Origin: a virus
Length of the DNA: 47,601 nucleotides
IMG/VR virus record: IMGVR_UViG_3300025313_000030
Span: 1 to 47,601 of that record
Reading direction: 5' to 3' (one strand)
The translations under genes were made by a program, and so were the position numbers. Shown here piece after piece: positions 1 through 47,601 of this stretch (the first letter of the stretch is position 1; the number at the start of each line of letters is the position of its first letter). The notes beneath the pieces were generated by a model that saw nothing but the letters and a program-made list of their open reading frames with translations, was not told the origin of the DNA and made no database searches.

Positions 1-127
1 CTCCACCCTGTACAAGAAGCAACCTATCCGGTATTACCGGCGGGCCTTTTTTGATTATGTACTCGTCGGGATAGCGCCTCGCTAATGCAATGCCGCACCA
101 GGGGCACTTTATCATCTCCGCGTTGCC
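1..127. repeat. Terminal direct repeat, left copy (circularisation overlap)
   Basis: Bases 1-127 are identical to bases 47475-47601. The length of exactly 127 is a common largest k-mer in short-read assemblers, so this is most simply the overlap of a circular assembly graph and not a physical terminal repeat. Joining the copies gives an intact reading frame across the join (stop at 47470-47472), which supports a circular or circularly permuted genome of 47,474 bp. Confidence 0.95.
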
Positions 128-1375
128 AGCCTCCATTGTCGCCGACGACGCTACTGAGATAACGCCGCTGCCACTTTCAATTGCGCCCGGAGGCGAAAAG
201 CTCGTGTTCTTGCAGCATTCGCACTGCCATTGCATAATGAACCGCCAGACGTTTGGGATATAGTAGGCACCATCCAGTTTAGGCGGCGGCCAGGCGAAGG
301 GCACTTTCAATTTGCCCAACGGTATCATCGAAATTGCCTTAGCCGCCCTTTTACAGGCGTGGCCGTCTATTGTGCCATAGAAATCCTGCTCCAACTTTCT
401 AATCGCCTTATCATTTGCATTGGAACGGTAGAGTTGGACGGTTCTCACCGCGTCGATTATCTCGTCGATAGTCTCCAACTCAGGCGAGACCTTAGGGAAT
501 TGATAGCCCTTGACCTGGTTTATCTCGCCGCAATAGCTGAACGCCGGTATTCCGCACAGATGAGCCTCGATAGCCATTGTACTGCCCGCGTGAATTAGTA
601 CGTCCGTATTCCACAAGGCATTCTCAGTAATACTAGGCGGGGCAAGGCGGCAATACTTGCCCACCGCGTCCTGATAGGCCCTCGGAATCTCACCCACCTT
701 AGGACGAATAAAAGTTGCCCAACCTTCTTTTTCCAAGACCTTACCGACCTCGCGGATCATCTTAATCCATTTAGTCCGCCCCTCGTTGTGCCGGTCGAAA
801 GCATCTGAGTGGATGGGACTGCCTGGGTCGGCTTCGGGTACGTTATAGTTCCTGCTGCGGTCCGCGTGCCCCCAGCCGGGCGCAAAGAGCAGTATCTTTC
901 TATTCGGCGACGGCTGAGGATACTTATTGTAAAAGTACGGGTCAAACGGCAGTGCGCCCGCCACGAACAGTTTCTCTTTCGGGGTGTGCCCGTGCTCGGC
1001 GACAAGATTCGCGAAGTCTTTAGACCAGACTATTTCAAGGTCGCAGTAGTAAGGCCACGTGCCCATTACCGTCTTTCGTTCGGATTCCTCCATTAAGTCC
1101 CAGGCTTCGCGCGCCGTGCCGCCCTCGCAGCGCTTGACGACAACCTTAATGCCCCAAGCACGAATCGTCTCGATAAAATCGACGGTATATTCGCATCGCG
1201 GCTCCGGCAAAACGACCAGATCCGGCTTGTAAATCAGAATATGCTCCCGGTTCTTGGGCAGGAAGTCGGTTACGTTCACCTCATAGCCTAAATCGCGCAA
1301 CTCCTCACCAAGATACTCATCCGTCGATTTATCGCGCGAGGGTAAATTGGTTAAAATAGAGATTTTTTGTAGCAT
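1..1375 (-). CDS. GT-B-like surface-carbohydrate glycosyltransferase with C-terminal zinc ribbon (crosses the circular join)
   Basis: ATG at 1375 opens a 459-residue frame that leaves the window at base 1. On the circle it ends with TGA at 47472-47470, just before the amidotransferase gene. The middle resembles surface-carbohydrate or CDP-glycerol-transferase-like GT-B proteins: a LLFAPGWGH segment near residue 190, then a C-terminal Rossmann part with DVLIHAGSTMAIEAHLCGIP around residue 300, where the glycine-serine loop would bind the sugar nucleotide. The tail adds two Cys pairs (CECC near 385 and CPWC near 425), a zinc-ribbon appendage that is unusual for this fold. A probable SD (AGGGGA) lies 8 nt upstream. 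Together with the cassette at 39.4-47.5 kb it likely transfers or assembles a surface sugar. Exact donor and acceptor cannot be read. Confidence 0.7.
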   Translation of the reverse strand, partial: MLQKISILTNLPSRDKSTDEYLGEELRDLGYEVNVTDFLPKNREHILIYKPDLVVLPEPRCEYTVDFIETIRAWGIKVVVKRCEGGTAREAWDLMEESERKTVMGTWPYYCDLEIVWSKDFANLVAEHGHTPKEKLFVAGALPFDPYFYNKYPQPSPNRKILLFAPGWGHADRSRNYNVPEADPGSPIHSDAFDRHNEGRTKWIKMIREVGKVLEKEGWATFIRPKVGEIPRAYQDAVGKYCRLAPPSITENALWNTDVLIHAGSTMAIEAHLCGIPAFSYCGEINQVKGYQFPKVSPELETIDEIIDAVRTVQLYRSNANDKAIRKLEQDFYGTIDGHACKRAAKAISMIPLGKLKVPFAWPPPKLDGAYYIPNVWRFIMQWQCECCKNTSFSPPGAIESGSGVISVASSATMEAGNAEMIKCPWCGIALARRYPDEYIIKKGPPVIPDRLLLVQGG

Positions 1376-1523
1376 TATCAAGTTCCCCTTTCAAATAATT
1401 AGTAATTACCCCGCTGTTTCGGCTTTTTAGAATTATCTTTTCGCCAAAGTGCATATCGCGCCCAGCTTCTCTTTCGTATCTCTTCTCAATGCTTTTCTCG
1501 ATACCGCTTCCGCCATTCGGCAT
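1329..1523 (-). CDS. Possible 64-residue hypothetical protein
   Basis: An open frame with a plausible SD (GGAG, 5 nt before ATG). It is charged and shows no recognisable motif, and it overlaps the start of the downstream glycosyltransferase by 47 nt. It also overlaps, in another frame, the HNH-like relic at 1486-1563, so it may be read-through of decayed sequence. Confidence 0.3.
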   Translation of the reverse strand: MPNGGSGIEKSIEKRYEREAGRDMHFGEKIILKSRNSGVITNYLKGELDNATKNLYFNQFTLAR

Positions 1524-1563
1524 TTTTCTCCGGATGCTCTTCCTGATACCGCCTGATTAGCAT
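1486..1563 (-). pseudogene. Short relic resembling the basic tail of an HNH-type gene
   Basis: A well-formed SD (AGGGGA) precedes ATG at 1563. The 25 codons encode a basic helix of the RRYQEEHPEKNAEWRKRYRE type, then TGA. The same frame after the stop goes on with similar composition (EEIRKRS...) to TAA. Such alternating basic helices are typical of the region after the zinc ribbon in phage HNH/EndoVII genes, for example the one at 5585-6049 here. I read it as a remnant with an in-frame stop. A short real peptide cannot be excluded. Confidence 0.35.
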
Positions 1564-1736
1564 TTATTCCCCTTTCGATTATTTTCTCGTTCTTCTTGTG
1601 GAACGCAAAGATGAAAAGAACCGAATATCCCCTTGTTCACCTGAACGATTTTGCCACAGTTTGCACACCGGTCAAACACCTTACCCCCACTTATTATGAT
1701 TTTACCCGGCGGCCATTTTTCATCATCTATCATCAT
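1557..1736 (-). CDS. Small zinc-ribbon hypothetical protein
   Basis: About 59 residues starting at ATGATG (1736 or 1733). An AGGGGA SD sits directly before and favours these over the upstream ATG at 1760. It contains CANCGK and a second Cys (HLC) later, which could make a small metal-binding knuckle. It follows the methyltransferase stop by about 10 nt and so is probably translated from the same message. Function unknown. Confidence 0.55.
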   Translation of the reverse strand: MMIDDEKWPPGKIIISGGKVFDRCANCGKIVQVNKGIFGSFHLCVPQEERENNRKGNKC

Positions 1737-1746
1737 TATTCCCCTT

Positions 1747-2298
1747 TCACGTAAAAACATCTTTACCCTTTCCGACCATCCAAATATCCGCCGTCATAAG
1801 CCAGTGGATTTCCTCGGAGAGATTTGAGTTGACTACCGCGTTGGCTACGGCGGGAATAAGATAGTCGTGCCCCGCTAATATGCCGTGCTGCTTCACCTTA
1901 GGCCACCATAGTTCAATGTCCCTTTTCACAAACTGATAAGAATGGTTCGCGTCGATATAGGCGAAGTCCAGACTTTCATCGGGTATTTTCGGGGCGGCCT
2001 CCTCGCTCGTCAAGCGCAAAATCTCGACATTTTTATTTTTTGCGAACAATTTGCAGACGTACTCGTAACGGGCATCTTGAACGTCCTGGTCGTCGTTGGC
2101 TATATCGTCATAGACCTCTTTGGGAAATTGCCTGTACGGGTCGATAAGGCGCATCTTCAGGCCGGGCATACCCCTGAGTAGTAGTTCGGATATTTCGCCC
2201 GTAAAGACCCCTATCTCGGCGCCCCGTTCGGCTTTCGTGCACCTTAGAATAATGCCGATAAAGTCCCTTCTGTCCCAACTGTGAATGTTGAGCTTCAT
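1747..2298 (-). CDS. Class I SAM-dependent methyltransferase
   Basis: 183 residues from ATG at 2298, chosen because GGGGGA lies 5 nt upstream and the open frame above it is terminator sequence. The Rossmann motif I is GAEIGVFTGE (residues 26-35). An acidic strand end (LIDPY), a DFAYIDANHSY segment (motif II/III region) and a later GHDY segment follow. This pattern matches the Methyltransf_24/FkbM-like group, which often methylates sugars or peptidyl sugars next to glycosyltransferase genes. It is the first gene after the terminator that follows the head genes, so by position it belongs to the sugar cassette. O-methylation of a glycan is a reasonable inference. The substrate is not shown. Confidence 0.7.
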   Translation of the reverse strand: MKLNIHSWDRRDFIGIILRCTKAERGAEIGVFTGEISELLLRGMPGLKMRLIDPYRQFPKEVYDDIANDDQDVQDARYEYVCKLFAKNKNVEILRLTSEEAAPKIPDESLDFAYIDANHSYQFVKRDIELWWPKVKQHGILAGHDYLIPAVANAVVNSNLSEEIHWLMTADIWMVGKGKDVFT

Positions 2299-2312
2299 TT
2301 TGTTCCCCCTGG

Positions 2313-2345
2313 AAAAAATTGGGGGACTGAGTCGCCCCAGCCCCC
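2313..2345 (-). terminator. Intrinsic terminator after the head genes
   Basis: Read on the minus strand, a G-rich stem (five G plus CTG) pairs with CAG plus five C with one bulged base and an 8-nt loop, then AATTTTTT. It sits 16 nt after the stop of the capsid-associated gene and ends 15 nt before the methyltransferase start. It should reduce transcription from the head module into the sugar cassette. Confidence 0.75.
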
Positions 2346-2360
2346 CTAACCCGCCATCAT

Positions 2361-3257
2361 TTACGTAAGTTTCTGGTCGGACAGAACAAGCCACTTAGTG
2401 CCATTCCAATTCATATCGAGGAAACTGCCCGAAATGAGCGTAACGGCGGTAGCGGCAACAAGCGGTGGACTAGCCAGGTATTCGGCCGACAGGTTCGGAG
2501 TGAACCCATTGGCAAAACTTACCTTCCAGCCAACGCCCGTAAGCGCACCGTCAACTTCGATAATCTTGCGCTGGCCGATAAACGTGCCCGCGCCGATAAC
2601 GGCGCTGCCAACCACTGACGATCCCGCCTCGGACGATATGAACGTTACCCCGTGATAGGTAATAGTAACGCCTGCAATCGCAGTCGCCAACATCGGTATG
2701 TACTGGCGTCCGCCGGAGGGCAGGCCGGTCATTAGCTCGGCCATAATCAGAGCCGAAGCGGTAGTAGCCGCCTCAAGCACCATAGCCGAACCCTCGCCCG
2801 GAAGCCCGTACTTCTGCCACTGACCGTTAATGTACGGAGCAGTAGTATGAGCCGCGCCAACCGAGTTCGTGCAGACACCAAAGGTCAGCATAGTACCCGC
2901 ATTAGCACTGGCTACACTGGCGTCCCGATGGTCAACGGTAATTGCCGCGTGAATCTGGCAAATACTGCCCGGCTCGTGTATTAAAATCCAGTTCGGGCCG
3001 ACTACCCCGTCGGAAACCTTGTCGATAGCGCCTGCAAAGTGCAGGTTATTTTCAAACGACGGGTCTTCGACTTGAACGCGCCGAGCGTCGCACCAGTCGG
3101 TAGCGGTAGCGCCGGACAAACTTTCACTTTCAGCCGTTATATCAACGGCGTCGAAGTTGTAGTTGACCGCGTAGCCCGCGTTGGCCGTACCGGTGCGATA
3201 GAAAACCCTTCTGGTTTTTGTGAGGACTCCGCCCCCACCAACAATACCCTGAGACAT
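2361..3257 (-). CDS. Putative capsid-associated (decoration-like) virion protein
   Basis: 298 residues, Gly/Ala/Thr/Ser/Val rich with few charged residues and predicted all-beta, which is typical of virion surface proteins. The start is supported by AGGAG 8 nt upstream. It follows the major capsid gene directly, the usual place for head decoration or head-completion proteins. I do not recognise a named family. The role is inferred from position and composition. It ends at the terminator that separates head genes from the sugar cassette. Confidence 0.6.
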   Translation of the reverse strand: MSQGIVGGGGVLTKTRRVFYRTGTANAGYAVNYNFDAVDITAESESLSGATATDWCDARRVQVEDPSFENNLHFAGAIDKVSDGVVGPNWILIHEPGSICQIHAAITVDHRDASVASANAGTMLTFGVCTNSVGAAHTTAPYINGQWQKYGLPGEGSAMVLEAATTASALIMAELMTGLPSGGRQYIPMLATAIAGVTITYHGVTFISSEAGSSVVGSAVIGAGTFIGQRKIIEVDGALTGVGWKVSFANGFTPNLSAEYLASPPLVAATAVTLISGSFLDMNWNGTKWLVLSDQKLT

Positions 3258-3275
3258 AAAAAACTCCTTTCGTAG

Positions 3276-3310
3276 AAGCCGAGCAAGTTACGTTACTCCT
3301 CACTCGGCTT
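3276..3310. promoter_or_regulatory. Hairpin in the capsid to decoration-gene intergenic region
   Basis: AAGCCGAG at 3276-3283 pairs with CTCGGCTT at 3303-3310 (perfect 8 bp, 19-nt loop). A second GC-rich inverted repeat lies just above it (CCGG/CCGG around 3314-3345). There is no U-tract on the minus strand, so it may be an RNA processing or translation-control element between two highly expressed genes. Confidence 0.45.
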
Positions 3311-3370
3311 TTACCCCGGCGTCGCCCATCCGGGCACTCCGGGAACGAACGTTAGTAAAAACAGACAAAA

Positions 3371-4495
3371 TCAATACGCATTTTCCCAATTTGAAAGCAT
3401 AAAGCCGCCCGTTCTGCGGTTGTCGCAGACGTAGGCGTAAGTCAAGTCGAGATAAACCGTAAGGACAAGGTGCTGGTTCACGTCGTTAATAGGCTTGCCC
3501 CAGATGAAGTTCTTGCCGGAGAGCACCATCGGGTAGAAGTGATTATGGTTCACTCCGTAGATGGGGTTCTTGCCGCGAACGTAAATGGAGACGTCGTCCA
3601 GACTATCAACGTAGATAAACGGGATGCCTTTATAGACGGTATTGCCCGCGTACTTGCCCAAGTCGCCACCAAGCCGGTCGTCACTCTTGCGAGCGTAGGC
3701 TTCGATATTCTTCAAAACCTCGTTATTGGTATAGAGCCGGAAGTTGGAGAACCCGCTCTCCGGGTCTATCGCCTGGCCCGCAATCTTGGGCGTCATAAAC
3801 TTGGTCTTTCTGAACGCCTCGCCGAGCTTATCGAGCAGACTATCGTTCAACTGGTCGCTGTGATTTGCGTACCAATTAGCCCAACGCGCGTTAGTCGCAC
3901 TCGTACAAGCCAGCCCGCCGACCGTAGCCATCGCCGATTCCGTACTCAGAACGGCAACGGAATAGTCACCCACATAGCCCTGAAATTCGCCGGTAACAAC
4001 CGAGGTATCGGCCTGAACGAGCCAGCCGGGTATTCCGAAAGGCGCTTTCGTATCCGTTGAGGACGCCGGAGTCTTCCAAGCAGCCTCTTCGAGCAAGTCC
4101 GCGAACTCGCGTGCGCAATTCTGCCTGCGGTTCTTGAACAAGTTGAAGATTCGCGTCTTATCGTTAAGGTTCATCGCCAGTTCGTCCACCGAATAGGTAA
4201 ACGAGTTCTTGGCGTGACACCAGTTGACCTCGCCCTCAACGTTGACGTTTGCAACGTTGGGGGTATCAGTCTCGAACATATTGACGTGGCCCGCGTTGCC
4301 GGTGTCTTTCACCGTCAGGTCCCACGTCGCTTTCTTCCCGCCTGAGAGGATTTTCTTATCGCCGGCGAACCAGCGATTGATTACCTCATAGGTGGGGTGT
4401 TTAAGAGCTATCTGAACGGCGTCCTGATCGAAAGCGTTCATAGTAGCTACGCCCAGGTCAACAGCCTGGTCTATAGTAATACCACCTGATGCCAT
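3371..4495 (-). CDS. Major capsid protein (HK97-like)
   Basis: 374 residues, a typical length for a major head protein without a long delta domain. It has a helical N-terminus, a central region rich in Asn/Asp/Gly, and a C-terminal beta region with NGKxxIWGKP-like and YLDLTYAYVCDNRR segments. It comes directly after an acidic, coiled, scaffold-like gene and before a decoration-like gene, the standard head order. A strong SD (GGAGG) precedes the start. The assignment rests on gene order, size and overall character. A structure-level comparison would be needed to place the exact capsid subfamily. Confidence 0.8.
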   Translation of the reverse strand: MASGGITIDQAVDLGVATMNAFDQDAVQIALKHPTYEVINRWFAGDKKILSGGKKATWDLTVKDTGNAGHVNMFETDTPNVANVNVEGEVNWCHAKNSFTYSVDELAMNLNDKTRIFNLFKNRRQNCAREFADLLEEAAWKTPASSTDTKAPFGIPGWLVQADTSVVTGEFQGYVGDYSVAVLSTESAMATVGGLACTSATNARWANWYANHSDQLNDSLLDKLGEAFRKTKFMTPKIAGQAIDPESGFSNFRLYTNNEVLKNIEAYARKSDDRLGGDLGKYAGNTVYKGIPFIYVDSLDDVSIYVRGKNPIYGVNHNHFYPMVLSGKNFIWGKPINDVNQHLVLTVYLDLTYAYVCDNRRTGGFMLSNWENAY

Positions 4496-4558
4496 AAGAA
4501 ACTCCCTCCTTTCTTATGGAAAAGCAATACGATGGACGAACTTCGTCGTCCGTCGTTT

Positions 4559-5569
4559 TTACCAGAGGTCGAGCTTTTTGCCCGTTTCGTCCATAGCGGA
4601 CATTGCCTTTTCGTCGGAGTTAGCGAATTTCTGAGTCGTTTTCTGGCCGGTGGGCCGGGCGGTGAACTTCGTCTTTCGACGATTCAACTTGTCCACTACG
4701 TCCCGTTCCTTCCTTTCAGGGGCCGCGCCCCTGCCGTACAGTCCGCGAAAGCTATTTGCAGCCTTCGCAAGACTATCCTCAAACGACCCGCCGGCTCGCC
4801 TCTGCCAGCGAACGGCCATATCGTAAACGTCGCCCCTAAGGGCCTTCTGGTTCGTCGATAGTGCAGCCGTCCTGCCCAATTCGGGAAATTCGGCTACCTT
4901 ATCGAATAGACTATCAATATACGATACTCTCCGCGCCTGCTCGGCTGCCTGCGTAGTTTGCAAGCCACCCCGAACGGCGAAAAGCTCTCTCTTCAATTCA
5001 TTATTAGCGTCCACGAGCTTATTCACGGTCGATTCCATTCCTTTAATGGTTTTCCCCGCGTCAGTATCGAGTTCGCTCACGTCAACGGAGATACGATCCA
5101 TCAACTTGGGTATTTCAGGCTGCTTGGGAGGGGCTTTTTCAGGCACAGGGCCGATTAAACTGCCCGCCTGAAGCCACTCGTAAGACCTTGCCATCACCTC
5201 TAAAGCGTCCGGATGATTCTCCGATAAGTCGATTATCGTCTCGTCCGTGAGACCGTAGGCTCGACCGGCCCTAACAAGATTGTCGGGAACAGGCTCGGTT
5301 TCGTCCTCAACGCCCGCAGGCTCGGACAACTCTTTTTGGCCTTTTTCCTCGGCAGTTTCTTCTTTTTCGTCTTTCGTCCCTTCGTCCCCTCGCCCTTCGT
5401 CCCCTCGTCCCTCGTCCTTCTCTTTCTCCGCCAGTTTTTCCAAGTATTCGTCGCCCTTCTTCTCCTCGGCGTAGGCTTCATCTTTAACGTCCGCGCGCGG
5501 CTCGCCCATAATCTCGTTGTACTTACTCTCAAGACTTGCGGACATTACATCATCTAATACTTCAGCCAT
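4559..5569 (-). CDS. Scaffolding protein
   Basis: 336 residues, very rich in Glu, Lys and Asp, with long predicted coiled coil. Residues about 30-90 are almost entirely charged and contain a short tandem repeat of the type GRGDE. The C-terminus is basic (RRKTKFTARP...). An acidic helical protein just upstream of the major capsid gene is the usual phage scaffold arrangement. The basic tail would fit the capsid-binding end. No protease motif was seen, so scaffold removal may not need a phage protease. Confidence 0.75.
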   Translation of the reverse strand: MAEVLDDVMSASLESKYNEIMGEPRADVKDEAYAEEKKGDEYLEKLAEKEKDEGRGDEGRGDEGTKDEKEETAEEKGQKELSEPAGVEDETEPVPDNLVRAGRAYGLTDETIIDLSENHPDALEVMARSYEWLQAGSLIGPVPEKAPPKQPEIPKLMDRISVDVSELDTDAGKTIKGMESTVNKLVDANNELKRELFAVRGGLQTTQAAEQARRVSYIDSLFDKVAEFPELGRTAALSTNQKALRGDVYDMAVRWQRRAGGSFEDSLAKAANSFRGLYGRGAAPERKERDVVDKLNRRKTKFTARPTGQKTTQKFANSDEKAMSAMDETGKKLDLW

Positions 5570-5584
5570 TTTGCTCTCCCTTAC

Positions 5585-6049
5585 TCAATACTTTTGTAAA
5601 TACTGGTATGCTTTAATTAAAAGCTCAGGATCATCTTTATAACAACCCAAACCATTATTGCAATTCCCACAAAGTAACGCCCTAATCTTTCCAGTTCCGT
5701 GGCAGTGGTCAACTGTTAATCTTCTCGCAAACTTACTTTGATGCCTTCCGCAAATAGCGCAACAACCACCCTGCCTTTCATACATTGCGTTATACTGTTC
5801 GGGTGTTATCCCATAGTGATGTTTCAGCATTGATTTGCGGTGTTTCTTTTTGTACTTTTCTTTCCATATTACCTTAGTCTCCCGGTAATAATCACGCCCC
5901 TTTTTGTTGTCGCACTCTCGGCAAACGTATTTTAGCCCCGTTGGGGCGTTACTCTGTCGCGCAAAGCAATCTAACGGCTTTTCCTGTTCGCAACAACTAC
6001 ATCGCTTGGTTTCGTAGAGCCAACTAATGTCCTTACTCAATTTCGTCAT
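5585..6049 (-). CDS. Recombination endonuclease VII-like (HNH/His-Me) protein with N-terminal zinc ribbon
   Basis: 154 residues. The C-terminal half carries the EndoVII signature: CAIC, then LTVDHCHGTGKIRALLCGNCNNGLG with DHCH as catalytic core, then a helix-rich tail. The N-terminal half is a CSCC...CREC zinc ribbon with a PLDCF motif, shared with the genes at 37240, 39204 and 44583. EndoVII proteins resolve branched DNA before packaging, but this N-terminal fusion is typical of mobile HNH genes lying between structural genes. It starts inside the last 17 nt of the zinc-ribbon gene upstream and sits between it and the scaffold, so it may be an insertion. Confidence 0.8.
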   Translation of the reverse strand: MTKLSKDISWLYETKRCSCCEQEKPLDCFARQSNAPTGLKYVCRECDNKKGRDYYRETKVIWKEKYKKKHRKSMLKHHYGITPEQYNAMYERQGGCCAICGRHQSKFARRLTVDHCHGTGKIRALLCGNCNNGLGCYKDDPELLIKAYQYLQKY

Positions 6050-6368
6050 ACCCTCTGGCTTTCATAACGCGCAATTTTTCCTGTCTGTTTTGTATTAGGC
6101 AATTCCCCTGTTCGTCAAATCGCATCCAGGGCCACGTCCTATGAAAATCGTCTATCTGCGCCGGATTTATACCCAGCGCGCATGACTTCCTCGGATTGTC
6201 CTTCATCATTGCGTTGAACCTGCCGGACTTGGCAAGCTCGGACTTTACGTCCCTTTTGCCCCATCCGCCGCAGTGCGGGCATTTGCGCTTCAAATGCCTC
6301 TGCTTCTGAGGCGAAACATCGTCGAAACTCTCGCCGCAACCTGAACATAAATAGCTATACATTGGCAT
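6033..6368 (-). CDS. FmdB-like zinc-ribbon protein
   Basis: 111 residues beginning MPMYSYLCSGCGESFD, with a second pair CPHC near residue 35, the arrangement of FmdB-family regulatory zinc ribbons. Basic residues follow, then a conserved-looking NPRKSCALG and a long helical tail. Proteins of this kind occur in phage head modules. A role in head assembly or DNA contact is possible but not shown. It begins 2 nt above the stop-start region of the head gene at 6371. Confidence 0.6.
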   Translation of the reverse strand: MPMYSYLCSGCGESFDDVSPQKQRHLKRKCPHCGGWGKRDVKSELAKSGRFNAMMKDNPRKSCALGINPAQIDDFHRTWPWMRFDEQGNCLIQNRQEKLRVMKARGYDEIE

Positions 6369-6370
6369 AA

Positions 6371-6748
6371 TTACGACACCGCAGCAAAGACGTACTCAGC
6401 GACCGCGCGGGCCGTCTGGGCCTCTACCCAGGGCCGGACGGAGGTGGTAGTTTTATAGGTAAAATAGTTCATCTGGCCTTGCGGTATGAAACAGCAGGCG
6501 GTAGTCATAGGCGTACTGGCGGTCGGATTGATATACAGACCGCTCGACAGGGCCTTAATACCCAGCATAATCAACTGGCCGGTAATGACCGATATAACGT
6601 CGAGCTGCGCAGTAGAAGTAACCACCTGCTGGAGCGGCCCGCCCGCCTGGGTAGGCACATCCGACGCGGCGGCCCGGCCAAACAAGAGGTTATCATTGCC
6701 CAGCCCGGTAACTTCGGCGTAGATTTTAGTAACGAGTTCGGCAGCCAT
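6371..6748 (-). CDS. Small virion or head-module protein
   Basis: 125 residues, hydrophobic and Thr/Ser/Ala rich, with no cysteine pairs and no signal peptide. The C-terminus is a helix (VEAQTARAVAEYVFAAVS). It lies between the basic peptide gene at 6748 (start and stop touching) and the zinc-ribbon gene, inside the head module. Probably a minor structural or head-completion protein. No named family recognised. Confidence 0.55.
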   Translation of the reverse strand: MAAELVTKIYAEVTGLGNDNLLFGRAAASDVPTQAGGPLQQVVTSTAQLDVISVITGQLIMLGIKALSSGLYINPTASTPMTTACCFIPQGQMNYFTYKTTTSVRPWVEAQTARAVAEYVFAAVS

Positions 6749-6924
6749 TATTTGATTCCCTCTTTTAGATTCCGCCCGCCCATCGGCAGAATTCTCGGTT
6801 TCGGGTTAATTCTGCGTCTTCGCAGGCCGGGTCTTATTCTCCTGCGGGGCGGGCCTGGCCTAAACCTGCCGCCCGGCAAGGTACTCATAGTTACATCGTC
6901 CATTGTACCCTTTGCGATTTTCAT
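6748..6924 (-). CDS. Arginine/proline-rich basic peptide
   Basis: 58 residues from ATG at 6924, preceded by GGAG at 7 nt. The upstream ATG has no SD. Residues 17-50 are dominated by Arg, Pro and Gly (GRFRPGPPRRRIRPG...), so the protein is strongly basic and probably disordered. It may bind nucleic acid or the scaffold's acidic region. Function is not known. Confidence 0.5.
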   Translation of the reverse strand: MKIAKGTMDDVTMSTLPGGRFRPGPPRRRIRPGLRRRRINPKPRILPMGGRNLKEGIK

Positions 6925-6960
6925 ATTGATACTCCTGTCAGGACTCAGCCACAAACCGAG

Positions 6961-7128
6961 TTATTTAGCCTTTCGTCGATACAACTTCTTCTTTTTCTTG
7001 CGGGTCAAGTGCGTCCCCGTTATTTTCTTCGCGTTCTGGCTGGCGTAGAACACTTTCTCCCCCTTCTCCTTGCCGTAATGTTCCACCATTTTGGCTTTCA
7101 CCTTCTCGCCCTTCGCCGTTAGGGGCAT
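6961..7128 (-). CDS. Conserved small phage protein (KxGExVFYASxNxxxI family)
   Basis: 55 residues beginning MPLTAKGEKVKAKM, with GKEKGEKVFYASQN in the middle. This is a frequently seen short phage protein encoded near the portal gene. The tail is nearly all Lys/Arg. The start has a strong SD (AGGAG, 8 nt). It lies almost wholly within the 3' half of the gene at 6965-7291 in a different frame, so one stretch of DNA encodes two overlapping products or one of the two is spurious. The family resemblance favours this frame. Confidence 0.7.
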   Translation of the reverse strand: MPLTAKGEKVKAKMVEHYGKEKGEKVFYASQNAKKITGTHLTRKKKKKLYRRKAK

Positions 7129-7291
7129 TGTTAATCTCCTTTGCAATTACGTCCCAAGCGCGTTTCAACTTGTCCTTATCTTCGTCCGTTTCGGGCGGAA
7201 AGTCCCGATACAACATCTTCAAGCCTATGTGCCTCGCGTTATGATACTTTCGCACGAATCCGATGAAAGTTTCCAGTTTTGGCCTTCTCAT
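6965..7291 (-). CDS. Hypothetical protein overlapping the portal stop and nested with a small phage gene
   Basis: 108 residues. ATG at 7291 overlaps the portal TGA (ATGA), suggesting coupled translation. The first 55 residues look like a normal helical protein (FIGFVRKYHNARHIGLKMLYRDFPP, then an acidic helix). The last 50 are low-complexity Glu/Gly/Gln and lie opposite the coding frame of the gene at 6961-7128. The N-terminal half is not explained by any other gene, so a product is likely. The length of its true C-terminus is uncertain. Confidence 0.5.
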   Translation of the reverse strand: MRRPKLETFIGFVRKYHNARHIGLKMLYRDFPPETDEDKDKLKRAWDVIAKEINNAPNGEGREGESQNGGTLRQGEGGESVLRQPEREENNGDALDPQEKEEVVSTKG

Positions 7292-9057
7292 AATTCCGCC
7301 GTAGTCTTGCCCTGCACCCTGTTCTGCTGCTGAAGCATATTGTTCATGTTACTGCCCTGATTTTCCGGCATACGCTGGTCGGTCATACCGACTTTGGGAC
7401 TGCCCCCACCTGGTTGGTATGGATTCATTCCCGGCTGCTGCATCGCGGGCATAACGCTCTGATACCAGTCGCCCATATTGGTAACGTTCAGATACCTTGC
7501 AAACTCTTTCGCAAGTTCAGGCACGTTCAAAACAGTGCCCTGCTGGGCCGCTATTTGAGCGGTGGGCAGGATGTAGCCCGTGACAAACTGAGACAGTTTC
7601 TGATACTTCACGTCCGGGTTCATTCTCATCATTGAGTACGGTTCAATATCGAAGGTATAATCGAAGAAGTCGCCTTCTTTAGCCGACTCCGAATACTCGA
7701 CCTGCAAATCGACGCCCATAACCCGCTTTATCAACGGCAGCACGATAAGCGGATCAGTCCACAAGAACCACGCAAGTTTCTTAATAATGCTCTTGGTCGT
7801 TTCGTACATCTGGTGAACCATATCGTCTATTTCGCGGGCCGCGTTAGCCTGGAGCATCTGCTCCTGGCCGAGCGTCTTAGCCATAACGGACTTGCCGCCG
7901 GTAATATCCATATTCGGGCCGGTCTTGGCGAATTCGGACAGTAAGAACCCCACGAACGGAAACGACTGCTCGTTGAACCCGCCAAACGTAAATTCCTTCA
8001 CGCTCTCAGGAGTAGCGACCCCTACCATGTCGCCGTGCCCGGCGTCCTTGAGCCTCTTAGCGTCCTCGTCGGCCCCAGTCTGATAGACTCCGATGGTCTT
8101 CTCCCGCATGCACTGGTCTCTCATCTTGCATATTATCTGATTGATAATCTTATTAAGGTCCAGCCAGGTATAAACGGGCGGAATTGGAATAATACTATCG
8201 GGAAAGTATCTATAGCCCAACACGTCAAACGGTCCGCCCTCCGGCCCGTCCCAATCGACGGTTCTCATAATCTTATCGCCCTGCCCGTCCGGCGGAATAG
8301 TAATTACCACGTCCTCCATGGGTATCCAAATATCCATCATCTCGACGGACGGGTACAATTCCCGAAACTCCATCAGCGCCGTCTCGTCCTTAGCGATCGT
8401 TTCGGGCCGGGTATCGTCGCCGTACAGCCGCAAATCGGGCTTGAGCCGGTCGAAGTTCTTATATAAGCCGGAATCCCTAATGTACCATAAAGGAAGCCTG
8501 TACTTGTGGCCCTCAAGCCGCATCTCCTGCCTGTTCCGGGCGGCTACGTCGCCGATGTAATCGTCGAAGTCGATAATATCAGAATAAGGCTGGCCAACGT
8601 CGTGCAGATGCCCCAGGATTTCCACCTGATGCGAATGCATTATACCCGTCTTAACAATGCCCATCCCGAACAAACTCTGTATTACCATCGGCCGCAGCGT
8701 ATTCTCGGCGAACTTTATCTCGTCGAACAGGTGCGCAAGAGCCAATTCGAGCGTCCTCGAAAAGGACGCTACGTTGGGATTGTTAAGACCCATCCTCGGC
8801 ATTATCATGGCGCGGGGGTTCTTAGAGACTAAGAAGGGCGCAATTATCTGAACGGCCCTGTCTATCAAGTTAAGCGGCTGGGGCGTCCGGGCGTCTTTGC
8901 GCCCGCCCTGATACCAGTCGTTCGCATAGTGGACGAGCATGCGCTTGCGGCAGTCGCGCATATCCCTGGTATAACTCTGCCAGGCCGAAACAGCCGCCTG
9001 AAGCCGCGCGGGAAACGGCCTTTTCTTATCCGGCTCGTCTATTCTATTCTTAACCAT
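7288..9057 (-). CDS. Portal protein
   Basis: 589 residues from ATG at 9057. Residues about 40-130 (LIDRAVQIIAPFLVSKNPRAMI...) and the long central part with DWDGPEGGPFDVLGYRYFPDS and PPVYTWLDLNKIINQIICKMRDQ resemble P22-type/podoviral portals: a wing of beta strands, then long stem and clip helices. The C-terminus is Gln/Asn/Met/Gly rich and probably disordered. The gene follows the large terminase and is separated from it only by a 70-bp heptamer array. No normal SD precedes the ATG. The frame stays open upstream into the array through TTG codons, so an N-terminal extension of repeats is possible. Confidence 0.8.
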   Translation of the reverse strand: MVKNRIDEPDKKRPFPARLQAAVSAWQSYTRDMRDCRKRMLVHYANDWYQGGRKDARTPQPLNLIDRAVQIIAPFLVSKNPRAMIMPRMGLNNPNVASFSRTLELALAHLFDEIKFAENTLRPMVIQSLFGMGIVKTGIMHSHQVEILGHLHDVGQPYSDIIDFDDYIGDVAARNRQEMRLEGHKYRLPLWYIRDSGLYKNFDRLKPDLRLYGDDTRPETIAKDETALMEFRELYPSVEMMDIWIPMEDVVITIPPDGQGDKIMRTVDWDGPEGGPFDVLGYRYFPDSIIPIPPVYTWLDLNKIINQIICKMRDQCMREKTIGVYQTGADEDAKRLKDAGHGDMVGVATPESVKEFTFGGFNEQSFPFVGFLLSEFAKTGPNMDITGGKSVMAKTLGQEQMLQANAAREIDDMVHQMYETTKSIIKKLAWFLWTDPLIVLPLIKRVMGVDLQVEYSESAKEGDFFDYTFDIEPYSMMRMNPDVKYQKLSQFVTGYILPTAQIAAQQGTVLNVPELAKEFARYLNVTNMGDWYQSVMPAMQQPGMNPYQPGGGSPKVGMTDQRMPENQGSNMNNMLQQQNRVQGKTTAEL

Positions 9058-9059
9058 AT

Positions 9060-9129
9060 CAAGACCCAAGACCCAAGACCCAAGACTCAAGACCCAAGAC
9101 TCAAGACCCAAGACTCAAGACTCAAGACT
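9060..9129. repeat. Ten-copy heptanucleotide tandem repeat between terminase and portal genes
   Basis: Ten uninterrupted copies of CAAGACY (plus strand) fill 9060-9129. The last base is C, C, C, T, C, T, C, T, T, T in order. The terminase stop (9132-9134) and the portal ATG (9057-9055) each lie 2 nt outside it, so the array is the whole spacer. It contains TTG codons on the minus strand that could act as starts for the portal frame. Confidence 0.95.
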
Positions 9130-9131
9130 CC

Positions 9132-11126
9132 CTATTTCTCTGCCAGCAGCCAGGGCTCGTCCGCAGTTTCCTTAACTTTTTCCGCCTGCCGCCACCGCCA
9201 GGCGAGACTCGCAACGTTCTGCTCGGCCTCTAAAACCAGCGCCTTGGGCTGGTAAGTCAGAGCCAATACGTACAAGCCGTCTGGAATGACCCTGTCGCCG
9301 TGCGCCAGCCTCGCGCCACTCGTATCGTCCATGGTCATTGTGCTGTTGATGTCCCCATTCTCGAAGAAAACGTAGTCTTCGTATTCCCTGAGCGTTTCCT
9401 CGTCGGGTACGATAAGAGCGGGGCGAAGGTTCTTTTTCAGGCCGTTGCCGAGCGCAGCCCTGAGACCTAAAAGCAGGTCATACTTAATCTCGCGGTTACT
9501 AAACCAGCCGCGCCGAGTCTTCTTCTTGCGCACTTCGGCCCGCTCGTCCCGCTCATGGTAGATAAACGTATAGTCCAACTGCACGATTCGGCTCTCGAAA
9601 GCCTGGCCTGGGCCCGTACCCTCCCAAATCAGGTACGGGCGCCCGGAAGAACCGCCTACCCAATGGCACAAGGCCACTACGTATTCGGCAAACTCTTCAG
9701 GAGCAATAAACGGACTAACGAATATGCCTACTAATTGCGACTCGTTAACGCTATAGACCTTAGCAACCGAATTCGACGCCCCCGTTCCCATCGCAACGTC
9801 GCAAGATACGACGTAGTTATATCTCTGAACAGGACGAAGGTCGGGCAACTCGCCCCACCAGGACAGTCTCCTCCGCCCGCCGTCGGGCAGGAACCGAATA
9901 TCGGACAGTCCGTACCGCTTGTGAGTCTCATAAACAACGTCCCCTAAATAGTCGGACTTCCGGGCGAATTGCTGACGCTGAAGTGAGATAACCTCCGGGT
10001 CGAAGAACATATCGCCCGCCCCTACGGGACTGCAATCGATATTCTGGGCCACGTCCCTTCTGTCCCGGCGGGCCACCTCCCTATCGTACCAGGGACTGCG
10101 AAGATTGCCCTTCCCGTCCGCAACCATTCCGAACTCGGCCTCTGGATACCGCAAGAACATCGAATTCTCCAAATCCGAATAGCGGCTAACCTCAGAATTA
10201 AAGGCAATCAGTGGAAACCGGCTCTTGTAATAGTCAACGTCCTTAATTGCCACCTTGTTCAGGTCGGGACTAAAGTATAGACCCGCGTTCTTCACCGGAT
10301 TAACGTGCCAGGGCAGCTTAACTACCTTCACCTTCCCGCCCGTGCACAACCTGGCAAACGGGTGGCCCCGCCCGTAAAAGTGCGTGCTGTTGTATATCAC
10401 GCAGTTGGTAGTATCGCTTAAAGTCTCCCGAATACTCTGAGCTATCTTAGGGTCTATGCGCCCAAACTCGTCTATCATTACCGACAGTCTCCTGTCCCCG
10501 GCCCCGAAACTCTCGTTCGTGCTCTCGCCGTCTATCACACTGCCATTGCCTAAATTAACTACGTGTAAATGCTGCTTCTCTATCCTGGGCCGCAGCCATA
10601 AAGGCAGCGTCGCTATCGTGTATAATATCTTGTAAAATAAGCACTTATGGTCGCCGAGTACCTTAGAACCCCTAATCTCAGTGGCCTTATCAACTAACTC
10701 CTCCTTCCGCGAACCCACCAGAAAACCGCTCTCGCCCGCTATTAAAAAGTACAGGGTGTAAAACTTGATAATAAGCTCAGTAGCGCCCTCGTCCCTGCTC
10801 TTCTCGAATAGTAAGTCCCGCCCACCGGCTATAGCACCCCTCAAGGCATCCACCGCCCCTATCTGCGCAGGCCTTAAAATGAACGGACTATTCCGCTCGA
10901 AAGGCGGCTTACGCGGATCGTAACCCCAAAATAAAGTGTCGAAAGCAATCTGCGGGTGCGCATAGCACATCTCCAGAAACGCCCGCCTTGCACCCGTATC
11001 AGAGCCTAAAACCCTGTGCAAATCGGCCCTAAATAGCAGGTTCGCGCTCTGCTCCCTCGGTATCTTCGACCAGAACTCCGCCGGAGTCTCGATTTTGGAT
11101 AGTGCTTCCAACTCTCTCCCTATCAT
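9132..11126 (-). CDS. terL: Terminase large subunit
   Basis: 664 residues. The ATPase part has the variant Walker A segment KSRDEGAT (residues 109-116) and Walker B LSVMIDE (214-220). The C-terminal nuclease half has the first acidic motif in YVVSCDVAMGTGAS, a later EGTGPGQ segment and a final HGDRVIPDGLYVLAL helix resembling the conserved HxDxxxAxxxA motif. It motors DNA into the prohead through the portal and cuts the concatemer. The start at 11126 overlaps the small-subunit gene by 98 nt. A later start is possible, but the first 60 residues look coding. Confidence 0.92.
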   Translation of the reverse strand: MIGRELEALSKIETPAEFWSKIPREQSANLLFRADLHRVLGSDTGARRAFLEMCYAHPQIAFDTLFWGYDPRKPPFERNSPFILRPAQIGAVDALRGAIAGGRDLLFEKSRDEGATELIIKFYTLYFLIAGESGFLVGSRKEELVDKATEIRGSKVLGDHKCLFYKILYTIATLPLWLRPRIEKQHLHVVNLGNGSVIDGESTNESFGAGDRRLSVMIDEFGRIDPKIAQSIRETLSDTTNCVIYNSTHFYGRGHPFARLCTGGKVKVVKLPWHVNPVKNAGLYFSPDLNKVAIKDVDYYKSRFPLIAFNSEVSRYSDLENSMFLRYPEAEFGMVADGKGNLRSPWYDREVARRDRRDVAQNIDCSPVGAGDMFFDPEVISLQRQQFARKSDYLGDVVYETHKRYGLSDIRFLPDGGRRRLSWWGELPDLRPVQRYNYVVSCDVAMGTGASNSVAKVYSVNESQLVGIFVSPFIAPEEFAEYVVALCHWVGGSSGRPYLIWEGTGPGQAFESRIVQLDYTFIYHERDERAEVRKKKTRRGWFSNREIKYDLLLGLRAALGNGLKKNLRPALIVPDEETLREYEDYVFFENGDINSTMTMDDTSGARLAHGDRVIPDGLYVLALTYQPKALVLEAEQNVASLAWRWRQAEKVKETADEPWLLAEK

Positions 11127-11667
11127 CCGCTATAATACTCAACTTGCCCGCCAACTTCCGTATCTCCTCAGCCTCTAACTCGCCCCGAACATCTAAATTC
11201 GCGCTTACACTCGTACTCTTAGTCTCAATAAACCGCGTGTTCTTAAACTGACCCTTACTCATATTTATCATTAAGAACATCAAAAGAGCCTCAGAAGGCT
11301 CACGAACCCGCGTCCAACTCTCCTCCCCTACCTGAACCCGCTTACCCTCAATAATCCTAAAACTACGCCTGCTCTCCACGTACTCGTAACCCACCGCGCT
11401 GCGCATCGCCTGAGCTACTAAAAACTTCACCGTGCTCTCCTGAGCATCCGCTATCGCCGCAGCAAACTCAGGATGTTCACGCAACCAGTTTGCTACCGTA
11501 GTCTCACTAACACCTAAAACGTAACCCAACTCGCTCCGAGTGAACCCGCAAGCAGTTAACTTCGCCGCTACACCAGGAAAATGAACCCTGTCATATAACG
11601 CCGAACTTCGATGAGCCCGCCGATTGTTTAACTTGCCATCTACCTGCAATATCTTGGGAAAATTCAC
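11029..11667 (-). CDS. terS: Terminase small subunit
   Basis: 212 residues. Residues about 38-72 form a helix-turn-helix of the terminase type (FTRSELGYVLGVSETTVANWLREHPEF), which would bind the packaging site. Helices for oligomer formation follow (PSEALLMFLMINMSKG). The C-terminal 60 residues are acidic and polar. The gene lies directly upstream of and overlapping the large subunit, as is standard. Recognition of the pac/cos site by this protein is inferred from the family. Confidence 0.82.
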   Translation of the reverse strand: MNFPKILQVDGKLNNRRAHRSSALYDRVHFPGVAAKLTACGFTRSELGYVLGVSETTVANWLREHPEFAAAIADAQESTVKFLVAQAMRSAVGYEYVESRRSFRIIEGKRVQVGEESWTRVREPSEALLMFLMINMSKGQFKNTRFIETKSTSVSANLDVRGELEAEEIRKLAGKLSIIADDRERVGSTIQNRDSGGVLVEDTEGAEREPAI

Positions 11668-11688
11668 CTTTGTGCTCCGTACTTCGCC

Positions 11689-12129
11689 TCAGACAGACCC
11701 TGCTAATTCCTCTTTGTGCTTCCAGGTTGGTACCCAGTAGCCCTCACCCTCAAGCTCAGAAATGCTATGTGTCTGCAAGTGCCTTAACAACGCCACCCCC
11801 GCCTTGCTGTGATTGCTCACATTCGTCGACCGACTATCATACCGACGACCTTCTACTGAAAAGTCCCCATCACCAGGCAAACTCACCCGATTAAACTCCC
11901 CCACGCCAAGCTGGTCCGCACGCTTGTACGACCCGTGGTTCAATACCATCGTACCACCCGAGGCCTCGTTGTTCCGACAATGACGACATCTACAGTCCTT
12001 AGGTGTAACATCCATCGATACTGTTACACCCTGTTTTGTTACGCCTTCCAGCGTTACACCCCTCCGCTCCCGATAACGCCGCATCCGTTCCTTACTTGCT
12101 GCCACCTGCCTTCCCTTGTCCTTGTACAT
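11689..12129 (-). CDS. Phage hypothetical protein with basic N-terminus and GVT repeats
   Basis: 146 residues starting MYKDKGRQ, followed by a basic helix (KERMRRYRERRG) and short imperfect repeats ending in GVT (residues about 24-40), then a CRCRHC cysteine cluster. Proteins with this MYKDK start and repeat are common next to terminase genes in phages of uncultured bacteria. The basic helix could bind DNA. SD AAGGGG lies 6 nt upstream. It is the first gene of the long minus-strand late block, next to the divergent control region. Confidence 0.6.
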   Translation of the reverse strand: MYKDKGRQVAASKERMRRYRERRGVTLEGVTKQGVTVSMDVTPKDCRCRHCRNNEASGGTMVLNHGSYKRADQLGVGEFNRVSLPGDGDFSVEGRRYDSRSTNVSNHSKAGVALLRHLQTHSISELEGEGYWVPTWKHKEELAGSV

Positions 12130-12336
12130 ACCTAACCCCTTATACCGTAAATTCTTATGTAAAATTTGTGCAAAAATCCGAACATGGGTTAAGGGTAACT
12201 CCTATTGCCCCTACCCACCCTCTGCACTCCACCTACACCCTGCCGTACCCTGCCTTTTAAGGCTGCCTGTACTAACTTAAAATGGGCAGGAGGCATGTCT
12301 TCGCTGGTATGAATGGAGGGCATAGCCCCCTCATCT

Positions 12337-12528
12337 CTATAGCTCCCTCAGCCTTGTAGTCCCTTCAGTGTAATGGCTGGTCTTACTCCCTCTGCTTTTT
12401 TTATGCGCTTGTGGCTCCTTATGGCTTGTTTTGCCTTGCTTTACACTTTCTATAACTAACCTGTTAGGTTTACTACTTTCGGGGTAGTCTCCAATATCTA
12501 CAGGTGCATTAGTCGTTGTTCTAACCAT
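12337..12528 (-). CDS. Possible 63-residue basic hypothetical protein
   Basis: ATG has a good SD (GGAG, 5 nt). The sequence is polar and basic (KTSHKEPQAHKKSRGSK) with no motif. It lies alone in the divergent control region upstream of the late block. Its composition is compatible with either a small DNA-binding protein or chance. Confidence 0.35.
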   Translation of the reverse strand: MVRTTTNAPVDIGDYPESSKPNRLVIESVKQGKTSHKEPQAHKKSRGSKTSHYTEGTTRLREL

Positions 12529-12940
12529 TTAGTCTCCGCGCTTATTTGGCTCCGCTATTTGTTTGCTCCGCGTTCGTGTTGCCTAACTTAATATTTCAAT
12601 GCAAGGATAATAGTCTGGAAGGGTTATTCTCTTTGTGCCGTTTTCGCTCATTCCTGCGAGTATATATCTTTGCCCTACCCATGGTTCCCTGCTGCTGCCT
12701 CGTCGGCTTAACGGCCGCAATCACCTATTATAAGGCAGGCAAGGCCCGTAAAGACTGTCAAGAACAGGCACGAGCCTGCCTGTCATCCACCACTTTACGC
12801 ACATCAAACCGCCGAGTCAAGTAGAAATAAAAAAAGATTTCACTCTGCCCAAATAGATTCTTCGCCCGCCATAAGTCTTTATAATACAACGGCTTACCCA
12901 TTCTCTGTTAAGTTATCTTGTTTCTTTGTTTGTTTTTTCC

Positions 12941-12969
12941 TTGACTATGCCGCGTGGTTAGTTTATGAT
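12941..12969 (+). promoter_or_regulatory. Sigma70-type early promoter
   Basis: TTGACT at 12941-12946, 17-bp spacer, TATGAT at 12964-12969. This is the best promoter match I found in the window. It faces the plus-strand block starting at 13088. Transcription would begin near 12976, immediately before the 10-bp inverted repeat of the leader. Confidence 0.75.
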
Positions 12970-12980
12970 AATATTATGAT

Positions 12981-13048
12981 GAACCTGAGAATTTCAAATG
13001 AAACACACTTAGCGGCCTCGCGGTTCGGCACATTCCCCTCTCAGGTTC
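12981..13048 (+). promoter_or_regulatory. Structured leader of the early operon
   Basis: GAACCTGAGA (12981-12990) pairs perfectly with TCTCAGGTTC (13039-13048). The 48-nt interior has further small stems (TTTC-AAAT-GAAA; GC-rich repeats near 13013-13030). It begins a few bases after the predicted start of transcription, so the RNA would fold as a closed multi-stem leader. A GC hairpin (13056-13066) and the SD of the first gene follow. Confidence 0.5.
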
Positions 13049-13087
13049 GTCGCCGGGCCCGGGGCCGCAATTTTAGGAGTATGTAAG

Positions 13088-13288
13088 ATGAAGGTATTAA
13101 ATCCGGCACGGAAAAGCCGCCGTGTACAGAAGGGCCTGCGCCCGGCAGTAAAAGAAACACGGAGTACGCTTGACAAATTGCTCGTGGTTTTGGGCGATCA
13201 TATCAAAGCGCGCGAGTTGGGCAGAGCAGGCTGGACTACGGCAAAAATCTACATGGAGCAAAACGGTCATTGGAGCTACGAAACTTAG
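13088..13288 (+). CDS. Small basic early protein
   Basis: 66 residues, first gene after the early promoter, SD TAGGAG 9 nt upstream. The N-terminal third is strongly basic (ARKSRRVQKGLRPAVK), followed by an amphipathic helix (TLDKLLVVLGDHIKARELG) and a Trp/Tyr-containing end. It could be a nucleic-acid-binding or host-takeover protein. No family recognised. Confidence 0.6.
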   Translation: MKVLNPARKSRRVQKGLRPAVKETRSTLDKLLVVLGDHIKARELGRAGWTTAKIYMEQNGHWSYET

Positions 13289-13318
13289 ACGGATCGTCAA
13301 CCGGCCCAGGAATGGGCC
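13287..13318 (+). promoter_or_regulatory. Repeated leader element with GC hairpin, copy 1
   Basis: An 18-nt motif beginning AGACGGATCG (13287-13304) runs into a perfect hairpin GGCCCA-GGAA-TGGGCC (13303-13318), then ATTTTAGGAG, the SD of the gene at 13337. A second copy occurs at 13557. The hairpin is nearly identical in form to the operon terminator but has only a short T run, so it could be an attenuator or a translation element. Confidence 0.55.
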
Positions 13319-13336
13319 ATTTTAGGAGTACGCAAG

Positions 13337-13498
13337 ATGAATACTTTAGACAATGTTCCGCACTTTCCTTGTACGTTCTGCAACGATTCGGGGGAAGCCT
13401 GCGACAAGTGTATGACTGTAGTAGAGCCTGTTAAGGTCTCACAGATAACAGCCGACTCTAATCCGGCTCTATGGGCCTTGCTACAGCCGCCGAAATGA
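13337..13498 (+). CDS. Small CxxC...CxxC zinc-finger-like protein
   Basis: 53 residues, with a good SD (TTTTAGGAG). Residues about 11-25 read CTFCNDSGEACDKC, a compact four-cysteine knuckle like a DnaJ-type zinc repeat. Hydrophobic residues (WALLQPPK) end it. It belongs to the run of short early genes. Function unknown. Confidence 0.6.
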   Translation: MNTLDNVPHFPCTFCNDSGEACDKCMTVVEPVKVSQITADSNPALWALLQPPK

Positions 13499-13556
13499 TA
13501 GCCCTTGCCCGGAGCTTGTGCGGAGCGGGCCGAGGGCGTGTGCTGTTAGAGCAAAT

Positions 13557-13586
13557 AGACGGATCGCAAACCGGGCAGGGACGCCC
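13557..13586 (+). promoter_or_regulatory. Repeated leader element with GC hairpin, copy 2
   Basis: AGACGGATCGCAAACCGG (13557-13574) matches copy 1 at 13287 with two differences. It is followed by hairpin GGGC/GCCC (13573-13586) and ATTTTAGGG before the gene at 13603. A larger stem (GCCCT...AGGGC, 13501-13538) lies just upstream in the same spacer. Confidence 0.55.
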
Positions 13587-13602
13587 ATTTTAGGGATGAT
13601 TT

Positions 13603-13788
13603 ATGACACAGAACTTCGCATATCGAAAAGGTTTTGCGGCCGGGTATAACAACCCGGAGAGCTTTGACCAAGAAAAGCTACTACAATCCAATAGCGAATT
13701 GGCACAAGGCGTCGCGGCGGGAATTCTACAACGAAACAAAGACAACCAAAACAACTGCGTCGAGTTTAGGGCGCATCCGAGAGGATGA
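13603..13788 (+). CDS. Small early hypothetical protein
   Basis: 61 residues, polar, with an aromatic start (MTQNFAYRKGFAAGY) and an alpha-helical middle (SNSELAQGVAAGILQRN). It follows leader element copy 2 and ends just before the next gene (4-nt gap). No recognised domain. Confidence 0.55.
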   Translation: MTQNFAYRKGFAAGYNNPESFDQEKLLQSNSELAQGVAAGILQRNKDNQNNCVEFRAHPRG

Positions 13789-13791
13789 ATT

Positions 13792-13974
13792 ATGACAGGC
13801 AAACAGAAAATTCAAAAGCTGTTCGTGTTGGCAAAACAGTATGACGTAGTTATCGACAAACTAGCCGACGATGAATGGAACGACTTGGATGTGGTTGCTT
13901 TCAATGCCTACTTAACAGATAATTGGCAAGCCGTTGAAAACTGTTTGAGGAGACTATCTAATGCAACTGTATGA
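13792..13974 (+). CDS. Small acidic early protein
   Basis: 60 residues. Helical, acidic middle (VVIDKLADDEWNDLDVVAFNAYLTDNW). SD-like GAGAGGA lies upstream. Its last 14 nt overlap the start of the ATPase gene, so the two are probably translated together and this could be an accessory to it. No family recognised. Confidence 0.55.
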   Translation: MTGKQKIQKLFVLAKQYDVVIDKLADDEWNDLDVVAFNAYLTDNWQAVENCLRRLSNATV

Positions 13975-14614
13975 AAAGTACAGACCGGTTCGGTTTGAAG
14001 ACGTGCTTGGCCAGGGCAAGGCCGTGAAAGCAATAGAAAAGGTGCTGAAAACCGGCTGGGGAGGCCGAGCCTGGTTCATTAGTGGGGCGTCGGGTACAGG
14101 TAAAAGTTCGCTTGCCCGGATTATCGCCAGAATAGGTGCGGACGACTGGTTCATTCAGCAGTATGATAGTGCGGACGCACTAACGACGACGGAGCTCGAC
14201 AGCCTGGAGCGTACAATGCAACTATATGGCGGCGGGAAGGGGGGCCGATGCTTTATTATCGAAGAGGCGCACGGGCTTCGCCGGGCCGCTATGAGACGGC
14301 TACTCGGAATCTTGGAACGCATACCCAAACATTGCGTTTTCATCTTTACAACCACACGGGAAAATCAGCTTGTGATGTTCGAGGACAAAACCGACGCCGC
14401 GCCTTTGACAAGCAGGTGCATCGAAATTGCCTTAACGACTCAGGGCCTCGCCAAGATATTCGCCGCCCACGTTAAACGGATCGCTGGGCTTGAGAACCTG
14501 GACGGCAAACCGGATCAGGCATATTATCGGCTTGCTCAGGACTGTAAGAACAACTGTAGAGCTATGTTGCAGGCGGTAGAAACAGGAACGATGACTTTAG
14601 GAGATAAACTATGA
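13961..14614 (+). CDS. AAA+ ATPase, clamp-loader (DNA polymerase III gamma/tau or RFC small subunit)-like
   Basis: 217 residues beginning LYEKYRPVRFEDVLGQ, the classic clamp-loader N-terminus (box II). Walker A is GASGTGKSS (42-50), Walker B CFIIEEAH (97-104), and a sensor-1-like FTTTREN and an SRC(I/E) arginine-finger-type segment (TSRCIEI) follow. It lacks the oligomerisation domain of full DnaX (about 370 residues or more), so it is a short single-ATPase form. It may load the host clamp at phage forks. It is the longest gene in the early block. The next gene starts within its stop codon (ATGA). Confidence 0.85.
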   Translation: MQLYEKYRPVRFEDVLGQGKAVKAIEKVLKTGWGGRAWFISGASGTGKSSLARIIARIGADDWFIQQYDSADALTTTELDSLERTMQLYGGGKGGRCFIIEEAHGLRRAAMRRLLGILERIPKHCVFIFTTTRENQLVMFEDKTDAAPLTSRCIEIALTTQGLAKIFAAHVKRIAGLENLDGKPDQAYYRLAQDCKNNCRAMLQAVETGTMTLGDKL

Positions 14615-14814
14615 GCGCGAATAGCGGACAAAACTGCCGACATCGAGAGAGCCACATCAACGGACCACCGCCCGGCGTGTGGGGCGACCTAAGCGGCGTG
14701 TGGGGCGGCGTGTGGGGCGACCTAAGCGACGTGCGGGGCGACCTAAGTGATTGTGATATAACGCCTGATGACCGCAAAAATGGTATAAATGTTCTTGATC
14801 TCATCTGTGAATAG
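14611..14814 (+). CDS. Small repeat protein (GVWGDLS-type)
   Basis: 67 residues. Residues 22-47 are a short tandem repeat of the form GVWGDLS / GVWG / GVWGDLSDVRGDLSD, encoded by near-identical DNA units. It overlaps the ATPase stop by 4 nt (ATGA). Similar GxxGDLSDVxG repeats occur in many short phage proteins and probably form a small beta structure. Function is unknown. Confidence 0.55.
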   Translation: MSANSGQNCRHRESHINGPPPGVWGDLSGVWGGVWGDLSDVRGDLSDCDITPDDRKNGINVLDLICE

Positions 14815-14959
14815 GCCTGTCAAAGCCGCCCCGCCCGGCTTGCCGCCCTATGCTGCGTAACGACGGTGATTAAGCCCGTCTCGGACAGCAGTAACGGCAG
14901 GCCGGATATTATGACTAACCGCCGGGGCTTGCAGCCCTGGCCTGTAGGAGTAAAAATCT
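14815..14959 (+). promoter_or_regulatory. Structured intergenic leader
   Basis: 145 bp without a gene, GC-rich. CAGGCC and GGCCTG flank an inner perfect hairpin GGGCT-TGC-AGCCC, and the GGCCTG arm runs directly into the SD (TGTAGGAG) of the gene at 14960. The layout repeats the hairpin-then-SD pattern seen before other early genes. Confidence 0.4.
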
Positions 14960-15151
14960 ATGATTATACAATGTCCGAAATGTGGCTGCATATTCGAGCC
15001 TGAGACACTTGCCGATACCGGGCTTTGCCCAATATGTTCGTATGACTTCACGTCATTTGATATTGTGCTCCAGTGGTTCGACACCCGGAATAATATAACA
15101 CCCGAGCAACGCACTGAGTTAGTACATCTTCTCGATAGGGCTGGGTTTTAA
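14960..15151 (+). CDS. Small zinc-ribbon protein
   Basis: 63 residues. MIIQCPKCGCIFEP followed by LCPICSYDF gives a textbook two-pair zinc ribbon in the first 30 residues. The rest is a helical tail. SD GTAGGAG is 9 nt upstream. Such proteins may bind nucleic acid or host polymerase. No specific function. Confidence 0.65.
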   Translation: MIIQCPKCGCIFEPETLADTGLCPICSYDFTSFDIVLQWFDTRNNITPEQRTELVHLLDRAGF

Positions 15152-15171
15152 GGGTAGTAGGAGTATTGAAA

Positions 15172-15369
15172 ATGAGGAAAGTTATAGCCACAACATATTG
15201 TGGCGGCAAGCAGTTGCAATGCCATGTATTCAACACATATCCCGAGGCTTTGACGTGGGTTCGCGCCGCCACCGGCGTTAAAAGGGCGGTATGCCTCAAG
15301 GATAATACGGCTACCGCCGCCCATGAACCGCACCAATCGCCGGCGTGGACTATTGAGCCAACTTCCTGA
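15172..15369 (+). CDS. Small hypothetical protein, last gene of the early block
   Basis: 65 residues from ATG at 15172, chosen over the TTG at 15166 because GTAGGAG is 8 nt before it. It starts with a beta strand (RKVIATTYCGGKQLQCHVF), then a helix. It ends about 20 nt before the terminator. No family recognised. Confidence 0.55.
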   Translation: MRKVIATTYCGGKQLQCHVFNTYPEALTWVRAATGVKRAVCLKDNTATAAHEPHQSPAWTIEPTS

Positions 15370-15390
15370 AAGTAAGGGATTGTCTGCCTG

Positions 15391-15412
15391 GGGCCAGGGA
15401 TGGCCCTTTTTT
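15391..15412 (+). terminator. Intrinsic terminator of the early operon
   Basis: GGGCCA-GGGA-TGGCCC perfect hairpin followed by six T (15407-15412). It is the end of the plus-strand block. About 150 bp further on, the minus-strand block ends, so the two converge here. The 15413-15565 stretch holds nothing I can support as a gene. Confidence 0.9.
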
Positions 15413-15565
15413 ATGCGCCTCTCTCATCGGGGGCGGAAAGCATCGCCAGAGCAATTCGACGACAACGGTTCTATCGAGGAGCGTTCAAAGAACTGGAAAG
15501 TCTTTGAGGGCAAACAGGCAGTTGCAGAATTAAAGCAACCCCAGACTTAAACTTGCCTTTCTTTC

Positions 15566-15724
15566 CTATGCCTTCATTGCATCGGTCAACATTGCACTCC
15601 ACGCCGCCGATACTTTAACCTCGGCGGCCTTCTTCGCTGCCGGATCCGTAATGGCGTCCAATAACATTTTGATCAACGGCCACGTGCTAACAATCAATTC
15701 CATTAGCGCAATCCACTTTTCCAT
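15566..15724 (-). CDS. Small protein with one hydrophobic helix
   Basis: 52 residues from ATG at 15724 (AAGG upstream). Residues 4-24 (WIALMELIVSTWPLIKMLLDA) could span a membrane or form an amphipathic helix, followed by an Ala/Lys-rich helix. A holin-related function is possible but only by appearance. It is the last gene of the minus-strand replication block. Confidence 0.5.
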   Translation of the reverse strand: MEKWIALMELIVSTWPLIKMLLDAITDPAAKKAAEVKVSAAWSAMLTDAMKA

Positions 15725-15902
15725 TTCGCCTTCCTTTCCGTTCGGCATTACGATACGCTTGCTTCACTTCTTTATTTACAATACGTTGTATGGCCCGTTT
15801 TTGAGCGAGCCATTCATCCTGGCATATGGCTCGCGGATTATCAAACCATTCGTCGAACTCGCGCCAGATTTCCAGCCAGTCAAGTTTCATGTCATATGTC
15901 AT
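15687..15902 (-). CDS. Small basic hypothetical protein
   Basis: 71 residues, Trp-rich N-terminus (LDWLEIWREFDEWFDNP) and a basic C-terminal half (KRAIQRIVNKEVKQAYRNAERKGRR). The start lies in a 9-bp tandem repeat with four ATGs. Only the ones at 15902 and 15890 lead into this frame. It overlaps the next gene by 38 nt. Confidence 0.55.
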   Translation of the reverse strand: MTYDMKLDWLEIWREFDEWFDNPRAICQDEWLAQKRAIQRIVNKEVKQAYRNAERKGRRNGKVDCANGIDC

Positions 15903-15905
15903 ATG

Positions 15906-16154
15906 TCATATTTTCCTGTAGAAGTACTGTTCGTGTTCTAACTCAGGCGGCCCGTCCACGCGCAAGTCAACCGGCCCGGCCGCCAAAGCCGCTTTGCAAC
16001 CATTCATTATGGCGTCACTTGGATTCATCCACAACAATTCCTTCTCCTTCTCACCGTAAATACCCATATAAAGACCCCACAATAAAATATCATTGCCTCT
16101 CTGCTCAGTCTCAACTTTTCCATGTATGTGACTAATACCTTTAATTTGCCTCAT
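15906..16154 (-). CDS. Hypothetical protein
   Basis: 82 residues, start overlapping the stop of the NinG-like gene by 4 nt. It contains a hydrophobic central strand (DILLWGLYMGIYG) and an aromatic C-terminus. No family recognised. The gene order suggests a role in recombination or DNA processing only by proximity. Confidence 0.5.
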   Translation of the reverse strand: MRQIKGISHIHGKVETEQRGNDILLWGLYMGIYGEKEKELLWMNPSDAIMNGCKAALAAGPVDLRVDGPPELEHEQYFYRKI

Positions 16155-16576
16155 AATTTCAGATACTCCTCCTCCAATTTATTATACTCACTCTTGTAAT
16201 ATAATTCATAACCTGCGATTGCTCGTGCGTCGTTCTTATTACACCGATGACGCAGCCATAACTCATTTATCGTTTCTTCGCCATATTTTCCCAGCATGAA
16301 TTTTCGGTAAGCCAAAGGATTGCCCTGCCGCCAAGCGTTACAACCTTTGCATTGTGCGTGGATGTTCCGCTCATCGAAATAAACCCCGCTCGACCCGCCT
16401 ATTCCCCGTGAGATAAAATGTCCGGCGTCACAATTCTTATTCCACGTTATTATCGTTCCGCAGGTACAACAAGCGACGTAACCAAAGGCAAAGGCAGGAT
16501 GCCGACAATGAAACTCCACCGCATCCCTCAAACGAATATATTTGGAGCACCAGACCCAAGCCCGTTTTTTTGTCAT
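16151..16576 (-). CDS. NinG/Rap-like recombination nuclease
   Basis: 141 residues from ATG at 16576 (AGGAG 10 nt upstream). CCTCGTIITW, then CDAGHFISRG, then YFDERNIHAQCKGCNAWRQGNPLAYRKFM match the NinG family: two Cys pairs framing an HNH-like core with DAGHF as catalytic part. NinG (Rap) proteins process recombination intermediates for phages using RecBCD-type or phage recombination. A truncated basic C-terminus follows. Its neighbours include Cas4-like and SSB-like genes of a recombination block. Confidence 0.75.
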   Translation of the reverse strand: MTKKRAWVWCSKYIRLRDAVEFHCRHPAFAFGYVACCTCGTIITWNKNCDAGHFISRGIGGSSGVYFDERNIHAQCKGCNAWRQGNPLAYRKFMLGKYGEETINELWLRHRCNKNDARAIAGYELYYKSEYNKLEEEYLKL

Positions 16577-16583
16577 TCGCCTC

Positions 16584-16610
16584 ATTCTCCTTATTCTCCT
16601 TATTCTCCTT
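16584..16610. repeat. Triplicated 9-bp unit carrying Shine-Dalgarno sequences
   Basis: Three exact copies of ATTCTCCTT (plus strand), read as AGGAGAAT repeats on the minus strand, occupy the spacer before the NinG-like start. It gives three consecutive SD sites. Only the last is at functional spacing. Confidence 0.85.
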
Positions 16611-16882
16611 TATGTTTTGCCATTCTTGCCCTTTCTCAATGCCGCCTTGACCAGCGCCGCCGCTTTTCGGTATTCTTCCGTGGCGCAAGTCCCGTGATCC
16701 GGTCCCGTTCCTTTCGGAAATTCGTCCTCGATGAACGGCCATATCGCTTCAAGGGCCGCATATAAGAGATCATACTCTTTCGCAATCAACCGCAATGAGG
16801 TTTTTTCCGCTTTATTGAGCGAACTCTCGTCGCCAATATCCCATAATGTATTAGCAATTGGTGTCTGAGGAGTGTATCCCAT
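16610..16882 (-). CDS. Hypothetical protein
   Basis: 90 residues, helical, with AGGAG SD upstream. It contains AEKTSLRLIAKEYDLLYAALEAIWPFIEDEF and a basic end. No family recognised. Small genes of this kind fill the space between replication genes. Confidence 0.55.
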   Translation of the reverse strand: MGYTPQTPIANTLWDIGDESSLNKAEKTSLRLIAKEYDLLYAALEAIWPFIEDEFPKGTGPDHGTCATEEYRKAAALVKAALRKGKNGKT

Positions 16883-16903
16883 TATATTCTCCTTTTCAAT
16901 AAA

Positions 16904-17005
16904 TTAGACCGGAGACACTTTCGGGCTAATCTTCGGCTCGAATAAAGTGGAGTTGGCGTCTTGCAATGGGACGGGCGTAACAACGGTCGATGCCAACAAC
17001 TTCAT
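16904..17005 (-). CDS. Possible 33-residue peptide
   Basis: ATG at 17005 without a clear SD. The frame reads TVVTPVPLQDANSTLFEPKISPKVSPV, which looks protein-like. It fits the gap between two genes. It could equally be non-coding spacer. Confidence 0.35.
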   Translation of the reverse strand: MKLLASTVVTPVPLQDANSTLFEPKISPKVSPV

Positions 17006-17023
17006 CGTTGAAGATGTTCAGAC

Positions 17024-17815
17024 CTACGGATTCCGTAATGGGCTTTCTCCTTTCAAAAATCCTTTGACTATTGCGACTTGGTTTGCCGCCGCCTGCCTAT
17101 ACTCCTTGCCGTACTTGGCAAGCATTTCCCTGCGAATATCAGAGAATCGCAAATCGGGCAAACCCACCAATTCCCGCAACGCCTGCTTACGGGCCTCGTA
17201 ATCTTGAATGCGACGGAATATCACCGCTATCTCGTCAATCGCACAAACTCGGTTCCCGCCCAGAGCAACCGCAGTTGCGTCCAGAGCGGCCTCGACCCGT
17301 TCGATATTGACTATTCGACTATTCGTGCGCGGATCGTACCAAGTCGCGTTTGCAATATCCGGCTCTCTACCCTTTGGACTGTGGCCGTAAGGAAAAGGCA
17401 GGCTCGGCGTAAACTTGTCATTAGCCCAGGCGGGTAAGACGTTGTGCCGAGAGAACTTGCCTGTCCATCCATTATGAAAATATGGGTCTTGAACGACACT
17501 ATGAAGGGCGATGCCGAGAGCGATAAGGTCTTGAGCCATATAATGCCGCCAAGTTTGCGGCTTCGATACCGCTACAGAAGCTATTATCCGCTTGCACAAT
17601 TCCGAGTCAGGACGGCATATCAAGTCTTTCGGATTTGACGGCACAAAGTGAAAATATAAACCAAGATTGCTCCAAATCACATTCCGCCAAGTTACTTGTA
17701 AACTTTTATCCGTTTCGGTATTGCTCCACGCCAATAACAGAGCATCCTCATCTGAATAACCTGCGGCTTTGGCAATCGCGAGTGTGCCGTATGCGTGTAT
17801 ATCCTTTTGAGCCAT
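17024..17815 (-). CDS. DUF6765-like / zinc-dependent phospholipase C-like protein
   Basis: 263 residues. It begins MAQKDIHAYGTLAIAKAAGYS, continues DALLLAWSNTETDK, then HFVP, then ALGIALHSVVQDPYFHNGWTGKFSRHN. The order of H, D, W and HxxxDxxxH-like residues recalls the DUF6765/zinc phospholipase-like fold (IDxH start, HS..QDxxxH). If active it would hydrolyse a phosphoester or act as a metal-binding lysis or host-interaction enzyme. I cannot confirm all metal ligands. A short fragment with the same KAAGYSDxDA motif lies upstream at 18427-18546, split from it by an HNH gene. Confidence 0.55.
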   Translation of the reverse strand: MAQKDIHAYGTLAIAKAAGYSDEDALLLAWSNTETDKSLQVTWRNVIWSNLGLYFHFVPSNPKDLICRPDSELCKRIIASVAVSKPQTWRHYMAQDLIALGIALHSVVQDPYFHNGWTGKFSRHNVLPAWANDKFTPSLPFPYGHSPKGREPDIANATWYDPRTNSRIVNIERVEAALDATAVALGGNRVCAIDEIAVIFRRIQDYEARKQALRELVGLPDLRFSDIRREMLAKYGKEYRQAAANQVAIVKGFLKGESPLRNP

Positions 17816-17827
17816 AGGGATAACTCC

Positions 17828-18301
17828 TTAAAAGTTTGTACGGGCGAATCCACGAAAATATGCTATTGCCGCCGCATCGTATATTTGGGCCCCTTCTTCT
17901 TCGCTCTTGTAATAACCTAAAAACATTGCTTTGTTGTTGACACAAATCTTGACATGCCATTTTTGCTCTCTTTTGCACCAATTCACGCCCTTGAATTTTG
18001 AAGACTTTCCCCGTGCTTTCCGTTGATTTGCCATATTCTGTGCGTGAGTTGCCATACGCAGGTTATCACGGCAATTATTCAACCCATCACCATCTTTATG
18101 GTCAGTCTCTTTCCCTTGTGGCGGCCTTAAAATTTCTCGGTGCATCCGAATCAATTTGCGTTTCTCATTTTGGCGAACGTCTCGGACAGCATAATAAGCA
18201 TTACCATGTTTTCTTGCGTGCCATTTCCATTGCGATAACCACTGATAATCTTCATCATCGACGATTGCAAACTGACCTTGCGTAAGAGGTATGAGTTTCA
18301 T
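17828..18301 (-). CDS. HNH homing endonuclease with AP2 DNA-binding domain
   Basis: 157 residues from ATG at 18301. The N-terminal part (LTQGQFAIVDDEDYQWLSQWKWHA..) is the usual start of phage HNH-AP2 proteins. HREIL, ETDHKDGDGLNNCRDNLR gives the HNH core with DH as catalytic pair. Residues 105-157 (SSKFKGVNWCKREQKWHVKI...AIAYFRGFARTNF) are a full AP2 domain. Freestanding homing enzymes of this type cut allelic sites and spread. It separates two pieces with a KAAGYSD motif. The 120 bp upstream are unusually structured (18323-18417). Confidence 0.85.
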   Translation of the reverse strand: MKLIPLTQGQFAIVDDEDYQWLSQWKWHARKHGNAYYAVRDVRQNEKRKLIRMHREILRPPQGKETDHKDGDGLNNCRDNLRMATHAQNMANQRKARGKSSKFKGVNWCKREQKWHVKICVNNKAMFLGYYKSEEEGAQIYDAAAIAYFRGFARTNF

Positions 18302-18322
18302 CTTGCAACACCTTAAAAGCGA

Positions 18323-18417
18323 ACCGACCGGCAAGCGGCTGAACACCCGTAAGGATATTTCGCCTGCGCGGTCGGTGTCGTTTCTAAAGATTGTTCGAGT
18401 GTTCAGCATATTAGAAA
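18323..18417 (-). ncRNA. Interleaved-stem structured leader upstream of the HNH-AP2 gene
   Basis: Three perfect or near-perfect stems are interleaved. Stem a: ACCGACCG 18323-18330 with CGGTCGGT 18369-18376. Stem b: GCTGAACACCCG 18338-18349 with CGAGTGTTCAGC 18396-18407 (12 pairs, one G-U). Stem c: TTTCTAA 18381-18387 with TTAGAAA 18411-18417. The order a-b-a'-c-b'-c' cannot form as simple hairpins, so it is a pseudoknotted fold or a set of alternative folds. No group I intron core sequences were recognised. Confidence 0.5.
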
Positions 18418-18426
18418 TCATAATCT

Positions 18427-18546
18427 TTATACGCTTGGCGTCAAGATATTTCCAATAAAATTTAATCGTCGCTTTGCGTCATCGTCGGAATACCCCGCCG
18501 CTTTTGCCACGCACGGCGTTATCAATTCGTGTTCGCGTTGTTGCAT
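18427..18546 (-). pseudogene. Truncated paralogue of the DUF6765-like N-terminus
   Basis: 39 residues with a strong SD (AAGGAG). VAKAAGYSDDDAKRR matches AIAKAAGYSDEDALLL of the gene at 17024, then it ends. It lies on the other side of the HNH-AP2 gene. It looks like a duplicate or the old 5' end of the same gene cut off by insertion, though it still has translation signals. Confidence 0.5.
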
Positions 18547-18713
18547 TATTTCTCCTTTGTTTTCTCCGGCAGTTGCAGAATGAGTGGGGCATGTTCTGTA
18601 AAATTGTCTTTTTGTTTGGCTACATAACTTGCTTGCCGGCGCAGCCATTTGGCGATTTCTCTCCATTCATCGGGGCGATGCAAAATTATCGTTGCGACTG
18701 GGGTAAATTGCAT
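18546..18713 (-). CDS. Small hypothetical protein
   Basis: 55 residues. AAAGGA lies upstream of ATG at 18713. It has a helical, basic middle (DEWREIAKWLRRQASYVAKQKD) and its stop TAA overlaps the next ATG by one base. Protein-like composition and correct spacing support it. No family recognised. Confidence 0.55.
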   Translation of the reverse strand: MQFTPVATIILHRPDEWREIAKWLRRQASYVAKQKDNFTEHAPLILQLPEKTKEK

Positions 18714-18727
18714 AGTCTCTTATCCTT

Positions 18728-18829
18728 TCAAATCGCCTCTCTTAACCGTCTATGTATTTGACGATGGCATTTCTTGCATACGGGAATCACGGCGCAGCCA
18801 TGTCGAGCCAGTGCTCCGGCCGGAAGCAA
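18728..18829 (-). pseudogene. C-terminal fragment of an HNH-type zinc protein
   Basis: 33 codons from a TTG at 18829. GCAVIPVCKKCHRQIHRRLREAI closely resembles the end of HNH proteins, e.g. NVIPLCRKCHRNAV of the intact gene at 37240-37707. The catalytic HNH part is absent. A short expressed zinc knuckle cannot be excluded. Confidence 0.5.
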
Positions 18830-18832
18830 GCC

Positions 18833-19033
18833 TTAATAAAGGGCTTGTTCGGCTTTCAAGCGCAACGTTTCAGGACTCGTATTGCCCATAACCACACCGA
18901 CATTGCACGTTTGCCAAGTGTGGTCCAGCACATATTGAGCAAAATCCTTCAGCCGCGCGTTCTCGGCTTCAAGTTGTTGGATGTGCATACCACAGCGATT
19001 TGCCGCATCAAGTAGTTCGTCCATAGTTGCCAT
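18833..19033 (-). CDS. Small coiled-coil hypothetical protein
   Basis: 66 residues with AGGAG directly upstream. Leucine-rich helix (HIQQLEAENARLKDFAQYVL) suggests a short coiled coil. A companion coiled-coil gene with the same ENxxLK pattern is immediately upstream. Function unknown. Confidence 0.55.
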   Translation of the reverse strand: MATMDELLDAANRCGMHIQQLEAENARLKDFAQYVLDHTWQTCNVGVVMGNTSPETLRLKAEQALY

Positions 19034-19039
19034 AGTCTC

Positions 19040-19330
19040 CTATGTTTTCAGAGCCTTTTCAAGCTCCTTTTTCATAGGTTCATCGTCCATCAAAAGAACC
19101 GCTTCCGATATTATCTCTTTCAGCCGCACGTTCTCGGCCAACAGCTTATCACGCTCCGCAGTCAAGGCGTCAACGGTCTGCTGCGAGTAGCCTAAACCCG
19201 CCTCTTTTAGTTGCGAGTTCTCGGCTTCGAGTTTGTATATGTCGGATATTGCATGGGACAATATGGGATCCTTAATTAGCTCTAAAATTAGCTCTGACGG
19301 CCCCCACTTCATTGTCATTTGGCTTTCCAT
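19040..19330 (-). CDS. Coiled-coil hypothetical protein
   Basis: 96 residues, two helical blocks: IYKLEAENSQLKEAG and VDALTAERDKLLAENVRLKEIISEAVLLM. These are heptad patterns typical of a parallel coiled coil. The next gene starts 6 nt after its stop. It may pair with the product of 18833-19033, with which it shares the LEAENxxLK motif. Confidence 0.55.
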   Translation of the reverse strand: MESQMTMKWGPSELILELIKDPILSHAISDIYKLEAENSQLKEAGLGYSQQTVDALTAERDKLLAENVRLKEIISEAVLLMDDEPMKKELEKALKT

Positions 19331-19369
19331 TGTCTATTCTCCTCAAAAAAAGTCATTGCGAGCAAGACT

Positions 19370-19576
19370 TCATACCTTCTCCGCACCATCTATCATAAAC
19401 TCTTGAAAATCTTTATCTTCATCAAGCCAAGTTTCAGCACCACAACTCCAGCACCTGAACCCGTCCACGTCAAGTTTTGACAAATCAACTTCCGGCTCTC
19501 GGCTCATATAAATCCAGTTCGTTCTTTTGCATTCTGGGCATTCATACTTAAACCAAACTTCATATTCTTTTGTCAT
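19370..19576 (-). CDS. Small zinc-ribbon hypothetical protein
   Basis: About 68 residues from ATG at 19576. KYECPECKRTNW and FRCWSCGAETW form a two-pair zinc ribbon. Acidic C-terminus. No strong SD. Function unknown. Confidence 0.55.
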   Translation of the reverse strand: MTKEYEVWFKYECPECKRTNWIYMSREPEVDLSKLDVDGFRCWSCGAETWLDEDKDFQEFMIDGAEKV

Positions 19577-19607
19577 TAACCACACTTCATAACGTCTTCT
19601 TTTGTCA

Positions 19608-19979
19608 TTACGTCATTTTCGCCGATAATTCACTGTGGCGATAGATTGATTGAAACGCATTCAATTGCGCCGAGACGGTCTCTATCTTAGCCCTTGTACC
19701 CTTATGCATCGCCTCGGCCTGAGCCAGCTTGAGCCTTGCTTGCCAGCAGACGCCCTTCGCCTTGTCCCGCAAGGTAGTAGTTGTTACCTTGCCGATAGGC
19801 ACACCGTCGATTTCCTTGATCGATCCGTGCTCAATACCGAGCATGGCAAGGGCAAGGTCTCGGTCGTACTCCGCCTCGGCCAGGGCCAGGGCCGTCCCCG
19901 TCTCAGTCAGGCGTTTGAGCAACTCATCGAGCCAGCCGATTCGCTTTTCAATCTCCTCCTGAATTGTTACAATGTCCAT
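19608..19979 (-). CDS. Conserved phage hypothetical protein (helical)
   Basis: 123 residues. Long helices with the pattern TALALAEAEYDRDLALAML, a short strand turn (DGVPIGKVTTTTLRDKAKG) and a second helix pair. This arrangement is often seen in phage recombination or replication blocks beside an SSB. Good SD (AGGGGTATTTGC context). A DNA-repair accessory role is possible but not established. Confidence 0.55.
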   Translation of the reverse strand: MDIVTIQEEIEKRIGWLDELLKRLTETGTALALAEAEYDRDLALAMLGIEHGSIKEIDGVPIGKVTTTTLRDKAKGVCWQARLKLAQAEAMHKGTRAKIETVSAQLNAFQSIYRHSELSAKMT

Positions 19980-20019
19980 GCAAATACCCCTTTATCGCCG
20001 CGCCTATGCTGCTGTATAT

Positions 20020-20529
20020 TCAGTAGGGAATCGAGTCTTGCGGATCATCCTCGCCTGGTTCGCGCTTGGACGGAGTGGGAGGAGCAACAAAAGGCGTTTG
20101 GCCCGTCTCGATAAACTGAGCTATCTGCAACGCCCGCATATACGCTTGGTCGAGCGGCAATTTCAGGTATTCGAGGCAATAGCTCAGGCCCACTGCCCGG
20201 TTCTTTTGGGCGCGTTCGAGGGTATAGTCCGCCGGTGAGCGGCCAAATCGCCCGCCCGCCCCGCCCGAAAATGGGCGGCTTAGACTATATTCCAAGCGCC
20301 CCTGGTAAACCCTGGCCTTACACATTATCTGCATCGGCTTATGAAGCTCGGCCTCTGTTAAGAGTTGGCCCTTGCCCGGCCAGAAGGACGCAGCCAGCCC
20401 GTCGCATATCACTTTCTGGCACGGGCCGAAAGATGTCTGCTCAGCGCCCTGAATGGCTGTAATTGTGCCGGTAATGGCCGTCTTTACTTTCGGATCGGCA
20501 GCGTTAACTTGTACTTCGTGAATCGTCAT
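20020..20529 (-). CDS. Single-stranded DNA-binding-like protein
   Basis: 169 residues. The N-terminal 85 form beta strands with ITGTITAIQGAE...KVICDGLAASFW... like an OB fold. A Gly/Arg-rich linker (SGGAGGRFGRS) and a helical part follow. The last residues, GEDDPQDSIPY, are an acidic tip ending in a Pro-aromatic, as in SSB proteins (DDDIPF) that recruit partners. It sits beside the Cas4-like nuclease. Identification is by fold pattern and tail and not by a recognised sequence family. Confidence 0.55.
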   Translation of the reverse strand: MTIHEVQVNAADPKVKTAITGTITAIQGAEQTSFGPCQKVICDGLAASFWPGKGQLLTEAELHKPMQIMCKARVYQGRLEYSLSRPFSGGAGGRFGRSPADYTLERAQKNRAVGLSYCLEYLKLPLDQAYMRALQIAQFIETGQTPFVAPPTPSKREPGEDDPQDSIPY

Positions 20530-20671
20530 CTTCGTCTTGCTCCTGAATTGCCCGAATTTGCTCCGGGCGTGGGTGATACTTGCATAGATGGTAATGCGAC
20601 CACCGTTGAAATTGTTCCTGTTCTTTGGGCTTCAGTTCAGCTATAACTCGTAGATTAAGTTTCTGTTTCAT
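20504..20671 (-). CDS. Small acidic-tailed hypothetical protein
   Basis: 55 residues, ATG at 20671. Basic start (KQKLNLRVIAELKPKEQEQF), then Trp/His/Tyr (RWSHYHLCKYHPR) and an acidic end (EQDEDDDSRS). It overlaps the SSB-like start by 26 nt. No family recognised. Confidence 0.5.
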   Translation of the reverse strand: MKQKLNLRVIAELKPKEQEQFQRWSHYHLCKYHPRPEQIRAIQEQDEDDDSRSTS

Positions 20672-20699
20672 AATTTACCCAACCTTTCTATGGCACACT

Positions 20700-21383
20700 T
20701 TACAAAGAGGAATCACAACAAAGTGTTCTAAAATTACAATAAGAACATTCCCCATATTCGCCCGTCTTGGCGCTCTTAAAGGCCCTCGGCTCAGCGGGCG
20801 GAAGGATCCCGTCAGCCCAAAAGTCGCGTAGAACCTGCAACTCCGTATCAAGTTGCTCGCACCAGTAGTAGTCCCAGGGCTGAACGTACTCGTCGATGCA
20901 CAGGTCATCCTTTGAAATAAAGATAAGCCGCCCAAACTGCTTGTGCAACTCTCGGACGTAGTACATAACTTGCATCCAGTTGTGGTAGCAGATTTCTCGA
21001 ATGTCCCGACCGCCCTTGATTTCTTTCGCCTTCCACCAAAAAGCCCGACTGTTTTGGCTCTTTACGTCGGCGACTTCATTGTCCCGAATCAGGTCGGCGA
21101 AGCCCTTAACGTCCTCACACTCAATAACCCGGTCGGGTGAGTTGCCGTCTATCCATTCCCCCGTATTAAGTATTTGCAACTTCACCCATTCCTCAAAGTG
21201 ATTGCCGCATTTGAATACGCGGAGAGTCCGCTCATCAGGTGGATTGCTTTGCGGCTCATTCTTTCTCGCCCAATACTGCATCCGGTAGCATCGGCCAAAA
21301 TTGCTTGGTTTATACTTTCCACTGCCTTCCCGCTCTGGGCGGACGAGCGCCTCGTCGATAAGCTGCTGTACGGTTTTAATCAT
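20700..21383 (-). CDS. Cas4-like PD-(D/E)XK exonuclease (RecB family)
   Basis: 227 residues. FADLIRDNEVADVKSQ carries the D...ExK catalytic pattern, with an upstream H/E (NHFEEWVKLQ) segment. Cysteines at the start (FGRC) and end (GECSYCNFRTLCC) match the Fe-S cluster ligands of Cas4/AddB-type nucleases. Such proteins trim DNA ends for recombination. The start codon overlaps the stop of the gene at 21380 (ATGA). A 26-codon out-of-frame ORF at its end (20682-20762) encodes an HNH-like VVIPLCKVCHRK tail but is probably coincidental. Confidence 0.8.
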   Translation of the reverse strand: MIKTVQQLIDEALVRPEREGSGKYKPSNFGRCYRMQYWARKNEPQSNPPDERTLRVFKCGNHFEEWVKLQILNTGEWIDGNSPDRVIECEDVKGFADLIRDNEVADVKSQNSRAFWWKAKEIKGGRDIREICYHNWMQVMYYVRELHKQFGRLIFISKDDLCIDEYVQPWDYYWCEQLDTELQVLRDFWADGILPPAEPRAFKSAKTGEYGECSYCNFRTLCCDSSL

Positions 21384-21574
21384 AATCCTAACCTTCTGTC
21401 CTCTCGGTCCGCGTCCTCGGCGTTAATCTTCTCGGCCTTGCGGTATTCCTCAATAGTAATTAGTGGCTCGCCGCACTTGCGGCATACACGCGCATAACAG
21501 TGCCCGCAGATTAGCGGCTCATCCGTCTGCCATTCACAGGCCGGGCAAATAAATTCAAATTCGCTGTCGGACAT
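21380..21574 (-). CDS. Small zinc-ribbon protein
   Basis: 64 residues from ATG at 21574, supported by GGAG. FICPACEW, ICGHCYARVCRKCGEP gives a three-pair zinc cluster. It overlaps the nuclease start by 4 nt, so both are likely made together. Function unknown. Confidence 0.6.
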   Translation of the reverse strand: MSDSEFEFICPACEWQTDEPLICGHCYARVCRKCGEPLITIEEYRKAEKINAEDADREDRRLGL

Positions 21575-21576
21575 TG

Positions 21577-21828
21577 TTACTCCTTCCCCTGAGCCATTAG
21601 AATTGTTCCAGGCAATTCCCATATCGAAATGTACAAATCCCCTCTGGCTTTACGCTCTTCTGCAATTTCCCCGGCCCGATCTCGTGATAAATACTGTTCC
21701 TTACACATTGCCCATCCTCCTAACCACTGCGCACCGGGCCGGTATGATACGACAATATACCAAGTTGGTCGAGGCGGAGGCCCAATGACAATATCTTCCA
21801 CCTTAAACAATGTCTGTTCATCGGGCAT
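21577..21828 (-). CDS. Hypothetical protein
   Basis: 83 residues. Beta-rich middle (RPTWYIVVSYRPGAQWLGGWAM) and a basic helix (DRAGEIAEERKAR). It ends just before the zinc-ribbon gene. No recognised family. Confidence 0.55.
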   Translation of the reverse strand: MPDEQTLFKVEDIVIGPPPRPTWYIVVSYRPGAQWLGGWAMCKEQYLSRDRAGEIAEERKARGDLYISIWELPGTILMAQGKE

Positions 21829-21852
21829 TACTACGCTACCGCAAGTAATTAT

Positions 21853-22026
21853 TTACTGCTCCAATTCGAGGTCCTCAGCCATCTTTGCCGGAAGAACCTC
21901 AGACTCAATGCGCTGTTTATACTCGTCGTCTTGCTTATCAACTTGTCGTCGCCTCTCAAAATCCCCCCGATACATCTTTGCGTGGGAACGGCTAATACTG
22001 CTTAGGAAGTCGAATAAATTACTCAT
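21853..22026 (-). CDS. Small charged helical protein
   Basis: 57 residues with SD GGAG 6 nt upstream of 22026. Highly charged: YRGDFERRRQVDKQDDEYKQRIESEVLP. Likely a single long helix. Function unknown. Confidence 0.55.
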   Translation of the reverse strand: MSNLFDFLSSISRSHAKMYRGDFERRRQVDKQDDEYKQRIESEVLPAKMAEDLELEQ

Positions 22027-22045
22027 TAACTACTCCTTCTTTTTT

Positions 22046-22474
22046 TCAAAAACCGGCGGCGGCAACGCTTGGCAAATCAAATAGTTTTAAGTACCAAACT
22101 GCGTTGGGCACGATATGGCGTCCACACTTCTGCGCCACACTTTCCGGCCCTTGCGGGCCAAAAGGGTTATCATACTTACACCGCCGCCGGAACTGATTAT
22201 ATTGACGGGGCGGACGGGAATCGAACCCGCAAAGCGGCAAAATCGCCGTACCGCTTTTTATCGACTCATTGCCAGGCATCAATCCGGGTACGGCAATACC
22301 AAGATTGCGTCGAATAAGTTCCGTGCGCACCTCGCACCTCGCCCCATTATTGCTTGTAAAAAGATAGCCGAGGCCCCCACTTAACGAATCAAGGATGCGA
22401 AATCGAAACTGGGCGAGAGCGCTCGGCTTATTGTTTGGGATTCTAAACTGTCCAGTTCTATTCATAAACGGCAT
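22046..22474 (-). CDS. Uncertain ORF containing a tRNA-like T-arm
   Basis: 142 codons open, ATG starts at 22474 or 22465 with a weak AAGG. No domain is visible and the translation has low-complexity basic stretches (QFRRRCKYDNPFGPQGPES). It spans a T-arm-like motif (22207-22230) and a GCAA tetraloop hairpin (GGCCC-GCAA-GGGCC on the minus strand, 22146-22159). Either a real unknown protein or a structured non-coding region. Confidence 0.35.
   Translation of the reverse strand: MPFMNRTGQFRIPNNKPSALAQFRFRILDSLSGGLGYLFTSNNGARCEVRTELIRRNLGIAVPGLMPGNESIKSGTAILPLCGFDSRPPRQYNQFRRRCKYDNPFGPQGPESVAQKCGRHIVPNAVWYLKLFDLPSVAAAGF
22207..22230 (-). other. tRNA 3'-end-like sequence (T-arm plus acceptor strand)
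   Basis: On the minus strand, GCGGG-TTCGATT-CCCGT forms a perfect-length T-arm with the invariant GGTTCGA core, followed by CCGCCCC as a would-be acceptor strand. I could not find a matching 5' acceptor (GGGGCGG), D-arm or a normal anticodon arm upstream, so this is not a full tRNA. It could be a tRNA fragment used as an attachment site or a relic. Confidence 0.45.
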
Positions 22475-22642
22475 CCTTAATGCTAATTAAATCTTACGTT
22501 ACTTTTCGCCGATTTGCAAGCACTTTCTCAGCTGGGCCGCCGACTACGTTTCATAACTCTTTGACTTTTCAAGACTTACAGACGAAAATAATCTGCTCTC
22601 GGCGCACGGAAAAATAAAATGGACAAACTGGATGAGAATTAT

Positions 22643-22879
22643 TTATGCGTCTTTCTTTTCAAGTAATGTAATTACCGCCGAATCCGGCTTGTGTAGTTTA
22701 TACCAGCACAGTTGGCAAGGGTAGCGGTTCTTGGCGTTCTCTCCCGCATCTACGAAGCCATCCCGCCCGCAAGCGCACCGAAAGTCTTTCTTCTCAGGCA
22801 TACTCGTCACGCATATATCGCAGCAAGCATCGGGCCAGTCCTTCATCGTCGTTATCGCGTCGCCGGGGATGTTAGTCAT
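22643..22879 (-). CDS. Cysteine-rich hypothetical protein
   Basis: 78 residues from ATG at 22879 (AGGAG, 8 nt), preferred over an upstream ATG. CCDICVT, RCACGRDGF and CQLCWYK supply three or more metal-binding pairs. Helical ends. Function unknown. Confidence 0.55.
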   Translation of the reverse strand: MTNIPGDAITTMKDWPDACCDICVTSMPEKKDFRCACGRDGFVDAGENAKNRYPCQLCWYKLHKPDSAVITLLEKKDA

Positions 22880-22892
22880 TGCGGGTACTCCT

Positions 22893-23225
22893 TTATTCAT
22901 ACTTCGCCCTCACGAGTTCGGGCAGGTGGGTCAGGCCGAACTCTTCCCCTCTATCCATATCTCGTTGCATCCGTTGTATAATGGCCAACGCACGCGGCTC
23001 TATATCTTCGGGCCGATTGTGTTCAAGCGTATGGCAACATTCACACAGCACTATTAAATCTTCGGGTTTTTCTGCCCACAGATTATCATAATTTAGGTGA
23101 TGAACGTGAGTTTCTACCTCACTTCGACAAACTGAACATTTGTACTTGGCGCGCTTTAGAGCCGCACCTTTAACACTTTGCCAGTGCGCCGTTTTCAAAT
23201 ACTCTGTATATTCCCATTTATGCAC
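22893..23225 (-). CDS. HNH endonuclease
   Basis: 110 residues from a GTG at 23225 (AGGAG upstream). KYKCSVCRSEVETHVHHLNYDNLWAEKPEDLIVLCECCHTLEHN is a complete HNH domain: two Cys pairs, HVHH active core and an Asn. A helical tail follows. It overlaps the loader gene by 8 nt. Freestanding HNH nucleases of this kind are mobile or assist packaging. The site here, between replication genes, favours mobile. Confidence 0.8.
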   Translation of the reverse strand: MHKWEYTEYLKTAHWQSVKGAALKRAKYKCSVCRSEVETHVHHLNYDNLWAEKPEDLIVLCECCHTLEHNRPEDIEPRALAIIQRMQRDMDRGEEFGLTHLPELVRAKYE

Positions 23226-23937
23226 GGCGATCTTCTCCTGTTACCCGAATAATCTCACCTTGTTTGAGACGGCTTGTAATGCGCTCATCGAAAGCCTTAG
23301 TCAATTCACTCGGCGGTTTGTTCCCGGTTATGAAAGTCGCCTTCCATTCTTCGCTGCGTTCATCTAAAATCACCAGCAAAGTACGTAAACTGAAATCCGA
23401 TTCTTGCTTGCCTGGTGAAATAGCGACACTTACATCTTCGAGAATCAACTTGTCGCACTCAATATAAGGTTCAATCACTTCCCAAGTTGACCGTCCACTA
23501 TCGGGCCGAAACGTATCTCGGATTATCAAACACAATTTCTCAAACGAAATCTTCTTGACCACAAAACCATCATAAATAAATGTTCGCCCCAGGGCCGCTA
23601 AAGCGTATGTTTTCCCAACACCAGTTTTGCCCCATAAGTACACTCCCTTATCTGCCGCACCGATGAGTTGCTTCCACAATCCCTCACTAATCTGCTCAGG
23701 CAAAGCCGCCGTATATCGAGGCCGTACTATCTCAGAAATAAATGCTTCTTGTTGTTCCAACGGAAGTTTAGCAAAGAACTCCTTGCGGTGGCAAACATCG
23801 CAAGTCTTGTAGATTGAGACAATCTGCTTGCGCTTAATCCCACAGACAGGACAATCTTCACGCTCGTATTTCGATACTACCTGGTTCATTTTCGTAGTCG
23901 AAGCCAGTATTTGACCGAGTTTTTGTGGTTCGGCCAT
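23218..23937 (-). CDS. DnaC-like helicase loader
   Basis: 239 residues. Cysteine pairs CPVC and CDVC (29/32 and 46/49) form an N-terminal zinc knuckle. AAA+ part: Walker A GKTGVGKT (103-110), Walker B KLILEDV (163-169), later TGN (sensor 1) and ITSRLKQG (arginine-finger-like). DnaC/DnaI/IstB-type proteins load the host replicative helicase. The gene overlaps the end of the initiator by 80 nt in another frame, a common phage O-P-like pairing. Confidence 0.85.
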   Translation of the reverse strand: MAEPQKLGQILASTTKMNQVVSKYEREDCPVCGIKRKQIVSIYKTCDVCHRKEFFAKLPLEQQEAFISEIVRPRYTAALPEQISEGLWKQLIGAADKGVYLWGKTGVGKTYALAALGRTFIYDGFVVKKISFEKLCLIIRDTFRPDSGRSTWEVIEPYIECDKLILEDVSVAISPGKQESDFSLRTLLVILDERSEEWKATFITGNKPPSELTKAFDERITSRLKQGEIIRVTGEDRRA

Positions 23938-24580
23938 TATTTTTGCTCCAAACGGCTATAATTTTCTGCTTCCAATTCTTCACGGGCTTGAGGTCCCGAT
24001 CCCGCCATACACCGTCGGCGGCGGAAGAATAATACTTGATAAATTCGGCGGCATCGACTTGGTAATGATTCTCCGCGCAATAAGCCTTAACTTCTTCAAG
24101 AGTCGGAGGCACAAAGGGCGAAGCCCGTTTTTTCTTTTTGTTCTCATTATTAGTCATTGTTCCATTGTTATTATTGTTGTTTGTGGTTAGTTGCTGGTTA
24201 GTTGCTGGTTGCTCGCTGGTTAGCCGTTGGTTAGTTGGTTGGTTAGTTACTTGGTTAGATTTATCATCGTAGTCTTGGTAAGTCTTGTAATTACAAATAC
24301 TTATGAGGCTATAAATGTTGGTTGTCTGGATGGTTATTTCGCCGGTTGATTTTAGCCTATCGAGGCAAGTGCGTAAGGACTGGCGCGAGATACCCGTTTG
24401 CACTTTTAGGCTTGTTTGGCTTGTAACCAGTTGGCCTTGTTCTACGACGATTCCCTGCCATTTTTTCGGCTTGTGGTTCGCCCTACGGATTAGATGTTGA
24501 AACAAGTGTGCCATATTGGAAGTCGTGTACCATTCCCACTCCTCTATCTGCCGCCAGTTACAAACCCATCCGCCCGTCAT
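23858..24580 (-). CDS. Replication initiator protein (winged-helix N-terminus)
   Basis: 240 residues. Residues about 40-95 form a winged helix (GQLVTSQTSLKVQTGISRQSLRTCLDRLKSTGEITI), the usual DNA-binding start of phage initiators. A Asn/Gln/Thr linker (NQVTNQPTNQ...NNNNNN) follows, then a C-terminal helical domain with PPTLEEVKAYC.E and WKQKIIAVW. Its linker DNA is an iteron-like array (24185-24258), as in lambda O, whose gene holds the origin. The downstream loader gene supports lambda O/P-type initiation. Confidence 0.75.
   Translation of the reverse strand: MTGGWVCNWRQIEEWEWYTTSNMAHLFQHLIRRANHKPKKWQGIVVEQGQLVTSQTSLKVQTGISRQSLRTCLDRLKSTGEITIQTTNIYSLISICNYKTYQDYDDKSNQVTNQPTNQRLTSEQPATNQQLTTNNNNNNGTMTNNENKKKKRASPFVPPTLEEVKAYCAENHYQVDAAEFIKYYSSAADGVWRDRDLKPVKNWKQKIIAVWSKNNGRTTKTRSNTGFDYENEPGSIEIRA
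24185..24258. repeat. Iteron-like array inside the initiator gene (candidate origin)
   Basis: Six copies of GGTTAG lie at 24185, 24196, 24218, 24229, 24241 and 24253, spaced 11-12 bp apart (one 22-bp gap that holds a GGTTGC variant). They encode the polar linker of the initiator. Regular spacing near one helical turn fits initiator-binding iterons. Confidence 0.6.
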
Positions 24581-24593
24581 ATAGCATCCTTGC

Positions 24594-24656
24594 TAAAAAG
24601 CCCCCCAGGCCACGGCTGAGCACCACTACCAAGAGGTGAGAGGCCGGGCCGGGGGG
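24594..24656 (-). terminator. Intrinsic terminator before the replication block
   Basis: On the minus strand, six C (24656-24651) pair with six G (24606-24601) around an inner stem containing CACC/GGTG, followed by CTTTTTAG. It comes after the XhlA-like gene and before the initiator gene, so it ends the tail transcript or acts as an attenuator of the replication block. Confidence 0.75.
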
Positions 24657-24672
24657 ATTGAGAACTTTATTA

Positions 24673-24701
24673 ACTATGGTAGTAATGCTCATACCGCTCA
24701 A
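24673..24701 (-). promoter_or_regulatory. Candidate minus-strand promoter for the replication block
   Basis: TTGAGC (24701-24696), a 17-bp spacer and CATAGT (24678-24673) on the minus strand. The match is moderate (4/6 in each box). It lies just above the terminator hairpin, so the leader would contain the hairpin. Confidence 0.35.
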
Positions 24702-24815
24702 ACTACAGCGCAGACAGGATGCCGTCAAGCAAAATTCTTTCTGGAAGTGGAAAAAATCGGGTACTAAGATTATGAATCTGTTCCCCGATTCGGAGGAGGA
24801 TGATGTAATGAAAAG

Positions 24816-25046
24816 TCAAAAGAATCTCGACATAATTACATCGGCAAAGCCGGTCAGTGCCGCCGCACCGATAATGCCTACTATCCAGCACCAGACCCTA
24901 AGAACCCCATCCTGTTTGTTTAGACGAGACTGAATGGAACTCTCGCCGTTATCGACGAAGAGCCGCTTTTTGAGGTCTCGGATTTCAGTTAAAACCTCAT
25001 CGAAGGCGGGCTTGCATATTTTCTCGTATAGTTCTTCGTGTTCCAT
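24816..25046 (-). CDS. XhlA-like single-span membrane protein (holin-associated)
   Basis: 76 residues. N-terminal helix with charged heptads, then SIQSRLNKQDGVLRVWCWIVGIIGAAALTGFADVI, a transmembrane segment at residues 50-70. XhlA-type proteins (haemolysin/holin partner) have this helix-loop-membrane plan and help lysis. No separate endolysin gene was recognised nearby. It follows the giant ejection gene with a 39-bp gap. Confidence 0.7.
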   Translation of the reverse strand: MEHEELYEKICKPAFDEVLTEIRDLKKRLFVDNGESSIQSRLNKQDGVLRVWCWIVGIIGAAALTGFADVIMSRFF

Positions 25047-25085
25047 TCTTTAACTTTTCCCATCTAATAAAGTTTAAGTCAAGCG

Positions 25086-28000
25086 CTATTTCTCCGCTCT
25101 TTCAAACGCAAGATTCGTCGCCTTTCGATAGTCGGCAAGCCATTTTCTTTGCAATTCCCTGGCCGCTCTTCGCGTTTTGAGATCGAACTGGGCTAAGAAC
25201 TTATCCACGTCCTTATCGGCGAGACCGGCAAACGGGGCGTACTGGTTACGCGACCTTTCAATGGAAGTCCTTAATTCGCTGCGCTTCTTTTCCGGGTTGT
25301 CTTTAATATGTTCGGCCAAGTAGTTTGCCGCGTCGCTAATATCGCCCACCGTTACCTGCCGTGCCGCGTATTCGTAGGGCAGAATGGACGGGTACGAAGG
25401 CCGGCCTAGCAAGACCTTGCGAAGGTATTGGCTGATTTTGCCGCCCATGGGCGTCTTTTTGTTCTTGTCTTGAAAATCAAAAGACCTGTCCCGTAGGCGC
25501 TGATACTCAAAATACTTGTTATTACCGTTTATGAACCAGGCATCGGCCCGATTCATTAGGCCGGAAACATCTTTGAGCATTACCACTTCCCGCCGAGCCA
25601 GTTTCCTTGTGGCCGTTGCCGGATGTCCCGCAAATGACTCCGCCAGCCAACTGGCTGTGTTTCGTCCGGTACCTACGACTACGCCACCGATAGTTGTTCC
25701 TATTCCATAGCCTAAATCACCAATAATGCCAATGCCCGTACCGTCTAAAATATCGTTGCCTACCGCCAGTGTCAAGTCTTTTGCGTTGCGCTTTTCCTCT
25801 CTGGTTATCATTTGCATAGTGATAGAGTTATCCCCGCCCCGAACAAGGTCTCTGAGCAGATTCCATAGCTCGCCGATCAGGGCACTGCGTATTAAAAACT
25901 GCAATAGCGGGGCCAACGTGCCCTTCAGAGCCTGTAAAATCGCTTCTCGCCAGACTAAACGGGTCTGGTTCACGGCGTAATACTTGAACTTGGTAGCTAC
26001 GCGAAACACCGGATTGCCGTAAGGAATCGGCCTGGTCGCCAGAGTCATTGGGAATTGGGTGTCGGTAACAAGCCTATAGGCAAACTGCTGAACTTCGTCA
26101 AGAGTAGGCGCTCTGCCGCGCACAAACTCGTTCAACTGCTCGTCTGTAATGGGATTTACGAGCGTTCTATTCTTCAATAAGTCCGTCAAGTACGCTTCCG
26201 GTCTAACGGATAATAGCTTCAAGTGGACGAGTATCTTGTCTAATGTACTGCCTTTGCGCAGTGCGGCAAGTCGCTGGACGTTGGTCTTGAACCGGACAAT
26301 ACCGCTAATGCCCGCCGTTTTCTGACTCCAATGCTCCGCGCCCAAAAACGGAATCATTCCTTTGGGCAAGTCTTTACCGCCCAATAATTCGCCGAGTTCT
26401 TTCGCGTGCGACATTGCGCCCGACTGGCGGACTATTTCTGAAATCCGCTTGCCTTCCTTTGTAATTTCAAGAGCGTGTAAAAAGGAGCGCAGACTGTCGC
26501 TTGGCGAGACCATAAAGGTATTTCCAAATCCCTGAAAGCCGTTGCGTATGGCGGAGATGGTTGCGCCGCTCAGTTTTAGCCGCGTTAGTCCGTTGCTTAG
26601 GTAATCGAGGGCCATTTCCACGCCGCTTGGAATAGCGTTGGACTGGCCAAAAGTCGTACTTATCCAATTTTCGACGGACTTTGCATCGCCGGAGCCGTAC
26701 TTAGTCTTTATAGCGCCCAGTAGCGGCCAGACTCTATCAAAGTTGAACGGCCCTTGATGCTCCGCCGCCGCAATTTCCTGCTCACTACCGAATAGTACGC
26801 CGGAGGTTGGCGGCTGGCCTTCGTAAAGAACGCCCCACTCCTGGGCGGCGGCTATCATCTTGGCGTTTGTGCCAAGTATCTTGGGCAGAATAATATCAGG
26901 ATCGAACTCGACCATATAATCAGGCAGTAATACCCTTGTACTTTCGAGGTTGCCGTCAACGCCCCTCAGTGCTCCATTCACGTGGGACATTTCCCGATGC
27001 TTTATCATTTTATCGAGGGCGTCTTGAGTGTCTTTGGCCGAACCCATTCCGACCATATCTTCCGCCGCTTTCGCCACCTGGGGATGGCCCAGCCCCTTTT
27101 GGCGCGCCCAATACAGGATGTGCCTACCCTTCTGGTTGGGTATTTGGCCCATCCACCTACTTGTTCTGGTAAGCGTTTTGTAAGTGCCGCCCACTTTACG
27201 TTTGATACCGGCCTTGTTTGCAACGTCTATATCCTCGTCGTAAATAAGTCGGACGGCGTCCGAGATTCGCATAACCTTTTCGGGCACTTTGGAGCGGGAA
27301 ATCCGACCTTGTGCCTCTTTTACGAGGAGAATCTTCTGAGCTTTAGTCAGCTTTTTAAGACCGGCGTCCTTATTGATTCTGCGAAGCTGCGTAGCCTCTC
27401 TGGTATCGGCGTTCCTGGCTATACTCCTTATGCTTCGGGCAAGCTGCTCGCCTTCCGGTATCTTGTACTGTTTCTCGACGTAATCCGCCGCGCCGTATAT
27501 TGCGTACCGAACCGCGCCCGGCAGTCCTTTGGCAACGTCTTTCACTCTTGTAAGTGAATCCAGCACCTCCTCAACTTGGGGCGGGATTATGACCATACCC
27601 TTATTGTGATTATAGGGCAATTCAGGATTATCGGCCTGGTTTTTAAGGTCTTGCTCCGATTCGCTATTGGTTATGACGGTCTTTTCGTCCGGTGTTATCT
27701 CCTTCCCCTCTGGCGCAGGGGCGGGCTTAACTTGCTCTACTGAAAATTGCGTCCGGCCTGCTGATGACGTGATTTTTTTCTCTAAGGCTTTCCGCGCGGC
27801 TTCGCGCGACGAATAGGTAGTTTTCCCGACTTGATTTCCGCGACTATTGAGGATTTGCCATACTTCTACCTTCCCCGCAGTTTTATCCCCTGGGAACGGG
27901 GCGGGCTTCGGCGAATATATCAATCCCTCTTTTTCCCCAAGCGTTTGAACTACTGCCTGCGTCATTTCAGGCGTCAAGGGTATTACATCTATGATTTTAT

Positions 28001-30890
28001 CGGCAGAAATCGCCTTTGATTTGTATGCTTTTCCACGCCCCATTTGTATTTGAGCATTGACATCTTGTTCTAATTGCACTCCGGTCGAATTGATTCTAAC
28101 AATACTGGTATTTTCACCCACATCATATTCCATCTTTGCTGCCCAACGAACAGCATCGTCATAGTTTTCAAAGGTATAAATCGTGCCAGGCTGTACCAAT
28201 TTCTTTCCAAATTGGCCCTTGTAGGTTGCTTTTTGTTTTCCCGCTATGATGCCTTCCTGTTGAATATCTTTGACCCTTGAAGTTAGAGTAACGTGATACA
28301 ACACCTTCTTCGCAGCTTTATCCCCTGGGGACGGAGCGGGCTTCTGTATAAGAGATTGCCCACCTATTTTTTTCTTGACGTTTTCGTGGATTTGTTCGGC
28401 GAGAAGTGCAGTCTCTTCCAGCGCTTTAATTTTGCCTTGCTGCGTTAAAGCAGATAATGGCCCTATTATACCCTCAGCATCCACACCTTCTTGCTCTGCC
28501 AAATGCCGGAATAATGCCGTTGCAAGTTTCTTTTTGGTTTCGTTTTCGTTTCCAAGGGCAGAGTCGATATTTTCTTGAGTCAGAATATCGGGCATACCTA
28601 TTTCTATCCCGTAAGCCTCTCGTATGATTCTGCGGAGCGGATAGAATGTTAGCGTGTCGTCGGTTATATTTTTGTTTGCAAGAACATCCGAAACTGTTTT
28701 ATACGCCTTTGATGTTATTCCTTCATCGGATGGTTCCACCTTCTTCGCAGCTTTATCCCCTGGGGACGGGGCGGGTCGGGCTACTGTCTCGCCCTGGGGG
28801 GTAGTTACGGTCGGGGCGGGCTTGGCAGTTGCTTTCAATGGCCAATCTGGGCGGCTCTTTGCGTGTTCGATAATCAATTCAGTAGCGTGTCTCGATTGTT
28901 TATCGCCGCCATAAAGTCCTGATGTGGCGTCCCTATATTCGCCAACGGCTTTATCTATGTCCTGAGTACGCAGATATTCGTCAATAGCGGCTCGGTTGCG
29001 CACGCCTTGCTGTTGTAACCAGTTGTTAAATGATTTGCTTTCTACGGGAATCTGAGGGGTTGTTGCCTGGCTAACGGTTGTAGGGCTTGGGCCTTTTTTG
29101 CCGCCCTTAATCCATTCTGATATGGCTTGATTATGCCGCCGTATCGCTTCCTGCTGTTCAGGGGCAAGTTTAATAGGAGTAGGCTTTACGGGTGTAGGGG
29201 GCGCAATCTTGGCCGTAACCCTACCCTGGCCCGGTTCCGGGGGAGTTCGAGGCTCCTGCGCAATCCTGGTGCGTTTTTTCGCTATGCCGGCGCGCTCCTG
29301 AGCCGTCGCCGGACTGATTCTGGCGGCCTCTGCGCCTGGGACGCCCTCTTGCCTCAACGTTTGGCCGATAGGCGGCGGCCCGGCCTTTTGGGTTTTCGCC
29401 GCTCCCCTGGAGTATCGCCCCTCTTGGATTTCCTGGGCTGCCGAGAGGTCCCCCTGGCTTATTCGGTCAAGCAGGTCTTCATAGGTAGGCAACGCCGCGC
29501 CTTGCTGTTGGATGGCGTTTAGTTTGTCGATGGCGTCCTGTTCGCCTTCGCTCGCCCGCTCCAAGAGTAGGTCGTATTGCATCCGCTCGTAGTTTGCCTG
29601 GTTTATCTCGCCGGCCAAGTCCTTCATCGTGCCTGGTTGCGGCTGTGCGACATCGGTTGCGGGGCCTGCCTTGCGTCGATAGTTCGCCAGCAACTTCGCG
29701 CCGGTGATAGAGGGGTCCATAATCCCGCCCAGCATCGTTCCCATAACGGCTGAATCAGCGAGACGCTTTGCCACGGCATCATAATCGACCGAACCATCGG
29801 CCTTTTGGGGCACATCGCCGCCCGCAACTATCTGCACAAGTTCTTGAGGCAACTCCTCAGCCAGACCTTCTTTTAGGGCGTTTGTGAGGGCGTGCCTGCC
29901 GAATTGCTTTGCCTTCTGCATCTTGGTAAGCGTGGCGGCGATTGCCCTATTCTTAAAATACTTGCCGCCCCCGCCCCCGGCTATTTCTATCCCGCCATTT
30001 ATCATTCCAACGACTGCGCCGCGAATCCGGGCCTCTCGTTCACTTGCTCCTCTATCGAGGGCGGTTTGATACGCCGTATTTCCTTCTACCCCGTAAGAAA
30101 CGAGAAAGCTGCCAAGCGCCGAAGGCAAGGTCGCCCCGCCCGTCATAGCAGCAGGGGCCATCGCCGCCAACATAAATGGGGCGGTTTCAACGGCACTGCC
30201 GAAGTATCTATCCACCAGGGTCTCTTCCAGGGCCGCATATTCGGGGGCCTTCTGCTGAACGTCCCAGAACATTCTCGCCCAATCGTCCGCCGACTTGCCG
30301 TATTTCCCGCCGCTTGCCGCCCGCGACACGTCTCCGGCAAGGTGGGCAAGTCCGCCCGCCAACTGGAGCTTGCCCCGCTCCCATCTTTTTCCCGTTTTCG
30401 TCCAGAATTTGCCCGTCTGCTTTTCGAGTTCCGCTTGATAGACTTCCATATCATAGCGGCCCTGAATTTCGTCAACCAATTCTCCAGTCCGCTCCTTCTG
30501 ACGCTGAAGGGTGCGGGCGTCAATGGCATTTTTCTTCAATTCAGGGGGTAGATTAGCCTGATGCTCCATCCAGTTGATGTCGGCAAGGAATTGAGTCTGT
30601 CCGCTTCGTTTCGGCGGCGGTATGTCGAACCCGCTCGGATCAGCGAATAACTCCGGCTGGCTGTAGGCATAAGGTACTCCAAGCGGCTCCGCCGCCACTT
30701 CCCTTTTCTGCTCCTCAATAGCCTGGCGTTCTCCCGCCATCGCTTGAAGCATATTGGGGCGCGGTTGCAAATCCGAGACAAAGCCTTTTCTTTCACTGAT
30801 AAGATCATCGAGAGATAATGGCGTCTCTTCCGACGACTCGGTGGGGGCTTGTTGATATTTGGCTATCAATTCATCGAGTGTTGCGGGCAT
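25086..30890 (-). CDS. Giant polyvalent / ejection protein with ADP-ribosyltransferase-like domain
   Basis: 1934 residues. Residues 1-450: Gly/Ala-rich, hydrophobic, polyvalent-protein-like (PAAMTGGATLPSALGSFLVSYGVEGN). Residues 450-700: Pro/Lys linkers. Residues 704-1008: three recurrences of KPAPxPGDKxAxKVx as joining linkers. Residues 864-994: VLYHVTLTSRVKDIQQEGIIAG...IYTFENYDDAVRWAAK...AYKSKAISADKIIDVIP, an ADP-ribosyltransferase-like (ART) domain with its LYHxT start. Residues about 1008-1060: small KTTYSSREAARKALEKKI domain. The remainder is large polyvalent-associated domain and helical end. Such proteins enter the host with the DNA. The ART could modify a host target, though its catalytic residues are not proven here. 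Confidence 0.75.
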   Translation of the reverse strand: MPATLDELIAKYQQAPTESSEETPLSLDDLISERKGFVSDLQPRPNMLQAMAGERQAIEEQKREVAAEPLGVPYAYSQPELFADPSGFDIPPPKRSGQTQFLADINWMEHQANLPPELKKNAIDARTLQRQKERTGELVDEIQGRYDMEVYQAELEKQTGKFWTKTGKRWERGKLQLAGGLAHLAGDVSRAASGGKYGKSADDWARMFWDVQQKAPEYAALEETLVDRYFGSAVETAPFMLAAMAPAAMTGGATLPSALGSFLVSYGVEGNTAYQTALDRGASEREARIRGAVVGMINGGIEIAGGGGGKYFKNRAIAATLTKMQKAKQFGRHALTNALKEGLAEELPQELVQIVAGGDVPQKADGSVDYDAVAKRLADSAVMGTMLGGIMDPSITGAKLLANYRRKAGPATDVAQPQPGTMKDLAGEINQANYERMQYDLLLERASEGEQDAIDKLNAIQQQGAALPTYEDLLDRISQGDLSAAQEIQEGRYSRGAAKTQKAGPPPIGQTLRQEGVPGAEAARISPATAQERAGIAKKRTRIAQEPRTPPEPGQGRVTAKIAPPTPVKPTPIKLAPEQQEAIRRHNQAISEWIKGGKKGPSPTTVSQATTPQIPVESKSFNNWLQQQGVRNRAAIDEYLRTQDIDKAVGEYRDATSGLYGGDKQSRHATELIIEHAKSRPDWPLKATAKPAPTVTTPQGETVARPAPSPGDKAAKKVEPSDEGITSKAYKTVSDVLANKNITDDTLTFYPLRRIIREAYGIEIGMPDILTQENIDSALGNENETKKKLATALFRHLAEQEGVDAEGIIGPLSALTQQGKIKALEETALLAEQIHENVKKKIGGQSLIQKPAPSPGDKAAKKVLYHVTLTSRVKDIQQEGIIAGKQKATYKGQFGKKLVQPGTIYTFENYDDAVRWAAKMEYDVGENTSIVRINSTGVQLEQDVNAQIQMGRGKAYKSKAISADKIIDVIPLTPEMTQAVVQTLGEKEGLIYSPKPAPFPGDKTAGKVEVWQILNSRGNQVGKTTYSSREAARKALEKKITSSAGRTQFSVEQVKPAPAPEGKEITPDEKTVITNSESEQDLKNQADNPELPYNHNKGMVIIPPQVEEVLDSLTRVKDVAKGLPGAVRYAIYGAADYVEKQYKIPEGEQLARSIRSIARNADTREATQLRRINKDAGLKKLTKAQKILLVKEAQGRISRSKVPEKVMRISDAVRLIYDEDIDVANKAGIKRKVGGTYKTLTRTSRWMGQIPNQKGRHILYWARQKGLGHPQVAKAAEDMVGMGSAKDTQDALDKMIKHREMSHVNGALRGVDGNLESTRVLLPDYMVEFDPDIILPKILGTNAKMIAAAQEWGVLYEGQPPTSGVLFGSEQEIAAAEHQGPFNFDRVWPLLGAIKTKYGSGDAKSVENWISTTFGQSNAIPSGVEMALDYLSNGLTRLKLSGATISAIRNGFQGFGNTFMVSPSDSLRSFLHALEITKEGKRISEIVRQSGAMSHAKELGELLGGKDLPKGMIPFLGAEHWSQKTAGISGIVRFKTNVQRLAALRKGSTLDKILVHLKLLSVRPEAYLTDLLKNRTLVNPITDEQLNEFVRGRAPTLDEVQQFAYRLVTDTQFPMTLATRPIPYGNPVFRVATKFKYYAVNQTRLVWREAILQALKGTLAPLLQFLIRSALIGELWNLLRDLVRGGDNSITMQMITREEKRNAKDLTLAVGNDILDGTGIGIIGDLGYGIGTTIGGVVVGTGRNTASWLAESFAGHPATATRKLARREVVMLKDVSGLMNRADAWFINGNNKYFEYQRLRDRSFDFQDKNKKTPMGGKISQYLRKVLLGRPSYPSILPYEYAARQVTVGDISDAANYLAEHIKDNPEKKRSELRTSIERSRNQYAPFAGLADKDVDKFLAQFDLKTRRAARELQRKWLADYRKATNLAFERAEK
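27868..28781. repeat. Three-copy 44-bp linker repeat in the polyvalent gene
   Basis: Near-identical 44-bp units at 27868-27911, 28302-28345 and 28738-28781 each encode PAPxPGDKxAxKV. They flank the ART-like domain and two other modules, as joints for domain insertion. Confidence 0.85.
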
Positions 30891-30894
30891 TTTC

Positions 30895-32046
30895 CTACTT
30901 CAATAAATACGGTTGCAGGTCGGGTGAGGTCATCAACTTTTCCATAGGCACGCCAACTGAAATTGCCTGACGAATCTTAGCTTGAATGTGAGGCGGTAGG
31001 CCGGGGAACATTTGAAATAGGCCGGTTGCGGCGTCCGGGCCAGCAGCCCCCTGCCCGCCTCCTCCCGTAGCAGGTGCGTTTACGTCGCTCACACCCGCTC
31101 CTGTTGGCGGGCCGAATCTCTCATTTATCCACTCTTCAGTTTCATCCGCCAATTCGCCCGCCGTTACGCCAAGCTGGGATAAATTCAGGTTTGCCTGGTA
31201 CGCCGCCGTGGCTGCGGGTATGTTCCGGCCACGCAGTTCATTAAATTTGGCCAATTTCTCCTCGTTAGTTCCCTGCCCGGTTTGCCTATGTACGGACGCA
31301 GGCACACCTGCTATCCAATCGGCATCTTGTGGCGTTTTCCCGCTCCTCTGCAATTGTTCTGAATAGGCAAGGGCGACCTCTCTGTCAATTTCACTTCGTA
31401 CCGTTCCGGGAAATTCATAATTCAATTCCCGCATTTTTAGGTTGCGGGCCAATTCCTCAGCTTGTCTTGAGTTAATCTCTCCTACTCGCACTCTGCGAGC
31501 AACCTCTTTATCGATAAATCCCCATTGCTGCTGTATATTTGCGTACTTGCCTTTGAGTTTCATGTCATCTTCGGCAAATTTGGCGTATAGGGAATCGCGG
31601 AGAAAACTGGTTCTCCGGTCGTCCCAGCCCTCGGCTTTAGCACGGTCTAATAAGCCATTTTCTTTGTTAATCAAATCTTGCCGCTTTGACTCGTATTCTA
31701 CTTCCCACTGCCGCTCAAGTTCCTCCAATAGGTCGTTGGACGGGTCGTCTAACCTGGTCTTTATCTTCTTGTAAATGTCCGCCTGGCGCGCCGCGTTGCC
31801 GTAAAGTTCGGTTATTACGGGGTCTTGGGCGGTCTTGCCATATTTGAACCGTCCGTAGTTTTGGGCGGAGCGAAGCGGTATGTAAGTACCCTCCGGGGTC
31901 ATAATCATATCTTCACCCGGTTTCGGAGCAGACGTTAGAAACGTTCCCTCTTCCGGCACTTCCGTAGTTGTGCCAATTCCGTAAGGAATCTCTGGGGTGT
32001 AACGCATATCCGCGTCGCTTATCGCCGGTGTATTTGTAATGACCAT
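30895..32046 (-). CDS. Putative internal virion / ejection protein
   Basis: 383 residues. Mostly helical, rich in Glu, Arg, Gln and Ala, with long charged helices (LLEELERQWEVEYESKRQDLINKENGLLDRAK). C-terminal Gly/Pro region, then a short hydrophobic end (GLPPHIQAKIRQAISVGVPMEKL). It lies 4 bp before the giant polyvalent gene, typical of ejection-protein pairs in podoviruses. No enzymatic motif seen. Confidence 0.6.
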   Translation of the reverse strand: MVITNTPAISDADMRYTPEIPYGIGTTTEVPEEGTFLTSAPKPGEDMIMTPEGTYIPLRSAQNYGRFKYGKTAQDPVITELYGNAARQADIYKKIKTRLDDPSNDLLEELERQWEVEYESKRQDLINKENGLLDRAKAEGWDDRRTSFLRDSLYAKFAEDDMKLKGKYANIQQQWGFIDKEVARRVRVGEINSRQAEELARNLKMRELNYEFPGTVRSEIDREVALAYSEQLQRSGKTPQDADWIAGVPASVHRQTGQGTNEEKLAKFNELRGRNIPAATAAYQANLNLSQLGVTAGELADETEEWINERFGPPTGAGVSDVNAPATGGGGQGAAGPDAATGLFQMFPGLPPHIQAKIRQAISVGVPMEKLMTSPDLQPYLLK

Positions 32047-32053
32047 TTTTGCC

Positions 32054-33178
32054 TCAGCTTATTGCAATTATTATGCCTCTACTTACCGTTACCGTGCGTC
32101 CATCCTGGGCGGTGAACGTGATAGTCTGGCCCACGCCATCGTCGGTGAAGTACCCGCCCTGCGATTCCACGCCGCCCTTTACCAACAGCCCGTCGCTGCC
32201 GTCCCTCGTATGGTGCGGAGCGGCGGAGATGTTACTTACTATGTTTATTTGGTTCGCCTGCTTGTTAAGCCAAACGGAAATGTAAGCAATACCTGAAATT
32301 GTTCCAGTCAAATAATGAATTACGCCAGCTGCTTCCACTTCCGACAAATACCCAACACCATAAATGGTATCGCCGGTCAGGTATCGAGTTACTACAAAAA
32401 CAAGAGATGAAATTACCCCCTGTCCGGTAATGTTACCCGAAAAATATCTTTGAACTCCTGGCGAATAAGCGCTAACATAAGAAATGCCGGATATTGCCCC
32501 CGTAATATACATATCAGCTCTGGGCGAATCAGCACTAATGAAAGAAGTGCCCAATAATGTACCACTACAATATCGAGTTATTACCGGCGCAGCAGCAGAT
32601 ACGAAAGAAGCAGCAGAAACCGCTCCCGTCATATACTCATCGAGTCTCGGAGGAAACGCGCTAAGATAAGACACACCGGATATATTGCCTGTCGGATAAT
32701 AAGTTACACCACTGCCGAAAACGGTAAATAATAAACAACTATCACTTAATATGATCCACGAAGACCCGTAATTCGTGCTTCTTATATTCTTGTGTTCGGT
32801 TATATTTACCGTTTCATTCCGCCAAGCTAATGGAGTTGCGCTGCTGGTTGACGTAGTTTCACAAATACAACCATACAAACTACCGCTATCTAAAACGGCA
32901 GAATTTCCAAAATTAAAAGATTGCCAGGCCTGACTGGTTACCCAACCGGAAGCATCTACCGTAATAGCGGCAATGGCCGTGCCGGTTGGCCCTGCGGAAG
33001 TGCAATTGTAGATGTTGAAATTCAGGGTGGATAAACCCGGTGTGCGGGTGCAAAGTAATTGCGCCGAGGCTAAAGAATAATGTCCTTGCGACCGGAACAT
33101 TACGCCTATCCAACTGCTATTGTAAACAAATGCCGGGGCATCGTCTCCGGCGGTTAAAGATGCTATTATTGTCGGCAT
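32054..33178 (-). CDS. Tail fibre/receptor-binding-like protein with 21-residue repeats
   Basis: 374 residues. Residues 1-155: beta sandwich (LNFNIYNCTSAGP..., WQSFNFGNSAVLDSGSLYGCICE) like a carbohydrate-binding jelly roll. Residues 161-305: seven repeats of the type YxTGxISGxSYxSAxxPxxxR, starting at 161, 182, 203, 224, 245, 266 (period 21) and 289. C-terminal 70: predicted beta cap with TFTAQDGRTVTVSRG. Such repeats make elongated beta stalks. It lies between a conserved tail-fibre gene and ejection genes. Host receptor binding is inferred. Confidence 0.6.
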   Translation of the reverse strand: MPTIIASLTAGDDAPAFVYNSSWIGVMFRSQGHYSLASAQLLCTRTPGLSTLNFNIYNCTSAGPTGTAIAAITVDASGWVTSQAWQSFNFGNSAVLDSGSLYGCICETTSTSSATPLAWRNETVNITEHKNIRSTNYGSSWIILSDSCLLFTVFGSGVTYYPTGNISGVSYLSAFPPRLDEYMTGAVSAASFVSAAAPVITRYCSGTLLGTSFISADSPRADMYITGAISGISYVSAYSPGVQRYFSGNITGQGVISSLVFVVTRYLTGDTIYGVGYLSEVEAAGVIHYLTGTISGIAYISVWLNKQANQINIVSNISAAPHHTRDGSDGLLVKGGVESQGGYFTDDGVGQTITFTAQDGRTVTVSRGIIIAIS

Positions 33179-33180
33179 AA

Positions 33181-33597
33181 TTAACTCAAAGTAGCCACAA
33201 TAGACCCATCGCCGAACGTTACTATATCGTCGCTTGCCACCGTCTTAGCCGTTGCAACGGAGCCGAAGGCAAGGATATTCGCTGCGCTATTGGCCGCATC
33301 AGCCAAGAAGAAGTGAGTAATAGTGCCCCAAGCAGCAGTCGCAGACTGAAACGTAACTGCTACAGATAACGTAGCCGCGCCCGCCGCCGCGCTCGCCCAA
33401 GAAGCCGCGCTCGTTATCGCCCGTGCATAATTCCCGCCGGAAGGCTCGATAGTAGCAACGGCCAAAGTCGTACCCGTGTCGTCTTCCGATATTGCCGCAG
33501 TAGCCAATCCAATATAGATAGTCGGGGACGTATATGTAGCCTGGCCGAATACTACGTTCAAAACCGCATTTTCAAGATAATCGTTAAGTGAACCCAT
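33181..33597 (-). CDS. Phage tail-fibre-like protein (conserved Gp80-type family)
   Basis: 138 residues: MGSLNDYLENAVLNVVFGQATYTSPTIYIGLATA, EPSGGNYARA, FQSATAAWGTITHFFLADAAN and a closing DDIVTFGDGS. This sequence plan is widely conserved in phage genomes, annotated as tail fibre protein. It would form a small beta structure at the tail tip or side fibre. Good SD is present before the start. Confidence 0.75.
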   Translation of the reverse strand: MGSLNDYLENAVLNVVFGQATYTSPTIYIGLATAAISEDDTGTTLAVATIEPSGGNYARAITSAASWASAAAGAATLSVAVTFQSATAAWGTITHFFLADAANSAANILAFGSVATAKTVASDDIVTFGDGSIVATLS

Positions 33598-33609
33598 ACA
33601 AAACTCTCC

Positions 33610-33987
33610 TTACGATGTTATTCCGCCTACTAACATCCTGTTAATAACCGCGTTACTCGTAACCGCCAGATGCACGAAAGAGCCGTCCGGCGAAGATATA
33701 CTACTAAAAATGCCAGCCCCGCCCGATATTGTGCCCGTAGCCGAAATAGCCGCTACGTGAAGGGCGCTTACTATCGCCACCCCGCCGGATGCGTTCACGG
33801 ACGTAAACGAACCCGCCCCGGCGCTGATTGCCCCCGCCGTTAAGGTACTGGCAATAGCCAAGCCGCCCGTAACGGATATTCCGGCAAAGGTCGGTATTGC
33901 CTGCTGGCCGAGCCGCTTATTCAGGCGCTGGATGGCCTGCCTAATAGCTATCGGGTCTTGTTCGTTTGGCAGCTTAGAGAGAGTCAT
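33610..33987 (-). CDS. Fibre-shaft-like low-complexity protein
   Basis: 125 residues. Basic helical start (IAIRQAIQRLNKRLG), then repeated short strands of Gly/Ala/Ser/Thr/Ile (SVTGGLAIASTLTAGAISAGAGSFTSVNASGGVAIVSALHV), similar to trimeric fibre shafts. It overlaps the next upstream gene by one base (stop-start). Function inferred from composition and position. Confidence 0.55.
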   Translation of the reverse strand: MTLSKLPNEQDPIAIRQAIQRLNKRLGQQAIPTFAGISVTGGLAIASTLTAGAISAGAGSFTSVNASGGVAIVSALHVAAISATGTISGGAGIFSSISSPDGSFVHLAVTSNAVINRMLVGGITS

Positions 33988-34796
33988 TAAGCGCCCTCGT
34001 CAAGCCACTGCTCCGCGAGGTTTACGAAATCACTCATCGCAATATTCTGAGTTTGTCCCGTATTCGGATCGACGTAAGTAATCGGAGCACTACTGCCGGA
34101 AAATTGCGATAACTGATCCCAACCGCCCACATAAGTCATCATATCTAAAGAACCTTGTCCATAATTACCCCAATACAAATTGCCACTAATATCCATCCAC
34201 AAGGCAGACTCACCTTGACTACTACCACCACCGCCGGAAGTACTACCACCACCGCCACCGCCGGAAGTACCGCTATCGCTACCAGCTGCTTCGGTTCCCG
34301 CTCCCCCACCATTTTCCCCCGCTGACGACGGGGGGGACGTAGGGTTTGAGTAGCCGCCCCCACTTGATTCTATCTGCTGCTCGTTAGCCTTATACTCGGA
34401 TGCTATTGCGTCTGGTATTGTACCAAACGTAGGCATCATCGGATACCTCTGAGTAGCCTCGCCAAGTGCCTGCTGAGCCGAGGAATACATTTGCCCGCGC
34501 TGAAGTTCCGCCTCCTGAGCGGCCTTCATACTTATCTGGCCCGCCTTAGTAGTCGAGAATAGATTCCGAAGCGCACCGCCGCTACCGCCTACATAAGGCT
34601 GGATAAAGCTGCTGTAAAGATAACTCGGCTGTTGCTGAGCGTATTCGCCCCCAGGCTCATAGTATTGAGCAGCCTCTTCGTAAGGCTGTAAGCCAGCCTG
34701 GTATCTGCCCTGCTCTTCTTCTTGAGCGCCTGTAATGGCATCTACAAGGTCTGCATAGTAAACGCTCGTATCGCTACCTAACCACGAGGCTGTCAT
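33987..34796 (-). CDS. Virion-associated hypothetical protein with Gly/Ser linker
   Basis: 269 residues. N-terminal Gln/Tyr/Ala-rich helices (EEEQGRYQAGLQPYEEAAQYYEPGG), a Gly/Ser linker (about 145-200) and a C-terminal beta part. It sits in the tail module, after the nozzle gene, with a start just inside the neighbour's spacer. A connector or tail-tip role is likely. No family recognised. Confidence 0.5.
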   Translation of the reverse strand: MTASWLGSDTSVYYADLVDAITGAQEEEQGRYQAGLQPYEEAAQYYEPGGEYAQQQPSYLYSSFIQPYVGGSGGALRNLFSTTKAGQISMKAAQEAELQRGQMYSSAQQALGEATQRYPMMPTFGTIPDAIASEYKANEQQIESSGGGYSNPTSPPSSAGENGGGAGTEAAGSDSGTSGGGGGGSTSGGGGSSQGESALWMDISGNLYWGNYGQGSLDMMTYVGGWDQLSQFSGSSAPITYVDPNTGQTQNIAMSDFVNLAEQWLDEGA

Positions 34797-34806
34797 AATA
34801 AACTCC

Positions 34807-36960
34807 TTATTCTACTCTGCCCTTAACGGGCTTAACGTTAGCTACGAATTTTTCAAAACTCCACGTCTGATTCGACGCGATTGTCTGAGCCTTAATTGCT
34901 ATGTAATTGCCTCTAACCTTAGTATTTATCTTCGTCTTGCGGCCCGTGCCCGTAAAAGCTACTGAATTGAAAGCCGTTGCCCCGTCCTTAATATCTTCAA
35001 GAACAGTCTCCGCGTCGTTACCGCGATAAAAATTCAACTGGCAGCCGTCGGTATCGTCAAATGCCCCGCCGGAAGCGCCGCCGGCAAGGGTAACGAACCC
35101 GCCGATCATCCTACCTTCAAGTTCAGGGTCTTGGTTCATAGGCATCGGGCCTAACGTAACGTAGGCGCTAATCGCCGCGTCCGTCGCACCGTCGTCATCG
35201 ACTTTAGCAGTATCGTCGAAAGAGCGAATATACCCGTCCGCACACCCGAACAATAATTTCCGGTAAGCATCGTCGTCCGCGTTATAGAACATCATACTAA
35301 TCGGGGCGCAGTTTGCCGGATAGGACTCAGGAAATATCCCGCCCGTGCGCAAGTCGAGCCAGTAAGCGGAATTGGTGTTGTCCACAACCTTAGTAATGCA
35401 GACTAAGATTCCGTGCCGAATACGGTCGTAGCCCATTGTAATTCTGTGCTGAGTAGGGTCGATAGTCTCGTCGTCTATCAGTTTGGGAATACTCTTAGCG
35501 GTAAGGTTTTCGACCGTGCCCCAATCCTCGCCGCCGGTGGAGAGTTTGTATATCCCGCCCGAACCGAACCAATAGATATTATCCTCAGCGTCCCAGCAGA
35601 AACTCTTAGGCCCAAAAATACCCGTTGATAGAGTTATCGGGTCAAGCGAGCCGCCTTCGGCGGGATCGCCCCGAATAACCCACATAGAATTAGCGCAACC
35701 AACAATAAGGAAATCGTCCTTGCGGGGAATCAAAGCCAGAATAATATCGCCTACCTTACCCACGTCGGCGTCATTGCCCGCAATGGGACTCTGAGAATCG
35801 GCGGAGACGTAATTCCAGTCGAAGGGATTGCCCTGCCTGCTCATATACCACTGGTGCGGGTCGTAAGGCGTACCCGCTAAGACCATCCGTCCCCGGTACA
35901 AACAGCCAAGCGTCGGCTTCGTGGGAAAAGTCCCGAAAGTCGCGCTCGCCCCGTAAACAGTCCAATCATAAAAGTGAGGAACGCTCGTAGCGGCCAGCGC
36001 AGAATTGAGTACAAACGATATTGCATTGCCGTCGTCGTCTGTGCCGGTTATCGTCTCTCCGTCCGTAAAGACCGCCGTATTCTGCGGGACTCCGTAAATC
36101 CGAGAGGTCGTAGCGCCTATATCCGTCGCGTAATCAACGACAATCGCCGCCCCGCTCGTTCCGCCGGTTAAAGCATTGCCAACATCGGGCGGATTCGCTC
36201 CTAACGCAGTTGTATAGCATCGAGTATTAACGAAGTCGATTATCTTCTGATTATCGCCATTGACTACGAAAACCTTCTGGTAAGCGCCAATAAGGTCAAT
36301 AGGAAGGTTTATATCAATAGCGCCCCGCGAAACTGTAATTTCAGCCATCGTTCCCGCAGGCGATTCCAGATAGATACTGCTATTCGCTGCGGCGACGAGC
36401 TTCGCGCTTCTCTTGCGGTCGTCGGGATAATTGTTTGTAAAAGTATTCGAGCCGATAGTAGCAGCCCATAACTCGAAGAAATAGTCGATATTACTATTGG
36501 CCAGAAAAGTACCGCTTGAAGTAACGGCATAAACAGAGCCGCCGTAATCATAAGTGGAATTTCCCGCTATCCCCGCTAATAACTCTTCGCCTGCGCCTAC
36601 CGATGAAGCAATCACAGTCGCTACATACTTAGTATTCCCCGCAAGTTGCACACCCGTAGCAAACGCAAAAGGTTGATAAGCCAAAGTCTGGCTCGTCGGC
36701 AGTCCACTAACATAAGCCGAATTAAAAGACGAGTCCAATAAAGCGTCCGGCAAGCCCGTTGATACTATCGCCGACCATAAATCAATTCGCAAATCGCCTT
36801 CGGCATTTGCGCTTCTTTGCAACTGAAACGCAAAAGACGAAATCATTGCCGGGAACAAGGGTGTGAAGGACATCCCATAATAGCCCCCAGACCCCCAGGT
36901 TGTCTGAGTTGCCGTGATTCCCGCTACCGTGCTGGTATATGATATGGCAGTAATTGTCAT
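34807..36960 (-). CDS. Tail nozzle-like protein (P22 gp10 / tail tubular B class), split N-terminus
   Basis: 717 residues. The body from about residue 180 reads as beta-propeller-like repeats (KRSAKLVAAANSSIYLESPAGTMAEITVSRG, FPTKPTLGCLYRGRMVLAG, GSGGIYKLSTGGEDW, GKVGDIILALIPRKDDFLIVGC), as in phage nozzle/tail-tube B proteins. Residues about 1-170 are instead a jelly-roll-type carbohydrate-binding domain (WGSGGYYGMSFTPLFPAMIS...IDLWSAI...YFFELWA). The usual nozzle N-terminus is encoded by a separate gene immediately upstream (36962-37189), one base away. It closes the tail and binds fibres. Confidence 0.7.
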   Translation of the reverse strand: MTITAISYTSTVAGITATQTTWGSGGYYGMSFTPLFPAMISSFAFQLQRSANAEGDLRIDLWSAIVSTGLPDALLDSSFNSAYVSGLPTSQTLAYQPFAFATGVQLAGNTKYVATVIASSVGAGEELLAGIAGNSTYDYGGSVYAVTSSGTFLANSNIDYFFELWAATIGSNTFTNNYPDDRKRSAKLVAAANSSIYLESPAGTMAEITVSRGAIDINLPIDLIGAYQKVFVVNGDNQKIIDFVNTRCYTTALGANPPDVGNALTGGTSGAAIVVDYATDIGATTSRIYGVPQNTAVFTDGETITGTDDDGNAISFVLNSALAATSVPHFYDWTVYGASATFGTFPTKPTLGCLYRGRMVLAGTPYDPHQWYMSRQGNPFDWNYVSADSQSPIAGNDADVGKVGDIILALIPRKDDFLIVGCANSMWVIRGDPAEGGSLDPITLSTGIFGPKSFCWDAEDNIYWFGSGGIYKLSTGGEDWGTVENLTAKSIPKLIDDETIDPTQHRITMGYDRIRHGILVCITKVVDNTNSAYWLDLRTGGIFPESYPANCAPISMMFYNADDDAYRKLLFGCADGYIRSFDDTAKVDDDGATDAAISAYVTLGPMPMNQDPELEGRMIGGFVTLAGGASGGAFDDTDGCQLNFYRGNDAETVLEDIKDGATAFNSVAFTGTGRKTKINTKVRGNYIAIKAQTIASNQTWSFEKFVANVKPVKGRVE

Positions 36961-36961
36961 T

Positions 36962-37189
36962 TCAAGTTATCATTGTAATTTCCGTCATTGCCACGACGGG
37001 GAATCCCTGTGTCCCTATCTGTTCGGAGTATTTCTTATCCAGGCCGGGCCTCTGCCCGCCGCGTTTGCGTATCTCCATAACGTCGTAAGGGCGCACGTTG
37101 TTCAAGTGCCCGGAAGTGTAGAGCGGCTGCTTATCGACCGCCTCGCCCGTATTTAAGCCCAAAAATGGAAAAGGCAATTCGATATTCAT
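36962..37189 (-). CDS. Detached nozzle-protein N-terminal segment
   Basis: 75 residues from ATG at 37189 (AAGGGA upstream). PFPFLGLNTGEAVDKQPLYTSGHLNNVRPYDVMEIRKRGGQRPGL matches the N-terminus typical of nozzle proteins, which begin with this NVRPYD...RGGQRPGL signature. Its TGA is followed after one base by the ATG of the nozzle body, in a frame shifted by one, so the two are probably made from one coupled message or were once one gene. Confidence 0.7.
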   Translation of the reverse strand: MNIELPFPFLGLNTGEAVDKQPLYTSGHLNNVRPYDVMEIRKRGGQRPGLDKKYSEQIGTQGFPVVAMTEITMIT

Positions 37190-37202
37190 AAGCAAAAATC
37201 CC

Positions 37203-37231
37203 TTGACAAAACGCAACGCTTATTAGACAAT
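37203..37231 (+). promoter_or_regulatory. Promoter of the plus-strand HNH gene
   Basis: TTGACA (37203-37208), exact 17-bp spacer, GACAAT (37226-37231). The gene's ATG is at 37240, so transcription would start about 2 nt before it. No SD is present, which suggests a leaderless message. Confidence 0.6.
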
Positions 37232-37239
37232 TTAATCCT

Positions 37240-37707
37240 ATGCAAAAACGAACTTGTACTCATTGCCACACAATCAAATCATTGTCCGAATTTTATATTC
37301 AAAAAGACCGCCCATCAGGTTATAAAAGCTGGTGTAAACGATGCGCTAATGCTTCGGTGGCTACCTACAGGCAAACTGCGCAGGGCAAAAAAATTGTCTA
37401 CGAAAACGTCCGCCGCTACAGTCATAGCAAAAAAGGCTTGGAAGCGGCGCACCGCTACAGACATAGCCAAAAAGGCTTGGAAACAGCGCGCCACTACTGG
37501 CACAAAAATTATACTCCCCAAATAGGACGCGCCCGAAATGCAGTTATGCGTGCTATAGCCACTCACAAAATACCTCCGGCTAAAACCTTACGATGTTTCG
37601 ATTGCCACGCACAGGCAATGGACTACCATCATTGGCGCGGATATGATAAAATCAATCTTCTTAACGTCATTCCTCTTTGCCGCAAATGTCATCGAAACGC
37701 TGTCTAA
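37240..37707 (+). CDS. HNH endonuclease with N-terminal zinc ribbon (own promoter)
   Basis: 155 residues. N-terminus CTHCHTIKSLSEFY...CKRC is the shared zinc ribbon, then basic helix repeats, then RCFDCHAQAMDYHHWRGYDKINLLNVIPLCRKCHR, a complete HNH core (DYHHW). It is on the opposite strand to the surrounding tail genes, between nozzle N-terminal segment and the gene at 37709, with its own promoter and no SD. This is a typical freestanding mobile gene. Confidence 0.85.
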   Translation: MQKRTCTHCHTIKSLSEFYIQKDRPSGYKSWCKRCANASVATYRQTAQGKKIVYENVRRYSHSKKGLEAAHRYRHSQKGLETARHYWHKNYTPQIGRARNAVMRAIATHKIPPAKTLRCFDCHAQAMDYHHWRGYDKINLLNVIPLCRKCHRNAV

Positions 37708-37708
37708 C

Positions 37709-38023
37709 TCATGCGCGCCAAAGAATGTACACGGTACAAAGAGCCACAGGAAAGAGGTTAATTATGCTTAGGTTACTTATGGGCAGGGGCCCAATTTCCG
37801 CCATATTCATCGAGCTGTTCGCGGTTAGGGGGAATCCGTTAGTCGCGGTAGCCGTAGTATCGAAGGTTACATAGACGCTGCTGCCCGCTTTTGTTTTAAT
37901 CCAACATTCCTTACACGGCTGGCTTGAAACGTAAGCGGCGGCGTCAGTGGAGATAACCACTACCCCCCACTGTTTAGAAACGGTATCCCTGGTCGTATTC
38001 CAATATTTGTGTTCGTCCGCCAC
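37709..38023 (-). CDS. Virion-associated hypothetical protein
   Basis: 104 residues. Beta-rich, polar (SSVYVTFDTTATATNGFPLTANSSMNM), with a hydrophobic end. It converges with the HNH gene (1-bp gap). Located in the tail module. Probably structural. No family recognised. Confidence 0.5.
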   Translation of the reverse strand: MADEHKYWNTTRDTVSKQWGVVVISTDAAAYVSSQPCKECWIKTKAGSSVYVTFDTTATATNGFPLTANSSMNMAEIGPLPISNLSIINLFPVALCTVYILWRA

Positions 38024-38033
38024 GGTACCCTCC

Positions 38034-38315
38034 TTAACTCACCAAGCCGGTGAAAATGGGCGCAGTGCCAATACCAGTATTCCAGACCAGGCGCACCGAA
38101 TTGGCCGCTACGCTGTTAATGGACATTATCAGACAGTTTGGCGCAAAGACGTAAGTGCCCGCATCCGCGCCGACGGTCAGCGCAGTAAAGGCCGTCAGAC
38201 TGCATATACCCAGCACAACACCGTTCTCAGTCTGATAAATGACCTTCAACGCGGAACTCGCGGCGTAGCCCGGAATCATTCCGCCCATTTCCTCTGCTAA
38301 ATTACCTTTCGACAT
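38034..38315 (-). CDS. Small virion-associated protein
   Basis: 93 residues. Helical start then Thr/Ala/Gly/Val strands (GICSLTAFTALTVGADAGTYVFAPNC). It lies between the adaptor and the gene at 37709. Small head-tail or tail component by position. No family recognised. Confidence 0.5.
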   Translation of the reverse strand: MSKGNLAEEMGGMIPGYAASSALKVIYQTENGVVLGICSLTAFTALTVGADAGTYVFAPNCLIMSINSVAANSVRLVWNTGIGTAPIFTGLVS

Positions 38316-38326
38316 TTGAAAACTCC

Positions 38327-39073
38327 TTAGAAGTCAACCATATTCACTTCATTTAACCTGTATTCGCGAGTTATATCAATTACCCCGCCCATATTCTCGT
38401 CGTTGTTATAGCCTAAATTATGCGCCCTCCGCTCGTTGTCCTTCATTACCGCCTGCATAAGCAGGCCACTGGCCTTCTTCTCGTGAACGGACTGGTCAGG
38501 CGCAAGCTCGTCCAATTCGGCTTCGGCCTGAGCGATTGCCAATTCTTTCAAAGCCTCCGAAACGTCCGGGCCGCCGATGTGCAAATCACTGTCGTTCACC
38601 ATCTTTGCGGGCCAAATCTCAGGAGAATAGTAAAGGGTATAAGCGGCATCAGGAGTAGGAAAGAACGTAACTATCCATTTCTGACCCGTTTCGGACGCGT
38701 GCTCGCCTGCAACAAGAGCAAAATAAGTCGGATAACCCGTAGTATCGGTAACGGCGCGAAACTCCTCTATCTGCTCATACATTCGCTCCCGCAGGGGCGG
38801 GTAGGCGTCGGCGGACGAGTACCTGAACGTGCTCTTTATCCGTACAAAGTCGGCGGGCAACTCATATTGCCACGTGCCGGACACCGTCGAAATCTGGCGG
38901 GTAGGCGTTAAGAAAGTCCAATTATGGCTAAGAAGAAGTCTTCGGTACGCCGCGTTTACCATATCCTTAGCGTCGGTAAGGTCCGTACCGGATACGCCGG
39001 ACGAGCCATACGTGCCGGCGTACTTTGAAACGGCGTTGTAAAGCTCCGAAAATGAAAGTTGCAAACTTGGCAT
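38327..39073 (-). CDS. Head-tail adaptor (P22 gp4 / tail tubular A-like)
   Basis: 248 residues. N-terminal helical bundle: FSELYNAVSKYAGTYG..., DLTDAKDMVNAAYRRLLLSHNWTF, with the pattern of phage adaptor proteins, then LPADFVRIKSTF and a middle beta part (WIVTFFPTPDAAYTLYYSPEIWPAKM). C-terminal helices (VSEALKELAIAQAEAELDELAPDQSVHEKKASGLLMQAVMKDNERR) would stick to the portal. First gene of the tail module after the sugar cassette. A hairpin lies upstream. Confidence 0.75.
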   Translation of the reverse strand: MPSLQLSFSELYNAVSKYAGTYGSSGVSGTDLTDAKDMVNAAYRRLLLSHNWTFLTPTRQISTVSGTWQYELPADFVRIKSTFRYSSADAYPPLRERMYEQIEEFRAVTDTTGYPTYFALVAGEHASETGQKWIVTFFPTPDAAYTLYYSPEIWPAKMVNDSDLHIGGPDVSEALKELAIAQAEAELDELAPDQSVHEKKASGLLMQAVMKDNERRAHNLGYNNDENMGGVIDITREYRLNEVNMVDF

Positions 39074-39097
39074 TTTTCTCTCCGCGTTTTAATAAGA

Positions 39098-39127
39098 CGC
39101 AAGTAGCAGTGCGCACCACTACTTGCG
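39098..39127. promoter_or_regulatory. Strong hairpin between the sugar cassette and the tail module
   Basis: CGCAAGTAG (39098-39106) pairs perfectly with CTACTTGCG (39119-39127), with an inner GTGCGCAC palindrome. Another small stem (CCGCT/AGCGG at about 39166-39179) and AAAAGGG/CCCTTTT repeats are in the same 130-bp gap. Possible terminator/processing or attenuation site at the cassette-tail border. Confidence 0.5.
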
Positions 39128-39203
39128 CTTTGAAAAAGGGGAAACGATGAAGTCGTATATCCCTCCGCTTTTCAGCGGCCCAAAATCCCTTTTCCGATCC
39201 TCT

Positions 39204-39428
39204 CTACCGTAAGTAATTTTCTACGATTACTCTTTTGTTCTCATACCAAGCCAAACAAGCGTTACAATGTCCACACAGCTGCTTATTCCGCAAATACCAA
39301 TTATGTGTTGATTTTCTACGGCACTCGTAACAGTGGCCGTGTAATCCGGCTTTCCTATTGGGCCGTTTCGGAAATGAAGTAATGGGTTGCTTTTTATGAC
39401 ACTTGGAGCAAATCTTTGTCTCAGGCAT
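39204..39428 (-). CDS. Truncated HNH-family zinc-ribbon protein
   Basis: 74 residues. KICSKCHKKQPITSFPKR...GHCYECRRK is the shared zinc ribbon, then CGHCNACLAW but no HNH core, so probably a truncated homing gene. It overlaps the NeuC-like stop by 8 nt. It is the last gene of the cassette. Confidence 0.6.
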   Translation of the reverse strand: MPETKICSKCHKKQPITSFPKRPNRKAGLHGHCYECRRKSTHNWYLRNKQLCGHCNACLAWYENKRVIVENYLR

Positions 39429-40398
39429 AACCCAGAATCCCTTTGCCTATGCGCTCCACAATATTAGGTCTAAAATACGGATTCTCAAAATCAAAGTCTT
39501 GCAAGTCTTTGATTTTTTCTATCGCTTGCTTAATACTCTCCACACTTCCGTCGGCTTGGATAACGCTTTTGGCTCTCATTCTGCCTTTTTGTCTATCCCC
39601 AACATTTATAGCGGGAATGTGAAGAGAAGCACTTTCTATGATTCCACTGCTGCTGTTGCCGATAATGAAATCCGCGTCTCTGAGTATGTTAATATATTGC
39701 ATACGCGGTAGATTGTCAAGAGGAATAATTCCATTTTCTTTAAGAATCCGATTTATTTTTCTGCCGTCTGCATCTTTATTCGACCCAAAAGCTGCTGTTC
39801 GATAAGGTTTAACAGCATCAAGAATAGCCCGCAATTCGCTTTCCCAGTCGCCTTTGTGCGAATGATAAATCAACACAACCAGAGCCGGATAGTGTTGGCC
39901 ATTGCCGTCGGGCGGGAATACACAACCCAAAGACCCGTATTCCTCCACGTCGTAATGCTCGGCGGCCAAAGACCTTATGGCCGCTCGGTATCCGTTGTCC
40001 AGCGAGCCTAAAGTCGTATCGCTGCCCTCGATATGAGAAATAGGTATGCCAAGAGTATAAGCACAACAAGCCACACTAAGTATTTCATAACGGTCGCCCA
40101 GAACGATAACTTTTTCATAAGCGCCTTCTTTCAATATCTGTGGCAGTTTCATACAAACCAGTCCCATAGAGGCGCAGACCCCTTCAGGACTATCGGAATC
40201 CGTGAAACATTCCACAACCCTTAGACTTGCCCCCCGGAAGCATCGAGAAGGCCACCCAGAGGCCGTAGAAGCTCCGAAAAGCTGAATTAGGGTGTTCGTA
40301 TCCCCCCCGCCGCAATTATGGTCTTGCAACCATTCCAAAAGCGGCTCTAAGAGTCCGTAGTCGGAACGACTACCTGCCACTAAAGTGATTTTCGCCAT
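39421..40398 (-). CDS. NeuC-like hydrolysing UDP-GlcNAc 2-epimerase (divergent)
   Basis: 325 residues, shorter than usual (about 370-390). GSRSDYGLL (9-17), LGDRYEILS (100-108) and NSSSGIIESASLHIPAINVGDRQKGR (248-273) are family motifs of NeuC/LegG/WecB. The usual HxHGGE and RHAITK segments are changed here to IEGSDTT and YRAAIRS, and the following region is shortened. In the family this enzyme makes ManNAc (or the 6-deoxy diacetamido equivalent) from a UDP-sugar, feeding NeuB. Key residues should be checked: activity is uncertain. It overlaps the NeuB stop by 19 nt. Confidence 0.75.
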   Translation of the reverse strand: MAKITLVAGSRSDYGLLEPLLEWLQDHNCGGGDTNTLIQLFGASTASGWPSRCFRGASLRVVECFTDSDSPEGVCASMGLVCMKLPQILKEGAYEKVIVLGDRYEILSVACCAYTLGIPISHIEGSDTTLGSLDNGYRAAIRSLAAEHYDVEEYGSLGCVFPPDGNGQHYPALVVLIYHSHKGDWESELRAILDAVKPYRTAAFGSNKDADGRKINRILKENGIIPLDNLPRMQYINILRDADFIIGNSSSGIIESASLHIPAINVGDRQKGRMRAKSVIQADGSVESIKQAIEKIKDLQDFDFENPYFRPNIVERIGKGILGYA

Positions 40399-41162
40399 TC
40401 GGCATACTCCTCATCTTCAAGTCTCGTGCACCCCAGTTGTTTCCGCCAGAGTAATCCCATCTCCCCTGGCTCGATTTTCTTAATACCGTCGCCCATAGCC
40501 TTTTCGACGTTTCTGATACGATAGACCATATCGGCAAATTCCATCGGCTCAAGGGCGCAGCAGGCGTCCGGGCCGTCGGTGCTACGAGATATTGTCAAGT
40601 GTTTTTCGATAATCATCGCGCCCATGGCAACCGCCGCTATGGGCACTTCCCAGCCTATCGTATGATCGGAAAGGCCGTCATAGTTCGTTATCGCCCTTAA
40701 ATTCACCTGCTCAAACGGGCAGGGATAGACAGAGGTGCAAAGCAAGGTTAGGCACTTGGCTGGAACGCCAATAAGCCCCGCCAAGCCCGACGAGACGTAT
40801 ATGACGTCAAAATGGTCATCCGCATATTGCAGCATATCCCAATTCTCGTTGCAGACGGATGGTATCTTCACGGCTTTACAACCCAATAGTTTGCACTGTT
40901 TTAGACTCTCCATATCAAAAGCAGATAAGAGAAATTCAATACCATTACACTTGGCCGTGTACTTTCTGAGATATTCAAACTGCCCCACGTCCAACCGGCA
41001 CGCGGGCAAACGGCCGCCGACCTTATTCGCGGTCTCCTCGCTGTAAAGCTGGAACTTCACGCAGTCCGCACCGGAGAAAGACGCGGCAAAAATTAACTGC
41101 GCAGCCGCACTAGTGCTGCCATTCGCTTCGAGACCCGCTTCGGCTATTATGTACGCGCTCAT
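40380..41162 (-). CDS. NeuB-like nonulosonic acid synthase, TIM-barrel only
   Basis: 260 residues from ATG at 41162. IIAEAGLEANG, VKFQ (36-39), KIPS (99-102), LCTSVYPCPFEQVNLRAI (140-157), GLSDHT (163-168) and EKHLTISRSTDGPDA (186-200) fit the NeuB/PseI/LegI family. The His in SDH and EKH, known Mn ligands in NeuB, are present. Family members are about 340-350 residues because of a C-terminal SAF (antifreeze-like) domain that closes the active site. It is absent here. It would condense PEP with a ManNAc-type sugar. No strong SD is visible. Confidence 0.85.
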   Translation of the reverse strand: MSAYIIAEAGLEANGSTSAAAQLIFAASFSGADCVKFQLYSEETANKVGGRLPACRLDVGQFEYLRKYTAKCNGIEFLLSAFDMESLKQCKLLGCKAVKIPSVCNENWDMLQYADDHFDVIYVSSGLAGLIGVPAKCLTLLCTSVYPCPFEQVNLRAITNYDGLSDHTIGWEVPIAAVAMGAMIIEKHLTISRSTDGPDACCALEPMEFADMVYRIRNVEKAMGDGIKKIEPGEMGLLWRKQLGCTRLEDEEYAEWRKSL

Positions 41163-41292
41163 AGTTTGGAAAAGAACCCTTCTTAATCTTCCGGCGGTCA
41201 ATCTCAATTTTCGCGCCTGACGCTACGGGGGGACGAAATTTCGTGTTTTTAAGCGCTACTCGCAAACTATCTATCAATTCTTTATTACTCAT
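41110..41292 (-). CDS. Small hypothetical protein in the sugar cassette
   Basis: 60 residues. ATG overlaps the GNAT stop by 8 nt. Basic, helical start (NKELIDSLRVALKNTKF). Its 3' 53 nt overlap the NeuB-like start. No known domain. Could be a coupling gene or a relic. Confidence 0.45.
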   Translation of the reverse strand: MSNKELIDSLRVALKNTKFRPPVASGAKIEIDRRKIKKGSFPNYERVHNSRSGSRSEWQH

Positions 41293-41707
41293 AACAGTAA
41301 AATCCTATCATCTCACCGTCCGCTCTTTTTGCACCGTCGAAAGCAAAACCTACCTTCTTATATAAACTCAGAGCCAACTCGTTCTTGGGGTCAACGTGCA
41401 GGCGCACGCGAGCCAGATTCCGTTCCTTGCCCGCCTGCAATAAGAACCGGCACGTCAACTCGCCATAACCCCGTCCCCGACATTCGGGGTGGACGAGAAG
41501 ACCCAGGCATTTATCGGGCCAATTCTCGTCCCATCCGCGAATCCACCCGTAGGCAATTACCGGATGCCCGTAGCCCAAAAGGATATAGTGCACGTCGCAC
41601 GTACCCTGCCGGTAAACCGGCGGGTTCTTCAAGAACCGTTCATTTTGCGCTTGACTGAAAAACGCCTTTAGCCTGGCCTTCGTCGGCCTTACTATTCCCC
41701 GCATCAT
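41285..41707 (-). CDS. GNAT-family N-acetyltransferase
   Basis: 140 residues. Motif A region CLGLLVHPECRGRGYGELTCRFLLQ contains the RxxGxG acetyl-CoA loop. A later LSLYKKVGFAFDGAKR is motif B. Strong SD (GGAGGG). In nonulosonic clusters such enzymes (PseH/LegH-like) acetylate the amino sugar before NeuB. That role is inferred from neighbours. It overlaps the radical-SAM stop by 68 nt. Confidence 0.75.
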   Translation of the reverse strand: MMRGIVRPTKARLKAFFSQAQNERFLKNPPVYRQGTCDVHYILLGYGHPVIAYGWIRGWDENWPDKCLGLLVHPECRGRGYGELTCRFLLQAGKERNLARVRLHVDPKNELALSLYKKVGFAFDGAKRADGEMIGFYCYE

Positions 41708-42614
41708 AACAGTTCCCTCCGCATAGCCTATACTTATTCCACCGGCCAGCCGCTAAATCGGCTCGTATTTCCCTTAACTCCGGGCCGAAATCCCAGATAT
41801 TCTTGAGACTGCTCTTGGCCAAATCACCGACCACCATCTCGTTATCATAGTCCGCACAGCAGGCAACTACCGTCCCGTCCCAGTTGATAGACATTTTATC
41901 AAAGATTTCAGGACAGTTTTCCGCCATCGAGCAAGGGTCGAATCCAATTTTCTTTGTTCGGCTAATTTCAACTTTGTCGGCGATTTTTTCAGCAAAATGC
42001 CGAAACTCCGCCACTTCATTTGCTGTACTTTCATCGGTTATCGTACTCCCTATCTGTATGAACGGCATCCTGAACGCTCCCCTTTTTTTGTATATTTCAC
42101 CGACAGTCTCAAACAACTTCTCGAAATTATCCTCTCCTCGCCACTTTTTGTACTGCTCAGCAGTAACACCCTGAAAGGAAAACTTGATAGTCGATGGGCC
42201 GTATCTCAAGTGGATTATCCGGTCAATGGCCTCGTCGTCGATTAGCGTCCCGTTGGTATTTATCCAGACGGGCACGTTCACTTGCCGCGCCAGTTTACAG
42301 AAGGCCAGGCACTGCGGATGTATGAATGGCTCCCCCCACCGAACAAACCGCAAAGCCGCACCGTACTTGGCAGCCTCCTTGAGAATCAACCCAAACAAAT
42401 TGGCGGACATCAATCCTTTCGGCCTCTTGACTATGCCCTGCCCAGTCGGGCACATAGCACAATGAAGATTACACTGATTAGTCAATTCAATATCTATCAG
42501 GCGAGGGAAGTCTATTGGATTCGCCAGCTTGTCCGCCATTGTGCCGGAATTGCACTTGCGATAAATGCCGGCAAAACTGCTTAACTTGCCAGCCTCTTTA
42601 GCAATCTTTTGCAT
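41640..42614 (-). CDS. Radical-SAM/SPASM domain protein
   Basis: 324 residues from ATG at 42614 (GTG at 42623 possible). CNLHCAMC is the CX3CX2C cluster motif binding the radical-SAM 4Fe-4S, RFVRWGEPFIHPQ supports the SAM site, and C-terminal CSMAENC...CCADYDNE...CGGNC forms SPASM-type clusters. Relatives occur in LPS/capsule clusters and modify sugars or peptides. It lies between NeuA-like and GNAT genes and overlaps both. Confidence 0.8.
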   Translation of the reverse strand: MQKIAKEAGKLSSFAGIYRKCNSGTMADKLANPIDFPRLIDIELTNQCNLHCAMCPTGQGIVKRPKGLMSANLFGLILKEAAKYGAALRFVRWGEPFIHPQCLAFCKLARQVNVPVWINTNGTLIDDEAIDRIIHLRYGPSTIKFSFQGVTAEQYKKWRGEDNFEKLFETVGEIYKKRGAFRMPFIQIGSTITDESTANEVAEFRHFAEKIADKVEISRTKKIGFDPCSMAENCPEIFDKMSINWDGTVVACCADYDNEMVVGDLAKSSLKNIWDFGPELREIRADLAAGRWNKYRLCGGNCYDAGNSKADEGQAKGVFQSSAK

Positions 42615-43354
42615 ATTTCCCACCTCGAAAGTCTATGTTTGCCCGCCGCCCGGAATCGGGCCTCGGCAACGTCCCAATCCCATTTGGTATCAATGTCAAT
42701 ATCATCGTGCTCATCACAGATATAGGCGTAAACGTTCGTTTTCCAATAGTCTTTGCGGTTCACCCAGACATCCCACTTGGCAAGGTAGATGTACCCGTTT
42801 ATCCGGTACGCGGGCGGTAAGTCCTGCCTGTTCTTGTCCTTAAACTGCTTAGGATACCAACCCTTCAAACATAAATCATTCGGCAGCTCCTTGACTACTA
42901 TCGTCGGGTCTTTATACTTGTGAACCCCGACAACCATATCGGCGTTTCTATCTTTCCAATTCTCAAACGGCGGCTGGCCCTGAATCATTCTCGCCGCACC
43001 CTGTATCTGTGCGGGTCTTAGCCCAGGACTCGTAGCCTGAATCAACTGAACGTAATCATACTTTTCGCCGAGCCTAAGCAGTGAATTCACCATAACGTCC
43101 GCCACCAGCGACGTGTCCGAAGCCAATTCAGCAGGTCGCGGCTGAACGTCCGCGCCGCACTTAGCGGCCACGGCCAGTATCTTATCGGAATCACTGTTGA
43201 CTATTATCCGGTCGAATACGCCGCTATCTTTTGCGGCCTCGATAGACCACTGAATTAGCGGCTTGCCGCAAAAGTCCTTAACGTTCTTGTTCGGGATTCC
43301 CTTGCTGCCGCCCCTGGCCGGTATCACCGCCAGAAAACTCTTGCCCCCGCGCAT
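42581..43354 (-). CDS. NeuA-like CMP-nonulosonic acid cytidylyltransferase
   Basis: 257 residues. FLAVIPARGGSKGIPNKN (8-24) is the signature nucleotide-binding loop, QATSPGLRPAQIQGAARMI and DIDIDTKWDWDVAEA are further family segments. It activates the nonulosonic acid with CTP for transfer by a glycosyltransferase. Length is near the family norm (about 230-250 residues). It overlaps the GT2 gene by 77 nt and the radical-SAM gene, so the three are translated together. Confidence 0.9.
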   Translation of the reverse strand: MRGGKSFLAVIPARGGSKGIPNKNVKDFCGKPLIQWSIEAAKDSGVFDRIIVNSDSDKILAVAAKCGADVQPRPAELASDTSLVADVMVNSLLRLGEKYDYVQLIQATSPGLRPAQIQGAARMIQGQPPFENWKDRNADMVVGVHKYKDPTIVVKELPNDLCLKGWYPKQFKDKNRQDLPPAYRINGYIYLAKWDVWVNRKDYWKTNVYAYICDEHDDIDIDTKWDWDVAEARFRAAGKHRLSRWEICKRLLKRLAS

Positions 43355-44177
43355 TTTGCTCTCCCTCTTGCAACCATCCCTTAATTCCTACTTCCGTTAG
43401 GCCCAGTCTCGGCTTAATAATCGCGTGCGACTCCGTGTCAGACCCGCAAATAAACGTTATTTTCACACCGGCCCGCGCCATTCGCTCCGAAAGGTCTATA
43501 TCGTTCACCGCGTTCCGCCTTTTGCGCCAGCAATGAAGATTCGTCTCAAAGTATCTCAGATAACCGCGATACAGCCACGACTGAACTGCGCCAACGGCTT
43601 GCCCGCAATGAACGTCCGGTATTGGCTGTCGGCCATTTAAGTCAATGGGAAACGATACGAACTCATAATCATATTTAGTCGCCGCTTCCAGCGCCCATTC
43701 AAGATGTCTCGGATGCCAGACATCGTCGTCGTCAATTCGGGCTATCCAATCCCCCCGCAACCTGGATAGCCCGTAGTTTATCGCCCTACACGGCCCGGAA
43801 AGCCATTGATAAAACGGATGGTCGGGGTAGTGACGAACCTTTTCGATCCAATACCATTTAATCCTACCGTCGCCGATATTAGACGCCGGATACGGTGGCG
43901 CGCCGTCGCCCACAATTATCAATTCCCAATTCTTATGAGTCTGCGCAAGAACGGAATCTATCGCCTCAGTCGCGTTCCGTCCTATCGTGGGCATTATAAT
44001 AGAGACAAGCGGAGTCGCCTTAAAATGTTTCGGTGCGTTCTCCGGGTAGTATTGATATTCATAATGCCTGCGGGCAAGGCGCAGGCGCACCTTGTCCGCA
44101 ACACTGTACCAACAAAAGAGGAACGCAGTGATTAGTCGGTCAAGAATTACAAGATGCCATTTTCTATGTGGTCTCAA
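43278..44177 (-). CDS. GT2-family glycosyltransferase, N-terminal membrane segment
   Basis: 299 residues from a TTG at 44177. No ATG or GTG in a better position precedes the GT core. LVILDRLITAFLFCWYSVA near residue 9-27 could anchor it to the membrane. LVSIIMPTIGRNATEAIDSVLAQT is the GT-A start, and DWIARIDDDDVWHP holds the DxD metal site. Downstream the region ADHETS-like (SDTESHAI) is typical of the acceptor side. It would transfer the CMP- or UDP-activated sugar. The TTG lies in the 59-bp repeat at 44156-44214. Confidence 0.78.
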   Translation of the reverse strand: MRPHRKWHLVILDRLITAFLFCWYSVADKVRLRLARRHYEYQYYPENAPKHFKATPLVSIIMPTIGRNATEAIDSVLAQTHKNWELIIVGDGAPPYPASNIGDGRIKWYWIEKVRHYPDHPFYQWLSGPCRAINYGLSRLRGDWIARIDDDDVWHPRHLEWALEAATKYDYEFVSFPIDLNGRQPIPDVHCGQAVGAVQSWLYRGYLRYFETNLHCWRKRRNAVNDIDLSERMARAGVKITFICGSDTESHAIIKPRLGLTEVGIKGWLQEGEQNARGQEFSGGDTGQGRQQGNPEQER

Positions 44178-44214
44178 AGCAGTTTTTTAACCTCGCCAAC
44201 TCTCTTGTTTCCAT
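44156..44214. repeat. 59-bp direct repeat, copy 1
   Basis: Identical over 59 bp to 44383-44441, 227 bp apart. It covers the C-terminus and stop of a small gene and the start region of the GT2 gene. Confidence 0.95.
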
Positions 44215-44376
44215 GCACTTTAATTGCTCCAGGCATAAGGCAACAATTTTAATAAGGTCTTCTTTATCAAATTCCTCGATAGGAACGCCCCTGTAATAAA
44301 TTTGCATCGGCAACCTGTTCGGGGGCGGCCATGTGGCGTCCGCCAAGCATTGTTTCGCAGTTTCTTTACACGTCAT
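44164..44376 (-). CDS. Small hypothetical protein, duplicated C-terminus (downstream copy)
   Basis: 70 residues. Helical end LEQLKCMETRELARLKNCFETT. The last 16 residues are identical, DNA and all, to those of the gene at 44391. The gene ends 13 nt into the GT2 start. No family recognised. Confidence 0.5.
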   Translation of the reverse strand: MTCKETAKQCLADATWPPPNRLPMQIYYRGVPIEEFDKEDLIKIVALCLEQLKCMETRELARLKNCFETT

Positions 44377-44382
44377 TGTCCG

Positions 44383-44441
44383 GCCATTTTCTATGTGGTC
44401 TCAAAGCAGTTTTTTAACCTCGCCAACTCTCTTGTTTCCAT
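44383..44441. repeat. 59-bp direct repeat, copy 2
   Basis: Exact copy of 44156-44214, covering the end of the upstream small gene. Both copies are followed, at different distances, by a 21-bp shared segment (44313-44333 and 44461-44481). Confidence 0.95.
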
Positions 44442-44576
44442 CGCTTTTCGTCGCTCATCCACCTGTTCGGGGGCGGCCATGAACGACCAGTAATCGAGAG
44501 CCATATTCGTCGCCGCCCGAAATTCGGCGTCGTAAGCGGCTAAACGAGAATCACTTTGTTTCGGTTTGCGGCGCAT
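44391..44576 (-). CDS. Small hypothetical protein, duplicated C-terminus (upstream copy)
   Basis: 61 residues. MRRKPKQ start, then METRELARLKNCFETT, identical to the end of the gene at 44164. It has weak SD. Its 5' region shares another 21 bp with the other copy in a different frame, so the two are products of one diverged tandem duplication. Confidence 0.5.
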   Translation of the reverse strand: MRRKPKQSDSRLAAYDAEFRAATNMALDYWSFMAAPEQVDERRKAMETRELARLKNCFETT

Positions 44577-44582
44577 GCTTCA

Positions 44583-44765
44583 CTACCTCTCTATTCTTTC
44601 TCTTACCTCTGGTCTCTGTTTATATATGCAGTTTTCTTCACTTATACATTCCTTACACCGAGAGTGATACCCATACTTTCCACTCTTTTGCTTAGAAAAC
44701 TTTTGTAAAGGTAAATTTCTGTAACATCCCTTACATATCTTAGTCTTTGGAATTGTCTTTATCAT
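44583..44765 (-). CDS. Short zinc-ribbon protein of the HNH-associated type
   Basis: 60 residues. KICKGCYRNLPLQKF...CKEC is the shared zinc ribbon, then a basic tail (RPEVRERIER). No nuclease core. It overlaps the radical-SAM stop by 26 nt. Probably a truncated or minimal relative of the homing genes. Confidence 0.6.
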   Translation of the reverse strand: MIKTIPKTKICKGCYRNLPLQKFSKQKSGKYGYHSRCKECISEENCIYKQRPEVRERIER

Positions 44766-45651
44766 CGGGCGAATGGCGCACCACATTTCTATATCTGTTC
44801 GGTTTCCAAAATGGAAAGTCTTTGAACCAGCCCCGCTTCTCGAATTCGGTCTCCGGCTCGAAGGTGTGGCCCTTGTAATAGTCCCTAAGATTGTCCGTAT
44901 TGAAAATCTTGTACTTACCCTTAATACATCTCGGCGAAACACCGATAATCCTATCCAAGTTACCCGCCGATATATCGTCGTAGTCCTGTTTATCGTTGGC
45001 CACCATCGGCATAGGCAGGCAGGCGGAGCATAAGGGGCAAATAGTTCCTCGCTGAAAGTACCAATCACTTTCCTCTTCCCGCCACCAGCCCGGCTTAACG
45101 GGTATGCCAATACTCTCTTTCAGCAGCCACGCTATCGCCGAGGCTATCTCGCAGAAAAAGGCGCCAAGCGGAGTAACGGCGGCAGACCATCTAAGGTTCA
45201 CCCAGCAATTGTCTATCACCCGCCACATCAATTCCTTATCTTCAAAAACCTCATTAGGCGCTATCAACACCGGCTGATGCCAGCAGTCCTGGCCGTCTTT
45301 GTGATCATTGTAGGCCACCAATTCAGGATAGAAAGTCTCATCAATTATCTCTTTGTATTTGTCGTAGTTCGCTCCACTGCACCATAGTTCCCTGCGGGCC
45401 TTTACTGGCCGATACTTGCGCAGCAATTCGCACAATTCGGGAAATTGCGGATGCAGTAACGAATTGCCCCCGAAGAAGCCGACGCTCCCTGGATGGCCTT
45501 GCAAGGAAACAAGCGCTTGCTCACAATAGTCCAGCGTCATTTGGTAATGATTACCCTGATGGCCGATAAGCTGTGAGCAGTGGCAACAATCGTGCTCGCA
45601 GACGTTATTCACAATGATTTGAATACACGACGCTTCGATGGGCATTCTCAT
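44740..45651 (-). CDS. Radical-SAM enzyme (SPASM-like)
   Basis: 303 residues. NNVCEHDCCHCSQ gives the CX3CX2C cluster (C18, C22, C25). GFFGGNSLLHPQFPELC is the SAM-binding region. C-terminal ICPLCSACLP adds extra cysteines. Radical-SAM proteins in sugar clusters carry out epimerisation, dehydration or methylthiolation. The reaction here is unknown. It starts within the remnant at 45648-45671. Confidence 0.75.
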   Translation of the reverse strand: MRMPIEASCIQIIVNNVCEHDCCHCSQLIGHQGNHYQMTLDYCEQALVSLQGHPGSVGFFGGNSLLHPQFPELCELLRKYRPVKARRELWCSGANYDKYKEIIDETFYPELVAYNDHKDGQDCWHQPVLIAPNEVFEDKELMWRVIDNCWVNLRWSAAVTPLGAFFCEIASAIAWLLKESIGIPVKPGWWREEESDWYFQRGTICPLCSACLPMPMVANDKQDYDDISAGNLDRIIGVSPRCIKGKYKIFNTDNLRDYYKGHTFEPETEFEKRGWFKDFPFWKPNRYRNVVRHSPDDKDNSKD

Positions 45652-45671
45652 CTTACATCAAACCTTTCCGG
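45648..45671 (-). pseudogene. Relic of an amidotransferase-like gene end
   Basis: In the frame read from 45671, the DNA encodes PERFDVR and TGA, identical in peptide to the end of the amidotransferase at 46321-46344. The 24 bp differ at three positions, all synonymous third bases. In the annotated frame the same bases end the 219-residue gene and start the radical-SAM gene. Confidence 0.55.
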
Positions 45672-46317
45672 TAAATTCTGAGGCAACGTAATGTTCTCCA
45701 TTCGATAAGTGGAAAGCAGCCAAAAGCCAAAAATTGCCTTCCGTATCCATGGCCACCAATAACGGATCACCGCGTAACTCCACTCTAGCTTCCGCCCAAT
45801 CTGCTTCTTGAACTACGGCAACAAACGGATACTTCTTCCGTTCAAGCGTCAAAAGCGTTTCCTGAACAATCTCTGGTATAATTGTTTTAAGGCACAATCT
45901 AATGGTCCACGATGGGCCATTAGTTCCGCCGTACTTAGATACCTGAGTTTTATTACTTATGGACAACTCTAACATCTCGCGTATTTCATTAGGCCACGTT
46001 TTCACGTTATTCGCAAACCGAACGTCATAGTCTTTTGCCGCCGTATCATAATAAAGCGTTCCACAATGAGGGCAATCCCTAAGACGTCTGGTGTACGACC
46101 TTATTCCTAGCTCAAAAACGTTGAAACGGGCCATGTCATAGTCCCATTGGTGCACCGCGTAATGAGGGAGTTGCAACTCCGGAAATCCCCTTAAAGCCAA
46201 CCCGAACGTAACGGGACGATACAATTTATGCAGGCGCAAAAACCGGACGTCAATTCGAGCAACGTTTTTTGTTTTTTTGAGCCGTTCCACAACTGCCGCC
46301 GTCGTCATCATTTTCAT
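45658..46317 (-). CDS. Hypothetical protein in the sugar cassette
   Basis: 219 residues, SD AGGTG 4 nt upstream. DCPHCGTLYYD gives one Cys pair. The middle is beta-rich with YSxxx patterns. No family recognised. It separates the amidotransferase and a radical-SAM enzyme, so it may act on the same sugar or carrier. Its C-terminus overlays an amidotransferase-like relic in another frame. Confidence 0.5.
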   Translation of the reverse strand: MKMMTTAAVVERLKKTKNVARIDVRFLRLHKLYRPVTFGLALRGFPELQLPHYAVHQWDYDMARFNVFELGIRSYTRRLRDCPHCGTLYYDTAAKDYDVRFANNVKTWPNEIREMLELSISNKTQVSKYGGTNGPSWTIRLCLKTIIPEIVQETLLTLERKKYPFVAVVQEADWAEARVELRGDPLLVAMDTEGNFWLLAAFHLSNGEHYVASEFTGKV

Positions 46318-46320
46318 TTT

Positions 46321-47466
46321 TCACCTCACGTCAAACCTTTCCGGGCTGGTTAATTCGTTCTTAGTGTCCCTGCGGCGCAGCTTGGCGACCCAAGCCTGCA
46401 AATACCAGATGTGCCCCGTATCCGAACCGAACGCTCCCGCCCGCTCCAATAACTCTCCACCGGCGTACTTCGCCAACGTCTCATCGAATTCTCTCTTATC
46501 CATCTCGAAATACTCGAGAAAATTATTAAGATGTTCGTTATCGAATTCCCCATCGTATGCCTCAATCAATTCCAAACCTTCACTCCGCGATTTCCATCCT
46601 TCGCGGATGGCTATCGAAATATCGGAAGTACACCGCCCAAAACCAAATTTGAGCAGCATTAAATAAGTATGCAACCCCTGTAGCCAGTCTGAAATTTGCG
46701 ACCAACAACTAAACGTACCCACGCTGCGCACGGGTTTCGTTCTCATTCCCTTCGCTATTGCAAAATCAGCGTGCTTCGTCGGACTCCAATTCTCGAACCG
46801 ACTGTATTGAGTAAAGAATATCTTCTCTAACTCGTTGTCCGGCGGGATTTCCCAGTCGAGCTTGTGCTGCCAGTAGAATTCCGTTAGGTACTTTTTATCG
46901 ACTGGATGTTTCCACCTGTCTTTTTCTCCACTCGAACCGCCGTATTCCTGCTCGCCCTCTTCACCGTAAATAATGAATGGAATCTTCATCTTCCAAGCCT
47001 GATTGATTACCACGGCGGATACGGCAGTCTCCCAGGGATGCTTAGGACGGCCCTGTTCGATAAAGTATTTCTTCGCCAGAGACCTGTACTTGTCCTCTTT
47101 AAGGTTTATTTCCATCTTCTCGAAACCTGGACAAGTATTCTTCCTGTTCCATTCTCCGATCTCCGTTTCAAGGTGAGGCAGAACGGTTACTAAGAGCGGG
47201 GTCATCCCGAACTCGTCCCGCATCTTATAGGCTACGTAAATGCTGTCCTTACCGCCCGACCAGGGCACTATACAGTCCGGCTCGCCCTTTCGCCGGTACT
47301 TATCGCAGAGCGTTGCAAAGTAATTCTCCCGCTCAAGCCAGTTGATTGCCTTCTTCTCCTCAGACCATGCGCAGGCGTTACATACGCCCTTCTCGTTAAA
47401 GGTTATGCGCGGGCGGGTGCTCGGCGTCCAGCATTTACTACACCATCGTATATCTTCCGGCTCCAT
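46321..47466 (-). CDS. N-acetyl sugar amidotransferase (WbpG/PseA-like)
   Basis: 381 residues. N-terminal zinc knuckle C9/C12/C29/C32 (WCSKC...GVCNAC), then VPWSGGKDSIYVAYKM with the PP-loop SGGKDS (70-75), and GEEGEQEYGGSSGEKDR. This is the WbpG/PseA/WbuX family, which builds acetamidino or related groups on sugars, e.g. Pse5Ac7Am by PseA. It needs an ammonia source such as a HisH/F-like partner in some systems. None is seen here. First gene of the cassette after the join. Confidence 0.85.
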   Translation of the reverse strand: MEPEDIRWCSKCWTPSTRPRITFNEKGVCNACAWSEEKKAINWLERENYFATLCDKYRRKGEPDCIVPWSGGKDSIYVAYKMRDEFGMTPLLVTVLPHLETEIGEWNRKNTCPGFEKMEINLKEDKYRSLAKKYFIEQGRPKHPWETAVSAVVINQAWKMKIPFIIYGEEGEQEYGGSSGEKDRWKHPVDKKYLTEFYWQHKLDWEIPPDNELEKIFFTQYSRFENWSPTKHADFAIAKGMRTKPVRSVGTFSCWSQISDWLQGLHTYLMLLKFGFGRCTSDISIAIREGWKSRSEGLELIEAYDGEFDNEHLNNFLEYFEMDKREFDETLAKYAGGELLERAGAFGSDTGHIWYLQAWVAKLRRRDTKNELTSPERFDVR

Positions 47467-47474
47467 TCGTCATA

Positions 47475-47601
47475 CTCCACCCTGTACAAGAAGCAACCTA
47501 TCCGGTATTACCGGCGGGCCTTTTTTGATTATGTACTCGTCGGGATAGCGCCTCGCTAATGCAATGCCGCACCAGGGGCACTTTATCATCTCCGCGTTGC
47601 C
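47475..47601. repeat. Terminal direct repeat, right copy
   Basis: Exact copy of bases 1-127. It repeats the 3' end of the GT-B-like gene that begins at 1375 on the minus strand. It should be counted once in the circular genome. Confidence 0.95.

Follow-up and report, generated by a model that had tools for sequence, protein, structure and literature searches.

A ten-unit heptanucleotide array fills the spacer between the large terminase gene and a putative portal gene of a phage

The DNA analysed here, called the window below, comprises the 47601 bases of an IMG/VR virus record. The large terminase gene, TerL (9132..11126, minus strand, 664 aa), is an open reading frame that matched annotated phage terminases by tblastn (34% over 233 aa, E = 4e-25), and its upstream neighbour on the same strand (11029..11667) is the small terminase gene TerS (phrog_309 terminase small subunit, E=3.3e-13). 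On the other side of the array lies an open reading frame of 589 aa, the putative portal gene (7288..9057, minus strand). The initial annotation had named the two genes flanking the array terminase and portal. The first name is backed by the terminase matches; no match to the second gene was found in Pfam, PHROGs or the phage records, and its name therefore rests on its position after TerL, its size and its co-conservation.

The whole spacer between TerL and the portal gene is taken up by a tandem array. Read directly on the plus strand, positions 9060-9129 consist of ten perfect CAAGACY units (70 bases) in which Y is CCCTCTCTTT, and the order from 9060 to 9129 is three CAAGACC, then CAAGACT, CAAGACC, CAAGACT, CAAGACC and three CAAGACT. 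On the coding (minus) strand the TerL stop codon TAG (9134-9132) is followed by GG, ten RGTCTTG units, AT and the portal ATG (9057-9055), which makes the array intergenic and places it 2 nt from each gene. The coordinates, the count of ten units and the 2-nt gaps given in the initial annotation proved exact when the sequence and its flanks were read. In TRF, period 14 scored better for the array (130) than period 7 (110). Matches to CAAGACYCAAGACY with at most two mismatches number 10 in the window, nine of them exact and in the array, against 0.63 expected, and none of 100 shuffles reached ten. A chance origin is thereby excluded: both TRF and the shuffles show 7-bp tandem units in a run longer than chance expects. 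No second or inverted copy of the CAAGACY array was found within the 47601-base window.

Three contigs are nearly or fully identical to the window. L019 and L012 match it at 99.96% and 99.98% identity over 4.8 and 4.4 kb, respectively, with no gaps, and both carry the ten units letter for letter, with the Y variants in identical order. The third, L139, is 100% identical and starts at 8864, without spanning the array. Among the three same-virus contigs that span it (the window, L012 and L019), no variation in array length was observed.

The closest relative, L138, is 88% identical to the window in the portal protein and 85-86% in TerL. Its TerL-portal spacer measures 32 nt and is built of GGGACGA/GGGACGAA-type units that extend back into the final codons of TerL. 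The initial annotation had proposed a search of relatives for other repeat numbers; L012 and L019 yielded none, and L138 yielded a different repeat. Another 17 relatives, less close than L138 and including some near-duplicates, were compared at the junction, and none of the 17 has a repeat there. Eleven have a portal start (ATGGC, GTGGC or TTGGC) within the 3' end of TerL, the two genes sharing 13 nt; in three distant ones the overlap is 1 nt (TAATG), in two the genes abut, and in the last, L179, a plain spacer of 34 nt contains a Shine-Dalgarno (SD) sequence. Period-7 arrays are rare in the wider TerL/portal family, with 2 of 46 TRF rows in 608 kb. As judged from these alignments, neither the sequence nor the copy number of the spacer is conserved, and the portal ATG is.

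A stretch across the portal start, GATATGGTTAAGA, is common to the window and L138, and the alignment of the two portal proteins begins at the methionine of ATG 9057. For these reasons ATG 9057 is favoured over the TTG at 9111, which is in frame with the portal gene and is one of the TTG codons that the initial annotation noted in the array and that do occur on the portal strand. The annotation was also right that an SD sequence is missing, in that no strong one is present: pairing with the anti-SD reaches -4.4 kcal/mol for the portal gene, compared with about -8 to -12 kcal/mol for those window genes that are led by an SD, among them the MCP and scaffold-like genes. The value is -5.0 kcal/mol for the L138 portal gene, and -8.9 and -11.1 kcal/mol for the overlapping relatives L140 and L021. 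Weak pairing is also seen elsewhere, in the overlapping relative L174 (-0.7) and in TerL of the window (-2.2). The portal most likely starts at ATG 9057, either by reinitiation after TerL or by weak direct initiation.

Other repeats occur in the window. A GGGACGA-type array with units of 7 or 8 bp (5373..5417, minus strand) was located by TRF, by alignment with L138 and by BLAST of the L138 spacer, with which it shares the unit type. It lies inside the scaffold-like open reading frame 4559-5569, where its super-period of 15 bp (7+8) preserves the reading frame, and its longer counterpart in L138 (5772-5822) is again in a scaffold-like frame. On the minus strand, tandem copies of AAGGAGAAT at 16575-16610 form a repeated Shine-Dalgarno-like array that ends just before the ATG of the open reading frame 16151-16585; the copies also fall inside the overlapping frame 16437-16742. 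An 11-bp unit repeated 6.6 times (24184-24258) and a 39-bp unit repeated 2.2 times (37413-37497) both overlap open reading frames.

Heptamer arrays were also found in other phages. Seven of 19 period-7 arrays at phage loci end within 10 nt of an ATG, against 8.6% expected, but four of these seven come from L014 and several others are at contig ends. In L014, a 37-kb phage contig, many gene junctions between 3696 and 9000 are built as two heptamer arrays in inverted orientation on either side of a short loop rich in T; several heptamer sequences occur among them, and the arrays end 0-7 nt from ATG codons. Two phage contigs, L018 (array at 3041-3118) and L011 (array at 3094-3172), carry similar genes (MQKF-V/I-DR...) whose ATG is preceded, at a distance of 6-7 nt, by a heptamer array. 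CAAGACC arrays are present at both ends of a single 71-kb phage contig (IMGVR 3300049857_000028; L015 1-117 and L017 13804-13912), which may be the two parts of a single long array where the assembly was interrupted.

In cellular genomes the CAAGACY unit also occurs as tandem arrays. At least 110 five-unit stretches were found in species genomes, and the matches listed include Acidobacteriota, Planctomycetota, Verrucomicrobiota, Bacteroidota, a Methylococcales symbiont, Acidimicrobiaceae and others. Fifteen heptamer-bearing genomes hold 3 to 342 three-unit matches each and 0 to 1 of the reversed control, a comparison that says little about the letters because these genomes were picked for carrying the heptamer. 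No GGGACGA heptamer was found in the same 15 genomes. Among unselected genomes from the phyla of G001, G013 and G012, the heptamer was present in 0/244, 0/248 and 3/236, and the reversed control in about 8/244, 0/248 and 2/236, respectively. Since unselected genomes hold the heptamer overall no more often than its reversed control, its letters are not special, and each genome seems to have its own heptamers. The statement of the initial annotation that such heptamers are known from bacterial genomes thus holds for the class; its use as a hint at the host does not, because a heptamer scattered sporadically across phyla does not point to a host. Naming a host from the heptamer was accordingly given up, since the unselected genomes of the three phyla show it, overall, as rarely as the reversed control or more rarely. 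Portal relatives were sought for the same purpose in two phyla (285 and 294 genomes); no match was returned, an empty result that shows nothing.

Of the 236 tandem arrays found around the bacterial copies, 156 have a 7-bp period; these loci had been chosen for containing one such array. With genes taken as simple open-frame calls and no gene finder, here and in the phage counts, 34 of 172 bacterial arrays (20%) have a stop codon within 10 nt, against 2.6% by random placement, and no enrichment was seen near ATG codons (7% against 8.8%). A separate count near stop codons gave a similar result. In the acidobacterial MAG SZAS-13 (L149, L150, L151, L152, L154, L155 and L156), AGTCTTG/CAAGACT arrays are often paired in inverted orientation, with tens to about 300 bp between the two.

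Several explanations of the window array have to be weighed. Short-read assembly is error-prone at tandem repeats, and several other viral heptamer matches sit at contig ends, so that an assembly artefact had to be considered. Two more contigs, from differently numbered data sets, contain the array between unique flanking sequences and differ from the window at only 1-2 positions over 4.4-4.8 kb; the artefact is largely refuted already, and we give it next to no credence. The initial annotation had suggested a contingency locus, in which a change in the number of units would alter portal start use or expression by phase variation. A tandem repeat of ten units next to a start codon is a typical slippage substrate. 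However, all three spanning contigs have ten identical units, which are of mixed C/T type, and the portal ATG, which L138 conserves, comes after the array, so the unit number does not set the portal frame. The 7-bp period gives TTG codons in all three frames at any unit count. Moreover, on/off switching would bring no obvious benefit to a structural gene such as the putative portal, and we consider phase variation very unlikely. A DNA site for packaging (cos- or pac-like), also put forward in the initial annotation, or for another phage DNA-protein interaction would agree with the position of the array inside the packaging gene block. A packaging site would be expected to be conserved with the terminase, but the array is missing in the 17 relatives, L138 has another sequence there despite its TerL identity of 85-86%, and some bacterial chromosomes contain the heptamer by the dozen. 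The unconserved spacer and the conserved portal ATG together disfavour both a packaging site and frame control by repeat number, and a packaging or other DNA-protein site appears extremely improbable.

A more serious alternative is that the array controls portal translation, either through an RNA hairpin that joins the TerL stop to the portal ATG or through binding of a protein such as S1. For RNA of the coding-strand array the predicted folding energy is -25 kcal/mol (z = -3.43), and its stem closes beside the stop and start codons, whereas the plus strand as RNA does not fold and, as DNA, neither strand folds well. The array ends 2 nt from an ATG that has no strong SD, and the share of phage arrays close to an ATG (7/19) points the same way. 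Most TAACTGA arrays of the BOGUAY genome stop a few nt short of a start codon, only about 10% of them with an SD, and a protein such as S1 was proposed to bind these heptamers just upstream of Beggiatoaceae start codons (PMC4679880). Against this, 27% of random heptamers repeated ten times fold equally well, which makes the folding weak evidence and weakens the hairpin as a proof of function. The hairpin consists mostly of G-U pairs between units and so needs no particular unit number. The L138 spacer, of other sequence, reaches -7 kcal/mol only, and bacterial arrays are not enriched beside ATG codons. The predicted hairpin is a possible effect of the array and does not amount to evidence of selection. 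We therefore consider translational control of the portal gene possible but unlikely, and the same holds for a regulatory role of the array in general.

The explanation we favour, and consider probable, is that a heptamer array grown by slippage fills a junction where a gene overlap was lost, and that it acts as a spacer and not as a switch. The 13-nt overlap of most relatives suggests that TerL and portal are translationally coupled there. Because the window and L138 both have a spacer and the common new portal start, the junction would have opened in the ancestor of these two lineages. The simplest history would be loss of the overlap in this ancestor and the subsequent appearance of a different heptamer array in each lineage, and this difference argues for seeding and growth by replication slippage over conservation of a site. 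Growth may often have proceeded in two-unit steps, as suggested by the 14-bp super-period, and would have been tolerated since no protein is harmed at a stop/start junction; the portal would still be translated from ATG 9057 in one of the two ways given above. Period 7 with the stronger period 14, the other heptamer in L138 and the bacterial period-7 arrays near stop codons count for slippage. The lack of copy-number difference among the same-virus contigs counts against it, as do the ability of the portal strand to form an RNA hairpin and the ATG-near phage arrays, which hint at a start-codon role although four of the seven are from one phage. It is conceivable, though we think it doubtful, that the gene junctions of some phages are made of interchangeable heptamer arrays, for which period and placement relative to a start or stop codon count and the letters do not, as the window and L138 or the inverted pairs of L014 might suggest.

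As nothing more than tolerated slippage, the array would be a modest curiosity. It brings into a phage structural operon a class of repeats known from the chromosomes of bacteria, and the comparison with L138 reveals unrelated heptamer arrays at the same junction of two close relatives. Why bacterial tandem repeats prefer a unit of seven bases thereby becomes a question that can be tested in a small, fast-evolving genome.

We found no report of heptamer arrays in phages in the open-licence literature: a search for "heptamer repeats" with "phage" gave nothing relevant by title or abstract, and a text search for the array sequence itself returned one unrelated plant EST paper. According to Mrazek 2007, as cited in PMC4679880 and PMC4692102, heptanucleotides are the most abundant class of long SSRs in most bacterial genomes studied, and slippage was proposed. 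The window array is like these long SSRs in unit length, tandem layout and proposed slippage origin; as cited there, they are described for cellular genomes, whereas the window array lies at a phage gene junction. TAACTGA direct repeats are known from Beggiatoaceae, Cyanobacteria and Bacteroidetes (MacGregor 2015, PMC4679880, in which the words phage and virus are absent). Like the window array they are 7-bp direct repeats, mostly intergenic, and many lie one to a few nt before a start that lacks an SD, as the window array does (2 nt, -4.4 kcal/mol). They differ in sequence, the window unit being RGTCTTG, and the TAACTGA reference genome has 169 dispersed chromosomal sets of 2-6 units where the window has one array of its heptamer. 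The G-rich GGGNATC heptamers of Xanthomonas and Nostoc are intergenic, have 2-26 units and are enriched within 50 bp of a stop codon (Rehm 2015, PMC4692102). They share with the window array the 7-bp tandem arrangement, the intergenic place near a stop codon and a G-rich sense strand, but their preference for four units is tied to G-quadruplexes, whereas the window array has another sequence, with GGG on its coding strand in five units only and at uneven spacing. The window array resembles both the TAACTGA and the GGGNATC repeats in its location and its period, and it is a fresh instance, in a phage, of a repeat class known from bacteria.

What the first reader, a model, noticed from the sequence alone, without database searches (positions are those of the whole stretch)
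25086..30890. Modular polyvalent ejection protein with ART-like domain joined by repeated linkers
Three nearly identical 44-bp linkers (PAPxPGDKxAxKV) bracket an ADP-ribosyltransferase-like domain (residues 864-994) and two other modules. It looks like a cassette system where payload domains are swapped into a virion-carried protein. The ART could be an injected effector against host proteins or nucleic acid.
Basis: partly seen in the sequence, partly recalled or inferred. Interest (0 to 1): 0.75.

Follow-up and report, generated by a model that had tools for sequence, protein, structure and literature searches.

The report
Phage-virion protein with swapped-in ADP-ribosyltransferase module
An uncultured tailed phage encodes a very large protein at the end of its structural genes, into which a foreign-looking enzyme-type module (ADP-ribosyltransferase fold) has been spliced between near-identical linkers; the module belongs to a phage family that the reference libraries used here do not hold, but this copy has lost residues that nearly all its relatives keep, so it may have a changed or lost activity.

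Summary
Observation confirmed: ORF 25086-30890(-), 1934 aa, has three 39-nt linkers (PAPxPGDKxAxKV, residues 706-718, 851-863, 996-1008). Copies 1 and 2 share 38/39 bases; the longest exact repeat is 33 nt against at most 15 in codon shuffles. The two modules between them have GC3 of 0.38-0.39, below every other gene tested in the window (0.43-0.68), while the linkers are GC-rich. That is what foreign payloads between duplicated linkers would look like.

Residues 864-995 do have an ART fold. An AlphaFold model (pLDDT 81) matches Tpt1/KptA best (E 2e-6), then DarT, PltA and cholera toxin. The module belongs to a phage family (31 other domain sequences from IMG/VR) that was not found in Pfam, PHROGs, sequenced phages or GTDB genomes. 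Members are solo or embedded in several unrelated large proteins. P0001 shares only this module with them, so swapping is supported. In some relatives it adjoins head-protease genes; here it ends the structural operon.

The catalytic claim is weak. The window copy keeps strand-1 His866 and Thr868 but lost N, W, RYG, W and DP, which nearly all relatives keep. It is the most divergent member, and no catalytic Glu is evident. Injection and enzymatic activity are inferred.

The parts
25086..30890 (-). 1934-aa multidomain protein (P0001), last gene of the tail/late operon; putative ejection (internal virion) protein
   Evidence: ORF; no Pfam, PHROG or NCBIfam family above threshold; follows tail and adaptor genes on the same strand
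28737..28775 (-). linker copy 1 (residues 706-718, PAPSPGDKAAKKV)
28341..28736 (-). module 1 (residues 719-850), unknown, atypically AT-rich (GC3 0.39)
28302..28340 (-). linker copy 2 (residues 851-863, PAPSPGDKAAKKV)
27906..28301 (-). ART-fold module (residues 864-995; His866, Thr868, Tyr905, Trp916, Asp943, Gly953), GC3 0.38
   Evidence: family HMM built without it: E=3e-17; AlphaFold pLDDT 80.8; Foldseek Tpt1 E=1.9e-6
27867..27905 (-). linker copy 3 (residues 996-1008, PAPFPGDKTAGKV)
27726..27866 (-). module 3 (residues 1009-1055), unknown; only a sub-threshold Pfam match (Terminase_6N 7e-4, on a GNQVGKTT string), probably chance
27702..27725 (-). degenerate fourth linker (PAPAPEGK, residues 1056-1063)
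   Evidence: the repeat finder family D2
30895..32046 (-). 383-aa late gene, 4 bp upstream of P0001
   Evidence: no family
32054..33178 (-). 374-aa late gene, same operon
   Evidence: no family
34807..36960 (-). tail/tail-appendage protein
   Evidence: phrog_376 tail protein E=6.5e-5
38327..39073 (-). SU10-type adaptor protein
   Evidence: PF24175 E=4e-16
23858..24580 (-). DnaD-like helicase loader, next gene downstream (start of the replication block)
   Evidence: phrog_2514 E=3e-28

Best explanation
P0001 is a large multidomain protein at the 3' end of the phage's structural operon and is most likely a virion-carried ejection protein of the polyvalent kind. Between its N-terminal part and its C-terminal body, two payload modules of foreign base composition have been inserted, flanked by copies of the protein's own PAPxPGDKxAxKV linker. 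One payload is a member of a phage ART-fold family that no searched library describes. Inferred mechanism: linker copies act as flexible joints and as short homologies at which payloads are gained or exchanged. The protein enters the host with the phage DNA, and the ART module binds NAD+ or an ADP-ribose-type ligand through the strand-1 YHxT motif to act on a host macromolecule early in infection. Shown here: fold, family membership, duplicated linkers, foreign composition, module mobility among proteins, operon position. Inferred: injection, ligand, reaction, target, exchange at linkers. Because this copy lost residues invariant in its relatives, it may have shifted specificity or lost catalysis.
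For: A family HMM built without the window row finds P0001 at E=3e-17. The AlphaFold model (pLDDT 80.8, pTM 0.78) has Tpt1/KptA as its 17 best PDB matches (1.9e-6 to 1e-3), then DarT1, PltA, DarTG and cholera toxin. A family model built without the window sequence also matches Tpt1 first (5.8e-5), then cholera toxin and DarT. The profile's best PDB sequence matches are Tpt1 at the YHxT strand, below significance. GC3 is 0.39 and 0.38 in modules 1 and ART against about 0.58-0.60 in the large flanking parts of the protein and 0.43-0.68 in other genes of the window. P0001 and the other large proteins share only this domain. In L025 and L028 the large ART-bearing gene lies beside a head maturation protease gene. 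In the window, TerS, major head protein, adaptor and tail genes are on the same strand and P0001 follows the tail genes. ARTs in packaged polyvalent proteins are an established theme (PMC5512222, PMC9503650).
Against: No direct evidence of packaging. No catalytic E/D/Q of the H-Y-[EDQ] type is recognisable by alignment. The window copy lacks the N, W, RYG, W and DP positions (30/31 or 31/31 in relatives for N, W, R, Y, W and the D) and has the longest branch of the family tree. The loop that carried several of them is the low-confidence part of the model. Structure similarity to any single ART is moderate (TMq about 0.5-0.6). Near-identical linkers were seen in this phage only, with one loosely similar case in L038.
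Confidence: 0.6

Rival explanations
1. The window's ART module is a catalytically dead or repurposed fold: a binding or spacer module in the ejection protein that no longer transfers ADP-ribose.
For: Loss of positions present in all or nearly all of 31 related sequences, and the longest branch in the tree; low-confidence loop at residues 30-36 of the model.
Against: His866, Thr868, an aromatic on strand 2 (Tyr905), Trp916, Asp943 and Gly953 are kept; the fold is still recovered; ART active sites vary widely among clades (PMC9503650).
Confidence: 0.4
2. The module is an active nucleic-acid-directed enzyme like Tpt1/KptA or DarT: injected to remove 2'-phosphates from damaged RNA or to ADP-ribosylate nucleic acid, rather than to modify host proteins.
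For: Tpt1/KptA are the best matches by profile and by structure for both models, DarT among the next.
Against: A module of about 130 aa leaves no room for Tpt1's N-terminal lobe; no recognisable Tpt1 active-site set was identified; Foldseek rank within the ART superfamily does not establish substrate.
Confidence: 0.2
3. The protein is not packaged; it is a large intracellular effector encoded between the tail and replication genes.
For: No structural homologue was found for P0001; the next gene downstream is a helicase loader.
Against: It is contiguous (4-7 bp gaps) with late genes on the same strand; some relatives lie beside head genes; weak hydrophobic stretches at 237-255, 1649-1672 and 1720-1740 would suit a channel-forming ejection protein (interpretation from general knowledge).
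Confidence: 0.15

Closest known systems
Polyvalent proteins with ART domains (Iyer et al. 2017, PMC5512222; Pfam ART-PolyVal PF18760)
   Same: ART-fold domain in a very large multidomain phage protein encoded among virion genes
   Different: Not the PF18760 family (no match in any of 21 members at E<=5); has repeated near-identical linkers; no aligned H-Y-D triad
Tpt1/KptA RNA 2'-phosphotransferase (PF01885)
   Same: Closest fold and shared strand-1 YHxT...I...G motif
   Different: Below Pfam threshold (best 0.072); no N-terminal lobe; 11-21% identity
DarT / DarTG
   Same: ART fold among the next-best matches
   Different: No antitoxin recognised among the genes scanned; catalytic Glu of DarT not recognisable
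Phage T4 Alt
   Same: Works like: head-packaged, injected ART (literature, PMC9503650)
   Different: Alt is of the R-S-E clade; the window module is YHxT-type; packaging not shown here

Membership tests
ART superfamily (fold) | ART fold | tested here: met
   AlphaFold models plus Foldseek: nearly all leading PDB matches are ARTs
ART superfamily (fold) | strand-1 His of the H-Y-[EDQ] or H-H-h clades | tested here: met
   YHVT, His866/Thr868; His 30/31 in relatives
H-Y-[EDQ] ART clade | Tyr in strand 2 | tested here: inconclusive
   GTIYTF in the window, mostly GEIFAF in relatives; assigned by motif and DSSP, not by coordinates
H-Y-[EDQ] ART clade | E/D/Q in strand 5 | tested here: inconclusive
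   By motif the position falls on the invariant Gly (Gly953), but no structural superposition could be inspected
Phage ART-like family found here | profile match over the full domain | tested here: met
   E=3e-17 with the window row left out
Phage ART-like family found here | conserved N-W, R-Y-G, W and D-P positions | tested here: not met
   window A888 T889 K897 L898 V899 L940 A946 Q947; the window copy is a divergent member by profile
ART-PolyVal PF18760 | Pfam match | tested here: not met
   no match for any of 21 members at E<=5; the whole-window search also found none but its controls did not ring
Tpt1/KptA PF01885 | Pfam match above cut-off | tested here: not met
   best E 0.072, below cut-off
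Polyvalent virion proteins | several unrelated domains in one phage protein | tested here: inconclusive
   only the ART module could be identified; modules 1 and 3 are unknown
Polyvalent virion proteins | encoded among virion genes | tested here: met
Polyvalent virion proteins | packaged and injected | not testable with these tools
   needs virion proteomics or a translocation assay

The most novel reading that the evidence does not exclude
An undescribed ART family, found here only in uncultured phages, travels as a payload between unrelated virion proteins, and in this phage payloads are exchanged by recombination at duplicated linker DNA inside one gene, giving an evolvable injected-effector cassette.
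Probability: 0.35. Interest if true: 0.75.

Novelty: new variant of a known kind. Interest (0 to 1): 0.52.

Why it matters
If right, it adds an ART family to the arsenal phages may deliver with their DNA, one that the annotation libraries searched here miss, and gives a concrete case (near-identical linkers around compositionally foreign modules) in which payload acquisition by a virion protein can be tested. The family alignment also gives clear residues (His, N-W, R-Y-G, W, D) to mutate.

Tried and rejected
Homology between module 1 and the ART module, suggested by their equal 132-aa length: not found. A general linker shared among phages: zero IMG/VR matches to PGDK[AT]A[KG]KV. Relatives of the whole protein: only one near-identical fragment, L002, covering residues 1-180; none in INPHARED or PLSDB; none from the C-terminal part. 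Direct search with the window's module found nothing; only the WAAKM[DE][YW] DNA motif reached the family. Family in GTDB genomes: none from the alignment scan and zero matches to a motif pattern that hits 21 of the loci then held and 26 IMG/VR stretches. Terminase_6N on module 3 (7e-4, below cut-off) was judged a chance match to a Walker-like string. Repeats around the ART in relatives: only L038 shows a pair (QKYNENQPREP / AKYDKNQPRDP) flanking it.

Full report
Observation. The 1934-aa ORF at 25086-30890(-) is real. Three 39-nt linkers encode PAPxPGDKxAxKV at residues 706-718, 851-863 and 996-1008. Copies 1 and 2 differ at one of 39 bases. The longest exact repeat is 33 nt, while 200 codon shuffles gave at most 15. 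The spacing of exactly 435 nt twice is not due to homologous modules.

Composition. Modules 1 and ART have GC 0.43 and 0.41 and GC3 0.39 and 0.38. The N-terminal and Pro-rich parts have GC3 0.58-0.60, the C-terminal body 0.58 and the linkers 0.62-0.69. No other gene of the window that was tested falls below GC3 0.43. The linkers therefore resemble the host protein and the two payloads do not. This fits acquisition of the payloads from elsewhere together with linker duplication. It is inference from composition, not an observed exchange.

Family. No Pfam, PHROG or NCBIfam model matches the protein convincingly. A DNA search of IMG/VR for the peptide WAAKM[DE][YW] found phage genes with the same module, extended by an alignment search, further patterns and HMM scanning to 31 distinct domain sequences apart from the window's, some nearly identical and one truncated. 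An HMM built without the window row scores P0001 at E=3e-17 over the whole domain. The members tested are not in Pfam, four domains tested are not in PHROGs, and no significant match was found in 50,697 phage records with four different queries (one search gave only an E=3 match). A genome contigs alignment scan found no relative and a motif pattern gave zero matches in 257 Gb of GTDB genomes, although the same pattern matches 21 of the 46 loci then held. Divergent forms can be missed by such patterns.

Architecture. Members are solo genes of about 143-230 aa or parts of proteins of 787-2572 aa. The large proteins L022, L028, L029, L033, L025, L023 and L031 share parts with each other, in changing order and spacing (for example L022 245-300 matches L029 504-559, on the other side of the ART). 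L038, L039, L041 and L044 share essentially only the ART region with them. P0001 shares nothing else with any of them. Solo and embedded members are interspersed in the tree, though many deep nodes are weakly supported. The module has therefore most likely moved between proteins repeatedly. In L025 and L028 the large gene is next to a head maturation protease gene, and in L044 a downstream gene matches nudix, portal and head-protease families.

Fold. The model of the window domain has pLDDT 80.8 and pTM 0.78. Its 17 PDB matches at E<=0.001 are all Tpt1/KptA, best 1.9e-6, followed by DarT1, PltA, DarTG, TreX, Arr and cholera toxin. Viral matches include a protein annotated as DarT and a putative RNA 2'-phosphotransferase. 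A second model, from relatives without the window sequence (pLDDT 84.2), gives Tpt1 first and then cholera toxin and DarT. Profile searches independently put Tpt1 at the top, at sub-threshold E-values, through the YHxT strand. The ART fold is well supported.

Catalysis. Kept in the window copy: His866, Thr868, Ile876, Gly880, Gly902, Asp912-Ala913, Trp916, Asp943 and Gly953. Lost: N and W (A888, T889), R-Y-G (K897, L898, V899), W (L940) and D-P (A946, Q947); N, W, R and Y are present in 30 of 31 relatives, W and the first D in 31 of 31. The loop that carried N-W and R-Y-G has the lowest confidence in the model, and the window copy has the longest branch. By motif, the third ART catalytic position seems to fall on an invariant Gly, so a classic catalytic Glu is not evident; this could not be checked on coordinates. 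Activity is open.

Context. On the minus strand the window holds a terminase small subunit (11029-11667) and major head protein (3371-4495), then, if the genome is circularly permuted, a block of radical-SAM, glycosyltransferase and PAPS-reductase-like genes, the SU10-type adaptor, tail protein and several late genes, and P0001 last, before the helicase loaders. This is the usual place of ejection proteins in short-tailed phages (general knowledge). The literature supports packaging of ART-bearing polyvalent proteins as a theme (PMC5512222; PMC9503650). Packaging of this protein is inferred.

Verdict. The cassette idea is supported by composition and by module sharing, but an exchange at the linkers is not shown. 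The injected active effector remains a hypothesis, weakened by loss of family-invariant residues.

Noticed in passing
window 41640-42623 and 44740-45651: Two radical-SAM genes (one rSAM/SPASM, Pfam E 1e-13; one weak, 2e-5) with a GT2 glycosyltransferase (43278-44177) and a PAPS-reductase-like gene (46321-47466, phrog_424 8e-5), apparently a metabolic or modification block between head and tail genes.
   Followed up: no
window 17024-17815: DUF6765 protein (PF20551, E 3e-19) of unknown function in a phage.
   Followed up: no
window 17828-18421: HNH endonuclease with a weak AP2 match.
   Followed up: no
L043 5495-5944 and 5962-6402: Two tandem solo copies of the ART-like domain in one phage.
   Followed up: no
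L039 4861-7734: 958-aa protein with the ART-like domain at 381-504 and a second stretch near 788-852 matching RNA 2'-phosphotransferase (phrog_5470, 0.0016) and the first strand of the family.
   Followed up: no
L031 3316-7197: ART-like domain in one protein with a weak C-terminal ParB-like match.
   Followed up: no
L038 5371-7731: Direct repeats of 33 nt (QKYNENQPREP / AKYDKNQPRDP) flank the ART-like domain in an unrelated protein.
   Followed up: partly
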